64,000 nt of DNA, from NCBI GenBank assembly GCA_013306675.1, contig JABLUY010000087.1:62001-126000 (forward strand), read 5' to 3'. Made by a program: the position numbers and the translations under genes. The stretch's first letter is position 1. The number at the start of each line of letters is the position of its first letter. This DNA is from Thraustochytrium sp. TN22 (lineage: Eukaryota > Sar > Bigyra > Thraustochytrida > Thraustochytriidae). The notes under the pieces are model-generated. The model was not told the origin of the DNA. It saw nothing but the letters and a program-made list of their open reading frames with translations, and made no database searches. Below are positions 1-64,000 of this stretch, one piece after another.

Positions 1-170
1 CCGCCCCCAGCGGCACCGACCGCATCGTGCGCAGCGCCGCCACGTACGCCTGACGCTGCGCCTCCGTCAGCGACCGCACCTCGCGCCGCACACGCCGCGC
101 CGCCATCCCGCCCGCGCCAGCATCGCCCAGCCGCAGCCCGCCGCGCGTTGCCGCTCTGCTCGTCCAAGTC
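1..170 (-). pseudogene. Tyrosinase-like fragment, copy 1 (runs off the window)
   Basis: Read on the minus strand, this stretch encodes the start of a tyrosinase-type copper-oxidase domain, with an 'REVRSLTEAQRQAY' segment like the 'R.E.RSLT..ER..' start of that family. It is nearly identical to 12266-12435, where more of the same fragment can be read. Only the leading part lies in the window; the rest is beyond the left edge, so whether this copy is whole cannot be told here. It sits downstream of DUF262 gene A exactly as the second fragment sits downstream of gene B. I call it a pseudogene because the better-visible second copy is degraded. Confidence 0.5.
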
Positions 171-3100
171 ACGCCAACGCGTTGCATACAACCACAAGCG
201 CCCGGACCACTGGCAGGACCTGGACGACGAGCTGGACGTGGAGAACCAAGACGAGGACGAAGACGAGACGATGAACAGGGCGGGGAGGAAGACAACGGGA
301 TCAGCCGAGATGGCGGAGACGCTGGTCTCTGACTGTATGGGAGAAGAGGACGATTGCAGAGCGAGCAGACGGCCGTCTCGTACTGCTCGTCGCTGTCAAA
401 GATGTTCGTGTGTTGTCGAGAAGAGATGAAGCCAAGCCTTGCACGGAAGTGCGCGCCTCGGGGGGTGGAACCTCCTTGTGTAAAAGAGAGATTAGCTCTG
501 GCGTTCACGAGCTGTAAGATGGTTTACTTTTTGGTCATTCGTTTACCAGGTTTGCTGAAAGGCCTCGTTCCAGCACCTTCATCGTATGCATGCTGCTTGT
601 AAAGCTCAGAGAACTTCTCGGAGAGAGCCTTCTGCATGCGTTTGAGCTGGAATAGCGCTGGAGCTCCCGTCCCCATTTTGGGCATTTCTTGGCCCGCGGC
701 GCTGTAAGCCTCTATCGTTGCGTCGCGGAGATCAGCGTTGGTCTTCGAGGGTCTAAAGCCATGAAGCTGGACCGTGAACGACCCTTTTTCATCGACGTGG
801 AGGTAGAGAGTTCGATCTTCTGGGTCCGAAGTGGAAGCGCAGTAACCCGACAGAATGACGTAGTTGGGCGGGGTCCCATGCTTCTTCTTGTACGTGACTG
901 GCGTCTCCTTGTCGCCCCAGTCGTAGACCTTGAGTTGGCCGCTCTCGTGCTCAGGATGGCCATTGGCCCAGGAAGGCGCTGAGAAAGTGTGCGGGGTTGG
1001 CGCAGGCTGTGGAGGCGAGGGCGCCGAGCGCTCTATGCCCCCTTCCTTACGGATCTCTTTTCTTGACTGCTGAGTAGGAGACGAGCTGCTTCTTTCTAAA
1101 AACGCGGAGCTTGTGCTCGAACCTGTTCCAGGAGTGACCGCGCCGGCGCCAGAGGCATGAATGCCTGACGCGTGGCCGCCAACAGGAGGTGCAGGAAGCG
1201 CAGAGCGTGAGCTTGAGCTTGAACTTGAGTCGAGCAAGCACTCGTCCAGGACGTCTTCCGTGCCGTCGTCATGCTGATTCTGGTTTTCAGATGAGCCGGC
1301 CCGATGTGCTGTACGCCGACGCTTTCCCGCAGCTTCTGTGAGGCTCTCGCTCTTGATCTTGCGCTTCGAGGACTCCTTCCTTTTCTCCTCTTTGTCCTTC
1401 CTGTCCTCCTCCTTGACCTTCATGACCTTTCGCAGCGCGTCTTGGACCTCACTGCGACCATAGACGAGCGCCTCCGCGCACTTGTCTTCATCACCGAAAT
1501 GCAGTGCTACCTCAGCCACCACCTTCATCATCCCCTCGGACACGAGAGCACCAAGGACGGCGCGCCCCGCCTTCTGCGCTGACTCGAAGCTCTCTTGCTT
1601 CTCAGCGCCGAATCGTGTGATCTTGATGAGGCGCGGCTCAGACGGTGTGCTTTCGAGTCTGATTGTGAATGAGACGTTGGGCGCGACCTCGAACTCCGCA
1701 GAGAACCCCGTCGGGAAGATGGGTCCTGACGACGGCATCGTAGAAGGCAGCAACCCGATTGACGTCACCTTCCACACCCCGAGCCGAGGGTCGTCTCCGA
1801 AGAGCGCCTCCTCTCGGCACTTCTTTGGGTATTTCTCCTTGAAGTACTTCCGGGTCATGCGGAAGGCGTCCATGTCGCCGGCCCGGGCTCGGTCCACCAG
1901 GGTCAGAATGCAGAAGCTGATGTAGCTCGTCTCGGGTTCGTCCGAAACGGGGAGTGTGTGAAGCATCGCCGCGAACTCACTCCTGCAGATTGCATCCGAT
2001 ATGCTCTCAACGCCGTGCTGTTCCTCGAGGTCGACCATGCCAGTGTAGAAGAGCGCCTCGTCCCATGGCCCGGTCGCCTTTCGCTGGTAGATGCCGGCAC
2101 CATCGAGAATGTGAATGCCAGGAACCAGGTCGCGGTAGCACTCTATGAGATCTGGCCGCAAGTATTTGAGACCGTCCTCGACGTGGTACTTGTCGAACAC
2201 CTTCCTGAGCGTCGACTCGAGTTTGGTGCGCACGTCATTGCCAATTTCCAGGTCCTGAGCAAAGAGCTCGCGTAGGCCCTGACCATTGAGGTCCTTTTCC
2301 GTCTCGAACTTGTACGGCGCATGCAGCCGCAGGGCCCGCGCGAGAGCCGAGACCTGCTCCACGAAGAGCTCACGGCCCTCTTCGACCCCCCATGCTTGCA
2401 GACCTTCCTTGTACACTTGCTGCTTGGCAAAGTAGTGCATGCCAGAGTGCTGATTCAAGGCGTCCTTGTGGTCCGTGGTGATGGCCGAGTACTTCTCTTT
2501 GAAGGGCTTGGCGCCAACGTCCTTCTTGACTGAGGTAGAGAGCAGGTAGATGTTGCCGAGCCCGTCTGGTGCAGGGCTGGACGTCTCCTTCCGCATAGAA
2601 CGCGGGTTCGCGTGCTCCAGCTCCATCGGCTCCTTCCAGCGACCAGAGCGGAGTCCACGCACCAAGTCTGGCGTCGACTCGACGTTGGCAACGCGGAGAA
2701 GGTAGGTCAGCGCTTGGCGCTCGCCAGACTTGAGCTTGGCATACAAGTCAGGACGCGAGAGGCTGGCGAGGAGCGCTGCGCGATCATCGACGGAAACTCC
2801 GAAGTGATTGCGGACGAGCTCGAGTAAGCTCGCTAGCGTTGCCAGGCCCTGCTTTCCCTTCGCAACGTTTCTGAGAGCGGCCAAGAACTTGTGCGCGGCA
2901 ATGTGAAAGTCCAGCTCGGTCCACGGAGTCCGTGCGAGCAGCTTCGCGATGCAGAAGCGCTCGATGAAGCGGGTCAGAGCAGCACAGCAGCCTTGCTGGA
3001 CTGCTGATACTGGCAGACCATTCACGATCTTCCACAGCGTCACGAGCACGCCGTCGAAATGCTGCGTAAACACCCGCATGCAAGTCATGCGTGTGAGCAC

Positions 3101-4500
3101 GGCCCTGTGCTCGTTGCTGTCTTGGTTCTCCGGCCAGTGAAAACGGCGGTCATCTGGCATCCTGATGAAAGCAAGATGTTCCAGGCTGCTGCAAATATCC
3201 TCGATCAGGCTGGGGATCACGACGTTGATGGCGTTCCTGCCTCTGGCGTAGAGGCGGCCCATGATGTAGGCCTCGAGAGCTTGCATGGGCTCGACTTCAT
3301 CACGATACGCACGTACGCCTGCCTGGTCCGCTCGTACAACCAGGGCCGCTTGGATTGCGGTGTTCATGAGCGTGATCCGCACCTCCCGAGAAAGGTTTCT
3401 CAGGACCTTGCGAGCCTTGCGAAACGCTTCGGCTGTCCTCTTGCGGACCTCCCATGGCATTGCTTCTTTGCGATCCTTCAGGAGATTGACGATCAAAGTC
3501 CGCAGCTTGTCCTCGGGAGTGATCTCCGATGAACGAAATGCATGGGCTTGCCGGAAGAAGTCCAGTGCACACGTCCGGTCGTCGTTCAGTGTCAGGTTGA
3601 CCAGCACCTTCGAGCAGAGACCGTCCAAGACAAAGTCAGCGAGCTGCTCGTGGAAGTCCAACGGGTCCCTCGTCCCATGCAGAACCACTGCGTAGTTGCC
3701 CGTTGCCTTCTCGTAGATCGCGCGTACGAGCGCCTCGAGGTTCTCGAACAGGCTTCGACAGCTGTCGTGAGCAGCGTCAGCGCCTACAACGCTGCCGGCC
3801 CCCCTCTTCTTCACCGCCTCCCAGATATCCTGAGGACGCAGCCTGCCCCATACCTGATGAAGAAGATCCACGACGTCTGGTCCATCCTGGTCTGCGCCCT
3901 TCAACTCGATCCCGTCGCCATAGCTCTTCCGAAAAAGCCCCTGGCAGAGACTCTCCAGCACGTCAACTGCGTTCTCGTTGTCCAGGGACTCCCACTTCAA
4001 GCGGGAAGGGCTTCTCCATTCGTTCTGTAGGTCGGCAAAATCCGGAAACGGAGAAGTCGCCACAGAGGTTGGCACAGAGAGGATCTGCCGAAGAGCGCGG
4101 AAAGCCTCCTTCACCTTCGGGGTGTTGTAGGTGGACGAGTCCTTCACGATTCCGGCAAAGAAGATGCAGATGGCGTGACAGAGGAGGAAGAAGGTCATGA
4201 GGCGCTGCTGGCCATCGAAGAGTTCAAGCGTCTCGTCGCGTCGAATGTCATTTGCCTCATCGCGATAGCACTCGAAGGTCCCGAGACGATACCACCGGGA
4301 GCTCGACAACGGAGCATGCTCATGGAGCTCGTCCCAAAGCACCGTGAAGAACGCTTTGGCACTTGCGGCGCTCCACTCGTAGGGCCGCTGCTCCTCCGGA
4401 ATGCAAAAGAGCCGACATTTGTATGCAGCGCCGACCCCTTTGCGCTCAACACCGCAAAGCTCCAGGATATCAATCAGTTCGGAACTCGGTCGATTTTGGC
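1..4500. repeat. Segmental duplication, copy 1
   Basis: This block is closely similar to 12266-17290 in the same orientation: tyrosinase fragment, spacer, then the DUF262/DUF1524 gene read on the minus strand. Similarity is high at both the 3' flank (for example around 395-437 and 12647-12695) and the coding level. It stops near the sequence encoding 'IDILELCGVE', which is where gene B begins; gene A continues beyond into an LRR region that B lacks. Differences include trinucleotide expansions present only in the second copy. Confidence 0.85.
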
Positions 4501-5374
4501 GGTGCCATCTTCCCGAGTCTGCCCTTGGGCGCGCATGAAAGTGGGCTATGACTTCCCCCATCTTGCGCGTTTCATCGGCGCGTGTTGGCCGCGAAGCCTT
4601 CGCCATGGTCGAACCCTCACCGCGCTTGCCGGCTGTGCGAACCGGCTGGACTGAATCCGCAGTGAGCGGGGCTGCAGTTGGGCTCCAGCGCTGCAGCTCG
4701 TCCTCGGTGAAGCCGTTTCTTTCAAGTCCGACGACTCGAAGTGGCGGCGAGCGATTCACCAAACGGCTGACCAGGTTCGCGACATCGGCCTTGGCGAGAT
4801 CGCAGTCCGACAGGTCAACCTCCGTCAATGATTTGTTCTGGAGCACGGCAGAGAGTAACAGTCTCCATGCAGCCGGTGCGGAAGGTAACCGATTGTTGGC
4901 CAGCACAAGCTGCTGAAGCTTCGTTTTCTTGTGCAGGAGTCCACCGGCAAGCCAGCGCAGGCCCTCGACGTCGTCGATGCTCGCGGTCAGGTCGAGTTTC
5001 TTGACCGTCCCGAAGGTCAGCGCCTTGGCCGTGAACATGAGCCCGAGGTCGCTCAGGCGCAGCCCTCCCAGCATGAGCGATTCGAGCTGGCAGTCTTCGA
5101 CCCCGGTGGCAGCCAACAAGGTCCTCACGTCCTCATCCTCAAGGTCGCCCAGCTCTCGCGCGTCCAGCTCTTTGGACCTGGCCAGCACGCGCGACATGAG
5201 GTCACGCAATTCGCGCATCTGGCCTTCGCGGAGGTTCGTCGTCTGCCGCGCGATCACCAGCTTCAGAGCCAGCCTCTCCGGGGGCTCGCGCGTCAGCGCC
5301 ATAAAGTCCGCCTCATCCAACTTGGGGGCCTTGGTCTCGTCCGCCGACTTGGCGGCCTTGGTCTCGTCCGCCAT
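524..5374 (-). CDS. LRR-DUF262-DUF1524 protein, GmrSD/BrxU-like (paralogue A)
   Basis: Single-exon gene for 1616 residues. Residues about 90-240 are leucine-rich repeats (motifs such as 'LQQLVLANNRLPS' and 'LTEVDLSDCDL'). A DUF262 domain follows: 'IPEEQRPYEWS' near residue 325 and 'FDGQQRLMTFFLL' near 385, the ParB/GmrS-type motif. Around residue 916 is 'ELEHANPRS' followed by 'LGNIYLLS' and 'KPFKEK', matching the DUF1524 HNH-type nuclease (EH..P, GNL.LLS, pF.eK). DUF262 to DUF1524 spans roughly 650 residues, as in bacterial GmrSD, BrxU and SspE. After this come a conserved region, a Lys/Arg-rich nuclear-localisation-like stretch, a Ser-rich linker and a conserved C-terminal segment shared with gene B. 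The Asn of the DUF1524 'SVN' position is Lys here. An internal Met (ATG at 4606, residue 257) could be the older start before the LRR part was joined. A role in cutting or sensing modified DNA is inference. Confidence 0.8.
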   Translation of the reverse strand: MADETKAAKSADETKAPKLDEADFMALTREPPERLALKLVIARQTTNLREGQMRELRDLMSRVLARSKELDARELGDLEDEDVRTLLAATGVEDCQLESLMLGGLRLSDLGLMFTAKALTFGTVKKLDLTASIDDVEGLRWLAGGLLHKKTKLQQLVLANNRLPSAPAAWRLLLSAVLQNKSLTEVDLSDCDLAKADVANLVSRLVNRSPPLRVVGLERNGFTEDELQRWSPTAAPLTADSVQPVRTAGKRGEGSTMAKASRPTRADETRKMGEVIAHFHARPRADSGRWHRQNRPSSELIDILELCGVERKGVGAAYKCRLFCIPEEQRPYEWSAASAKAFFTVLWDELHEHAPLSSSRWYRLGTFECYRDEANDIRRDETLELFDGQQRLMTFFLLCHAICIFFAGIVKDSSTYNTPKVKEAFRALRQILSVPTSVATSPFPDFADLQNEWRSPSRLKWESLDNENAVDVLESLCQGLFRKSYGDGIELKGADQDGPDVVDLLHQVWGRLRPQDIWEAVKKRGAGSVVGADAAHDSCRSLFENLEALVRAIYEKATGNYAVVLHGTRDPLDFHEQLADFVLDGLCSKVLVNLTLNDDRTCALDFFRQAHAFRSSEITPEDKLRTLIVNLLKDRKEAMPWEVRKRTAEAFRKARKVLRNLSREVRITLMNTAIQAALVVRADQAGVRAYRDEVEPMQALEAYIMGRLYARGRNAINVVIPSLIEDICSSLEHLAFIRMPDDRRFHWPENQDSNEHRAVLTRMTCMRVFTQHFDGVLVTLWKIVNGLPVSAVQQGCCAALTRFIERFCIAKLLARTPWTELDFHIAAHKFLAALRNVAKGKQGLATLASLLELVRNHFGVSVDDRAALLASLSRPDLYAKLKSGERQALTYLLRVANVESTPDLVRGLRSGRWKEPMELEHANPRSMRKETSSPAPDGLGNIYLLSTSVKKDVGAKPFKEKYSAITTDHKDALNQHSGMHYFAKQQVYKEGLQAWGVEEGRELFVEQVSALARALRLHAPYKFETEKDLNGQGLRELFAQDLEIGNDVRTKLESTLRKVFDKYHVEDGLKYLRPDLIECYRDLVPGIHILDGAGIYQRKATGPWDEALFYTGMVDLEEQHGVESISDAICRSEFAAMLHTLPVSDEPETSYISFCILTLVDRARAGDMDAFRMTRKYFKEKYPKKCREEALFGDDPRLGVWKVTSIGLLPSTMPSSGPIFPTGFSAEFEVAPNVSFTIRLESTPSEPRLIKITRFGAEKQESFESAQKAGRAVLGALVSEGMMKVVAEVALHFGDEDKCAEALVYGRSEVQDALRKVMKVKEEDRKDKEEKRKESSKRKIKSESLTEAAGKRRRTAHRAGSSENQNQHDDGTEDVLDECLLDSSSSSSSRSALPAPPVGGHASGIHASGAGAVTPGTGSSTSSAFLERSSSSPTQQSRKEIRKEGGIERSAPSPPQPAPTPHTFSAPSWANGHPEHESGQLKVYDWGDKETPVTYKKKHGTPPNYVILSGYCASTSDPEDRTLYLHVDEKGSFTVQLHGFRPSKTNADLRDATIEAYSAAGQEMPKMGTGAPALFQLKRMQKALSEKFSELYKQHAYDEGAGTRPFSKPGKRMTKK

Positions 5375-5999
5375 GGCGCGTCAGTCGCCGCGACCGTAGT
5401 CGCTCTTGCGCCGGGCGGCTCCTCTGCGGCAGGGTGGAAGGCGCCGAGACGCGCGCGGGAGCAGGTTCCTTGCGGCCTCCGCCGCTGCCGCCGCTTCAGC
5501 GCGCCGCAGCTGCTGCAGCTGCAGCTGCAGCGCGCTGCCGCTGCCGCCGCCTCGCGCGCTGCCACGCCGCGCGCGCTGCCACGCCGCGCGCCGCCGCCGC
5601 GCCGCGCCGCGCCACGACGATGTCGGTCTGGCGCCGGGCGAGGGCGCCTCGAGCCCGCCAGTCTCCCGAGTCCGAGGCCGCTGAGCTGAGCCTGGGTCGC
5701 CTGCTCATCAGCAGCGGTTGACTCGCCGGCCAGGCTGGCGCTGCAACCGGTCACCGTTACGTTACTGTGCCAGGATGGAGGCTGTCCTGTCAAAATATGT
5801 ATTATACGTGCCGGCCGGCCGCGGCGAAGCTCGCCGTCTATGCCGTGCATACCTCTGCTTGCGCGCGGGTGGCGCCGCGTGCGAGTGCGTGCGCGGCAAA
5901 GAGGGGGCGCGCTAGCGGCCGGTGCCGGTCGGTGCGGGGTGGTTTGGAGCTGCGCTTGTGCGCTCCTCAAGACTTGGGAGTCCCGCTGGAGGCGGCGGC
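5375..5999. promoter_or_regulatory. Upstream region of gene A
   Basis: This 625-base stretch precedes the start of gene A on the minus strand. It is very GC-rich, with CTGCAG-type repeats around 5505-5535 and runs of GCC/GCG near 5540-5620. The open frames here are GC-driven shadows with Ala/Arg-rich translations. No core-promoter motif stands out. Confidence 0.3.
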
Positions 6000-6420
6000 C
6001 GAGAGGCATCGACTGGGCTCATCATCGCGTTGGGGGGTGACTTCAACTACTCCGTGCGCGGGAGCTAGGACCTCTGGCCCTCGTCAAGGCGTATCAGGTG
6101 CTTCGCTACACCCCCCTCGCCACCTGGCGGTGTGACGTGTTCACCAAACTCAAACTCCGTCGCTGCAGCGGAAGGATCGTCAGAAGTTGGCGGGACCTGG
6201 ATTTGAACAAAAATGACGGTGCTCTCCTGGCCTCATATCACGCCCGACGTCCGGGCTCGCGCTTCCACCGGCTAGATGGGGGCGTGGAGCCCTATTGTTG
6301 TCGGTTTGGGCTTCTCGGAGCTCTCGACGGACGCGTCAGAGCCGACGACGGGAGCAGCGAAAAAGGGTCATCTTGCGGTCATCGGTGGACTCGCCGTGGG
6401 CCGCGAGGGTCGACAAATAC
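6000..6420 (+). mobile_element. LINE endonuclease (EEP) remnant
   Basis: Three signatures of the endonuclease/exonuclease/phosphatase domain of non-LTR retrotransposons appear in order on the plus strand: 'LIIALGGDFNY' near 6016-6042, 'RPGSRFHRLD' (for SR.DR) near 6250-6276, and 'KKGHLAVIG' (for SDHLAV) near 6361-6387. Their spacing, about 76 and then 30 residues, roughly suits the family. They lie in different frames, with a stop soon after GDFN, so the element is dead. No reverse-transcriptase motif (such as YADD) was found downstream, so only the endonuclease part survives. An EEP fragment of a cellular gene is a weaker alternative. Confidence 0.45.
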
Positions 6421-7655
6421 CTGCGGATCTCGCGGACCTGGATGTGAACGCTCAACAAGACCATGTAGCAGGCTCTAAACTGCACCAGGTGGCGCATACA
6501 CATCACCGGCCGGAGTGGTTCAGGAGCACCTCAGGACTCGGGCTCTCGCGTGGCCGTGAGAGCGCGTGGACGTCTAGGCTGTACAGCACGAGCTCTCAGG
6601 ACACTGACAAGGAGATTTGAGGCCCTAGGCGCTGTCTTGGAGGTCTCTCAAGCATCGAAAGAGCACGGGGGCCGCCCCCCTTATTATTGAGGTGGCGGGT
6701 GGCGGCGCGGTGTCCTGTGCACGATGGAGTCTGGCGCTGGCAGGGATGAGCGGCCCAAGAAAAAGGTGCGTGTTCTCGAAGTAGACCAGGAGGGCAAGGT
6801 CCGCACGCGCCGTCCGATGCCGATGTATGACCCCCATGCGGTATGTCTCTGCGAGCTGGTGGAGGCGTGGAGCCATGACCGAGGCGCCGGCACCTGAATA
6901 GATGTTGCGCAAATCATGTAATCAAGTCCGAGGATACATAGGCGTCAAGCAGGCAGGAAGATCATCCTTACTGGGCGGTTTTTTCCTGTGTTCCATTCGG
7001 GCGCTGAAACCCGGTACAGGGTCTCGGATCTTGAATGGGCATGCAGTGCCAGTGTCGCTCGCGGTTTCGTCCGAGCCCGAGTTGTTGCTTGGCGGCGAAG
7101 GCCTTGAGTTCATTGCCAGCGCTAGCCCACCACCGCTGGCAGCGCCACTGGCAATGCTTCGAAGAAATACGACTGCTGGCCGCGTCAAAGACCTGGACTC
7201 TTAGCCAGCGAAGGGCGGTGAAGCGAGCTCGGGAACGAGCCAAAGCTCGAGCCAATTTTGGCGGACCAGCGCAACTCGTCGAGGTCGAGACTACCGCGGC
7301 GAGAGCCCAGCCAGATCGTAGCCTTTGATTTGACGGCGACGGGCATGTCTTGTGCCTGCTGGTGACTGACTGATGGTATAGTCGAAACTTGGCTGGCAGC
7401 GATGTAGGCTGCCCGAGCAGAGTGACGAAAGGAGGGCGCTGAGGCGGCCCTGAAACTGTGAAGGTCTGTGCATCGTGCGCCGATGCGGAGACCATGAAAC
7501 CGAGCTCGTTCGAAAAGAAAGCCAAGTAGGCCCGCCAGCTTTGGTCCAAGTCAAGCGCTTAGGAGTACGCTGGGCGCTGATTTCTCATTTCCTCGTCTCC
7601 TTCCTTCCTCTTTCCGTCAAAAAGTAGTTTGGATCTTTACCTTCCGTGGTGGAAT
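6421..7655. other. Intergenic, no supported gene
   Basis: This interval lies between the LINE remnant and the 3' end of the orphan gene. It holds a 57-codon plus-strand frame at 6724-6897 (listed separately) and a 193-codon minus-strand frame at 6968-7549 whose translation I cannot relate to any family. It may be the decayed rest of the LINE, but nothing in it proves that. Confidence 0.3.
6724..6897 (+). CDS. Possible 57-residue basic/acidic small protein
   Basis: A short ATG-to-TGA frame with an even, protein-like composition. It contains 'RPKKKVRVLEV' near residue 10, which resembles a monopartite nuclear-localisation signal. There is no homologous copy elsewhere in the window and no family recognition. 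It may equally be chance or a piece of the neighbouring dead element. Confidence 0.15.
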   Translation: MESGAGRDERPKKKVRVLEVDQEGKVRTRRPMPMYDPHAVCLCELVEAWSHDRGAGT

Positions 7656-8852
7656 TTAGTTACCGGTACTCTGCTTGTAGATATTCACATTAGGGCCAAT
7701 GGAAAGAAATTTGCACAGGTGAAAGAAGTGTGACAGGAGCTCGAGTGAATAGCCGGATTTTTGGGAGACGAGACTGAGAATTTGCTCTAGTAGAGGAACG
7801 TTGTACCGGACCTTTCCCTCGACCGCCAAGCCCTTTGCCGTATCCCAATCACGATGCTTGGCGAGCCACTCACGGAGATTGTTGCAGACCCGGTGGTTAT
7901 CAGAGGGTGCCTCATTCCTCTGCCTCATCCGTTGCAGTCTCTGGATGCATTTGCAGATAGGAACGGGGTCTCTATTTTTTGTGCTTCTCGTGGATTTGGA
8001 CTCGATGTTTTCGCACTCAGACTCCCTGAAAGAGCTGTTTCCACCTTTGGGCTTATTGCATATCATGAGGCACATGAGTTGGCACAGCTGGACCTCCGAA
8101 GTGAGTCTCTCGCGAATCACCCTTTCCATGTTTGTTCTGAAGGCCAACTTTTCCTGATCTTGCAATTTGTCAGACATCCTGACGAGAATCTGTGGCGACC
8201 ATTTAAAGTTGACGCCAGCCTCTTCCCCCTGAGCCTCGCCTTGCGTGCGAAATTCGAGCGTCGTGTACACATCAGCCCACGCGAATTTGGTAGTTGGGTG
8301 AGTTTTGAAGGGCCCCTTCCGCCAGCTCTGGTACAAAGTCTCGGCCTTGAGCAGGAGGTCGCCCAGCTCATGAAGGTGGTTTTGAGGCACCTTTTCTGAG
8401 TCATCGTCAGTCATAGGCTCGGTGTAGCCGGGTGCGAGGACGGTCTTGAGCCCACGGAGGTAAGGCGCGATGAGCCCTTTCATCCTCTCCTTTTCTTTTT
8501 CGTCATAGTCGCGCAACAGCGATGAACCAAAGTCATCCACACGGGTATCCACGTTTGCGTTCCCATTGCTTTCAGTCGTCATGAGTCCTTGGTGATCCTC
8601 GGTTCGGGCCCTCCTGGTCACGGGTCGCGCATCGTTTGAGAACGTGTCCCGAGGATGCTTGCCGAGAGTGGGAGACCTCGACGAAGGAATGCCAGACTCA
8701 CTCAAAGGGGGAGGCGTCCCCAATGACTCAAACTCAAAGCCGTCAAGCATCTCGGGTGGAATGGGCTGAAGCTCCGTCGAAGTCTTCTCACCGGCAAACT
8801 CCGTCGGAGTCTGACCGAGAACATCTTGGTCGTTGGAGCTTGATGAGGCCAT
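7656..8852 (-). CDS. Orphan protein of unknown function, lower-GC gene
   Basis: A 398-residue protein is predicted from the ATG at 8852. The open frame extends upstream to 9044, but that part is Arg/Ala-rich and looks untranslated. The N-terminal 130 residues are Ser/Pro-rich and probably disordered, with a basic 'RPVTRRARTED' patch. From about residue 120 the protein looks helical and charged, and it contains a Cys/Lys-rich segment ('ICKCIQRLQRMRQRN') and a Leu-rich C-terminus ('LELLSHFFHLCKFL'). I do not recognise a family. By eye its GC content and codon use are clearly lower than those of the housekeeping genes to the right. It is present only in copy 1 of the duplicated block, between gene A and the dead Sfi1-like copies, so it is either an insertion or a survivor lost from copy 2. 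Confidence 0.55.
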   Translation of the reverse strand: MASSSSNDQDVLGQTPTEFAGEKTSTELQPIPPEMLDGFEFESLGTPPPLSESGIPSSRSPTLGKHPRDTFSNDARPVTRRARTEDHQGLMTTESNGNANVDTRVDDFGSSLLRDYDEKEKERMKGLIAPYLRGLKTVLAPGYTEPMTDDDSEKVPQNHLHELGDLLLKAETLYQSWRKGPFKTHPTTKFAWADVYTTLEFRTQGEAQGEEAGVNFKWSPQILVRMSDKLQDQEKLAFRTNMERVIRERLTSEVQLCQLMCLMICNKPKGGNSSFRESECENIESKSTRSTKNRDPVPICKCIQRLQRMRQRNEAPSDNHRVCNNLREWLAKHRDWDTAKGLAVEGKVRYNVPLLEQILSLVSQKSGYSLELLSHFFHLCKFLSIGPNVNIYKQSTGN

Positions 8853-9293
8853 GACTGCTGTGACCAGCTGCCGTTGTGACTTTGACGGCTTGCGATCAGG
8901 TTGCCGCCTCGCTGTCGGGCTTGGGTCGCAGGCAGCGCCGCGCGCCGAGCGACGCGGGGTCGCGCCCGACTCGGCGCGCAGACGCCCTCCGCTTCCTCGC
9001 CTCCGGGCTCGCGCTCCCGCACGCGTCACGGCGCGCTCGCACACGAGCGAGGGGCGAAATCTGATTTGATGCCGGCAGGCAGGCCGGTGCCAGCCTGTCA
9101 GGCAGTGAGACTATGATCAAGGCGGATCGTGCCACCGCGCCTCTGCAACGGCTCCAGGTACGGCGCTACCCCGGACCGGGCCCTAACATAGGGCCTAACA
9201 TGATCTTTCTGGGCCGCGTCTACGACTCCAACGTTACGTCGAGGGTTCCAGCCTGAGATGACTGTGAGTTACCTCTAGGCCTAGGCCTAGCTA
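8853..9293. other. Upstream region of the orphan gene
   Basis: GC-rich 5' flank of the gene ending at 8852. It includes a short direct repeat ('GGCCTAACAT' twice near 9186-9200) and a palindrome-rich patch of CTAG/AGGCCT units at about 9272-9302. No coding signal is seen. Confidence 0.3.
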
Positions 9294-10612
9294 CTAGCTA
9301 GCTTGAGTGCTTGGCGCCGGGCGGCCGGCGCTGGCGCCGACTGGACAAGGCGGCGCAGGATGACGTGAGACCCCACTTGCGGCGCTTCGTCTTCGGCAAC
9401 GTCCAGAAAGGTGATTCGGAATGGCGCGACGCGCTTGTCCATTTTGAGGCGTACGCGTCTGGCGGCAGAGAGGTGACAGTCTCGCGATCTTGGCGATGAA
9501 CTGCTGGCAACGCACGAGGCGCAGGCGCAGGTCCAAGGCATCCTGGTCACGCTGCACCTTGGCTTGCCTTGTCTTGCCACGATGCGTCTTGTCTTGTCTT
9601 GATCTCTGCTCCTTGTCGTCGTGCCTTGTGGTCGTGTCTGCGTTGGCGGTGCGGTAGGTGGCTTTGCTGAAGGTCATGGTTCTCGGCGTCCATGGTCTCG
9701 CTGTGCAGGTCGCCTCCTGTTGGTGCTCTTTGCCAGCGTTGGGCAGCGCCCCGGAGGCTTATGGCCTGTGCTTGCGCGCGGTGGCAGTATTCGAGGCGGT
9801 CGAGAGCCCAGGAGTGCTCGAGGCTGCGCAGCATATCGTATCGCTTCCTTGCGCCAAGACTGCGGCGCGGGCAAGGCGGTCACGGGCCGTGCGCAGGGCA
9901 TCGCTGAGGGCGCCAACGCGTAAGAGATCGCGTCAGACGGCAAAGCGGCGCTGGAGCGCGACGGAAGCGGTGGCTGGACGCGAACTTCGAGGGTCTCGAT
10001 CAAAATCGTCAGCGCGTCGGAGCACAGGTCATGATGAAGCGCTTTCAAACCTCTGACCTCGAGACCGCGGCGCGGCTCGAGTCTGCGCACGTGATGGTCA
10101 CGGCAAGCCAGAGCGCCGGGAGGCCGGCGCAGCGCCGCCATGCCACATTGCAAAGGCGTGCATGACGCGTCCGCCGCACAGCTGCCCAAGGTTCGGCGAA
10201 GGTGAACACAACGTAGCTCTCAGCCAACCCAGCAAGCTCAGCCTCGCCGGTCAAGACGAGGCGCTTCCAGAGAGCAGAGGCGCTTCCAAAGAGCAGACCC
10301 GTCGCACAGGTCCACCTCGGCGACGGTGTGCCTTGCGAATGCGCTCGATATGGCCGCGTTGCTGGCCGCGATGGTCTTCTTGAAGCGCGCACACGCGAGG
10401 TGTAAAGCGGATCAAGCTGCGAGCGCCGACCCTTGGCGCAGATTGCACACCACGACAAACTGTGTGCAGCAGTTGGTACTCAGCTCCTTGCCGGCTCGCT
10501 TCAATGCGGACGGCACGTCAATGGACGCGAACCGCATCTGGACCCTCTTGCAACGGCGAAGAAGTCTGCTCGGATCGTCACGGTGCCGCCCGGGTTCGAG
10601 TGGCGGCGCTTT
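9294..10612 (-). pseudogene. Decayed copy 1 of the Sfi1-like repeat gene
   Basis: Minus-strand translations match the C-terminal third of the intact gene at 18260-21301. For example, 9547-9834 reads 'MLRSLEHSWALDRLEYCHRA' where the intact gene has 'MLRSVEQSWALDRLADCYRA', and both share 'DAENHDLQQS'. Matches continue in other frames up to about 10520, covering several W-K-R-F repeats. The frame is broken several times and the whole FERM-like N-terminus is missing. It corresponds to roughly 18330-19400 of the intact gene. Confidence 0.8.
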
Positions 10613-11837
10613 TTAGCTGTCAAACATGACGATGTTCTTGTGTTGTTGAGAAGAGATGAAGCCAAGCGAGTGGCATCTGGTTCGACCAGCGCAAGAGGCG
10701 CGGGGGCGCTGCTCGGGCCGCGGGCGGAGGTCTCGTTGTCTTGCTGGGCCTTGTCGAGATGCGCCTTGTGCCGCAGCGTCGCCACCTTTGTCTGTTCTGC
10801 TTCTTGTCGCTCTGCCTTGGCGCTGCCAAAGGAGGCCTTGAGGCGGACGTGCTTCTTGGCGTCTGCTGGTCGTCAACTGTCGGGGGTGATTTGGCAGTAC
10901 CAGCGGTGGAAGGGTCGCGAATGCGTGTGACCTGTGCGTGCGCACGGTAGCAACGTGCAAGGCGGTCGAGAGCCCAGGACGCTGCGGAGCATGTCGTAGC
11001 GCTTCCAGCCAGTAAGCCTTCAGCGCAGAATGAGACGGACGTGAGCTGTGCGTAGGGCGTCACCGAGGGCACCAACGCGGGTCAGATCGCGCCAGATGGC
11101 AAGCTGCGCAGCCTGCGCTTGAGCGCGACGGAAGCGGTGCGCTGGACGCCGGCTCCGAGGGCGTCACTTGAGAACGCGAGCACGTAGGAGCACTGCGAAC
11201 ACTTGAGGTGGCGGGTCGAGATGGAGCGTTTTCAGGCCTCCAGACAGCGGTGCAGTACGAGTCTGGCACGTCTGAGGTCACCAAGGGCCAGAGTGTCGTG
11301 GGCCCTGCACAGCACCGCGACGCCACATCGCAAAGGCTTCGCGCACGGCGTGCTGCCACGCACTCGCTGCATAGGTGCCCAATCAATGTCTCCGCAAGGA
11401 CATCTACACCGTAGCTCTCCAGGCTACTTGGCGTCTTGGATCACGACGAAGCGCTTCCAGTGCGCAAGGTTGTCGCGCTGGCGCACCCCGGTGATGGCGG
11501 GCCATGCAGGCCACCTTGAAGGAAAGAAACAGCTCCAATGATGCGAGCGCCGAGTCCTGGCACAGAATGCGTAACACCAAAACAAACTGCGTGCAGCAGA
11601 TTGTGCTCCGCTGCACTGCTATGCGACCACATTTTGAAGGACGCGAACCCTATCTGGTGCAATTTGCAAACGCCAAAGACGTCTGCTTGGCTTGTCACGG
11701 TCCAGCAGCCTCGCCGAAATGCCTGGCCCTCGCAGGTGCATGTGCACCTAGGGCACGCACAAAAGCGCTTCGCGGAGGACGGTCAACGCGCTTGATCTGG
11801 CTGTTAATGCATCGCGCGCGCTGCGTGGCAGCGCTTG
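10613..11837 (-). pseudogene. Decayed copy 2 of the Sfi1-like repeat gene
   Basis: A second degraded copy lies in tandem with the first. On the minus strand, 'SWALDRLARCYRAHAQVTR' at about 10900-10990 matches the intact protein. The nucleotide stretches near 11430-11490 and 11530-11620 match the intact gene near 19090-19140 and 19250-19320. Its left end (10668-10740) matches 17760-17830, the 3' flank of the intact gene. At 10613-10670 it is joined to a scrap that matches the tyrosinase/DUF262 spacer (395-437, 12647-12695), so this is a chimeric junction. It has no FERM-like part and multiple frame breaks. Confidence 0.75.
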
Positions 11838-11839
11838 CA

Positions 11840-12560
11840 TCATGACGCCGGATGCTGCGCACGATATCTGGGCCTCTCGTGGCCAACGGCGAGCTCTCCA
11901 GAAATGGTGTCCAGACCTCCTTCGCCTTGCACATGCGTCAACCGTGAGTCGTGCTGACAGGCTGCCAGTAGGGCCGCAGCAGCGGCGCCGACTCCCGGTA
12001 TGTGAGCCATGCGAGCTGTGTCCCGGACGCGTGTGCTCGTGTGCCCGCCACCTTCAACAAGAGGCATCTCCAGCTTTCGTTGAGCGAGTCCTGCGCCAGC
12101 ACGGCCAGCAGCGCCGCCTCCACCTCGAGCAGCAGCGCGCCGTGGAAGGTCATCTGGTTCTCCACGCCGTGGCCCTGATCCGCGCGCGCGTACAGCGCCG
12201 CCGTCGCGTGCTTGAGCAGCACATACGCGTGCGACCGGTACGCCGCCCCATAGCGCGCGCGCCCCGCCCCCAGCGGCACCGACCGCAATGTGCGCAGCGC
12301 CACCACGTACGCCTGCCGCTGCGCCTCCGTCAGCGACCGCACCTCGCGCCGCACCCGCCGCGCCGCCATCCCGCCCGCGCCAGCATCGCCAAGCCGCAGC
12401 CCGCCGCGCGTTGCCGCTCTGCTCGTCCGAGTCACGCCAACGCGTTGCATACAACCACAAGCGCCCGGACCAGGACCTGGACGACGAGCTGGACGCGGAG
12501 AACCAAGACGAGGACAAAGACGAGACGAGGAAGAGGGCGGGGAGGAAGACAACGGGATCA
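11840..12560 (-). pseudogene. Tyrosinase-like fragment, copy 2
   Basis: The minus-strand frame 11938-12552 (204 codons) contains 'RREVRSLTEAQRQAYVVAL', 'YGAAYRSHAYVLLKHATAAL' and 'FHGALLLEVEAALLAV'. These follow the order of the N-terminal half of stramenopile and algal tyrosinase-like proteins (RSL..eR, Y...YRS..y....H, H..F...FE.ALQAV). The usual copper-ligand stretch (H-x-H near 'CDHWHD') is eroded to 'ADQGHGVEN', and the second copper site is absent. There is no signal peptide in frame. I therefore treat it as a truncated pseudogene. It is duplicated at the left edge of the window. Confidence 0.6.
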
Positions 12561-12788
12561 GCCGAGATGGCGGAGACGCTGGTCTCTGACTGTATGGGAG
12601 AAGGGGACGATTGCAAAGCGAGCAGACGGCCGTCTCGTACTGCTCGTCGCTGTCAAAGATGTTCGTGTGTTGTCGAGAAGAGATGAAGCCAAGCCTTGCA
12701 CGGAAATGCGCGCCTCGGGGGGTGGGACCTCCTTGTGGAAAAGAGATATTAGCTGCACAAGTCTGACGTTCACGAGCTGTAAGATGGT

Positions 12789-14186
12789 TTACTTTTTGGG
12801 CATTCGTTTACCAGGTTTGCTGAGAGGCCTCGTTCCAGCACTTTCATCGTATGCATGCTGCTTGTAAAGCTCAGAGAACTCCTTGGAGAGAGCCTTCTGC
12901 ATGCGTTTGAGCTCGAATAGCGCTGGAGCTCCCGTCCCCATTTGGGGCATTTCTTGACCCGCGGCGCTGTAAGCCTCTGTCGTTGCGTCGCGGAGATCAG
13001 CGTTGGTCTTCGAGGGTCTAAAGCCATGAAGCTGGACCGTGAAGGACCCATTTTCATCGACGTGGAGGTAGAGAGTTCGATCTTCTAGGTCCGAAGTGGA
13101 AGCGCAGTAACCCGACAGGATGACGTAGTTGCGCGGGGTCCCATGCTTCTTCTTGTACGTGACTGGCGTCTCCTTGTCGCCCCAGTCGTAGACCTTGAGT
13201 TGGCCGCTCTTGTGCACAGGATCGCCATTGGCCCAGGAAGGCGCCGAGAGAGTTTGCGGTGATGGCGGAGGCTGTGAAAGCGGATCCAAGGGATCTGCGT
13301 CCTCTTCCTCGCTGACGGGGTGTCTTGACTGCCGAGTACCGGACGAGCTACCCCCTGAGGCATCCGGTTCCGCTAAAATCGCGGAGCTTGAGCATGAGCC
13401 TGCTCCCGAGTTATCCTTTACCGCGCCAGGGTCGGTTGCTTGGACGCGCAGAGCTTGGCCGCCGGCTGGAGATGCAGGAAGCGCTGAGCTAGAGCTTGAA
13501 GTTGAAGTTGAGCCGAGGAAGTCCTTGTCGGTGAAGTCTGCATCGAAATCGGCGGTCACACCTTGCTGTTTCTGGTGTGGAGGGTGTGCTTGAGACGAGG
13601 TTTCTAGACGTTCCGTGCGCTGCCGCTTTTCCGCAGCTTCTGCGGAGCTCTTCCTTCCAGCCTTGCGCTTCGTTGACTTCTCCTCCTCCACCACCACCAC
13701 CTCCTCCTCCTCGTCGTCGTCGTCGTCCTTGTTGTCCTCGCCGTCGTCGTCGTCATCGTCATCCTTTTCCTCCTTTGCCTTTTCATTTATGACGTCTCGC
13801 AGTGCTTGCTGAACCTCAACCCGACCGTAAACGAGCACCTCCGCGCTCTTGTTCTCGCTGCTAAGGTACGGAATGACGCGAGCCCCCGTATGACCACCTT
13901 CGTCTCTCCCCGCTGCGATGGAGGATATGATGAAGCCTCCGGCTTCCAGCGCGGAGTTCTCTTGTTTACCTTGCTTGTCATCGCCGAGCTGCGTGATCTG
14001 GAATAGGGGTGACCCGTCTGAGTTGGTCTCGAGTCTGATTGCAAACACGAAGTTGGGCGCGACCTCAAATTCCGCAGAGAAACCTTTCGGAAAGACGAGT
14101 CCACTGGGAGACGATGAGATTGCAGACCCGTATGACGTCACCTTCCAGGGACCTAGCTCAGCGATCCCAGACAGTAGGTTGCCATC

Positions 14187-14244
<58 letters not shown>

Positions 14245-17200
14245 GGAAGCTGCTGCTGCTGGATCTGCTGCTGGTGTTGGTGCTGGTGCTGGTGTTGGTG
14301 CTCCTTCTGGAACTCCATGCGTTCCTGAGCGCTCGTGCCGTGCCCCCCAGCGCTGGCCTGCTGGTGTGGCGGCGGGCGGCTGCTGTGCTGAGGCTGTTGT
14401 TGCGGCTGCGGCTGCGGCTGCGGCGGTGCCGTCGAAGAGGCGCTGGAAGGCTCCTTTTGCTGCTCCTGCTGCTCCTGCTCCTGCTCTTCTTCTTCTTCTT
14501 CTTCTTCTTCTTCTTCTTCTTCTTCTTCTTCTTCTTCTTGTGTCTGCTGCTGGGGGTCGTCTCCCAAAGGTAGCGCCTCCTCTCGGCACTTCTTCGGATA
14601 CTTCTCCTTGAAGTACTTTCGGGTCATGCGAAAGGCGTCCATGTCGCCGGCCCGGGCACGGTCCACCAGCGTAAGAATGGTGTAGCTTGTCTCGGGTTCG
14701 TCCGAAACGGGGAGCGTGTGAAGCATTCCCGCAAACTCACTCCTGCAGACGGCATCCGATATGCTCTCGATGCCGTGCTGCTCCTCGAGGTCGACCATGC
14801 CAGTGCAGAAGAGTTTCTTGCCCCATGGTGCAGCCGCCTTTCGCTGGTAGACGCCGCCACCCTGAACGTCGCGGTAGTACAGGTCGCGGTAGTACTTAAA
14901 GAGATCTCGCCACAGGCATTTGAGACCGTCCTCGATGTGGTACTTGTCGAACACTTTCCTGAGCGTCGACTCGAGTTTGGTGCGAACGTCATTGCCCATT
15001 CCCAGGTCCTGAGCAAGGAGCTCGCGTACGCCCTGACCTGTGAGGTCCTTTGCCGTCTCGAACTTGTACGGCGCATGCAGCCGCAGGGCCCGTGCGAGAG
15101 CCGAGACCTGCTTCACGAAGAGCTCGCGGCCCTCTTCGACCCCCCATGCTTCCACACCTTCCTTGTACACTTGCTGCTTGGCAAAGTAGTGCATGCCAGA
15201 GTGCTGATTCAAGGCGTCCTTGTGGTTCGTGGTGACGACCGAGTACTTCTCTTTGAAGGGCTTGGCGCCGACGTTCCTGTTGACTGAGGTAGAGAGCAGG
15301 TAGATGTTGCCGAGCCCGTCCAGTGCAATGCTGGCTTTCGGTGCAGGGCTGTCCGTGCTAAGCTTCTTTCGCCCAGAACGTGGGTTCGCGTGCTCCAGCT
15401 CCATCGGTTCCTTCCAACGGCCAGAGGGCAATCCACACGCCAGGTCTGGCGTCGACTCGACGTTGGCAACGCGGAGAATGTAGGTCAGGGCTTGGCGCTC
15501 GCCAGACTTGAACTTGGCATACAAATCAGGACGCGAGAGGCTGGCGAGGAGCGCGGCGCGATCCTTGACGGAGATTCCGAAGTGATTGCGGACGAGCTCG
15601 AGTAAGCTCGCTAGCTTCGCCCGGCCCTCCTTCATCAAGTCCTGCTTTTTGCTCGCGACGCCTTTGAGAGCGCCCAAGAACTTGTGTGCGGCAATGTGAA
15701 AGTCCAGCTCGGTCCACGGAGTCCGTGCGAGCAGCTTCGCGATGCAGAAGCGCTCGATGAAGTGGGTCAGAGCAGCACAGCAGCAGTTCTTCTCAGAGCC
15801 TGCCTTGATCACTGATACTGGCAGACCCTTCACGATCTTCCACAGCGTCACGAGCACGCCGTCGAAATGCTGCGTAAAGACCCGCATGCAAGTCATGCGT
15901 GTGAGCACAGCCCTGTGCTCGTTGCCGTCTTGAATCTTCGGCCAGTGAAGACGGCTGTCATCTGGCATCCTGATGACCGCAAGATGTTCCAGGCTGCTGC
16001 ATATATCCTCGATCAGCTTGGGGATCACGACCGCGCGGGCGTTTCTTTCTTTTTTGTCATGACAGTGCATGATGTAGTCCTCGAGAGCTTGTATGGGTTC
16101 GACTTCATCACGATACGCGCGTACTCCTGCCTGGTCAGCTCGTACAACCAGGGCCGCTTGGATTGCGGTGTTCATGAGCGCAGTCCGCACCTCCCGAGAA
16201 AAGTTTCTCAGGACCTTGCGAGCCTCGCGAAACGCTTTGACTGTCCTCTTGCTGGCCTCGCTTTGCCCCGCTTCTTTGCGAACCTTCAGGAGGTTGATGA
16301 TAAACGTCCGCAGCTTGTCCTCGGGAGTGAACTCCAGTGAGCGGAATGCGTTGGCTTGCCGGAAGAAGTCCAGTGCACACGTCCGGTCGTCGTTCAGCGT
16401 CAGGTTGACCAGCACCTTCGAGCAGAGACCGGCCAAGACAAAGTCAGCGAGCTGCTCGTGGAAGCTCCCCACCTTTTCCCTCGTCCCCTCCAGAGCCACT
16501 GCGTAGTTGTTCGTTGCCTCCTCGTAGATTGCGCGCACAAGCGCCTCGAGGTTCTCGAACAGGCTCCGACAGCTGTCGTGAGCAGCGTCAGCGCCTACAA
16601 CGCTGCCACCCCCCCTCTTCTTCACCGCCTCCCAGATATCCTGAGGACGCAGCTCGCCCCATACCTGGTGAAGAAGATCCACGACATCTGGTCCATCCTC
16701 GTCCGCGTCCTTCGTCTCGCTCCCGTCGCCATTGCTCTTCCGAAAAAGCCCCTGACAGAGACTCCCCAGCACATCAACTGCGTTCTCGTTGTCGAGTGAC
16801 TCCCACTTGATGCGGGAAGAGCTTTTCCACTTCTTCTGTAGGATGGCAGAACCCAGATCCGGGAGGGTCGTCACAGAGAGGATCCGCCGAAGAGCGCGGA
16901 AAGCCTCCTTCACCTTCGGGGTGTTGTAGGTGGACGAGTCCTTCACGATTCCGGCGAAGAAGATGCAGATGGCGTGGCAGAGGAGGAAGAAGGTCATGAG
17001 GCGCTGCTGGCCGTCGAAGAGTTCAAGCTTCTCGTAGCCTTTGATGGCGTCTGCCTCATCGCGATAGCACTCGAAGGTCCCGAGACGATACCACCGAGGG
17101 CCCGACGACGGGGCACGTAGCTCGTCCCAAAGCACCTTGAAGAACGCTTTGGCACTTGCGGCACTCCACTCGTAGGGCCGCTGCTCCTCCGGAATGCAGA

Positions 17201-17300
17201 GGAGCCGAGCTTTGTGTGCAGCGCCGTCATCTTCGTTCTCAACACCGCAAAGCTCCAGGATATCGATCACTTCGCATGTCGGTCGCTTGTTGTCACTCAT
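12789..17300 (-). CDS. DUF262-DUF1524 protein, GmrSD/BrxU-like (paralogue B)
   Basis: A 1503-residue, single-exon protein from the ATG at 17300. The frame stays open up to 17474, but the extra 58 residues are Arg/Ala-rich and homology with gene A begins just inside the chosen start ('CEVIDILELCGVE'). DUF262 is N-terminal: 'IPEEQRPYEWS' near residue 34, 'FDGQQRLMTFFLL' near 92, and 'FRQANAFRSLEFTPEDKLR' matching the family's 'F..iN..G..L...D' stretch. DUF1524 shows 'ELEHANPRS' near residue 632 followed by 'LGNIYLLSTSVNRN' and 'KPFKEK', keeping the Asn that A has lost. Then come a Glu run of about 18, a Gln/His-rich region, a Gln run of about 18, a conserved region, an acidic/basic stretch with nuclear-signal character, and the C-terminal segment shared with A. 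No LRR part. Function in defence against modified or foreign DNA is inference. Confidence 0.8.
14190..14243 (+). repeat. (CTG)18 tract, CAG in the sense of gene B
   Basis: A pure run of about 18 CTG triplets on the plus strand encodes polyglutamine in gene B on the minus strand. Gene A has no equivalent run at the aligned position, so the expansion came after the duplication. Confidence 0.95.
14486..14540 (+). repeat. (TTC)n tract, GAA in the sense of gene B
   Basis: A pure run of about 18 TTC triplets encodes polyglutamate in gene B. It lies about 240 bases from the CTG run, and the stretch between encodes a Gln/His/Pro-rich region. Absent from gene A. Confidence 0.95.
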
Positions 17301-18259
17301 TGTGCGGGCGCTCCGGTGACGATGGTCGGCGACGGTCGGTCCCTTGCCCGCTCGCGCCCGCTCGCTTTCCACCACGTTCCGCACGTGACGCGCACGTCGC
17401 CGCAGCCGCCGCACGTGCGCCCGGCGCGCCCCCGGGCCCCAACGCGCCGCCGCGCCCGACCTCGCCCTGCACACAACCCGCGCACGCCTGCGCCGCCTGG
17501 CCTGGCGGGCGCTGCGATCGGCGTCTGCAGTGCCGCCGCCACGCGCGACGAGCTTCGCTGCTGCTCAGCAGAAAAGTCCGACCACAAGACCATGCAATGA
17601 TGTACACTGGTATCAAGTGGTTGTTCGTGTCTGCTGTAATCGGTACCAGTTACCAGTACCACTGGTGTGCGAGCTCACCAGGCGGTGATCGGTACCGTAC
17701 TTCCTTTACCACTGCTGGAGGTTCGCCGTGGCGGCGCTTGCCAAGTTATGTGTCGGGCGGCGGGAAGGCATCTCGTTCGAGTAGCGCGAGAGTCGCGGCG
17801 CGCTGCTCGAGGCGCGGGCGCAGGTCTCCTTGTCTTTGGGGTGCTTCCCCTTTGGCGGGGAATTGCGCGCGGCTGTCGCCTGCGCAGAGGGAGCTGAGCT
17901 CCGTCGAAGCCTCAGAGTGAGAGAGAGGAACCGAGATCTGAATCGAGGCCGCGGCGGCTCGCCCTGAAGGGGTGAACCCCCTGTCTGACCGAATGACTAC
18001 AACAGAAGGCAAGAACAAACAAAGGAAAAAGAGAGAGGAAGAGAGGGAGAGAGGGGGGCGCGTCCAGCCGCTCGCGCGCTGGCCGCCCTCCCTCTCCTGC
18101 TGCTGCGCGACCATTCCGTGCGCCACCTCCGACTCGGCACCACGCGGTTGCAGGTGCCAGCACCCCCGGCGGACAAACTCCGTTGCCTTTTGCGGGGCAA
18201 CTAGCCCTTTTATACACTGGCGCCTCGGTCACTCAGCGGCGTGTACATAAACGAGAGAA
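17301..18259. other. Spacer between gene B and the FERM/Sfi1-like gene
   Basis: This holds the 5' flank of gene B and the 3' flank of the intact repeat gene, both on the minus strand. It includes a short cluster of CAGTACCACTGG-like repeats around 17640-17710 and a purine-rich patch at 18005-18060. Positions 17760-17830 match the left end of decayed copy 2 (10668-10740). No independent gene is visible. Confidence 0.35.
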
Positions 18260-21200
18260 TTACGAGGAAGATGGCGCGACTCGCTTGTGGCTACTACTTT
18301 CGAGTAGCGCGTGTCTAGCTGCGGAGAGGTCTCGCTGGCAGTCTCGTTCGAGCTTGGCGATGGACTGCTGGCATCGCGCGAGTCGCAGGCGCAGGTCCCA
18401 TGCATGTTGTTCTCGCTCCTGCCTTGTCTTGACGCGAGGCGCCTTTGCCTTTGTCTTGTTCAGCTCCTTGTGGTCGTGTCTGCGTTGGCGGAGCGGTGGA
18501 CGGCTTTGCTGCAGGTCGTGGTTCTCGGCGTCCTTGGTCTCGCTGTGCAGATCGTCGCCTGCGGTCGGTGCGTTTTGCCAGCGGTGGAAGGCGTCGCGGA
18601 GGCGCGTGGCCTGTGCATGCGCGCGGTAGCAGTCTGCGAGGCGGTCGAGGGCCCAGGACTGCTCGACGCTGCGTAGCATGTCGTATCGCTTCCATGCGCC
18701 GAGGCCGCGGCGCAGGAGGAGGCGGTCGTGGGCCGTGCGCAGGGCGTCGCCGAGGGCTCCAGCACGGGCGGCATCGCGCCAGACGGCAAAGCTGCGCTGG
18801 AGCGCTACGGAAGCGGTGCGGTGGACGCAGGCTTCGAGGGCCTCGGTCAGGAGTGTCAGCGCGTAGGAGCACTCGACGTGGCGGGTCATGATGAAGCGCT
18901 TCCAGGCCTCGAGACCGCAGCGCAGGCCGAGCCTGCGCACGTGCGTGGTCACGGCGGCCTGGAACGCCGCGAGGCCGGCGTAGCGCCGCCACTTTGCAAA
19001 GGCGTCGCTTACGGCGTGCTGCTGCGCGCCCGCCGCATAGCTGCCCAAGATCTCGGCGAAGGTTTGTACAGCGTAGGTCTGCTCGGCGTCGCGGATCATG
19101 ACGAAGCGCTTCCAGCGGGCGAAGCCGTCGCGCAGGCGCACCTGGGTGACGGCGCGCTGCACGAGGCGGCTCAAGATGGCCGCGTTGCTGGCTGCGAAGG
19201 CCGCCTTGAAGCGCGCCCACGCGCGGCGCAGCGAGTACGCGGAGGCAAAGCTCTCCAGCGCTGCGAGCGCCGAGCCGTGGCGCAGCATGCGGACCATGAT
19301 GAACTGCTTCCAGCGATTCAAGCCCCGCTGCATGCCAACGCGCTCCCACGCGCGCTGCACGGCGCTCTCCAGCATCACCGCGGCCGCCTCGGAGACGAGT
19401 GAGGGTTCCACGGCCACGCTCTCGCGCCACTGCGCAAAGGCGGCCCGGGCGCGGCATCCAGCGTAGCCCAAGCTCAGCAGCCTGAGCTGCCGCAGGAGAC
19501 GAGCGTTAAATGTCCAGCGGTCCCAAGCCACGGCCAGGCTGCGGTAGCGGCGCCTGCCCGCGAGCGCCTCGGCTCGCCAGCGCGCCCAGACGGCTCGCAC
19601 AGAGAGCCGCTTGCTGGCAGCCTCGTCCTCGCGTCGCGACGCCTGCGTGGAGGCCGTCCACCGGCCCCACGCTCGCGCGAGCGTCCTCCAGCCCCACTTG
19701 TGCGCCACGAGAGAGAGCCCGACCGCGCCCTGCGCGAAGCGCGCCACGTCGCGCTGCGCGAAGCTCGCCCGAACGGCCGCAAGGACCTCGCCTCGGCGCT
19801 GCGGCTGCGGCGGCGCCCTCCACCGTTTCCATGCTTCTCGGAGATCGCGCCGCGCAGCGCTGCGGAGCGCAGCCCGCACGAGAATTGCCGCCCATCTCGT
19901 GCTGGCGGACGTGGACGTTCCAGCGCCGACGGTGGGCGCCGCCGTGGGGATGCTTCTTCGTGCGGCGGAACGCTCTGCATCGTCCAGAAGCGCGCAGTGG
20001 ACGCGCACATCGGCGCGGTACACAGAGGAGAGCGGCGTGGCGCGCAAGAGCTTAAAGAGCCGGCGCGAGCCGCCCGTGGCGATGGCGTGGGCGTCATGCA
20101 TGCTCGCGTACAGGCCGCAGAGCGTCGCGGCAGACTCCGCGGCCCGGTCCGGCATGCCGGCGAGGTGCAGCACGCGGCCGTCGCCGAGTGCGAGCGCGAG
20201 AACGGCCCCGTCCGGCGAGCTCGTCCAGCCCTGCAGTGCAGCGAGCGGAAAGCGAAAACGCTGTCCGTGCGCCGCGCGCACGTGCAGCCCGGCGTGAGAG
20301 ATCGCGGCCCAGCGCACGGGAATGGGCGCCGCAGGCTCCGCAGGCTCCTCCTCGTCGTCGTTGTCCTCTTCGTCGTGCAAGCGCGCGGGCGGCGCTGCAT
20401 GGACAGAGGTGCTGGTGACGGCGGCGGCGGCGGCGGCGGCGGTACCCATGCCCATGCCAGTGGCGTCGGAGACCGTAGAGCGGGCGTCTAGCGTTTTTGC
20501 GCGGCGGTGGCGGCGCCGGGGCGGCCCGCCGCTCACGTGCAAACGGTCCGCGAGAAAGAAGTCTGCGCCCCAGAGCGCCTCAAAGGAGCGCCGCGCGGTG
20601 GTCACAAAGAGCGCCCTGCGCTCCTCGACGGGCAGCTGGCGCCGAAGCGTCTCGCCGTAGGAGCCAATGGCCTGCGAGATGACGGCCGGCCGGCCGACGT
20701 GGCCGCAGAGCGCCTCGGGGCGAAATGACGCGGCCCAGGCGCAGAGCGCCGTGGCGGCCTCGGCCGGCGCGGCCAGGTCGGCGTCGCCCTTGGCGCCCAG
20801 ATACGAGAGGGCCAGGAGCTCGCCGGCGCGCACGACGTCCTCTGCGCAATAGTGCGCTTGCTGCAGGCGGAAGAGCGCCTCACGAAAGCCGAGCTCCGCC
20901 TCGGCCGCCTGCGGCTTGGCGGTCCACGTTGGCGCGAGCGGCCTTGCGAAGCCGTGCTCGCGAAACACGAGTTGCGCGCCAATGCAGAGCGCCCTGACGC
21001 AGTCGCTCATGCGCGCGTCGAGCGGCAGCAGGTGCAAGACGCCATCGCGTTCCCTGTAGACGCCGGCGCGCAGCACCGCCTCGCTATCAAACTGCGCGCC
21101 GTACACGAAGGCCGCCACGGCCTCCACCACGTCCTGCACGCGGACCTCCCGCGCCTCCTCGTCCACCTCCACCTCCACCTCGTGCACGTCGCCCCAGCGC

Positions 21201-21301
21201 AGCTTGGCGCCGAGCACGGCTTGCGCGGCGTCGCTGCCGCTAGCGCCGGCCGGCGCGCCGCGCCAGCCGCGCGGCGCCAGCAGCACGCGCGCGCGCTCCA
21301 T
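18260..21301 (-). CDS. FERM-like protein with Sfi1-type centrin-binding repeats
   Basis: Single-exon gene for 1013 residues. Residues about 45-400 resemble a FERM domain: a helical middle lobe ('FREALFRLQQAHYCAEDVV', 'LALSYLGAKGD') and a PH-like last lobe ('RWAAISHAGLHVRA', 'VLALALGDGRVLHL'), split by an acidic Ala-rich loop. Residues about 430-930 are repeats with an aromatic-Trp-basic core. Four strong units read G-L/F-x-x-W-K-R/Q-F/Y-x-M-x-R ('GFARWKRFVMIR', 'GLEAWKRFIMTR') about 69 residues apart, with weaker 'AFxxWR' units between them. This pattern is that of Sfi1-like centrin-binding helices at centrosomes and basal bodies. The tail is basic, with a 'DLRLRLARCQQSIAKLERD' coiled-coil-like end. 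The gene diverges from CATSPERB with only 257 bases between starts. The FERM assignment is less sure than the repeats. Confidence 0.65.
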   Translation of the reverse strand: MERARVLLAPRGWRGAPAGASGSDAAQAVLGAKLRWGDVHEVEVEVDEEAREVRVQDVVEAVAAFVYGAQFDSEAVLRAGVYRERDGVLHLLPLDARMSDCVRALCIGAQLVFREHGFARPLAPTWTAKPQAAEAELGFREALFRLQQAHYCAEDVVRAGELLALSYLGAKGDADLAAPAEAATALCAWAASFRPEALCGHVGRPAVISQAIGSYGETLRRQLPVEERRALFVTTARRSFEALWGADFFLADRLHVSGGPPRRRHRRAKTLDARSTVSDATGMGMGTAAAAAAAVTSTSVHAAPPARLHDEEDNDDEEEPAEPAAPIPVRWAAISHAGLHVRAAHGQRFRFPLAALQGWTSSPDGAVLALALGDGRVLHLAGMPDRAAESAATLCGLYASMHDAHAIATGGSRRLFKLLRATPLSSVYRADVRVHCALLDDAERSAARRSIPTAAPTVGAGTSTSASTRWAAILVRAALRSAARRDLREAWKRWRAPPQPQRRGEVLAAVRASFAQRDVARFAQGAVGLSLVAHKWGWRTLARAWGRWTASTQASRREDEAASKRLSVRAVWARWRAEALAGRRRYRSLAVAWDRWTFNARLLRQLRLLSLGYAGCRARAAFAQWRESVAVEPSLVSEAAAVMLESAVQRAWERVGMQRGLNRWKQFIMVRMLRHGSALAALESFASAYSLRRAWARFKAAFAASNAAILSRLVQRAVTQVRLRDGFARWKRFVMIRDAEQTYAVQTFAEILGSYAAGAQQHAVSDAFAKWRRYAGLAAFQAAVTTHVRRLGLRCGLEAWKRFIMTRHVECSYALTLLTEALEACVHRTASVALQRSFAVWRDAARAGALGDALRTAHDRLLLRRGLGAWKRYDMLRSVEQSWALDRLADCYRAHAQATRLRDAFHRWQNAPTAGDDLHSETKDAENHDLQQSRPPLRQRRHDHKELNKTKAKAPRVKTRQEREQHAWDLRLRLARCQQSIAKLERDCQRDLSAARHALLESSSHKRVAPSSS

Positions 21302-21558
21302 CGCGCGCCGCCAGGGGCTCTGCTCTGCCGCGCGCGCGTGCAGGCCGCCTCCGGGTTGATTAAGTAAGTCATCTTTGGTCAGTCACTTCACTGGCAGCCA
21401 GCCTGACATGTGAGTTCGAGTCCGAGCGCGGCACTCGGTCGTAACGGTCACGGCGCAGCAGAATCAGCGAGCCCACCGTTCTGGCGCAAGCTGAGCAAGG
21501 CTCGCGCGGGCAAGGCAAACCCACCCACCCGAGCGCGCGGCGCGCAGGCTCGGCCCGC
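21302..21558. promoter_or_regulatory. Divergent promoter shared by the FERM/Sfi1-like gene and CATSPERB
   Basis: The two start codons face away from each other across 257 bases, so both genes must be driven from this interval or from inside each other. I see no TATA box and no clear RFX X-box. Confidence 0.55.
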
Positions 21559-24500
21559 ATGGCGCGCGCGTCGGGGCTGGTGCTGGCCGTGGCGGTCGTG
21601 GCGGCCTGCCTCGGCCTGGAGAGGGCCGATGCGGCGCGCGTGGCGAACGTGCTGCTGACGCCAACGTCGAGGTCAAGGTCGCAGCTGTACCGGGACGAGG
21701 ACGTCCTGGTGACGGTGGACCTGGACGTGGAGGAAGATGGGCTGACCGCCGAGGAGACGCTCGCGCTGCACGGCGACCTGTGGGCCGCGCTGCTGGTGAA
21801 CGGGACGCAGGTGGCCGAGGCTGACGCGGGCGACGCCCTCTCGCACGCCTTCGCAACGTCCGGCGAGCAGGACGTCACCGTGCAGGTGTGGCGGTCGCGG
21901 GACAGCCCGGTGCTAGAGGACTCCTGGTCAAGCGTCGTACGCATCGAGCCCGCGCCCAGCACGTGCGCGGAGTTCTACGTGACGTCCGGCGATGTTCTGG
22001 AGCCGGAGGGTACGACAGAGCTGCGCTTCGCCGCGCGATGGGTTCGCACGTCGGGCGAGGTGACCTGGGCCGACCTCAGCGACGAGGGCCTCACGCAGGA
22101 ACTGATTGCTCTTGGCGAGCGACCACGCGTGAGCATCCTGGGCGCCAAGGACCTGAGCGTCGTCGTGGTGCACGAGTTTCCCACGAACAACGTCACCTTT
22201 GGCGCCTCAGACGCATGCGGCGACGACTGGGACTCTGCCAGCTGCGTACGTGCGCGCCCCGCCACCGACGACTGGACCGTCGTCCTGGCAGGCCGCAGCT
22301 GGATCGGCCTCACCTGGCTCCTCGTGGAGCCCTCGCTGTCGACCTCGTACTTTGGGGAATGTGGCCTGCGTACCACGCCGCTCACCGTTTCTGTGAACCC
22401 CATCGCGCCCACCTTTGCCCCCGCCTGGCTCACAAAAGCCGCCATGGCACCTGCAATTGCGCCGCGCGGCATCCCTGAACGGATCGCCTACACGGTCACA
22501 TGCAAGTGCTTGCCCAACCTCGGCGCGGCGCTCGTGCTGGGCGAGACGCCGCGCCTCCTCGTCACGCACGACGGCTTCCAGTCGTACCGTGTGTTCTCGC
22601 TCGAGGACGACGTCACGCTGGACGGCGGGTCCGCCGGCTTGTGCGAGACCCTCAACTGCTCCCTCAGCAACATCGTGGGCATGACCTTTGTTGACCCTGA
22701 AGGCATCGTCATCGCTTCGCGCGACGGCATCTACGTCATTGACCTGCACGTGGATGCTGGTGCAACGGCCCTGACGCTCGCACAGGAGGAATGGACTCTC
22801 CTGGCGTGCTCGCACTGCTTCGGCGAGTCCGGCTCGGGGTCGGCCGCGGCGCTGAGCGAGACGCTCAACCGCCGGGGCGCCTTCTTGCAGCGCGACCGGC
22901 AGATTCTCCGCCTACACGCGAGCGAGGACGAAAGTGGGGTCCGCGTCTTTGGTCTGCAGGATCTCAGCGACGCGGTGAGGCCCTTCAACTCGCGGACGCC
23001 GCACAGGCTCATGGGCGTCGTCATGGAGCCCATGGGCCGTGGCGTCGTCATGCTCTTTGCCTCGAGCGACCCAGAGCGACCCGTTTACTTTGTGGGCCAC
23101 TCCAACCTCACTGCGGACGAGGGCGTCGAGGCCGAGCTCGTGCACATTTTCCCAGAGAGCGTCTCCCTCTTGGGGCTGTGCGCGCACGCCACCGGCCTGG
23201 CGGTCTTTGCGTTCGGTGACGGGCTGTGGGCCAGCTTTGACGGCGGCGAGCACTTTGAGCTCCTCCTCGCCTTGCACGAGTCCGAGACGATTCAGGAGTG
23301 CCCACTCTCCTCTGGAACAAAGAGCCTCTACACGGTGCGCACCTCCGAGGGCCGCGTCTTCATGGGCAAGTTGCACGCCAAGGGCCTGGTCCGGTTGCAC
23401 GAGAACTTGGGCGCGGACAAGCGTGTGCTGCTGGATTCGGAGAGCGCAATCTATTGGATTTACTGGTCTCCGGCCGGTCGGATCGAGCGAGGCCCGCTCC
23501 CGCTCGACGCCCTCTCCGTGCCGGCTGTGGAGCAGCCCGCAACGAGCGTGCACTGGGCCTTGTCCACAGCGCGCGGCTCACGCATCGCAGTGGCATGCGT
23601 GAACGCGCTCTCGGGCCTCTTTGAGACGGCGTGCTTTGGGCCGCAGCACGAGGGTATGAGCTTGGCACCCTTGCAGGCAATCATCTACGACGTAGACATG
23701 AGCACAGGACGCGCGTACGCGCAGGCCACCTCGGACCTCGCGTACGCGCCCGGAGGCGCCTCCATGCCGTGCGGCCTGCTTCTATCGACTGACGTGCCGC
23801 TTGCCGAGGTCTGCGACGAGGAGGGCCGCGCCATCAGCCTCGCCATTCAAGTGGACGACGACGCGGCGAGCGGCGCCGCCGACACGTGCGCCGCCGAGCT
23901 CACGGCAGGCGCCAGCGTCCTGCTCTCTGCGCGCCAGGGAAGCGTCTCGCTGCTGATTCTCGAGGCCGCGACCTCCTCCACGCCCGGCTCTGCGGTGTGC
24001 GCCTTTGGCGCCTTCCCGCACGAGGCCATGAGCTTGGCCATTAGCAGCGGCCAATGGTCCGCGATCCAGGGTGCGGACCTGCAGCTGAGCTTCCCAGAGT
24101 GCGAGACGAAGGACTTCAACATCAACCCCGATGTCCTGAGCCCGGTGGTCTACGTGCTGGACAAGTACGATGTCTTCTTGTGGCGGGGCCTCATCACCGA
24201 CACGAGAGCGAGCAGGAACCGTGAGCTAGAGGAGAGCTTCGCCGAGGAGAACCTTGTCTGGGTGCCGGCGGCCGAGGACAGTCTGCTGCGCTTCATGCAC
24301 AGCGACCAGGGCCTTACGCAGCTGCAAGTACACTACTCGACAAACACGTCGCTGCCGGACTCGGGATGGTCAGCCAAGGTGGAGCGCGCCGGCTTCGTTA
24401 CATATCAGGTGGTCAAGCCCCTGCACCCGCCGCCCGTGCGCTTCGTGCGAAACACGCGCTCCATGATCGTTCCCATCGAGCCCGCCAACGCCGCGCGCCA

Positions 24501-25362
24501 AGGTCTCACGACGATTCTGGTCGCAGGCGACCGCGTTGGCCTGCGCTGCGCGCCGAACGACCACGAGGCCGTCCTGCGGCTCTCCGTCACGTGCCCGGAA
24601 AACAAGGCGCTCGTCTACGTTCCGCGATCCGGCGCGGTCAACGTGACACTTCCGGTCAACTACCGCCCGCCGTCGGAGCGCGGCAAGGGTGTGCCACTCA
24701 CGCCAAATGTGTACAACAGCGACCCGGCGCAGCGCCTGTACATGGATTGGTACCAAGTCTCCCGGGACTCGGCGTCCTTCAAGCAGTGTGCCGGCGCCAC
24801 CTCCCATGCAATGTGTAATTGCTCCGAGTACGCTGACCTGGAGGTCACGGAGCGCGGCATCGACGTGTCCGACTGCATCCAAGTCGCCGAGAAGGTGCTG
24901 TACTCTGAGTACTTTGTGCCCACCTTTGTGCTGCGCACCAGTGCGTCCGAGACGCAAGCGCTCAACTCCACCTACGTTATCCGCGACTTGAACGGCCGCA
25001 TTGACTTTTGCACCAACGCCTCGGGCTACGATACGGTCGACTGTGGCGAGACTGCTGCCATCGAGGCCTTTGGCCTCAGTCCCGGGCTGCACGACGCCAT
25101 CCTCTTTGTCGGCGAGGGCCTCTATCACTTTGAGGTCACGCTTCAAGATCCCATCAGCCTGTGCGACCTCAAGACGTACATTCTACTCTACGTCATGGAG
25201 CCGCCGCTCACCCCGCGCATGGAGTCGATTACCATCGCAGTCACCATGGTGGTCCTGCTCACGCTTGGTCTCTGCACATACTTTGTCTACTCGTTCGTGA
25301 GTCGGGAAGACGACCAACACTCGCAGCAGACGCAGCACGCTGGCTCGGTGCATGGAGCCTGA
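21559..25362 (+). CDS. CATSPERB: CatSper channel auxiliary subunit beta
   Basis: A 1267-residue type I membrane protein. A signal peptide (residues 1-25, 'LVLAVAVVAACLGLERADA') leads a large Cys-containing ectodomain. Its middle part looks like a beta-propeller, with repeated 'GVVMLFASSD', 'GLAVFAFGDGLWASFDGGE'-type blades. The C-terminal ectodomain carries the subunit-beta signature: 'NYRPPS' near residue 1034, then 'PLTPNVYNSDP', 'FKQCAG' and 'CNCSEYADL', and later 'CDLKTYILLYV'. One transmembrane helix (about 1222-1245) and a short cytoplasmic tail follow. The animal protein is of similar plan and somewhat shorter. In animals it is part of the pillar over the sperm flagellar calcium channel. 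Here it implies a CatSper channel in a flagellate cell stage; pore subunits are not in this window. The start is the first ATG and gives the signal peptide directly. Confidence 0.85.
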   Translation: MARASGLVLAVAVVAACLGLERADAARVANVLLTPTSRSRSQLYRDEDVLVTVDLDVEEDGLTAEETLALHGDLWAALLVNGTQVAEADAGDALSHAFATSGEQDVTVQVWRSRDSPVLEDSWSSVVRIEPAPSTCAEFYVTSGDVLEPEGTTELRFAARWVRTSGEVTWADLSDEGLTQELIALGERPRVSILGAKDLSVVVVHEFPTNNVTFGASDACGDDWDSASCVRARPATDDWTVVLAGRSWIGLTWLLVEPSLSTSYFGECGLRTTPLTVSVNPIAPTFAPAWLTKAAMAPAIAPRGIPERIAYTVTCKCLPNLGAALVLGETPRLLVTHDGFQSYRVFSLEDDVTLDGGSAGLCETLNCSLSNIVGMTFVDPEGIVIASRDGIYVIDLHVDAGATALTLAQEEWTLLACSHCFGESGSGSAAALSETLNRRGAFLQRDRQILRLHASEDESGVRVFGLQDLSDAVRPFNSRTPHRLMGVVMEPMGRGVVMLFASSDPERPVYFVGHSNLTADEGVEAELVHIFPESVSLLGLCAHATGLAVFAFGDGLWASFDGGEHFELLLALHESETIQECPLSSGTKSLYTVRTSEGRVFMGKLHAKGLVRLHENLGADKRVLLDSESAIYWIYWSPAGRIERGPLPLDALSVPAVEQPATSVHWALSTARGSRIAVACVNALSGLFETACFGPQHEGMSLAPLQAIIYDVDMSTGRAYAQATSDLAYAPGGASMPCGLLLSTDVPLAEVCDEEGRAISLAIQVDDDAASGAADTCAAELTAGASVLLSARQGSVSLLILEAATSSTPGSAVCAFGAFPHEAMSLAISSGQWSAIQGADLQLSFPECETKDFNINPDVLSPVVYVLDKYDVFLWRGLITDTRASRNRELEESFAEENLVWVPAAEDSLLRFMHSDQGLTQLQVHYSTNTSLPDSGWSAKVERAGFVTYQVVKPLHPPPVRFVRNTRSMIVPIEPANAARQGLTTILVAGDRVGLRCAPNDHEAVLRLSVTCPENKALVYVPRSGAVNVTLPVNYRPPSERGKGVPLTPNVYNSDPAQRLYMDWYQVSRDSASFKQCAGATSHAMCNCSEYADLEVTERGIDVSDCIQVAEKVLYSEYFVPTFVLRTSASETQALNSTYVIRDLNGRIDFCTNASGYDTVDCGETAAIEAFGLSPGLHDAILFVGEGLYHFEVTLQDPISLCDLKTYILLYVMEPPLTPRMESITIAVTMVVLLTLGLCTYFVYSFVSREDDQHSQQTQHAGSVHGA

Positions 25363-25581
25363 GAGAATCCTGAGAAAGGGCGAAGAGGAGAGGGCACAAA
25401 CAAAGCTCTCAGCTGAGATCTGAGTTGAGCAGCAGCAACAAAACAACACATGATGAATGACCTCTGAATAAAAAAAAAGAAAAAGAAAAGAAGAGAACAG
25501 GTCCTGGACACAACATCGTACACGAGCCCAGCTAGCTAGTAGAGCTCGGCCATCTCCCAGGCTGCGCATTGTATCAACTCA
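25363..25581. terminator. Convergent 3' ends with AATAAA
   Basis: A 219-base gap between the stops of CATSPERB (+) and the PqiA-like gene (-). AATAAA followed by an A-rich tract lies at 25467-25472, about 105 bases after the CATSPERB stop, and is a likely poly(A) signal. Confidence 0.5.
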
Positions 25582-28500
25582 TTAGACGTCCATGCTATCA
25601 TGGTCGTCTTCGTCGGCACCGTCCGTGCCCGGCCTTCCAGAGGCCAGCGCCGCGGCCGCAGCCGGGGCCGGGGCGGTCCGCCTCGAGAATGGGTTGAACG
25701 AGGGGCGGCTGGATGGAAAGTGGCGAAGCGGGCTCCGTGACGGACCGTCGTTCGCGGGGCCACTTGCTGCGCCCGACGCTGCGGTGGTGGCAGTGGTACC
25801 GCGCTTGCCGAAAATGGAGTTGAACGTAGAGCGGGTCGTGCCCGCCTGACTCTCCGTTGCACCGTCCGTCACAGGAGAGGTGGCCCTGCTGAAGAAGGGA
25901 TTGAAGGAGGAGCGAGAAGCGGTGCCGTCCTGATCGCCATCGTCGTCGTCAAAGGGGTCCATCGCCATCGTGCCGAGGATCTCCTGCAGGTTGACGCGCG
26001 CCACGGGCAGCGTGGCAAACTTGAGGAGGCGCGCCTTGGGCGAGCGGCGCGCGGACTCCGGTACCTCGTGCGGGCAGGACACCGCGCGTCGCTTGTGCAC
26101 GGCGTAGCGGTCGTCGATGACGGCGCCGAGCAGGCGGAACATGAGCAGCGTGGCAAAAGTGAGCATAAAGGCGCCCGAGATGAGGATGACCGCCTGCTTG
26201 TCGAGGCTGGCGTCGACGTCGAAGCACTTGGCGTCCTGGCCAGAGACCGAGGCGCGGTTCGTGAGAAAGTACTCGATGTTAGCGCACAGGTTGCCGGTGG
26301 CGCTGTTGACGATAAATTGCGCGAGGTCCGAGATCTGAAAGATGGCGGCGAGGACGCTGGCGAGGAAGACCATGAGCGCCTCCCAGGCCGCGAGGACCTC
26401 AGCGAAGAAGAAGAGGCGCTCTTGCTCGCGCAGGCGCAGCGGCGCGAGCCAGAGCACACCGAAGAGCACGGAGAGCGCGAGCGGGACCAGGAGCGCGAAC
26501 ATGAGGTAGATGAACTGGAGGAAGAAGATGCCAAAGCGCGTGCCGGCCTCGTCCGGCGTGCCGTCCACGATGGAGGTGGCAATGGTGATGACCGTGAAGG
26601 TGGCCGAGTCGAGGTCCCCGTCGAAGGCGCCGAGCATGATGCCGGCGATGCCGCGAAAGTCAAAGTGCAGCAGCGGCACGACGGAACCGACGAGAATCAG
26701 GAAAAAGGACAGCGCGAGCATGAAGACGACAATGACCTTGATGCCCGGGCCAAAACCGTAGATGCGGCCGCGCACGTCGGGCGCGGCGAAACGGTGGCGG
26801 TGCGCCGCGAGGCGCGGCGTGTTGGACTCCGGCACGAAGACGCCGTCGATCTTGTCGCGCAGGTCCTGGTCGGCGCGCATGACGCGGCGGTTCCAGATGA
26901 TCATGAGATGGTTGACGAAGAGCGAGCCGAGCACACCAATGACAAAGCCGTAAATGCCCCAACCCGGGATGACCACCACGTCGATGACGAGAGCGTCCTC
27001 CGGAAAGATGTCGTCGAAGCCGTTGAGGAAGGACGACGACACGTAGAAGCGAAAGCCAATGGCCAGCATGATGAGCACGTAGACGTCGATGAGCGACCAC
27101 TTGCCGAGCGTGTCGAGAACCTCCATGATGCGCTCGCGCCGGTGCCCGTTCATGACCGTAGTGGGCGCCGCCCAGCACACCAGCAGCAGCATGTTCTTCA
27201 GGTACGGCCAGCCGCCCGAGAGTACGGCAATGATAATGGCCAGCACGTACGAGCCGGAGCTCCACATGTCGTCGATGGAGGACTCGAGCGTGAATGACAA
27301 CAGCTCGAGCGACCGGGTCGTGTCGCCGAGCAGCTCCATGTGCAACTCCACATAGGCGCCGACCGAGAAGAAGTTGGCCGAGACAAAGAAGGCGATGTTG
27401 ACCATAATCCAGACCGGCACCAGGTAGCGCACGGTGGCCGGAACGAGCGGGTGCGTGAAGCAGGAGCGCATGCGGCGGTCGGCGTAGAGCAGCTCGTCGC
27501 GCGCCGCCTGGCCCTTCTTCATGGCGTGCTCCAACAGAGCTTCCTTGAGAATGGCGTCACGGCGGCGGACGTGCAGCGGCACGAGGCAGGCCACGCCAGC
27601 GATGCCGGCAAAGGCGATACTGAGCGCGGCAACGCCCATGGAGGCGGCCACCTTGGTCTCCTCGACCTCGATCGGGTCGATCGCAGACTCCAGCGAGAGG
27701 CAGTTCTCCGTGGCGCTGTCCAGCTGGTCCGAGAGGAGCTCGTGGAAGTCGTCCGAGACCAGGTAGAGCTCCAGCACATTGAAGATGGCCTCGATGCCCT
27801 CGGACAGCTTCGCGTTGAGCGCGTCGCTCTCCTCGGTCGTTCCCTCCTGCAGGTAGGTGAGCTGCGGCGAGTTGCACGTACCGATGCAGCGCAAGGTGGC
27901 GCGCACATCGCCAAAGTCCCAGTCCAGACCCTTGATGGCCAGGCCGCCGTCAGAGTCAAAGGCCTCCAGCGCGCACGGGAAGCGCGTGATGTCAAAGATG
28001 TCGATGAGCCGCAGCGACATGAGCTTCGTCATGTCAATCTTGGTGACAAGGTCCGAGACGAGCTCAATGTAGGAGAAGTGAATCTCCAGCGTCAGCTCGT
28101 CCTGCACGCGGATCAAATCGCCGTTCTCGTCCGGCGCCATGTCGGGCCGGACCAGAAACAGGCCGTCCACCTCGAGACTGAGGTCAAAGTACACGGAGAC
28201 CTCACTTTCGCCGGCGCCAATGCCCAGCACAGACCTCGTCGTATACTGCTGCGTATCCCCCGGGTACGCGTCCGCGACGGGCCGCCAGTCGAGGATGGTG
28301 ATCTTGTCAATCGTGTCGAGGTTCTCGAAACGGATGTTGGTCACGTTGAACTGCAGTTCGCCGTAGGACTCGTTGTTGTAGCTGAGCGGCACGTACTCAA
28401 ACGGGAGCGAGAAGCCTTCGAACTGCGTCGCGACCGCGGCCGCAATGTAGCCGTTCAGGTAAAACGGGCTCGTCGGCGACAGCAGCTGCGTCTCCACGAA

Positions 28501-31500
28501 CTCGTAAAAGTCCATTGCCAGCTCTGAAGTGTGAAAGTCGAAGTAGACGTCCTCCCCCTCAAGCCACTCCGGGACTTCCTGCACCTTGCACAGGCGGCCG
28601 TCCTGCACGCCCGAGAGCAGGTCCTTGGCGAACTCGTCCACGAGCGGCTGGAGCGCCTGCTGCGAGATATCACTCATCTCGCCCTTGAAGGTCTCGGCCA
28701 GCACGTCCATGGCCGCGCCAATGAACTCGGCAAACTCGGCGGTGTAGAGCTGCGCGTCCGTGCCGGCGCCCGGGTACATGGTGAAGCTGTTGAGCTCGTC
28801 AAAGGTGAACTGAAAGCCCGGCACGCCGATGCCGTTCTCGATGATGGTGAGCAGCATGCACGAGTAGCGGTCTTCGCGAAGCAGGAGCTGAACGAATTCC
28901 TCGCCCGTGGTGTTGCTCTTCCCGATTTCCAGCATGTCGCGCAACTCGAGTCCGATCAGGGCATTCAGGTCGACCGCCAGGTAGGTGACGACGTCGAGGC
29001 GAAGGTTGTCAAAGGCGAACTCCAGCACAACCTTCTCCTCAATGATCTCGTCGGCCGCGCCGCCAATAAAGACCGCGCTCGACTCAATCGTGAACTCGAT
29101 CGTCGCGTTGACCGGGAAGTCAAAGACCAGCTCGTTCGCCGTGGTGAACTGCGAGTCGCCGTCGTACGCCTTGAGCAGACGGAAGGTGGCCTCATCGATC
29201 CGGTTGAGCGTGACGAAGCCCGGGATCACGCGAAGGCCGTCCACGAGCTCCGTCAGGTCCAGGTACGCCTCGGGGAACATGACGGAGGCGTCAAAGTAAA
29301 TGTCGACGGTGTTGTCCTCGTTGAGACGGAGGAAGTCCGCGAAAAAGGACATGTTGGCCAGCGTCTCGATGCCGGCCTCCAGGTTGTCCGAGTTGAGCAG
29401 GTCGCGCAGCTCCTGCACGAGCTCGTTGTTCTGCACGTCGAAGAGCTCCACGGCGGTGAGCGTGGCGATCTGGCGGATCGGGTCCTCCCACTCCGAGCTG
29501 TTGTAGAGCATCTGAGCGCCCGGCTGCTCTGGATCCTGGTCGTACGGCCAGTACCGCACGAGGGGCTGGTCCTCGATGAGCTCCGTCAGGTTGGCCGTCA
29601 GCCACCACCACGTGTTGCCCACAAGGGAGTTAAAGGTGTCACTCGCCACCTCGTAGTTGTACTCGCGGCAGCCCTCAATGGGAATAATGTTGTTGAAGGC
29701 GGACTTTTCCACCACCAGGACGATCTCGTCCGCGAGCCGCTGGAAGAGGTACTGGATCTGCGCCGTGGTGATGACGTGCACAGAGGACTGCGTCAGCGCG
29801 TACGAGAGCGCGCTCAGCGAGCGGCCCAGCCGGGTGTCCGAGTAAGGGGAAACGGCGGCAATGGACGTGAAGAAGCGCGTCGTGTCGATCGTGAGGTCCG
29901 TAAGAGCGTAGTTGGCGCGCATATCCCGCTCACGGTTGCCCAGCGTTGCCAGCCAGCACGTGGGGTAGTAGAGGTCCTCGATGGTGAGCCCGTAAAAGAG
30001 GTTCTCGTCCAGCTGGAAGTAGACATCCGCGGACACCTCGAAGTCAAACTCAAAGGTGAACCTGACGCGGTCGTCCGCCAGCACGCCATTGGCGCAGTTG
30101 CTGTTGCGACAGGCGCTGGCGCCCACTTCGAACTGCAGCGTGACGGGACCGCGCGTCGTGAGCTGGTCAGAGTCGCCAATGTAGAGGTCGCCGTTGCCGA
30201 TGCTCGCCTGGATGAGCTCGGTCTCCTGGTTCTTGGGCGAAAAGACCAAGCGGTGGATCGAGTTCAAGTTGTACACCTTGAGCGCGCTGACAAAGATCTC
30301 ACTGGTGCCGCCCGTGAGATCCGCCGCGGTGTACGTGAGCAGGCGCGAAGGGTCCGTGGGCGAGCGGAACTCCTCCTGGCGCCAGAGCTCCCACAGAAAG
30401 CCGTCCGGCTGCGCGGCGATCAGCTCCAGGTCGTTGGAGGGGCTAATGGTTGCCGTGATGCTGTCCGCGTACTCGATCATGTAGTAGTAGATGATGGCGT
30501 TGATGTCGACGCTGCTCTCCTTGACGATCTCGCCGCCCACCGCCTTGTTGAGCACGTCGTTGACCATCTGCGCCGCGAAATTGTCGTTCAGGTCCAGCGT
30601 GTAGCGGTAGTTGGGCGGCGTGTACTCCCAGCACTCCGTCGGGAGTTCCACCAGGTACTCTTGCAGAAAGCTGTTGAGCTCCACGCGCAAGAGGTTGTCC
30701 GAGATGGCCGGCATCTGCTGGCTGAGCATGCCTTTAAAGACCCTGGCGCCCACCTCAACGAGGTTGGTGATGGCGTGCTCCAGGCCGGCGTCGAAGCTGC
30801 CCACGGACGGCTCGCTAATCTCGCCCACCGAGACCTGGAAGAGCCCAAAGTGGTGGTGCTTGACGGCGATCAGCGCGCAATCCACCGCGTCAATGAACCT
30901 GCCGCTGGGCGTGTCCACGAAATGACCCACACGCTTGTCGTTGAGCTTGTCCAGCTCCAGGAGCAGGATCGAGTAGGCATCCAGGAAGATGTCATTCAGG
31001 TAGACGCTGGTCTGGAAGCCAAAGGTCATCTCCGTGATGTCGCCCACCTCGGTCATCCACTCGCCGGGCCGCACTTGCAGCGTCCAGCCCGCGTCCACGC
31101 GCAGGCGCTCGATGTTGAAGTTGTTGCGCATCGTGTGCGACTTGGCGGTGTCATTCACGTAGTTGTTCATCACCTCAAAGTTCTTCGTGAACGTGTTGAG
31201 ACCGACGAAGTGGTAGTTGACCAACGTCAGGTTGAAGATCATGGCTGCCATGACGATCTCCTGGTTGAAAGCCGACGCGGGAAAGGACAAGTAGGGCAAC
31301 GGCTGTGTCGGGTCCTCCACGGTAAAGTCGCCGCCCCTGTTCTCCAGCAGCAGGTCCACGAGCTCGTTGATGACCAGAACGCCGTCATAGCCGTCCGAGT
31401 CCGAAGTGTCACCCAGGATGCCGTTGAGGCCGTTCGCCGCATACACGAAGAAGTCGTTGTCGTAAAAGTCAAACACACCCTCCATCTCTGCGGCCGAGTA

Positions 31501-32664
31501 GTTGGCCACCACGGCCGCCTCGTCCGCGTTCACATCCTCAAATGACCGCGTGCCAGGGTCGATGTACTCGTGGATCTCGGCGTACGTCTCGCGAAGCGCC
31601 TCGTTCAGCGGGCCCGGCGTGTCGTCCACGAGGAAGGCAGACGCCATCAGCGAGTCGCAGATGGCCGCCGCCACCATGCCCTCGATAGACTCAGCGATAA
31701 GAAAGAGAAAGGACGACACATCGGTCCACAGAATCTCGTAGCCGATGCCGCTCGGAAAATCGATCTTGTCGCCCAGGTTCGGGATCTGGAACTGGCACCC
31801 GGGGTCCTCCAGACTAGTCGGCACGAAGCGGATGGTCCACGGCATGTCGTCGTCCAGCGATGCGCCACTCTTGGGTTCCATCCGCAGGCGCAGCTGAATC
31901 GATGCCTCTGTGCCCGCCTCGATCTCAAAGGTGCGCGCAACTCCGTTGTTGAGCGAGTTGGACCCAACGTCCTGCGGCGTGTCCAGGCACACCGCGTCCC
32001 AAAAGCAGTCCGGCCCGGAGAGCGCCCAGGAGGGCAGCACGCCGTCCAACCCCACCTCAAGGTCCGTGATCTGGTAGCTCGAGCTTGCACTTAAGCCGAG
32101 GCCCTCGACTTCGACGGTGAACTCAACGCCGGACGAGTCCGAATCGCCCTCCTTGAGGTCGATATTGATGTTGGAGACGTACATGTGCGCGAGCTCCAGG
32201 TCCCAGATCGAAACGTGGCCCGCGCTCACCCACCCGTTGCACTCGCCGTCACCGTCCGACTCCCACGACTCGCAGTCCGAGCTCGACCGGTACGGGAAAT
32301 CCGCAAGGCTGTTCGTTGCCGTCACGCTGAACAACTCCAGGTCAAAGACCATGTCAATCTCGCTCCTTGCAATGTACTCGGGCGTGTTCGCGATTTCTCC
32401 CTCGCAGTCGCCATCGTTCACGCACGGGCCCGGATCGCGGCCCATGACCTGGCCCTGGAGGTAGTTGTTCAAGTTGTTCAGGTCCATGTCGTTCAGCTCG
32501 CGCCGTGTCAACCTCCGTTCGCCCGCGTCGCTCAGCTGCACCGTTTGCACGGCCGTCACCAGGCCCACCGCCGCCGCCATCAGCGCCGCGGCGCGCAGCA
32601 GCCTCGAGCTCAGCCGCGCCATTCCTGGGACGTGTTCCATGCTCCCAGCCGCCTCGCCGTCCAT
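25582..32664 (-). CDS. PqiA/LetA-like multipass protein with four repeated ectodomain modules
   Basis: A 2360-residue, single-exon protein from the ATG at 32664. The frame stays open to 32997, but that part is Arg-rich and unlike a leader. A hydrophobic N-terminal segment ('LLRAAALMAAAVGLVTAV') suggests a signal peptide or anchor. Residues about 40-1660 are Asp/Glu-rich beta-type ectodomain with a module repeated about every 310-350 residues, at roughly 30.9, 30.0, 28.95 and 28.0 kb. Each ends in a hydrophobic strand, 'L.L.DI'-like sequence and a Cys. From residue 1668 there are about nine transmembrane helices. 'GGWPYLKNMLLL' (1818) and 'LGKWSLIDVYVLIM' (1853), then 'VIPGWGIYGFV', match the PqiA domain as seen in bacteria, diatoms and oomycetes. 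The C-terminal 150 residues are Ser/Pro-rich and cytosolic. PqiA/LetA proteins work in lipid transfer between membranes; whether this one does is inference. Confidence 0.7.
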   Translation of the reverse strand: MDGEAAGSMEHVPGMARLSSRLLRAAALMAAAVGLVTAVQTVQLSDAGERRLTRRELNDMDLNNLNNYLQGQVMGRDPGPCVNDGDCEGEIANTPEYIARSEIDMVFDLELFSVTATNSLADFPYRSSSDCESWESDGDGECNGWVSAGHVSIWDLELAHMYVSNINIDLKEGDSDSSGVEFTVEVEGLGLSASSSYQITDLEVGLDGVLPSWALSGPDCFWDAVCLDTPQDVGSNSLNNGVARTFEIEAGTEASIQLRLRMEPKSGASLDDDMPWTIRFVPTSLEDPGCQFQIPNLGDKIDFPSGIGYEILWTDVSSFLFLIAESIEGMVAAAICDSLMASAFLVDDTPGPLNEALRETYAEIHEYIDPGTRSFEDVNADEAAVVANYSAAEMEGVFDFYDNDFFVYAANGLNGILGDTSDSDGYDGVLVINELVDLLLENRGGDFTVEDPTQPLPYLSFPASAFNQEIVMAAMIFNLTLVNYHFVGLNTFTKNFEVMNNYVNDTAKSHTMRNNFNIERLRVDAGWTLQVRPGEWMTEVGDITEMTFGFQTSVYLNDIFLDAYSILLLELDKLNDKRVGHFVDTPSGRFIDAVDCALIAVKHHHFGLFQVSVGEISEPSVGSFDAGLEHAITNLVEVGARVFKGMLSQQMPAISDNLLRVELNSFLQEYLVELPTECWEYTPPNYRYTLDLNDNFAAQMVNDVLNKAVGGEIVKESSVDINAIIYYYMIEYADSITATISPSNDLELIAAQPDGFLWELWRQEEFRSPTDPSRLLTYTAADLTGGTSEIFVSALKVYNLNSIHRLVFSPKNQETELIQASIGNGDLYIGDSDQLTTRGPVTLQFEVGASACRNSNCANGVLADDRVRFTFEFDFEVSADVYFQLDENLFYGLTIEDLYYPTCWLATLGNRERDMRANYALTDLTIDTTRFFTSIAAVSPYSDTRLGRSLSALSYALTQSSVHVITTAQIQYLFQRLADEIVLVVEKSAFNNIIPIEGCREYNYEVASDTFNSLVGNTWWWLTANLTELIEDQPLVRYWPYDQDPEQPGAQMLYNSSEWEDPIRQIATLTAVELFDVQNNELVQELRDLLNSDNLEAGIETLANMSFFADFLRLNEDNTVDIYFDASVMFPEAYLDLTELVDGLRVIPGFVTLNRIDEATFRLLKAYDGDSQFTTANELVFDFPVNATIEFTIESSAVFIGGAADEIIEEKVVLEFAFDNLRLDVVTYLAVDLNALIGLELRDMLEIGKSNTTGEEFVQLLLREDRYSCMLLTIIENGIGVPGFQFTFDELNSFTMYPGAGTDAQLYTAEFAEFIGAAMDVLAETFKGEMSDISQQALQPLVDEFAKDLLSGVQDGRLCKVQEVPEWLEGEDVYFDFHTSELAMDFYEFVETQLLSPTSPFYLNGYIAAAVATQFEGFSLPFEYVPLSYNNESYGELQFNVTNIRFENLDTIDKITILDWRPVADAYPGDTQQYTTRSVLGIGAGESEVSVYFDLSLEVDGLFLVRPDMAPDENGDLIRVQDELTLEIHFSYIELVSDLVTKIDMTKLMSLRLIDIFDITRFPCALEAFDSDGGLAIKGLDWDFGDVRATLRCIGTCNSPQLTYLQEGTTEESDALNAKLSEGIEAIFNVLELYLVSDDFHELLSDQLDSATENCLSLESAIDPIEVEETKVAASMGVAALSIAFAGIAGVACLVPLHVRRRDAILKEALLEHAMKKGQAARDELLYADRRMRSCFTHPLVPATVRYLVPVWIMVNIAFFVSANFFSVGAYVELHMELLGDTTRSLELLSFTLESSIDDMWSSGSYVLAIIIAVLSGGWPYLKNMLLLVCWAAPTTVMNGHRRERIMEVLDTLGKWSLIDVYVLIMLAIGFRFYVSSSFLNGFDDIFPEDALVIDVVVIPGWGIYGFVIGVLGSLFVNHLMIIWNRRVMRADQDLRDKIDGVFVPESNTPRLAAHRHRFAAPDVRGRIYGFGPGIKVIVVFMLALSFFLILVGSVVPLLHFDFRGIAGIMLGAFDGDLDSATFTVITIATSIVDGTPDEAGTRFGIFFLQFIYLMFALLVPLALSVLFGVLWLAPLRLREQERLFFFAEVLAAWEALMVFLASVLAAIFQISDLAQFIVNSATGNLCANIEYFLTNRASVSGQDAKCFDVDASLDKQAVILISGAFMLTFATLLMFRLLGAVIDDRYAVHKRRAVSCPHEVPESARRSPKARLLKFATLPVARVNLQEILGTMAMDPFDDDDGDQDGTASRSSFNPFFSRATSPVTDGATESQAGTTRSTFNSIFGKRGTTATTAASGAASGPANDGPSRSPLRHFPSSRPSFNPFSRRTAPAPAAAAALASGRPGTDGADEDDHDSMDV

Positions 32665-33283
32665 GGCCGCCACGCGGCGTGCGACCGCGACGCCGACGCC
32701 GACACCGACGTCGAGTGCGGCGACGCGAGGCCGCCCGCTTGCGCGTCGCCCGCGAGCTCGAGCCCGCGACGGGCGCCCGAGCAGCAGCTTTGCCGCGATC
32801 GATGGCGCCCGGACGAGGCGTACTTCCCGCGTGGCGCGCGCAGACCGCCGCAGACCTGGGACAGGGAGACATCGGGCCAAGGGACGTATGAGCTTTGTCC
32901 CCTGGGAAGTACGCTGCCACTGTGAGAGCACGAGGCCCTGTCTGGCGATGATCGTACCAGTACGGCGGGTGCCTCTCACACGGCTCACACGGTGCACGTA
33001 TCATGATCGCGCAAGTCAAGGGCCGACGTGGCGCCAACTTGAACTTGATAAAGCGCGCCTCGCGCGCCGTTCAACCAGCCAACAGACCGGGCTGCCAACG
33101 CGGCCGCAGTCGCGGCTGGCCCGCCGGGACTTGGAGCCGCGGTGCAGGCAGACCTGTCTGGCTGACAGGGGCAGTGCAGTGAGTCCGAGTCACTGTGACT
33201 CGCAAAGTGAAATGATCAAGAAAAAAAAGGTGGTACTTTTTTAGCCTACTGGTAGGGCCTACTTGGCGTTTCGTCAACCTGAT
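32665..33283. promoter_or_regulatory. Upstream region of the PqiA-like gene
   Basis: This 619-base interval separates the PqiA-like start from the stop of the CREG-like gene, both on the minus strand. It would hold the promoter of the former and the 3' end of the latter. Near 33220-33250 it is A/T-rich with an A run. No other gene is visible. Confidence 0.35.
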
Positions 33284-34092
33284 TTAGGCCTCCGTGGCGG
33301 CGGCGGCGGTGGACGCGTCGTCGAGATCGACGGCGAGGTAGTCCTCGATGGAGATGTGGCGTGCGCCGCCATAAAAATCCTGCGGGCGGAGGACGTTATC
33401 GTCAGTCGTCAGAAATGAGTCAGGCGCCTGCCGCGCGATGAGGGCCAAAAAAAAAAGGGTAAACGTACGAGGAAATAGATGCGCTCCACGATGAGCTGGT
33501 AGGCAACAAAGCTGTGACCCTTGGGCCAATGCGCCATGGCCGGGTGGCGCGAGTAGAGCGAAGCGTGCGCCGCCTCGAGCTCGTCGCCGCCGGTGAGCGG
33601 CTTCATACGGCCGATGAGAGAGGCGCGCCAGCAGGTAGGGTCCTCCACAGGCACGCCCGTGCAGTAGGTGCCAGAGCGCACGGTGGCCATCGACACACTG
33701 AACGACACCCAGGCATTGTGCTTGATATCCTGCGTCGAGTTGTTTTTGAGCGTAAAGTAAATGTACGGCTGGCCCGTGCAGTTTCGCACGTGGCCGTCCA
33801 CCACAATGCCGTCGCCGTGCGACGCGACGTTCCCGAACGGGATCATGGCCGAGGTCTCCTTGGCGAGGCCCGCGTTGGCCACGCTGCCGTCCGTCGCGAG
33901 AATGCCCCAGTCATTCGCGCACACCAGCCAGCGGGCGGCCTCCGCAGTCCGCCAGAGCGACGGCTGCCTCGGCGGCTGCGGGTTCGGGTCGCCGCGGCCC
34001 ACCGCCGCCGCGCCGGCGCCGCTCGCGGCCGCCACAAACGCAACGACAAGCGCAAGCCTGAGCAGCAGCGCATGCCCGGCGATCCGTCCCAT
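33284..34092 (-). CDS. CREG-like secreted FMN-binding-barrel protein
   Basis: Two exons, 34092-33469 and 33379-33284, give 239 residues. The start gives a signal peptide ('LLLRLALVVAFVAAASG'). The body follows the CREG family (cellular repressor of E1A-stimulated genes): 'ARWLVCANDWGILAT', 'PFGNVASHGDG', 'PYIYFTLKNNSTQDI', 'DPTCWRASLIGRM', 'LYSRHPAMAHWPKGH', and after splicing 'IYFLDFYGGARHISIEDYL'. CREG proteins are lysosomal/secreted glycoproteins with an FMN-binding split-barrel fold that usually lacks enzymatic activity. The 89-base intron falls exactly at the Leu/Asp junction of the conserved 'DFYGGA' motif, which makes the splice sites certain. It diverges from CCDC61 across 608 bases. 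Confidence 0.88.
33380..33468 (-). other. Intron of the CREG-like gene (89 bases)
   Basis: Read on the minus strand it starts GTACGT and ends CCCGCAG, with CTGAC branch-like sequences near the 3' end. Removal joins codons CTC and GAT in frame. Confidence 0.9.
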
Positions 34093-34700
34093 CCCGGCTC
34101 TCTCCGTCGCTGCGCCTCAGCCACTCGGCGGCTGGAGCCCCGGAGCACGCCCGCACGCTCTCGCGGTCTCCGTGGCCGCGCCGCCCGCCTGCGCGCGCGG
34201 CGTCGCGCGCGAGCCTGCCTGCAAGTTCCCGGAGTCTGTCTGCGAATGCGATCATGCGACGAGGTTTCCGCGCGCTCGAGCGAGCCGCGAGCGCTCGCTC
34301 GGCGGCGGCGGTTGCGCCGGGCCCAGTCCCGCCGCGCCTGCCCGCGCGCCGCGCGCCGCGAGTCTCGCTCGGCTCGGCTCGGCTCGGCTCGCGCGCGAGC
34401 GACGGGCCCCGCGCGGCGCCCTTTCGCCGCTGCCGCCGCGGCTGCGAGGCGCGGTCGTGCTGCGTCCTCGCACCGGCCGAGGGCGGCCTGAGGAGCTGAG
34501 CTAGCTCCCTCGACATCGGCGACCTCGGGCAGGCGGGCGGGCGGACGAGCGAGAGGGCCTAGGCCTACGCTCTTCAGCGCGACGCCGTCGGCGCTTCACG
34601 GGCGCCTCGAGGGGGGGGGATCGCGGCCCCGCAGGCCTTGCTCGCGTCCTCGCCCTTGCCCTCGCGGCGCCTGGCTCTCTCTTTCGTGCGCGTGGCCAAC
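34093..34700. promoter_or_regulatory. Divergent promoter region, CREG-like and CCDC61
   Basis: 608 bases lie between two divergent start codons. The stretch includes a short GGCTC tandem repeat (about 34370-34392), a palindromic GGCCTAGGCC-type patch near 34556 and a G run near 34612. No coding signal is seen. Confidence 0.45.
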
Positions 34701-36874
34701 ATGGACCACGTCGTGGAGGCCAGCTTCCATGGGTACGTGGTGAAGGGCAGGCCTCGCAGGCCTAGCTAGCTAGAAACATCGCGACAAAATACACACACAC
34801 ACTAACTCGTGTCTCGTGTCGCGACGTACGCAGCGTGAACTACGTGCTCTCGTGGTCTCCGTCGGAGGGCCGACTGGAGATGGACCTCGAGGACGCCGAC
34901 AGCGCGTCGGCTCGCTGGTATAGCGAGCTGGAGGGCAAGTGTACGTGAACTCTTCCATTGCCGCGGCAGCCTTGCCTTACATACACTCACTCACACACTC
35001 ACTCACATGACTGACTCCCGTGCTGCGCAGACGTGGAAGACATCACGCGCAAGACCGGCAGCTTCAAGCGATTTCCAGTGTTCTGCAAGATGCTGCAGGC
35101 GGCGCTGGCCAACCCGAGCGACGCACTGTACGCGGACATCCTGACGATGCAGGACCTGGAGATGCTCAAGGCGCGACAGATGCGGGGCGCGCCGAGCCCG
35201 ACGCATCAACAACGTGCGGTGGGCAACGGCGGAGGGGCGGCCGCCGGCAAGCGCTACCTGATTGTCACTTACGTGACCGAGTTCGATCGCGTGCACTACC
35301 CGCTCCCTCTGGCGCCTTGCCCCGACCCGACCCCGGAGATGCTCAAAAGGACCATTGCACGGCTCCTGGCGCAGAGCCGCACGCCGCGCGCCCCGCAGGA
35401 CGCCGACCCCCGCGTGGAGCGCGACCTGGATTTGAATGGCGGCGGCGGCCGCGGCGGCGGCAGCAGCAGCGCCGCCGGTGACGCCAATGGTGCACTTGGC
35501 CCAGACGAGCGGGCGCACCTGGAGGACCTCGAGGCGGAGAATGAGCGCCTGCGCGAACTGCTGCGCAAGAACAAGGCGCTCAAGCGCAAGACCAAGGCAG
35601 TCTCGGCCATGAGCGCCGAGGTGCAGCAGCAGCTCGAGGAGGAGCGCGAGCAGTGGCTGGCAGAGCGCGAGATCCTCGAAGAAGAGGTCGAGAGCCTGCG
35701 GGCCGAGCTGGAGACCGTGGTGACGCAGGACCGCGAGGCCTCGCGCTCGCTCGACCACCAGACGCTCGCGGTGAACAAGGAGAACCGCGTGCTGCGCGAG
35801 AAGGTCGGAGCGCTCGAGCAGGCGCTCGCCAAGGAGCGCGACTCGCACCGACGCGTCCAGGACCGACGCAAGCGCGAGCTGGAGAATGCGCTCCAGGAGT
35901 TGAACCGGCTGCGTGCCAGCAACCGCCAGCTGCGCTCCCGCACGCGCGACCTGTCGACGAAGCGGCCGTCGTCGAGCACCGCGCCGCGCCCCAGCGGCCG
36001 GACGTTGACGCAGCGCACCGTGGGCACGGGCACGGGCGCTGGCGCGCGGGGCCGCAACCGCTCGCGGTCGGCCGGCGGCCGGTCCGTGAGCAGCGGCGGC
36101 TCGCGGACGAGCCAGGAGCGCCGCGGCGCCAAGGTGAGCGGGGCGCGCACCTCGACGACGACGGGGCCCGCGGGCCGCCGGCTGCGATCCAAGAGCCCGC
36201 GCTTCGACCCAACCGCATACCAGCGCGAGCAGGAGGCCAAGAGGAACCGACTCGAAGCGGCGCGGAAGCGCGCGGCCGTGCCTTCGTCGCCAAGGACGCG
36301 GTCCGCAGGTGCCTCGCGTCCCAGCAGTCCGTCGCCTCGCGCGGCCCAGGCGACGGCGGCGGGCCGTGGCCGGCTAGCGGCGAGAAGCGCTGCCGGGACG
36401 GCGGCGGCGCGGAGCAAGCGCGCAGGGGTCGCGCGCCCGCTCCACCTCCGCACGTCCGGGTACACTTCGGCGGACTCGAACACGTCGCGCGTCTCGGCCG
36501 GCTCCCGCGGTTCGCGCGCTTCGAAGGGCTCGAAGCGCAGCCTCGCCTCCAAGGGCTCGAAACGCAGTCTCGCTTCCAAGGGCAGCCGAGCGTCGTCTTC
36601 AGCGGCGCGGGGCACGCCCAAGAGCGCGCAGAAGGGACCGACCCGTTCGCGTCCCACCTCGGCCGCCTCGCACGCCTCAACCGGGGCGGGCTCTGCATCG
36701 CCGGTCGACCTCATGGTGCCCCCGGCCAACGCCGCCTTAGAGCTGTCCAATGGCCACGACTTGAACGTCACGGAGGCGTCCGTGGAGATGGACGACATCG
36801 ACAAGCGCCTGGCGCAGCTCCAAACCTTTTTGAAGCAAGAAAAAGCCAAGGCGAGCTTCACGAATGACGCTTGA
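34701..36874 (+). CDS. CCDC61: CCDC61/VFL3 basal-body protein
   Basis: Three exons (34701-34732, 34834-34940, 35031-36874) give 660 residues. The N-terminal head has the XRCC4-superfamily fold of CCDC61: 'GVNYVLSWSPSEGRLEMDL', 'EDITRKTGSFKRFPVFCKML', 'DLEMLKARQM' and 'YLIVTYVTEFDRVHYPLPL' align along its length with the vertebrate protein. A long coiled coil follows (about residues 190-330), then an Arg/Ser-rich basic region with repeated 'GSKRSLASK' units. The last residues, 'DDIDKRLAQLQTFLKQ', match the conserved CCDC61 end. The Chlamydomonas orthologue, VFL3, is needed for correct basal-body number and fibre attachment, so this gene argues for a flagellate stage. Splice choice is set by frame and by homology across both junctions. 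Confidence 0.9.
34733..34833 (+). other. CCDC61 intron 1 (101 bases)
   Basis: Starts GTACGTGG and ends GTACGCAG, with a CTAAC branch-like site about 30 bases before the acceptor. It follows a 32-base first exon. Removal joins GG and C to make the Gly codon of 'HGVNYV'. Confidence 0.85.
34941..35030 (+). other. CCDC61 intron 2 (90 bases)
   Basis: Starts GTACGTGA and ends CTGCGCAG, with CACTCA/CACACTC repeats and a CTGAC branch-like site near the acceptor. Removal makes the Tyr codon in 'KYVEDIT'. Confidence 0.85.
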
Positions 36875-37490
36875 CTTAAACCTCTGACGCATGATAGATA
36901 GCCCCCGGCAAGCACACGCTGGCCGCAAAAGAAGAGAACGCGAGCTTTGTGAGAATTGGGGCCACAGACAATCCGAAAACCAAACAAAGTCAAAGAAAGG
37001 GGTCAGAGAAGTCCCGCAAGGGCACCTGGGCCAAGGCGATTTTCCAGGACCATGCACTGCACTGCACTGCACAAAGAAAACAAATGCCTGGTACGACACG
37101 GAGCCAGAGAGATTTGCAAAAGATGCGAACTTTGGCGATGTGCCCGCGCAAGCTCATCGGGATTCGTCTGGGACGGCGAGCAAGCGGACAAATCCCGCAG
37201 CGCGAGGCCAGCGCATACACACCAGAGTGGATTTGATTCACGATCGAGGCTACCAAAATAAAACTCCGTGTCGTTTGCATACTTTCTTCTCTCCCTCTCG
37301 GAGTCACCTCTTGCACAAAATCACTGTCAGAACAAATCACACGAGTCTGAGAGAGAGAGCCAGAGAGAGAGAGAGAGCCCATCTCTCTCTCTCTTCCTCT
37401 CTTTGAACGCGAGAAGGAAGCGCAGACTCCACCCACGTGGGCTGCTTGCTTGCCAAATCTCGCCCGCCCCCTCCCCTGCACCACACAAGC
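36875..37490. terminator. Convergent 3' region of CCDC61 and CNOT9
   Basis: 616 bases lie between two stops that face each other. AATAAA at 37257-37262 is a likely poly(A) signal for CCDC61. A GCACT/CTGCA repeat lies at about 37050-37072. A perfect GA/TC inverted repeat lies at 37363-37394. No gene is visible. Confidence 0.45.
37363..37394. repeat. GA/TC inverted repeat (hairpin)
   Basis: A run of about 13 alternating A/G bases, a short CCCA-type loop and about 13 alternating T/C bases make a perfect self-complementary hairpin. It lies between the convergent genes CCDC61 and CNOT9, about 100 bases beyond the CNOT9 stop. Confidence 0.85.
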
Positions 37491-38533
37491 TTACATGGGC
37501 TGGCGCTGCTGAAAGGCCTGGGGCGGGGGCTGCTGCTGCTGCTGCTGCTGTTGCTGCTGCATCATGCGTGCCTGGTCGTTGGGCTCGCTCATGGCGTGCT
37601 CGAGCTGCTTGAGCCACTTCTGCGTGGCATGGTCCTCCTCCAGCACGGTGGCGAAGGTGTTGTCGCGCAGCGCCATGGGCAGGCAGTTGCGAAGGGCGTC
37701 GCGCGCGCGCACGTTCTCCGAGAGGCGCTGGTAGCATCGGATGATGTGCTTGAGCAGGCGCGCCGAGGGCTCCCGAACGAGCACCGCCACCATGTTGCTG
37801 AGCACCGTGCTGACCGCGAAAAAGCGCTCGGCCGTGGCGCAAATGTAGTTGAGCCCCATGTCATCCAGGAGGATCTTCTGCACAATAAAGGTCGCGACGG
37901 TTTTGGACAGCTCGCTGCCGGTCTCCATGATGCGCAGACAGAGCGGGATAATCTCGGTCGAGAGCAGAAAGTTGATCACCGTCGGGTCGTCGATCTTCAC
38001 CAGCGCGCCGATCACCCCCAGGCTAGTCAGGCGCAGGTACTCAAAGGGCCGAGACTTGTTTTGCGTGTTGAGAAACGGGTAAAGGTAGAGCGGGATCTGG
38101 GCTGTGTACGGCGCGCCAAAGAGTGAGCGGACGGAGAAGAAGGAAGCGAGCGTTAGCTTGCAAGCGCCCCGGCACACGCGAGCCGCCTCGGAAACGTACC
38201 GCTGAGAAAGAGCTTGCGCGTCTCGGGGTGCGACGCCACGCACTGCAGCAGCGCCAGCGCGTTGCACACGCGGTTGCTGGCGTGCGCGGTGAGCTGCGGC
38301 GGCTGCAGCGACGGGTAGATGGCGACGATCTCCTGCAGCAGCGCCGAGATGGTGCCAAAGGAGTGCCACAGAATGGGCGCCAGGTCCGTAAACTTCTCGC
38401 GCTGCTTGCTCAGCTCCAGCAGCGCGCTCTCGCGCTGCTCCGGGTTGATGAGCTGCACCACCAGCTCGTACTTGTTGTCGTTTGCCACATCCCCGCCGGG
38501 CCCCGGCCCGACGCCGCCGCCGCCGCTCTGCAT
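37491..38533 (-). CDS. CNOT9: CCR4-NOT complex subunit CNOT9 (Rcd1/Caf40)
   Basis: Two exons (38533-38200, 38101-37491) give 314 residues. The armadillo-like core aligns almost without gaps with animal CNOT9: '[20 protein letters not shown]', '[20 protein letters not shown]', '[19 protein letters not shown]', '[19 protein letters not shown]' and '[17 protein letters not shown]'. The N-terminus is a short Gly-rich leader and the C-terminus a Gln-rich tail. CNOT9 docks GW-repeat and other RNA-binding proteins to the CCR4-NOT deadenylase. The 98-base intron lies just after 'RKLFLS' and its removal yields the conserved '[10 protein letters not shown]'. The gene diverges from the giant E2 gene across about 0.8 kb. 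Confidence 0.95.
38102..38199 (-). other. CNOT9 intron (98 bases)
   Basis: Read on the minus strand it starts GTACGTTT and ends GTACACAG, with a CTAAC branch-like site in the middle. Removal completes an Ala codon. Confidence 0.9.
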
Positions 38534-39342
38534 CGCGGGCCGCCCGCCCGCCCGCCTGCCTGCCCGCCCGCCCGCCCGCGTCCACCCGGCCGCCGCAAGC
38601 GCGCGTCCCCGCCGCCCACGCGCGCCGCGCCAACGCCGCCGCGAGACGAGACGTTCTTTGTTTGCCCGCCGCGCTTGCTGTTGCCCGCGCCGCGCGCCGG
38701 CGCGCCGCCCAGGCCCGCCCGCAAGTCCCGTATCGCGCGCCGCCGCCGCCGCACGCCGCGGCGCGCCCCGCTTGCTGCCCGGCGCGGCCCCGCGGGCGGC
38801 GCCGCATACCGGACCCGCGCGCCGGCGCCGCGGCCGCGGGATCCGACGAGGCGCCGCCGCGCCTTCGCTGGGCGAGTTGGCAGGCGCGCGGGCAGAAAGC
38901 CTCGGCGGCGCGCGGTGGCCTCGCGCGCGGAGCGGCGGCGCGGCGCGGCGCTGCGCTGCGCGGCGCGGCGCGGCGACGAGCGCGCCTGCGCCTGCCTGCG
39001 CCGGGAGCGGACCCGGCGCGCGCGGTAGAGCGCGCGCGCGGGGCGAGCCTGGCTCGCGCGCGAAGGATCGAATCGAAATTCAAACGCTCCGGCGGCATCC
39101 ATCCTCGCGGCGCCCAGCCAAGCAAAAAAGCAGCGTTCACGCGACTCCAGCTAGCTCGTTGGAACGGAGACCGCCGCCGCGCGCGAGCGCGACGCGCGGA
39201 GAGCCGCCGTCCGTCGAGCCCGTGCGGCTCGCCCTCGCCCGCGTACGCTGCCCGCCCGCCGGACGCCAGCGGTCAGTCGTGGGACACGTGCGAGGAGGTG
39301 CTCGGCGCCAGCGGCAGGAGCGAGTCGGAAAAGACGACGACG
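38534..39342. promoter_or_regulatory. Divergent promoter region, CNOT9 and giant E2
   Basis: A very GC-rich 809-base interval. The E2 frame is open back to 38482, but its translation here is Arg/Ala/Pro-rich and overlaps CNOT9 exon 1 on the other strand, so it is not taken as coding. GCGCGC tracts are frequent and no motif is certain. Confidence 0.5.
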
Positions 39343-42300
39343 ATGAAGAAGAAGGAGGACATCATGGCATGCGAGCCGCTCGTGGAGGTGGACGGCGAGG
39401 CAGAACCGCAGCTCTTGCTGGCGTGCGGGCAAGAAGGCGTACGCCTGCTGGACGCCACCTCGGGCGAGGAGCTGCTCCAGCTCAAGGCGCACAGACCCGA
39501 GGACACTGCCACCGAGCAACAGCAACAGCAAGGGCAGCAACAACAGGCCTCGGAGGCGGTACCCTGGCAGGTGCTGTGCACGTCGCTGCCGGCCACGCGC
39601 GAGTGTTTTGTGGCCTTTGGCGACCGCCTGCTCCTCGTGCCGGTCCCGCGCAGCGGTGAGTCCCCGGTGGGCTTCGTGGCGGCCATGGAGGCCCTGCTGC
39701 GCGCGCCCGGTGGCCTCAGCGACGCGGAAGCCTTTGTAGAGGGCGGCGCCCTGGCCGCGCGCCTCCCGCACGCCAACGCGAAGCAGACGGTCTATCTGGA
39801 GGCCACCGCGGCCATGTACCTGCTCGAGTGCCTCAGCGCGCAAATGCTGACCAACGGCACGCCTATTGCGTATCGCGCGCGCGTGCGCAAATGCCGTCTC
39901 CTGGAGCAGCTGCGGTCCGAGACGGACCGTGTCCAGGCTCAAGTACGCGATGCGGCCCTGCAGGGCTCCACGTGGAGCGCCAAGGCCCGCCAGTGGCATT
40001 CCGTGGTGCGCCTGCAGGTGCCGCAGCTCTCCATGCTCAACATCTGCCGCACGCTGCAGCCGGTGCTGGAGGAGGCCTCCTCCAGTGCGCTGCCCGCGGT
40101 GGTCAGTCTGCTGGAACAGCTGCTCTGCGTCATGCGGCCGCCCACGCACACCGTGTCGGCGTGGATGTCCAAGATGGCTCTGGACGGCCAGGCCGCCTCC
40201 GCGTCGGCTGCCGCGCACCTCGGCATGCACCTCGAGGCGGAGCGACTCGTCAGCCTGTCCATGATGCACGAGGACGACGCGCGTTTGCTCGGCCTGCGCA
40301 GCGACTGCACAGACATCCGCCTCGCGCGCCTCGCGGCGGCCGGCTTCTTCTACGAGCGCGGGCCCAACGACCGCAATGGCTCCTTCGTGCACTTTGAATC
40401 CGGCGTTGCCGTCTCCGTGGCCTCTGCGCTCGCGCGCCGCCTTGCGCTCAGCCCGGCCATGGAGCACGCCTTGCTTGCGCCTTCCTCGCGCTTCGTACGC
40501 CGCAAGGTCACCGCCAACCTCCCCATTGCCGAATCTCTCGGCTTTGCGCAGCGAATAGGCCTCCTGGACGGCTCCCAAGCCCAGACCGCCCCGACCTCTG
40601 GCGCGGCCGGCACGATGCCAGCCTCCGTTGACCCAATCGCCACGCTCAAGGCCTGCGTCTGCCCCAAGACGCCCATTCTGGCCACCGTCACGCGGGCCGG
40701 CCGCATCTTCGTGTGGACCGCGGTGGCTGGCCACGTGAACAAGGCCTTTAGTTTTGACGCCACCGGACCGGTGGAGACCGCGCGCAAGGGCGTCGGCCCG
40801 TCGCCGGCGCTCGCCGACACGCCCGGTCTCACGTCGTTGGACGCCGCTTCGCCCGTCTCGGACCAGGCCGGCGACGGCGACCGCGACGCCCACGGCGACG
40901 GTGCGCCGACGACGACGCACGACGGGCAGGGCGCTCAGGGCGAGGATGGGTTTCCGCGCTTCCAGGCCACCGCCAGCGCGACCGCCGCCGACGCCAAGGT
41001 CTATCTGCCCTCGGAGTATTCCGAGGCACAGCAGATGATCGCGCTCTCTGCCTGGGAAGAGCTCCACAAGCCTGTCATCCGCGACTTATGCATCTTGCCC
41101 AAGCCTCGGCGCATGTCCAAGCGCTACTACCGCAAGGGCAAGTCGCATCAGGGCCGCTCCAGCGCCGCGGAGGGCGCCGCGGAGGGAAGCGGCGCAGGCT
41201 CGTCCTCCTCGTCCAGTCGTGATGACGGCCCTGGCTCGACGCATGCTTCCTCGGTCAAGGTCTCGTCCTCTTCCTCGGCGGGCATGGCCTCGTCCAAGCA
41301 GGTGCAGTGGTGGCAGCCCGGCATCATGGTGGACGTGATCAAGGGTGCCTACGAGGGCTACTCCGGGTACATTGTTGACAGCGCGGGCGTCTCAGCCGCC
41401 GACCCGGACAGTCAGCTGCTGCGCATCTGCCTGGACAACCTAACGGCCGACGTGCGCCTGTCAGACGTGGAGCCAACCAAACCGGATATCGGTGATCCCA
41501 TCATGGTCATCTCCAGCTCTGGTCGCAAGGACGTCGGCAAGCTGGTGTCCACGGACGACGTCAGGGGTTACGTCAAGCTGCGCCGCAAGGACCAGAGCGG
41601 CCTCATGCACGGCCGCGGCACCTATCTCACGCTGCAGCGCCTCATGGAATCTGACGGTAGCAAGCTCGACAAAAGCGCTGTCACGAATCGCAAGTGCCCC
41701 ATGGAGAAGATCTTCAAGCTCTCCCCTCTTGCCGAGAGCGGCCTCGAAGCGCAGGAGAAGGCGGTCCGCAGCGAGGGCGTCGCGGCCGAGTGCATGATCC
41801 TTGCTCTTATGGAGAATTCAAGCACCGTCGAAGCCTCGGGTACCGCTTCGTCGGCGCAGCAGCAGCAGCAGCAGCAGGCAGAGGAGGATCATCAGCAGCT
41901 GCGGGCCTCATCGTCGTCCTCGTCCAAGTACGCACTCGTCCTCTTTCGCCGCGCTAACGGGTGCACGGAACTTGTGCAGGTTCTGCGCCTTGGCATGGCA
42001 GCGAGTCAGGTGCTCTTTGTGCCACGGAACAACCTCGTCTACGTCATGAACGAGAACGTCATCGTCGCCTACCGGCTCACCCCTGATGGCGATAGTGGTG
42101 TCCACAGGCTTGAGAGCAAGATCTCCACGCAGCTGCGGATCCCCACCTCGGTGCGCCCCGTGCAGTTCTCGCTCGTGCATGGGCCGGAGCTCCGCTTCGG
42201 CGCTTTCGCGGACAGCCTCGTGCGCCTCTCAACCATGCCCGACTCAGACATGCTTGGCGCAATGTCCGCACTGCATGAACCCATCGCCACCGCCTACGCT

Positions 42301-43394
42301 GCGCCAGTCGCGTCCTCTGCTTCGTACTCCTCTCCTTCGCCATCGGCTGCATCACCAGCGTCTCCAGCCTCCAAGGCGGACGCCATCGAGGCTTCCGCTC
42401 CAGCGTCACGGACGCCCGGGTCTGTTGGGGATGCCGCGGCCCGCTCCCGTCGAGAAGCGGAGGTCGTAGACGAGGATGATGACGACGACGACGACGACGA
42501 CGATGAGGAGGACGACGACGATGATGAGGAGGACGACGAGGACGACGAGGACGACGATATGAGCTCATCGCACGCGCCCATGGACGTCGAGGTCGCCCAT
42601 GCCGAGGCGGTGTCGTCCGGCAACCTGCTGGCCGGCACGCCGCCACCTGTCGCGCCAGCTTTTGGAAAGGGCGCCGCGGGCATGGGGCTGGAGGTCGCTC
42701 CCAAGTCCTTGGCGGCCATGGCTGAGGCGCCAGACAATGTATTCCGAGGGTCGGGCGCGCCGGCCCACGACGGCCAGCGCTCTACGCCCGCCTACCCGCA
42801 CATCTCCAGCACGTACTGGCTGACTGCGCTGTGCGCCGACGGGACCCTGCTGGCCTTTTCAAGCCACGTCGGCCCGAACGACCCCCTCGCGTGGAGCTTC
42901 GCGCTACCGAAGAGTCAGGTCGGCGCTTGGCGCGCCGACCAGGCCTCGGCGCCCACCTTCTTGCGGTGCGCGCAGGTCACCATGGCGCGCAGCCTCTTCC
43001 TGTGCACCGTCGCATCAGACGGCAGTGTGCTCTGCAGCCGCCTCCCGGCGCTCCCCAAGCTCCAGGGGGACGCGCGCGAGGACCAGCCGGACGAGCTCTG
43101 GAAGCGTCGCGCTCTGCAGGACCTCGATCACGTGCACGAGCAGCTCCAGTGGGAGCACCTGCCCTTTCGCGCCATTCATGCGCAGACCGGGGGCCGTCAG
43201 CGCGTCTTCGCGCTCGGCAGGTCCGGTTCGATGCTGCGTTGGCGGGTCCAGGGCCATCTCGGCGCCAACGGCGTGGAGACTGACGCCGAGGCCGACGACG
43301 ATGACGAAGATGTCCTCCTGGAGGAGACGGCCCGCCTCGGTACTACCATTGCCAACGAAGAACAGTCCAGCAGCGCCCCGCAGCAGCCGCGCCC

Positions 43395-43433
<39 letters not shown>

Positions 43434-46400
43434 GAGGGCCCTGGACCGCCCCTTGCCTGACTGGGAACTCGAGCTACCAGAGCCGGCCGCGGTAAGCCGC
43501 CTTTTCGTCCATGTGGACCTCCAGATGCGTCAGACCACTTCGGCGAGTCCGGCACTTCGCTTCAATGGCGCCCTCGGCGGTTGCGCCCGCGTGGGTCTGC
43601 GACCGCACCTGGTCGAGGAGGCCAGTCGCCGGTTTCTAACGATCGAGGCATGGGTCAAGCCGGAATGGCCTGCCAACACCGCGGCCGAGGGCGCCGCGGG
43701 CGCTGTGACTCTCACCAACTCTCTCGGCGAGGAGGCTGCTCCCGTTGTGCAAAAGAGCACATTTAGTTCGCGCGGCGAGCGGCTGCGGCAGTACGAGCTG
43801 ACGGTCAGCCGCACGGGTCGGGCGGAGTTCCGTGTGTGGAAGGACGACGATGCTGTTTTCACCACTTCCGTGCTCAAGGGCGTCGGCACCTCACAGCCGG
43901 AGCTGCGCTCCGGCGAGTGGCACCATTTGGCCGCCATTGTCGGCCGTAGCGGGCTGGAGCTCTTTGTGGATGGCGATCTGTACGCTGCCAGTGAACTGGC
44001 CCGCGTCTCGATCCGTCCCGACATGGACGCGAACCAGTCTCCGGCCGGCGCCCCCGGGCCGGCCTCGGCCGGTGCGGCCAGCGCTGCGCCCCCCGCTTCG
44101 TCGGCCGACGTCCGCGCGCAGGACGGCTCGCAGGTACCTGCGGCCTCGGCCACGGCCACGGCGGCTGCCAGTGCCTCCGGAGCATCACCCCTTCCCGCCG
44201 CGAGTGTGCAACAGCAGGACGCGTACCGCTATGGCCCGCTCTGCATCGGCGGCGACGGTGCCACCAGGGCCTTTATTGGGTGCCTACGCCATGTGCGGCT
44301 CTGGAATATGGCGCGCACCCAGGAGCAGGTCCGCGACTGGATGCACCACAGTGTCGGCCTTGGTGCGGGTAGCACCGGGCCGCCTGCGGACCAAGGGCCC
44401 TCAGCATCCTCGAGCATCTTTTCCTCGGACCGCAAGGTGGCCCGGGAGGATCTCCGCGTCCAGGTTGACGCGGAGGCTTCCAGTGGCAGCCGTAGCAAGG
44501 TGGAATCCGTCCTTTCTCTCGGGGAGAGCGCCAACCTCATTGGCTCGTGGCCGCTGTGCGACACGAGCTCCCCTGGCACGCTTCCGGTCCACCAAGGCTC
44601 CGTGGACGAGGCCACGGATGCGGTGCTCAACAATCCCGGCGCGGCCACTTGGGTCAACGTGCAGGTGCCGTTGGTCGATTACAAGCCCTCGCTCACGCTC
44701 TCGGCCTCCCTTCTCTCGCTCTTGGGGGAGGAGCAGAAGCTGATCGTGCAGCAGCCACTGGATGGCTGCGAGGTTTCCTTCGACCTTGGCGCCAAAGTCG
44801 GAACGCGCCTCACGGTCCAGCTGTTTCCGTCACCGTCCGAGAAGCTCGCCACCGTCACGGGCGTCTCGTTGAGCGTCAAGGGCCGGCTCGCAACGACCGC
44901 GGCGCGCTACAAGGAGCACCTCCAGGCCATGGACATTTTCGATCCGGTGTGGGTCCCGCTCCCCTCGCTTCACCGTTTCTGGACGTATTGCGCGAGCTCG
45001 GAGTTCACGTCCGCCCTGGTGGAGATCGTCACGGGTCGCAGCGGCGCGGTCTCAACCGGTGCCGCCGCTGCCGGTGGTCTCGCGCCGAACGACGCGGCGG
45101 TCGAGACATCGGGCGACTCGCGCGAGGACGAGCCGGTGTCGGAGCAGCTTCGCTTGAGCGCGCTTCGCATGCTCGAGTACCTACTGCAGAACGGCGTGAC
45201 GCGCTTCCTGGACCACCTTGATCCAGCGACCCTGGAACGCTTCATGGTGGTCAACTTTGTGGAGGCCTCCAATAGCGCGGTGGGCGCCGACGTGGCAGTT
45301 CAGGGAGGGGCTCTGCTCGTACACCTGCTCAACGTGTGCGACAACGAGCAGCTCTTTGCGCTGCGCGGCCTCATCCTGGACCTTGCGCTGCAGGTGCTCG
45401 GCGTTGCGAGCGACCGCGCCCACACCGTGGAGGGCATCGAGCAGCTCGTGGCGCTCGTGGCACGTTGCTGGCCGCTCAAGGGGACGAAGCTCTTTGAGAT
45501 GGCGTACACGAGCGTGCTGGAGCTGCTGTGTAAGATCGGCGACCAGTTGGATGGCTCGCGGTCTGCGCACCACAACATGCTGCGCACCTTTTTCACGAAC
45601 TTCACGCGCCCGCTCAACGAGCCCTTTATCCCGCATGGCGGTGGTCGCGGCCCCCTGCTGACCGGCGAGCTGGCCGAGATCCCGGGCCAGGCCTCGGTGG
45701 AGTCTAGCTCGACCTCCTGGCGTAGCGCGCGGACGCCCAAGTATACCAAGTATTATGAGAACGGACTCGTGGTTGCGAGCAGCAGCGGCAGCGGCGCCAA
45801 GGGCGCCAAGGGTGTGGCCAAGGCGCAGGGCGCGGCCATCGCTGCGGCCGTCAACAACGCGGCCAACGCTGCCAGTTCGCCCATGACAGAAGGCCTGGTG
45901 AGCATCCACTCCAAGACATCAAACGCAACAGTCCAGGTGCTGGACAGCCGCGCAACGGCCGCGCCGGCGCTCGTGGCACAGGCCGTGGGCGGCGGAGCCG
46001 CGCAACAACAGCAGCAACAGCAACAGCAGCAACAGCAGCAACAGCAACAGCAGCAAATGCTGCTTCAAGGGCGGATCGGGTCGCCCAAAGCACGGCAGAC
46101 GGCGGCTGTCCTTGGCAACGCGCGCATTCTGGACGATGCGTTCGAGTCGCCGTCGCTTCAGGTGACCTTCTCGAGTGCGTCGCACTCGAGCAAGGACTAC
46201 TCGCAAACCAAGGATTCGGTCATCGTCCTGGACCTGGGCAACTATTGCGCCATTACGAGCCTCTCGGCAGTGCCCTTTGCAGAGCTGCATGCATCGTCGA
46301 GTGGTATGCTCACGGTGGAGGCGTGGCGCTCACGGCCGCCCATGGCCGGCGAGCGCTCGCTCATCAAGGCGCATGGTGTCGAGGTGGAGCTCTACGCCTT

Positions 46401-47181
46401 TAGCGGCAGTTTCACCTACGACAGGGAAGGCACCATCGGCGTGCGCAGCCACTTCCCCACCGTGGTGCCGCGCAACGTGATGCTGTACTCGGGCAAGTGG
46501 TACTATGAGGTACAGCTCATCAAGACGAGCGACGGCGTGGCGCAGATCGGCTGGGCGGACGCTGCCTTCCAGGGAAGCGACGACGACGCCACCGGCACGG
46601 GCGACGACGAACATTCGTGGGCATACGATGGGCAGCGACAGAAGAAGTGGAACAACGGTTGCCACAGCTGGGGTGAGCGCTGGAACGACGGCTACATTGT
46701 CGGCTGCGCCGCTGACATTGATGGCCGCACGCTCAGCTTCTCGCTGAATGGCAAGTGGGACCGGCCCATGGGCATCGCTTTCAAGAACATCAACATCACC
46801 GGCGGCCTCTTTCCTGCGATCACCGGGGAGCGCAACTTCCGCTGCCAGGTCAACTTCGGTCAGAAGCCCTTTGCGCATTCGCCTCCGGACGGCGACGGCG
46901 GCTACCGCCCGGTGTTCGACTGGATCCGGCAGAACCGCCACATTGTGGAGTCCACTGGCATGGGTAAGCCCGTCACGCCGGCGGAGACCTTTGCGAGCCA
47001 CAAGGTAAGCCCTATCGTGGACCTCACCGGGCTCGCGCACGCCTCCATGCATGGTGACCTCTACGCGCATACACAGAGCGCCCCGCTTCTCTCCGTGGGT
47101 CGCTTCCCTGGTGCCGGACCTGGCATTGGCCTTCCGCACGGCGCTCTGGCAGCCCTCACAGTGGCAGGCCAGTCCAGCAGT

Positions 47182-47228
<47 letters not shown>

Positions 47229-50200
47229 TGGAAGCAGTGGCCACGGCAGTAGCAGCACCTCGAGCTCCAGTTCGAGTGCCTCAGACCGGCCCCGCACGAA
47301 CACAACGCTCGTTCGCTGCGCGCTGCGCGCCGGCCAAGCGCGTCAGACCGACATCAAGGACACGCGCTTCGTGGGCTACTGCGAGGCACGCTACCTGCGC
47401 ATCACCTTCTCGCCGCACCGTATGGAGTCAACGTTGCCGTCTCGCGTGCTCTACAGCACGGCCCAGCTGACCACGGATGGCCTGGACGCAACGGGCCGAT
47501 CGGCGGGCGGCGGTGCGGCGGCTTCGGGCGACCTGGGCGCGAACGCAGGGGCAGGCGACCCGTCATATCCGCCGCCGCTGGCGCATCAGGGCGGCCAGGC
47601 GTCCGAGGCGAAGTGGGTCGCCCCTTCAAGCCTGATTGCGGCCGGCACCGCGAGCCCGGGCGCCGCGACGACGGCCTTGGACATGGAGGAGGAGGAGGAG
47701 GAGGAAGCGGAGGACGACTCGGAAGCCGAGGTGGACGAGGATGAGGAGGAGGATGAGGAGGAGGATGTCGACGAGGATGAGGAGGACGAGGACGAGGACG
47801 TGGAAGCCGGCTACATGGAGGGCGGCGGGAGCCACTTGGCGCAGACGTATGCGCCATCCTCTACGTCGTCCGTCTCGGCCGTTGGTTCGACAAAGCACGC
47901 CTCGGGGGGAGGAACATCGAAGGCACCGAGCACGCTGGCCGCCAAGCTGCGCGCCAACAGGCTGTCCATGTCCTCGGAGGAGTCGCAGCATCTCGCAGAT
48001 CTCGCGGACCTCGCTGCGCTCCGGTCGGGTGCCTCCAACGACGGCGAGGAGGACCTGACGAGTGAGGAGATGCACGCGGCGCGTCTCGAGTCGAACGCGA
48101 TCGGTGCTGGGGCCAGTCTCGCCACAGCCAGGAAGCTGGCTGTGGAGGCGGGCGCCAAGTCGGCCACGACAAGCTCGCGCGGCGCCGCGAGCGCCGAGGA
48201 CGCGCACACAGACCCTGCGGTCGCTTCGGGCGACCACTCGGACCAGTCCGCCACGGCCTCATGGCTCGAGTCGTTTGCTGCTTCCGGCACGGGCGCTGAT
48301 CAGGAGCCGTACTCGCAGTTCCTGGCGTATATGGGCGATGCAGGCTCGGGGTCCGGTGGGAGTGGCAATGCCGGGTCGATGAGCTCCTGGTCGCTGCAGC
48401 CCAAGGCGGCAGCCTCGCTGCGCAGAAAGTCGCGAGCCAGCTTGGACCTCAAGGTGAGCGGCGAGCAGCTGCTCATCATGGAGAAGGCGAAAAAGCGTTT
48501 TGGCACCTCGCACGGCACGAGCGGCTTGTTCATTCAGTCGTCGACCAGCCATGTACCAGGTTCTTCGTATCCCGCAACGGTGACCGTCGGCATTAACAAC
48601 AGTAGCAACAACAACAACAATAGCAGCAGCAGCAGCAGCAGCAGCAAGCGAAGGGGCCGCACGAGCTGCGCGGATACCAAGGTGTCGGTGAGGCTCTACG
48701 TCGAGGGTATCCGCGACTGCGTGCCCCTCGCACGCGCGCTACCGGAGAAGCTGCGCTCCACGCACCTCGTGGAGCACAAGTCAGCCGCGGAGTCTCGTTG
48801 CGTAGCGACAGCTGCCAGCGTGGAACGCGCGCGGCGCACGCTGGAACTCGCGCTGGAGCGCTTCAGCGGGAGCATCGGCACCGCGACCGGGGGTGTGTGG
48901 GACGGCATCGATACGAGCCGCATGTCGTGGACGGAGGCTCTGCTGGAGCTGGGGGAGGAGCATCCTCTGTACAATGCAGTGGCCGCGGTCCGCGCGGCGC
49001 TGGTGGACGGCGTCCTCGCGGCCCTGGGCGAGGCTGAGGTCTGCCGCGAGCGCCTGGACTACTTGCACAGCGTGGTCGCCTCGGTGGCGAGCGCGGAGCG
49101 CAAGGCGCGCCTCGGCGCGGCGCTCATTCGCGAGCTGCGGCCAGCTGGTGCGGTGGGCTCGTCGCCTGCCACGCCGGACGCGGGCAGCCCGTCGTTCCTG
49201 GAGTCTGTGGAGCTGATCCGGCCCGCGCGGCAGCCCACTGTTCGCGTGAGTCGCTGGTTCAAGATGGTGGACCTGCTCACGAGCCTGCTTGTGCGCAAAT
49301 TCCCGGACGAGCCTGACGAAGACATGCTGTTGGCGCGCGGCGAGCTCACGGAGCGGCGGCGGTTCCTCTCGCTTCCGCTGCTGCACAAGGTGTTCTCGCA
49401 TTTTTGCGTCCACCATACGTGCTCCGCGGAGCAGATTCGGCTCACGGGCAAGTTGGTGCGGCGCGGGCTCCGCGCGTTGAGCGCGTACGATGAGAATGCG
49501 TCGGCGATCTTCGTGTGTGACGTGCTCCGCGAGCACTTCGCCGTGCCAAGCATCTTTTTGGGCATCTCACAAGCCTTCCCGGAGGGCCCGGTTTTTAGCC
49601 TGCTCAAGGCCATCGTGGAGGGCCCCAACGCGACGCTCGCCGTGCAGCACCTGCTGGCGCTCCTGGATTCGGTCGGCGCGCAGGACGTGGCCAGCGTGCT
49701 GGACAACTTCCCGCTGGTGAGCTGGTCGATGGTGCTGCTTTCGCACGCGCTCGAGTCCAAGGCGAGGGCGGCCGCGGAGCGCGCCGTGCTACCCGCGGCG
49801 GCGCCCGGTGGTACCAAGGCCGTGCATCCGAACACGGTTTGCGCGGTCTGCGGCGCCTCGCCCATTTTGGGACCGCGCTTCCACTCGGTCAGCCTGAGTG
49901 ACTACGACCTCTGCGAGCTGTGTGAGGGGGCGGAGCGCTACCCGGACGAGACGCATGTCTTCCTCAAGATCTCGCGCCCGCTTCCACTCCCCTCGGCTGC
50001 GGACCAGCCAAGTCGGCTCCCGATTGGTCCGCTGCTGCCCGGGCTGCGCACCATGCTGCCCGCGGAGGTGGATGCGCACCGGCAGGCGCTGGAGCAGAGC
50101 CGCGCCGCCGCCGCTGCGGCATCGACGGCCGCCGCGGCACTCGTGGACGCCGCGGCCGAGGCTTCCGAGGCTGACGCCTCTTCCGCCGCGGGCGAGGCCA

Positions 50201-53200
50201 AAGCCTCTGCTCTCATGTCGGCGAGCGGGACCAAGCCCGGCGCCAAGGTCGCGGCGTCTGCGGTGGCCGCGCTTGCTGCCAAGGACGAGAAGGTGGGCGC
50301 AGGAAGCGCCAAGGCAACCGGAGGGGGCGGCAAGATGTTGGCGAACGGGGCCGGTGCGGCCGGAAGCAGCGCCTCAAAGGCGCTAGGCGACGGCGAGTCA
50401 GACTCGGGCCTCTCAGACACGGCCGATGCCAAGAACGAGAACGGTGTCGGTGATTTGACTGCCATGGTTGGCGCGGTGCACGAGGACGTGGCGTGCGATG
50501 GTTGTGGCATGAAGCCCATCGTGGGCGTCCGCTTCAAGTGCGTGAACTGCGACGAGTTCGACCTGTGCGCCAAGTGCGAGGCCGACCACCAGGCGCGCAG
50601 GGCGCACTTTGCCATGCATGTGTTCGCGAAGCTGCGCGCGCCGCTGGCGGAGGAGATGGAGAAGACGTCCGAGGCGCTCATCCCGAACCAAGCGCTCGTG
50701 CCAACGCTCCTACACCCATCTGTATATCACAAGGTGCGGCGCGCGGAGCAGGAGCTGGACTCGCTGAGTGGCAGCGGCGCGCGTGTTGGCGAAGGAGGAA
50801 GCGGCTTGGCTTGGCTTGAGGCGGATGCCTCCGCGGTGCCGGCCAGCAGCGGGCCGGGCAAGTCCGTTGCGCGGTTCATGTCGCTGTCGCTGGACGGCGA
50901 GGACCCAAGCCTGGTCAAGCTTGCCCGCCGCCGCACCCACATTCTCAACACATCGGGCCGCTTCGGCAAGCCGTCCGTGCTGAACCCCTTCCATGCGGCC
51001 TTCTTGGCGGTGGAGTCCAGCGTGCTGGATTCGCCGCCGTCCCGCCGCGTGCGGGGAGCGCGGCCCTTCGCCGCGGCGGGCGTTGGGACCGACGGCGACG
51101 TGGCTGGTCTGCTGGCGGACGACGATGACCAGACCGACGATGGCCAGGGCCAGGGCGAGGACGGCCTGGCGCCGGTCTCGCCGCAGCCAGACGCGCGCGC
51201 CTTTGACATTGTCCTTGGGCTCCTCACATCGCCCGCACTCCTCACTCCGCTGCAGCTGGAGCTCTTCCTCATCTCGGCCAAGGTGCTGGAGCAGCTTGTG
51301 GCGAATGCCTCAGAGGACAGCCTGCGGTCCGGCCTGCTGGAGAACCGGCTCCTGGACGAGCTGCTGCGTGCCACGGCGAACTTGACGGAGCCCATGGTGC
51401 ATGCGGCCATTCTGCGCGTGGTGGAGGCGCTCTGCGCGCGCGCCAAGGGCGCGGGGGTGCGCGCCACCTTGCGCGAGCAGACGCTGGCCGCGCTGCAGCC
51501 GCCGCCACAGGCCCCGGCGTTTGTCCTGGAGCTCCTTCTCATTGCGCTGGGACCGAGCCCGGACCTGGAAGCCTTCGACCTGGACGTACCTGACGGCCTC
51601 ACTCGCGCCGTTTCCGAGCTGCGCGACAACTCCAAGGCGCTCGCGCTGCGGCGCAACGCATCGGCGCCCAGCGAGAGCGATCTGCTGCCGCCGTCATGGG
51701 CGCTCAATGGCGGGCGTGGCACGTCCTCGTCCAGCCTAGCTGGTGAACCGCTGCGCGCCGTCGATCACGACGCGGCGCCGCTGGAGGACCTCTCTCCCGG
51801 CGCGCTGGCCGGCGCCGACATGCTGCCGGGCGCGAGCAAGCTGGATGCGCGCGGCATTAGCCAGGTGCTGGGCGTCTTCCAGAGCGCACCGCTGCGGTCC
51901 GCGCCGCGCGCGCGCGCCTGGGCCTTCGCCTTCCGCATCCTTCGCAAGTTTTGCGAGCCGGAGGCGATGCTTCTGGGCGAGGGCAAGGCGCGCCTGGACG
52001 CGGCTATTCAGACCGTACTCACGGCTGGCGCTGCCCTGGTCGCGCTTCTGGAGTCCGACATGGTGCTCATGGTCCGCTCGCTGCTGCACTCGAGCCGAGG
52101 CCACGTGCACATCATCTTCCAAAAGGCGCTGCTGAACATGCTGGTGAACGCCTTTTTGGTGGCCAGTCCAGTCAACCCGCGGCTGTACCGCCGACTCGTG
52201 CTGGCGCTGACGGAGTCCTTCAATGAGGACGCCGACCCGGCTGCGGGCCTGGAAGAGGAGCCGCTCGTCAGCCTGCTGCAGGCAGTGTCGACGGCCATTG
52301 GCACGGAGGCGCACGTGTCGACGGAGGCTCTGGCCAAGCCGGACCTCGACTTGCTGAGGGAGGTGCTCGAGCTCGTTTGCGCGCCGCTGCGCAAGGCGGA
52401 TGAACAGAGCGACGCAGCGGCGTACCTGCGCCGCGCTCTGCTGGACGCGCTCACCATGTCGCACGACGGCGCGCCGGCGCCCGTTCACTCTCTTCTCGAG
52501 TGGCTCTCGGACCCGCCGCAGAGCTCGGAGAGCACGCGCGCTGCGCGCCAGCGGCTCAGCGAGACCATCGTGCTGCTTTTGAGCGAGGTGCTCGGTCGCG
52601 AGGACGAGGCGGCCGCGCCGTTGCTGGAGATTTGCGTGTCAGCGCTCCGCGACCCGCACGCGGGCCACCCGGAGCCCGTCGCGGCGGTCATCTACGCGCT
52701 CATTCGCCGCGAGGCGCTTGCCACCTACCTCGTGCTGTCGCGCGCGGCCGTTGAACTCGGCGTGCAGCCATCACAGGAGCTGGCGCACGCGCTGGACCTC
52801 GGGCCAGGCGCAGGCGCCAGCCTCGGCAGTGGCATTCACCTGGGCGACGACGGCGCGGTGGCTGCTCGTACGCGCGCGCGCATCATGGCTACTGTCTCGC
52901 ACTCCATCTGCCAGGCACTCGGAACCCCGCCGGGCCTCATCGGCGCGAAAAAGGCTGCTCTCGGGGCCCTCGGCCCACGTGCACGGCCTGCGACCTCTGG
53001 CCTCCCGGAGTGCCTTATGCGCAAGATGGGCCTCGGCGGAGGGCCACAGGGCTCGGGCCCCATGATGGCAAGTCCCGGCTCGAGCAGCGCGCTCGGCGGG
53101 CCGCTGCCCATCGATCTTGCCCGACTCTGCGTCATCCGTCACACGACGGGTCACCCGAGCGGCGGGACCTCCGTTCCGGCGGCCTCGGCCGAGGCGGTGG

Positions 53201-55476
53201 CCGCTCGCGTGGCGCGGCTTATTGGCGCAGCCGCCCCGGGTGCCAGCAGCACCACGGCGCGCTCCCCACTGGCCGGTGCCACCACGCTCCGCATTCGGCA
53301 CAGCGGCGGCGGCGGCGGCGGCGTCCTCTCCCTCGGCACGCACGGGACCATGGCCAGCTCCACGCAGCAGCTGGCGCCGTCGTCTGGCGGCTCCTCGGCT
53401 TCCGGTGGTGTATCACATGAGTCTTCTGACTTTTACAAGCTGTACAAGGCACAGAAGGAGGCTTCGAGCAACAAGGACTTTAAGGTCCTGCCCACGGTGG
53501 GCGCGAGCCCGTACACCGCCGGCACGGGCAGCGGTGGCGGTGGTGGTGGCGGCGGCGGCGGCGGCAGCAGCAGCAGCTACAGCAAGGCCGCCACCGCCGC
53601 CGGACTGGCGAGCAAGAGCAAGAGCAAGAGTGACAGCGGCAGCGGCAGCGGTAGCGGGGGTTCCACGGCTCGGCTCGGCCCGGGCGTTGACGTGCGTGCC
53701 GTGTCCAAGCCCGTGCAGTACGTCTTCGGCGGCAGCGCGAGTGCCAAGTGGACCATCACGCTGGAGCTCCCGTGCGACGCGATCGTGCACGCGCTGGAGC
53801 TCGACTTCCAGAGCGAGGTATCGCTCGGGAGTAGCAGCTCCTCGAGCTCGACGTCGAGTCGGCGATCTGAGCTGCCATCTCGCATCGCCGTGGAGACGGG
53901 CTCGGCAGTCTCACGCATGTCCCCGGCCGGAATCTCGTCCAACTTTGTCTGCAAGGCGCAGCACGATCGGTCCGTGGGCACAGCCACCATCTGCCTGGCG
54001 GCGCCCGTGACCGCGCGCTTTGTCCGTATCACCGTGTTCGCGCCGCCGCTCGCGGACGTGGTGCCCTCCATGACGCCCAAGACGCTGACGGAGACCACCG
54101 GGCATTCAAGCAGCAGCGTGCGCGCGATCGGCGCGGCAGGCGCTGGCGGCGGCGGCCTGGGCCAATCCTTGGCACCGACTCGGCACGACGCCGGCATTTT
54201 ACCCTCCTATGTTGGCGCGGCGGGACCCAAGAGCCTCGTCGCGGGCGGCAAGGGCAAGGCGGGCGAAAGGAGCGGCCTCTCCTCCTCGAATGGACCAGAT
54301 AGCATCCAGCAGGTCTTTCAGACGCGGCCGCTCCCGGGTGATCTGGTGGTGCGCGGCCCAGACTGGAAGTGGGGCATGCAGGACGGCGGAGTCGGCACGC
54401 GCGGTAAGGTGCTGGGCATCACGTCGTGGGGCGGCATGCACGGGAAGGCGGTTCGCGTCAAGTGGCCATCCGGCACGATCAACGCGTACCGGTGGGGCTA
54501 CGTGGAGGGCGGATCACCCAGGTTCGACCTGATGCACGTGCCTAAGAAGGAACCTAGCCGGCAGCGTGTGGTGATTCTATCCAAGCTCGGACTTTACTGC
54601 ACCACGCTGCAGCCGAGCCATGTCCGGTCGGGCCTCATGAGTGCAAACCAGCGCTCGCTAGCCCTTTTTCTGGAGCTCTGCGCCACCGCGTGTCGCACGT
54701 TCGAGGGGGTCCAACACGAGCTGGCCCGCAGCTCGACGGCGGCACAGCTGGCCACGGCGCTGACGGACTTCATCCCCGGCCCGCAGACGAGCCGGCACGC
54801 GCGCGCCATTATTGGCCTCCTGGCGCGTCGCAACAGCGAGCTGGCCTCCTCATTGCTCAAAAACATGCTCGGGCCCGTGCACGCGCTGACGCCCGCACAC
54901 GCGGCGCTAGCGGCGGAGCTCTGCATCATACATGACACCAACGTGCAGGGCCGAATTGAGCTGCTGTGGAACTTTGTGGCGGCTGGCCTGCGTCGTGGCG
55001 AGCAGTCGCCCATGCTGCTCCCGTTCCTGCAGGCGCTGGCCCTCGCTGTGGAACACTTCGCGGTGGGCCAGGGCGGCGACTACGACGTGAAGCAAGATGG
55101 CGGCCTGGACTTTCTGGTCCAGAACAACGAGTCGTCCGAGGACGAGTCCTCTGCGCCGGCCGAGGAGCTCGTGCGCTTGCTGATCGCCATGGCGCGCGAC
55201 GCGACGGCGAGCTCGCCGGCGGAGCAGGCAGCGCTTACCTTGCTGTGCGCGCTGGTACGATGCGACCGGAGGATGCGGCGCATCGCGCTGCGCAACATGC
55301 AGGCTATGGTGGAAGAGGTTACGCAGACTCTGCACGAGGGCGTTGAGTTCCTCTCACAGACGCAAGCCGTGCTGGCAGGTGCCGACAACGAGGACGATGC
55401 TGAGTCTGTCGGTAGTCTGCGGAGTCGGCCAGGCCAAGACTCGGAGAGTCTCGCTGGCCTCGCGGTTTCGCTCAGT

Positions 55477-55515
<39 letters not shown>

Positions 55516-58500
55516 AACAGCGGCGAGGGCGGCAGTGCCAGCGGCGGTCCTGCCGGCACGAGCTTCCAGCGCGGACCGCGCAGCGCCGAAGTTGCCAAGG
55601 CGCAAGCGGCGCTCAAGATCTTTGGGATGGTGTGCAGCTGCCACCCGGACTTGGTTGTAGCCTCGCAAGACCTGCTTGATGGCCTCGTCAGGCAGGTGGT
55701 GCCCACGATGCGCGCCGTGTACGCGTCGGAGCGCGGCGACGTGGATATGATGATTGCCTCTCTATCGACGCAGCAGCAGGCAGTGGAGAGCTCATCTCTT
55801 TCGATAGCGCAGGGGCAGGCGCAAGCGCAGGTGGGGCAGGCGCAGGCGCAGGCGCAGGCGGGTCAGGGCGAGGCGCTAGTCGCCGCGCGGGCGTTGCTCC
55901 CGACAAGCGCGGGCGCGTCTGGTCGCTCGGCGCGGAGTCTGGGCGCGACCGCCGAGCTACAGCAGCTCCTTCGCGGCGATGGCGTGCCGACGGGGCTGCT
56001 GGAGACGCCGCCATCAACACCGCGCAGCATGGCGCGCGAAGCGCGCGGCGCCCGTTCCTCCATCCCGGGCGGGCGTCGCGGCACCGGGCAGAGCCGCGCC
56101 TCGTTCAACTCTCGCAAGCGAGTGTGCGAGGCGCTCCGCCTGCTCGTGCAAAAGTCGCTGAGCGCTCTGGCCGACGCGGCACACGCAAGTGCAGTCAAGC
56201 GCCACATCGGCGAGAGTGGTATGCTCGAAGACCTGCTCACTCAGCTCATGGAGCTGGATCGCGCCAAGGCGCAAGCACTGGCGGAAGGGAAGCGGCCTCG
56301 GTCGCGCCCGTCCAGCAGCGGAAGCGGTGGTGGCGCCGGCAAAGTCACCTGGGCGGAGTCGTCGACGGCGACCAGTTCCGTGGTGGACGCCCAGAGCCAG
56401 GGCTCGTCGCAAGCCCAGACCCAGGGCCCGAGCTCGGGCGGGACCCTGCCGTCGCGCGAGGTGCAGGCGCTGGCGGCGACCTCGTCTGCCGCGCTGGTGC
56501 GGATATGCGAGGCGTGGGCCTCGTGTCACGAGGCGGCGCTGGAACTGATGAAGTCCTGCCTGAATTTACACCCGGCCAACCAGTCGCTCGTCGCGGAGCT
56601 GCTTGTCCGGCAGATGCGCGTTGGCGTTGGCGTTGGCGGCGGTGGCGCAGGCGTGGGCGCGGGGCCTGGCGCGGCGGAAGGTGGCGCAACGCCGAGCAGC
56701 GAGTTCATCGTCAAGGTGCTGACGGACGTGGCGGTCCTGAGCCCCAAGGTGGCCGTCTCGATTTGGCAGCCGCGCAGCGTCGTGGAGGAGATCGTGAACG
56801 GCGCGCTGATCGGTGGCGCGGTGGCGCCAAGCAACGCCCCCACGGAGAGTGAGGACATTACGTTTCGGCTGGATCCGGACAACTGCGGGTCGACCATTAG
56901 CGTGAGCGAGGACTGCATGAGCGCGACGCAAGTATCGTTCGAGAAGTGGGGAATGGTGCGCGCCGACACCGAGATCCCGTCTTCGGGCGTGAGCACGTGG
57001 GATGTGTCAATTGACACGAGCCCAAAAGGCCACATCTTCGTCGGCGTGGCGACGGCGAACTCGAATCTGGGTTCGTACCTTGGCAACGACAAGCAGGGCT
57101 GGGGCTACATTGGGAACAAGGGCGCCTGGCACAACAAGCACAAGGTGAAGACGTACGGCAAGGACTTCCGGTCGGGCCACGTAGTCACGGTGGTCATGGA
57201 CATGGACGAAGGCATTCTCTCGTTCGCGGTGAACGGTGAGGATCAGGGCGTGGCCTTCGACGACGGCCTGAAGGGCAAGCAGCTCTTCCCGGCGTTCGCG
57301 CTGTACCAAAAGGGTGACCGGTTCACGGTGACCTCGTGCTCCATGGCCAAGGTCAAGACGACGGAGGCCGGCAAGCCGGGCCTTTCTGCGGAGGCGGGCC
57401 AGAGCGGTGACTTTGGCGCGCTAGGCGCGAGCGGCGATATGAGCTCGCGGCTGCGCTTCCACCGTTCGGGCCCGGTGTACTCGCTGCCAGCCAAGCTTCG
57501 CGTACCGGAGCTCCTGCAGCTGGCCGGGATCTCCATGGCTGACGGGGCCACCTCCTCTTCTGCTGCTTCCTCTTCCTCTTTTTCTTCTTCTTTTTCTTCC
57601 TCCTCCTCCTCCTCCTCCTCCTCCTCCTCTGGTTTGACCGGAAGCTCCGGGGCCAGGGACAAGACGGTGGATGGCGAGGACGACGGTGAAGACGTGCTCG
57701 CGCCGCTCCCCAGCGAGTCAAGCGACGCGAAAGCGCCGCAGCAATGGGGCGCGGCGAGCCCGCTATCGACTCGGAGCGAAGCGTCACGGGAGGCGTGGGA
57801 TGAGAACAAACCGCAGGTCCCTCGCAGGGCAGTGACGAGCCAGCAATGGGGCGTGCTGACGCGCGACGGTCTGGCCCTTGTGGAGCGGCTGTCCGGACGA
57901 TCGCTGGCGAGCCTGGTGATGGAGACGGAGTTCGTGGACCTGGTTCGCGCGCGGGACGTGCCCAAGGGTCTGCGCATCTTGGACGAGGCGGCGCTGGCGC
58001 GGCAGACGAAGCGCAACGCCGCTCTGACGGTGGGCGCAGAGAAGTCGATGCTGGAGAAGATCGCGGACCTGGGCGGCCTGCCGCAGCTGGTGGGCCTCGC
58101 CCGCGCCCGGCACGGGCTGCCGACCCGGCACGAGCTTTCGGAGGAGGCGCGCGCGGCGCTGGCGGCCAAGTCCGTGTCGGTGGAGACCTCTGCAGGTGGG
58201 TCCATGGATACGCGTGCCGTAACGTGGGCGTCGTGGTTGGACCTGCTGGAGGGCGACTTTGGCATGGAGTACTTTCACCGCACGTTCGTAGGGGACAAGG
58301 ACTGCATGGGGCTGCTCTTCGCCATCCTCGGCGTAGACATGGCGCGGTTCTCGGAGGAGGTGCGCGGGCGCATCGAGCCATCCCAGGCGGCGCTGGACGA
58401 CCCGGACGGCGCGCTGTGCGCTGCGCTGAGCAAGCACTTTGCCGAGGTCCGTGGCGACGCAGCGGCGACTGGGCGGCGGTGGGCCGTGCAGAACGGCGTG

Positions 58501-61068
58501 CTGGACCGCGCTCTGCTTCGCATTGGGCGCATCCAGGCGGAGGAGCCGCGCGACCCGGGGCGCGCGGCCCGCTTCGAGGACCCGTTCACGCCGCGCGCGC
58601 CGCCGCTGACGCCTCGTGCGGGCGCCGGTAGCAGCGGCAGTGAGGTGAAGCCCATGTCCCGCAGGATGCTGCGGGCGCGACTGCATGGGGAGGACCTCTC
58701 GTCGACGTCTTCGTCGGCCTCGTCCTCCAAGAGCAAGCACAAGTCGACGTCGAGCAAGGACGGGGAGAAGACGCTGTGGGCGCCCGGGTACGGGCACGGC
58801 TCCGTGGACACCTCGGTGTCGGACCGCATGCGCGAGAAGCAGCAGCAGGAGAAGACGGAGCGCACGCTGGCGACGCTGAAGGTGCTGACAAGCTACCTGA
58901 ACATGAGGCCCTCGACCGCGCGGCACATGGAGGCGGATGTGTGGACCGAGGTGCTGTCCGCGCTCGAGGGCTCCTGCCTTCTGCGCGTGCTCATGTCGTT
59001 CCTCTTCGGCAACACCATCAAGGTGGTCCTAGACAATGTGGTCCTGTATCGCGCTCTCCTGTGCCTGGTGTACACGATGGCTCGGCATCCGCAGCTGGCG
59101 GCCCTCTTGGGCCCGACCGAGGGCGTATACCGATCGGTGGAGCAGCTCATGGAGGAGCTGGAGGACCTCGTGGAGGACCTGAGCGAGGAGGACGAAGCGG
59201 GCGATGACGAAGTCTTTGAAGATGAGGACACGGGCTTCGCCGAGGCTGCCAAGCAGGCGACCGCGGACGAGCTGGCTGCGGTCGTGGGCGCCGACGCTGC
59301 GCTGCTGACGCCGGCCGGTGCGCAGGGCGGCGCGCCGGTGGAGATGCCGTTTCTCGCGGACCTCAACGGGCTCAACTTCAAGGATATGGTCCACACGGTG
59401 GCTCTTGCCGTCAAGCAGAGCCGGCGCGAGCACGAGAAGCGCGAGAGCGAGCGGCGAGAGCAGGCTGCAGCGGCTGCAAAGGCGGCGGCGGCGGCCGAGG
59501 AGGAGGCGGCGGCGGCGGCATCGGCGGCGGTGGCCACGGCCGCCGAGGTGGCGGCGGATGGCGACGATGGCGGCGACACGGCGAAGGACGGCGAGGAAAC
59601 GGCGAAGGGCGGGCAGGATGCGGCGGGCGGCGCGGCAGAGGACGAGGGCGCCGCCGAGGCGCAGTTCGTGCGCACGTTGCAGCAAATGTACGAGACGGCG
59701 CTGCGGCCGGAGCTCTTTGGCAACCGCGAGATGGGAGACGAGGAGGGCATGTATAACCACCACTACCGCACGCAGATTGAAGCAGACGTCAAGGGCAAGG
59801 TGAGCCAGTCGCGCATGCGGCGGCTGAACCGCGAGCTCAAGGCGCTGCGCAAGTCGTTGCCGCTGCACTTCAACTCATCGATCGCGCTGCGCGTGGATAC
59901 GAAGCGGCCGTTCGTGGCGCAGTGCGTGATCTTCGCGCCGGACAACACGCCGTACGACAGCGGGTGCTTTCACTTTGACATTTACTTCCCGCCCGAGTAC
60001 CCGTCGGAGCCGCCCAAGATGAACCTGATGACGACGGGAAGCGGTACGGTGCGCTTCAACCCGAACCTGTACAACAACGGCAAGGTGTGCCTGTCCCTCC
60101 TCGGTACATGGCGCGGGGGCGCCACGGGCAGCGAGAACTGGACCAAGAGCTCGACGCTGTGGCAGGTCCTGGTGTCGATTCAGAGTGCCATCCTTGGGTC
60201 TGAGTTCCCCTACTTCAACGAGCCTGGCGTGGAGTCGCAGTGGGGCACGGAGCAGGGCGAGCTGCAGAAGCGCATTCACTCCAACGGAGGCTACGAGCGC
60301 CTCCGCGTGGCGACTCTGCAACACGCCATGATTGGCCACCTGCGGAGCCCGCCGCCGGGCTTCGAGACCATCATTCAGGAGCACTTTCGCATCAAGAAGC
60401 ATCACATTTTGTCGACCGTGGATCGCTGGATCGACGAGGCGGTCAGCTCGGACACCAAAAACCACCTCAAGACTCTTCACAAGCTGGCGGCGGAGCTGCG
60501 CGAGGAGCTTGACAAGCTCCCCTCGCACGAGGTCGACTCCCTCTACGCCGACCGCGAGAAGCGGCTGCAGGCTGCGCGCGAGAAGGAGGAGCGTGAGCTG
60601 GAGGAGGTCCAGCGTCAGCAGCAAGAACAGCAAGAACAGCAGAAGCGGGACGATGATGCTGTCGAGGCGGAGGCGAAGGACAAGGCAGGAGGCGGCGGCG
60701 ACGGCGGCGGCGAACAAGCCCAGCAGGGCGAGGCCGGGGCCGGGGCCGAGGGCGCTTCCGGCGCTGCTACGGGCGACGCTGTGGGTGACGCCGCGACTGC
60801 CTCGGGCGTTGACGGCGACGAGAGTGGCGCGGCCGCTGGGGACGGCGGCGATGGCGCCACCGGAGCGGCGGTGTCGGAGTTTGACACGTATTTGGGTCTC
60901 CTGAAGGAGATGATGCCTACTCACCCTCCGGGTCTTTTGCGACACGCCCTGCGCCAGGCGCAAGACGAATCGAGCGGGTCTTACAATATGGAGGACGCCA
61001 TCAACTGGATCCTCTCGGACGGTGAAAAGTACCTGAACGAGCACATTGAGCTCTACATGGAGAAATGA
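39343..61068 (+). CDS. Giant BIRC6-class ubiquitin-conjugating enzyme with SPRY, ZZ and MIB/HERC2 domains
   Basis: One exon, 7241 residues; ATG 39364 (better context) is an alternative start. In order: WD40-like start; KOW-like segment (about 660-770); acidic run (about 1044-1072); LamG-like jelly roll (about 1390-1670, 'TIEAWVKPEW', 'GEWHHLAAIVG'); SPRY 1 (2345-2512); two ZZ zinc fingers (about 3493-3546 and 3714-3765, 'CAVCGAS', 'CDGCGMKPIVGVRFKC'); a galactose-binding/DOC-like stretch (about 4786-4906); MIB/HERC2 (about 4996-5066, 'GDLVVRGPDWKWGMQDGG'); SPRY 2 (about 5840-6000); helical repeats; an E2 domain (about 6802-7025) with catalytic Cys 6916 in 'NGKVCLSLLGTW'; and a UBA-like end ('MEDAINWIL'). 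The E2 and its 'PYFNEPG' and 'FETIIQEHF' extensions match BIRC6. No BIR repeat or HECT/RING domain was found. BIRC6 acts as an E2/E3 hybrid on apoptosis and autophagy factors; the substrate here is unknown. Confidence 0.85.
47173..47225 (+). repeat. AGC-triplet run, polyserine in the giant E2
   Basis: About 16 AGC codons in a row within the linker after SPRY 1. Similar CAG (near 43397-43434 and 46008-46056), GAC/GAT (42475-42560) and GAG/GAT (47683-47815) runs occur in other linkers of the same protein, none inside a recognised domain. Confidence 0.9.
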
Positions 61069-61365
61069 TTGAGTGAGCGAGTGAGCAAGCAAGCAAGCAA
61101 GCAAATAAGGAAGTACGTATATCATCAACGTTCACACAGTGAGGAAGGGGAAGAAGAACATGGAGATGGGGTGGGAACTAGGACCCGTACTTTAGAGCAT
61201 TACAGGGAGGAAATGAAAAGGAAGAGAGACTTGGCGATCAAGCCGGCTGCTGTAAACAGAATTGCAGCTGTCAACGCGACGAAAAGCTTTCGCTTCGTGG
61301 CGCAGAGCGCGGGCCAGCGGATTCGAGCGGTCACTTGATCGCAATAGGAAATGCCACGTCGCTCA
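61069..61365. terminator. Convergent 3' region of the giant E2 and tubby-like genes
   Basis: 297 bases between facing stops, beginning with a GAGC/AAGC tetranucleotide repeat (about 61075-61105). No clear AATAAA is seen; an AAATAAGG lies just after the repeat. Confidence 0.4.
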
Positions 61366-62541
61366 TTACTTGTTGCGCGACTTGGCCGTGAAGCCGTAGG
61401 CGCTGAGAGCAATGCCAAAGGCCTGCAGAGGGGACATGGGGTAGCGGAAGTCAACGTTGAAGCGGCCCGACTCGACCTTGCCGAGCTGGAAGAGCATACG
61501 GCCCTCGCGATCTGTGAGGATAAAGTTTTTCGAGGATGCCATGAGCACGCGCTTATTGCGGAACTTGAGGACCAGGCTGCCAATGTCGTCGCTCCAAACC
61601 GGAAGCTTGGTGAACAGTTCGACGCGGTCCGCGCCCTGCTGCTTTTCGTGCAGGACATTAGTGCGAGACATAGCATTGCGGTGCTGCAGCTTGTCATGGC
61701 CAGTCGCCTGGCGCGCCGCGTGCTGACCCTCGTCGCGGTAATCGCAGCCGCCCACAGTGGTCGACGAGGCATAGCGGTCGTCCTCCTTGGACTCCTCCTC
61801 CTCGTTGATGATCCCGTTCCTTTGGCGCTGGTGCCCTTGCCATTGCTGCTCGTGCTCCTGCTGCTGCTGCTGCTGATTGTGGAGATCGTGGCACTCGTTC
61901 TTGTGCTGCTGCTGCAGGTGGCTCGTGCAAGAGGCGGAGCGGCGCAACGCGTGGTTCGACTCGAGCACGCCCTCGCTCATGGTGCGCGCGCACCACACAA
62001 CGCGGTCGGTATCGCTGAGCATGGCGGGGATGTGCGCGCTGAGGTAGCGGGCGTCAATATCCGTGTTTTCAATGACGCGCGTGGCGTGCTTGATCACCGC
62101 GAAGACCTGGCGCTCTGCCGATGCGGATGCATTGACGCCGCAGTTGAAACGGTGCAGCATGTGGTCACAGAGCTCGCACGAGGTGCTGCGCAATGTGTAG
62201 CTCGTGCCGCACGGGTCAAGGCGCAGCACGCCGCAGTAGCGCCGGTCCTCGCTGGGCGACGAAAGCGGGAAGGTCACCGCGAAGTCCTCGTACTGCGAGA
62301 TGTAAAAGTCCTTGCCGACGCGCTTGGCCGTGAGTAGCAGCTCGTCGGACTCCTCGTCCACCAGAGCGAACGAGGTCTTGTCCTCGCTCACAATGTAGCA
62401 CTCCTTCCACTGCGCCAGCTTCGACGCCGGGCTCGTGCACTTGCTCGAAAGCACCTCGCGGCATGCGCCCAGTTCCAGCATCTCCAGCGCGTCCATGCCG
62501 CCCTGCTTCGTCTGCTGCTGCAGCGCCGCAAACAGGCTCAT
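61366..62541 (-). CDS. Tubby-domain (TULP-like) protein
   Basis: 391 residues, no intron visible. Residues about 45-130 match the first half of the tubby barrel ('ELLLTAKRVGKDFYISQYED', 'YCGVLRLDPCGTSYTL'). Residues about 305-391 match the second half: 'FTKLPVWSDDIGSLVLKF', 'KRVLMASSKNFIL', 'MLFQLGKVESGRFNVDFRYP' and 'LQAFGIALSAYGFTAK', the hydrophobic helix that fills the barrel. Between them sits a long Gln/His/Glu-rich insertion. The end is 'SRNK' in place of the usual 'ACE' terminus. Tubby proteins bind phosphoinositides and carry membrane cargo into cilia with IFT-A. The poor central part means it is a divergent member, and the ciliary role is inference. Confidence 0.8.
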   Translation of the reverse strand: MSLFAALQQQTKQGGMDALEMLELGACREVLSSKCTSPASKLAQWKECYIVSEDKTSFALVDEESDELLLTAKRVGKDFYISQYEDFAVTFPLSSPSEDRRYCGVLRLDPCGTSYTLRSTSCELCDHMLHRFNCGVNASASAERQVFAVIKHATRVIENTDIDARYLSAHIPAMLSDTDRVVWCARTMSEGVLESNHALRRSASCTSHLQQQHKNECHDLHNQQQQQQEHEQQWQGHQRQRNGIINEEEESKEDDRYASSTTVGGCDYRDEGQHAARQATGHDKLQHRNAMSRTNVLHEKQQGADRVELFTKLPVWSDDIGSLVLKFRNKRVLMASSKNFILTDREGRMLFQLGKVESGRFNVDFRYPMSPLQAFGIALSAYGFTAKSRNK

Positions 62542-63190
62542 CCTCCCACCCGGTCCTGGCGCTCGGTTCCCAGATAGCGGCGGCCTTCAGCTGCCGCACG
62601 AGCGCGGTGGAGAGCGCCGCCGCGCTACGGAGAGGCGAGCAAAGGCCAACCTCGATCTAGGTCTCCAGAGCTCGATCTGCCGGCGCCTCCGCTCGTCTGA
62701 TGGGCCGCACGTGCCGCGCAGGCGCCTCCGCGCTGCAGGCCGCGCCGCGCCCCACTCTGTGTGTCACTCCGTATCGCCTCCGCGCCCGATGCACACCGAG
62801 TCCCCACTTAGTGACGTCTAGGACATCCTAGTGACGCGGGGACTCCAAGGGCCGCCCGCGGGCCACGAACGGACAGCACAGAGGTCGCTAAGATCAAGAT
62901 GACGTGCAGGCCCTGGTCGCCTCAAAGCGACGGACTCGATTCGATCGCAAGGTCTACCTGGGCACAGCGCAGGAGCGTGCGCTGTTTTTCGCGACGCCCG
63001 CCGCAGTACTTACTTGAGTTTTAACTACTTAGTAAGGACTGGGAGGTTCAAGTTCCGAGCAACAGCGCAGTCAAAGTTGAGCCTGACAGACTGACACAGT
63101 GCAGTCCGAAGGCGAGACCGGGCCGAGTCCGTCCCGACTCGGACGACGGACGGTCCCGGGCCGGGCCGTGCGAGAGACTCGCACAGCCTG

Positions 63191-63221
63191 CTCTCTCTCA
63201 GAGTCTCTCTCTCTCTCTCTC
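63191..63221 (+). repeat. CT microsatellite
   Basis: Alternating C/T over about 30 bases, interrupted once by AGAG. Confidence 0.9.
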
Positions 63222-63595
63222 GCCTTCACAAAAGCTCCGGCCGAGATCCTTGGCGGGCTCCTGGCCACGCGCTGCCAGCTGAAAGTCGCCTCTCGCCTTG
63301 CATCGTCCTGCAGTGCAGCCTCGAGTGCAGCGCAGTGCAGTTGCAGTTGCACTGTTGCAGTGCAGTGGTCGCCTTGCATCGCCTTCCTGCGCTGCACGTT
63401 CTGGCGCCGTTGCAGCGCTTGCAGAAATCGCACCTGTTGCGCCCACCAGTGCACGGCGTCCACCCGCCGGCCTTGCCCGGCCTTGCCTTCCCCTTGTTAG
63501 CAGTGGTTAGCAGTAAGCGCCCTCCGTCGTGGCTCTCCGCGGCCGCGACACTGCAATGCGAAGCGCCGGTCCCGTCCCGGCGCTCGCCGCGGGCC

Positions 63596-63641
63596 TCGAG
63601 TCGAGTCGAGTCGAGTCGAGTCAAGTGAGTCGAGTCGAGTT
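63596..63641 (+). repeat. GAGTC pentanucleotide microsatellite
   Basis: About eight near-perfect GAGTC units, with one interruption near 63622. Confidence 0.9.
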
Positions 63642-64000
63642 CGCGCGCGTCCGAGGCTCCGAGCGCTCGCCACGACGGCATCGCCGCCGCCGGCCCGGTC
63701 CGGGCGCGGCGCGGGCGCGGCGGTTACGGCGCAACGCGCGCGGCGGCGTTGGGCGGGATTTCGAGGAAATCCTGGGCGGGCCGCTCTGTGGCGGGCGGGA
63801 AAGCGGCACACAATCAATCAATCGACTCGGATGCCAGTCATCGATCAGGCAGGCAATCAGCGGCGCGGCGCGGCGCGCGAGCAAAGCAAGAAAGCGCTGC
63901 GAGGCAGCCCCTGAGCGAGGCGCGGCGCGGCGCGGCGCGCAGGCGGGCGGGCGGCGCAGGCGGAGCGGCGGCGGCGCGCGCGCGGGCGGGGCCGCGGGCG

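Follow-up and report, generated by a model that had tools for sequence, protein, structure and literature searches.

The closest described systems are prokaryotic enzymes with a GmrSD-type core. In the Type IV enzymes BrxU and GmrSD (PDB 7p9k, 7p9m), a DUF262 domain (PF03235) is combined with a DUF1524 domain (PF07510). The same domain order is found in the proteins described here, together with the motifs E/D-H-N-N, QR, DGQQR and FxxxN as set out in the accessible part of PMC4619093. SspE (PDB 7drr, 7drs, 6jiv) is a phosphorothioate-sensing effector of Ssp defence, and its core fold is like the one predicted here. In SspE and in DndI (PDB 9jfl), phosphorothioate is sensed by a Tyr in a PxYQR patch (Y30 and Y25, respectively; PMC11662687, available excerpt). 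The family analyzed here differs from SspE in having Glu at this position and in carrying FYR domains and long linkers, and from DndI in having this Glu (in five of six members), a eukaryotic host and, again, FYR domains.

GmrSD homologues were assigned to three eukaryotes by Machnicka et al. (2015), and the stramenopile Thalassiosira oceanica is included in their alignment. The added domains named in the portion of that paper at hand are DUF4268, DUF4357 and DNA_binding_1, whereas the family described here has FYR domains. FYRN and FYRC join the fragments of KMT2A/B (PMC7762615, partial text). Compared with the FYR domains of TBRG1 (PDB 2wzo) and KMT2 (PF05964/PF05965), those of the family are divergent in sequence, occur as 2-3 separate copies and are fused to a nuclease core. 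No report of such an FYR-GmrSD fusion was found in the literature searched.

The host is a marine single-celled eukaryote, most likely a thraustochytrid, and its 38-Mb genome codes for at least six GmrSD-type proteins, located on five contigs. Two of the genes (P0001 and P0002) are located in the window, which is the whole stretch of 64,000 nucleotides that was analyzed. The others are referred to as C266, C314, C188 and C277.

The gene pair and its GmrSD-type core

The window contains two uninterrupted minus-strand frames, 524-5374 and 12789-17474. P0001 (524..5374) has 1616 aa and the architecture LRR-GmrSD-FYR, its catalytic residues being degraded. For the second frame, the first in-frame ATG is at 17300, resulting in a GmrSD-FYR protein of 1503 aa (P0002, as trimmed P0011; 12789..17300) with complete E-H-N-N (HNH), QR, DGQQR and FxxxN motifs. 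This ATG coincides with the right edge given in the original prediction. Stop codons are absent from all 1616 and 1503 codons, respectively. The proteins share 79% identity (941 aligned positions). The copies have a direct orientation and a spacing of 12.3-12.8 kb, and the duplication takes in the 3' flank as well as the genes (copy A, 1..523; copy B, 12264..12788; 499 of 517 aligned bases identical). The pair had been predicted to be tandem and to encode very long proteins. The length and the direct duplication hold, but other DNA separates the two genes. When the coding regions are aligned, 20 of 23 indels are multiples of three, the count omitting gaps in the first 30 bases, where the alignment starts somewhat upstream of the shared part. 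The remaining three have lengths of 2, 2 and 8 bases; the second 2-base indel and the 8-base indel affect different copies, at a distance of 36 bases from each other. The neighbouring genes that Pfam clearly matches (CatSper-beta, PqiA and Tubby) are cellular, the CatSper-beta gene being about 4 kb from the pair. No defence gene was recognized among the Pfam-scanned neighbours.

Judged by profiles and motifs, both genes encode GmrSD-type proteins, and this homology is well supported. Pfam GmrSD_N (DUF262, PF03235) is above the cut-off in both (P0001, E 1.5e-10; P0002, E 2.7e-10) and at five of the six loci in the genome, C277 being under it. GmrSD_C (DUF1524, PF07510) is above the cut-off in C314 but weak in P0002 (E 0.006 for the protein, under the cut-off; 23.1 bits against a cut-off of 23 in the genome scan) and in C266 (E 0.028), and the Pfam search did not list it for P0001. 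A search against NCBIfam gave nothing near any cut-off, and phmmer with P0002 against PDB gave nothing better than E 0.17, mostly matches to the Gln-rich stretch. Pfam matches to Na_trans_assoc, TFIIA, Utp14 and CDC45 were below the cut-off and of low complexity and were discarded.

In P0002 (all features from here on are on the minus strand), the DUF262 region (GmrS, a ParB/Srx-like NTPase/sensor) extends over 16287..17300 (about residues 1-338, outer limits approximate), with IPEEQRPYEW at 17195, DGQQR at 17015 and FxxxN at 16350-16364. The HNH motif (DUF1524/GmrD; 15246..15401) has E636-H637, N665, N674 and PFKEK, and is read as ELEHANP, LGNIYLLS and PFKEKY. It is followed by a low-complexity Glu/Gln-rich linker (14181..14552, about residues 917-1040), for which P0001 has no counterpart of that length.

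Prokaryotic relatives were picked by similarity to C314 (the best 80 of at least 146, from 79 distinct loci). Alignment and tree contain 72 of the 79, with frames of 480-800 aa and DGQQR, leaving out L039, L042, L051, L063, L064, L072 and L094. For L071, L080, L099 and L111, the chosen DGQQR frame is devoid of QR.Y.W and may represent a neighbouring DUF262 gene, and in the L055 row the start is set too late. Of the 25 columns with a conservation of at least 90% among the 72 relatives, P0002 matches 20, compared to 84 of 444 (19%) elsewhere; the motif resemblance is thus not due to chance. Even in P0002, five of these near-invariant columns are changed, among them a Trp and the Gly that follows FxxxN. 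In the structure prediction, which covers the core of P0002 alone, SspE, DndI and BrxU outrank all other PDB entries among the matches listed. Fold and sequence do not count as separate lines of evidence here, because prokaryotic GmrSD homologues (39 of the 79 loci) were part of the alignment used for the model. The GmrSD/BrxU-like domain order and fold of the original prediction are supported.

FYR domains and the LRR-like module

The C-terminal parts, already described as extra and conserved in the original prediction, are indeed conserved and are FYR domains, having the fold of the chromatin proteins TBRG1 and KMT2. FYR domain 1 of P0002 (13785..14153, residues 1050-1172) scores 41.9 bits with an HMM built without the window genes, the strand/helix order being evident in the P0002 model and the fold being that of the family. 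FYR domain 1 of P0001 (1421..1780, residues 1199-1318) scores 33.4 bits. By these scores, the first repeats are assigned to the same domain family as the FYR repeats of the paralogues. A divergent FYR-like domain 2, with an approximate low-coordinate limit, is found at 12861..13205 in P0002 (from about residue 1366) and at 590..940 in P0001 (from about residue 1479). These second repeats are near background with the leave-window-out HMM and clearer with an HMM built from the terminal repeats of C188 and C277: the two HMMs give 6.8 and 12.5 bits for P0002 and 4.8 and 10.1 bits for P0001, against shuffle maxima of 4.3 and 2.8 (300 shuffles each). The terminal-repeat HMM gives 3.7, 1.5 and 1.4 bits for the C266 repeats, close to its shuffle maximum of 2.8. 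For the C314 repeats, matching is confined to the first 40-55 positions. Neither the repeats of C314 nor the second P0001 repeat were included in the repeat-family alignment. Each protein of the family has two or three separate FYR copies.

The FYR assignment comes from the fold match, which is seen in the model of a C188 domain rather than of a window domain, as sequence tests against Pfam, PDB and the FYRN proteins of the same genome are weak or empty. Pfam FYRN has E 0.0025 in C188, under the cut-off, and neither FYRN nor FYRC is listed for the other members. Searching PDB sequences with the FYR profile did not find an FYR entry, and a profile-profile comparison with three FYRN proteins from the same genome was weak (probability 7.3, E 0.0049). 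Foldseek with the C188 FYR model returned no row at E <= 0.001. The PDB match list for the whole-core model is devoid of FYR entries, which at a length of 1180 residues is uninformative either way.

A basic, NLS-like cluster is found just after FYR domain 1 in both proteins (KRQR in P0002, 13617..13628; KRRR in P0001, 1313..1324). The FYR domains probably tie the proteins to chromatin, or to chromatin-protein partners, in the nucleus. With the FYR domains, a nuclear role, which we infer, is better supported than could be known from the original prediction. P0001 additionally has an LRR-like N-terminal module (4607..5374, residues 1-256; LRR_4 E 0.0086, under the cut-off), which is absent from P0002. 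Over 224 residues, the module shares 42% identity with the N-terminal region of an LRR-ParA-like ATPase encoded on contig C445.

Retained and lost residues in a single clade

Expansion of the family within a single clade is well supported: in the tree, the six members group together, apart from the 72 prokaryotic relatives. This tree, a quick search with long branches, does not identify the prokaryotic donor group.

The HNH set E-H-N-N is complete in P0002, C266 and C314. All three also keep DGQQR and FxxxN, even though the identity between C314 and P0002 is no more than about 30%. In the other three paralogues the set is incomplete (P0001, E-H-N-K; C188, Q-Q-N-E; C277, E-P-N-L). P0001 retains the E-H pair (2612..2617), QR and DGQQR. 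It has Lys at the last HNH Asn (2525..2527; 70 of the 72 prokaryotic relatives have Asn) and His at the Asn of FxxxN (3542..3544; all 72 have Asn). The column of the phosphorothioate sensor, equated with Y30/Y25 by our own reading of the P-x-Y-Q motif, has Glu in P0001, P0002, C266, C314 and C188, and Gly in C277; in prokaryotes, Y, F, I or V is found in 71 of 72 rows, with one gap. Because the aromatic residue is replaced by Glu in five of six members, the mark recognized by the family probably differs from the phosphorothioate sensed by SspE and DndI. The motifs given in the original prediction were confirmed, but it had escaped notice there that P0001 is devoid of one HNH and one DUF262 residue. 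With these losses, and with Glu at the sensor position of both proteins, the proposal that both are modification-dependent cutters was not upheld.

Between P0001 and P0002, dN/dS is high (about 0.58), which on these sequences suggests relaxed constraint or diversification. The core has a ratio near 0.6 and the last domain one of about 1, and dS of FYR domain 1 (about 0.9-1.1) is far above that of the flanking core. The DUF262 domains of P0002 and C266 are under purifying selection (dN/dS 0.18). P0001 does not evolve faster throughout: with C266 as outgroup, 46 amino-acid changes are attributed to P0001 and 45 to P0002 over 1177 codons. In the first 200 residues there is a clear excess on the P0001 branch (12 versus 2 changes). 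The two signature losses on this branch are unsurprising by themselves.

Candidate functions

The joining of a bacterial DNA-cutting core to domains of chromatin proteins, with cutting residues kept in some copies and lost in others, points to an enzyme of bacterial style for DNA defence or DNA processing that has been adapted to the nucleus. We tentatively favour chromatin-docked, NTP-dependent nicking nucleases of the nucleus with non-cutting partner paralogues, which likely attack foreign or wrongly marked nuclear DNA, e.g. from a DNA virus or transposon. The DUF262 NTPase/sensor with its DGQQR would be connected by a helical linker to a DUF1524 HNH nickase, followed by two or three FYR domains. 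DUF262 would bind DNA and hydrolyze NTP, a DNA feature sensed beside the QR motif would control release of the HNH domain, and the freed domain would nick DNA. P0002, C266 and C314 would be of the nuclease-competent type. P0001, C188 and C277 are probably non-cutting, because catalytic residues of the nuclease and DUF262 domains were lost while the FYR parts were kept, and might serve as heteromeric partners, decoys or regulators, P0001 using its LRR as a sensor or interaction domain. If this is true, a phage-defence DNA-cutting enzyme has been rebuilt for the nucleus, where self DNA is chromatin. Type IV machinery joined to a chromatin-protein domain, with active-looking and inactive-looking paralogues in one protist, would be direct evidence of such rebuilding. 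The family makes it testable whether chromatin context replaces DNA modification as the self mark.

It is a real possibility that the proteins are housekeeping factors, acting as a nuclear NTPase/nickase or as a scaffold for repair, recombination, replication or silencing rather than in defence. FYR domains are parts of chromatin regulators (KMT2A/B; available text of PMC7762615), the clearly matched neighbours are cellular, DUF262 is under purifying selection between P0002 and C266, and half of the family have FYR parts without the nuclease residues. The fast, mosaic divergence of the window copies and the lineage-specific duplication are, however, more like conflict genes. Functional decay is unlikely. 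P0001 would be dead and P0002 a relic, their frames being open through recent duplication and a GC-rich genome, as might be read from the dN/dS values of core and last domain, from the two lost signature residues and early excess of changes in P0001, and from an inserted element that splits C314. The coding constraint is well supported, though, by the predominance of triplet indels, the long open frames, and the motifs that stay intact in P0002, C266 and the distant C314.

A role like that of GmrSD/BrxU for both copies, with cleavage of DNA that carries glucosyl or other modifications, is very unlikely, despite the shared domain order and fold. A genome scan found only one C5-methylase locus, presumably Dnmt2-like from its motifs, so that methylation of host DNA may be sparse, which would make foreign DNA recognizable by its methyl marks. 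DNMT6 has been reported from other labyrinthulomycetes, however, so that host methylation is uncertain (PMC9998398, portion available); moreover, P0001 has neither the HNH Asn nor the FxxxN Asn, and the sensor residue is Glu. A search for Tet/JBP had no match, but as its control had none either, this is no evidence of absence. Contamination with bacterial DNA, or a gene of a virus or mobile element within the contig, is largely excluded by the fusion architecture and was rejected. In collections without eukaryotes, the outside homologues found are prokaryotic, bar one short phage match; tblastn against plasmids and phages gave short DUF262 matches alone (27-41% identity; four plasmid records and one phage record). 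FYR and LRR-like parts are, however, located within the same frames, six loci are spread over five contigs, the CatSper-beta gene is close by, and a single scan of viral contigs, queried with the P0002 core, yielded no confirmed relative. A eukaryotic host, as had been proposed, is supported.

Returning to the nuclear nickases, it is tempting to speculate on a restriction-like immunity of the nucleus, a more specific version that we regard as rather doubtful. FYR-docked nickases would patrol chromatin and, through a pocket retuned by Glu, act on targets that lack a proper chromatin or base mark. The dead paralogues, one of them with the LRR common to the ParA-like ATPase, would be partners for sensing or licensing, and FYR domain 1 would be the fast-evolving recognition part. 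One thraustochytrid is a documented host of SmDNAV, a large dsDNA virus (236 kb; PMC8354545, accessible part).

Gene copies and family history

The window corresponds to positions 62001-126000 of contig C439 in a genome of 37.9 Mb (453 contigs). Both of its GmrSD-type genes are on the minus strand: P0001 (524-5374) has 1616 stop-free codons, and P0002 (12789-17300) has 1503 codons counted from its first in-frame ATG, with which the right edge of the original prediction (17300) coincides. On another contig (C124), a 3044-aa frame matches the PUFA synthase model omega_3_PfaA with 2539.7 bits (cut-off 1010.1) and is adjoined on the opposite strand by a 2083-aa frame with a weaker match; PUFA synthases arranged in this way are typical of thraustochytrids, and the host is most likely one of them.

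Four further paralogues are named by their contigs (C266, C314, C188 and C277). In a tree with 72 prokaryotic proteins, a single branch (SH-aLRT 100; stem length 1.75 changes per column) separates the six members from all the rest. This fits a single old acquisition, with transfer in either direction, followed by duplication. GmrSD homologues have already been published from three eukaryotes, with Thalassiosira oceanica among the aligned sequences (Machnicka et al. 2015, PMC4619093). Among the papers listed from a largely open-access literature, no title or opening of an abstract described a fusion of GmrSD with FYR.

P0001 and P0002 arose by direct duplication, in which the 3' flank was also copied (96.5% identity, 499/517). 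Their coding sequences are 84.5% identical (3410/4034), and of the 23 indels in them, 20 have a length divisible by three. Divergence is a mosaic: segments of the core have dS values of 0.09-0.38 and the 3' end has values of 0.04-0.07, whereas the first FYR domain (FYR1) reaches about 0.9-1.1 and is thus the most variable domain. The pattern suggests that the ends underwent gene conversion or that FYR1 was replaced. dN/dS is about 0.58 between the two copies, and 0.18 between P0002 and C266 over the first 200 residues. With C266 as outgroup, changes in P0001 versus P0002 number 12 versus 2 in these 200 residues and 46 versus 45 overall. Window positions 9421-10470 and 10900-11502 share about 72% identity with stretches of 18271-19314, the 3' part of the neighbouring P0003 gene. 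Lying upstream of P0001, they are apparent remnants of P0003, which may therefore have been part of the duplication originally. Between P0001 and P0002 is a putative 462-aa frame (7656-9044, minus strand) without a Pfam match.

In the C314 paralogue, a 2343-bp block (locus L009, C314:6042-8384) interrupts the last FYR domain, with an FYRC-like remnant, recognized by eye, beyond it. The block recurs in opposite orientation on C277 (about 37,460-39,802; 99.5% identical). It has 10-base inverted ends (TATCCCAATC) and resembles a DNA element with recent activity.

Catalytic residues and the sensor position

GmrS is characterized by the motifs QR, DGQQR and FxxxN, and GmrD by E/D-H-N-N (Machnicka et al. 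2015, PMC4619093). The alignment combined the six members with proteins from 72 of 79 distinct prokaryotic loci (from the best 80 of at least 146 relatives). All four sets are complete in P0002, C266 and C314. P0001 has E-H-N-K as its HNH set, and His for the Asn of FxxxN. In C188 the HNH set is Q-Q-N-E, this Asn is Ser, and QR has Ala in place of its Q. In C277 the set is E-P-N-L, the Asn is Gly, DGQQR reads DGRQR, and QR has Glu in place of its R. Of 25 near-invariant columns (at least 90% conserved among the prokaryotic rows), P0002 and C266 keep 20, C314 19, P0001 18, C277 16 and C188 13; in the remaining columns, the six match the prokaryotic consensus at only 17-20%. Some departures are common even to the intact paralogues (Gly after FxxxN to Ser or Ala, a Trp to Phe, Thr after DGQQR to Met). 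Based on the catalytic residues and near-invariant columns kept or lost, P0002, C266 and C314 look nuclease-competent, and the other three do not. Adjacent DUF262 gene pairs, the shorter before the longer, occur on a Klebsiella plasmid (L030, annotated) and a Vibrio plasmid (L029, seen as frames); a parallel to active and inactive partners in the thraustochytrid family is possible.

A Tyr beside the QR pair (Y25 in DndI, Y30 in SspE) is reported to mediate the response to phosphorothioate DNA (PMC11662687). The matching column has Y in 52 of the 72 prokaryotic rows, F in 16, I in two, V in one and a gap in one, whereas the thraustochytrid family has Glu in five members and Gly in C277. Since this common, non-conservative change is exactly at the sensor position, it suggests, from one residue, that the family senses a feature other than phosphorothioate, or none.

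Proposed mechanism and possible role

By analogy with SspE and DndI, intact members would most likely bind DNA through DUF262, hydrolyze an NTP and nick through the HNH domain. The FYR domains would place them on chromatin, and the non-cutting paralogues might serve as partners or decoys. The genome scan contained one C5-methylase locus, which, by its motifs, we take to be Dnmt2-like; host cytosine methylation may thus be low, although DNMT6 is reported from other labyrinthulomycetes (PMC9998398). As a 236-kb dsDNA virus is known to infect a thraustochytrid (PMC8354545), a viral target is conceivable. Defence is preferred only modestly to chromatin maintenance.

The first 256 residues of P0001 are LRR-like (LRR_4 E 0.0086, below the cut-off), and P0002 has no such part. 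The nearest relative of this LRR-like part in the genome is the N-terminal part of a protein from contig C445 (L115, C445:108398-109075; 42% identity over 224 residues), the later part of which is a ParA/MinD-type ATPase (AAA_31 1.1e-14, CbiA 2.5e-10). Because the DUF262 domain belongs to the ParB-like superfamily (PMC11662687), an LRR common to a ParA-like ATPase and a DUF262 protein is a lead and no more.

Other genes in and near the window

A CatSper-beta homologue (21559-25362, plus strand; CATSPERB_C E 2.3e-37) is encoded in this protist; CatSper-beta is a sperm ion-channel subunit family. A 2471-aa frame (25582-32997, minus strand) has, after an N-terminal part of great length, two stretches of PqiA (paraquat-inducible protein A, a bacterial membrane family). 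Further on are an uninterrupted frame of 7528 codons (38482-61068, plus strand) and a Tubby-like frame (61366-62541, minus strand; Tub E 4.1e-29). Left of the window, locus L020 (C439:42001-52000) has three frames in tandem, each 454-528 aa long; they share 80-90% identity over about 1.3-1.5 kb and look sulfatase-like by eye.
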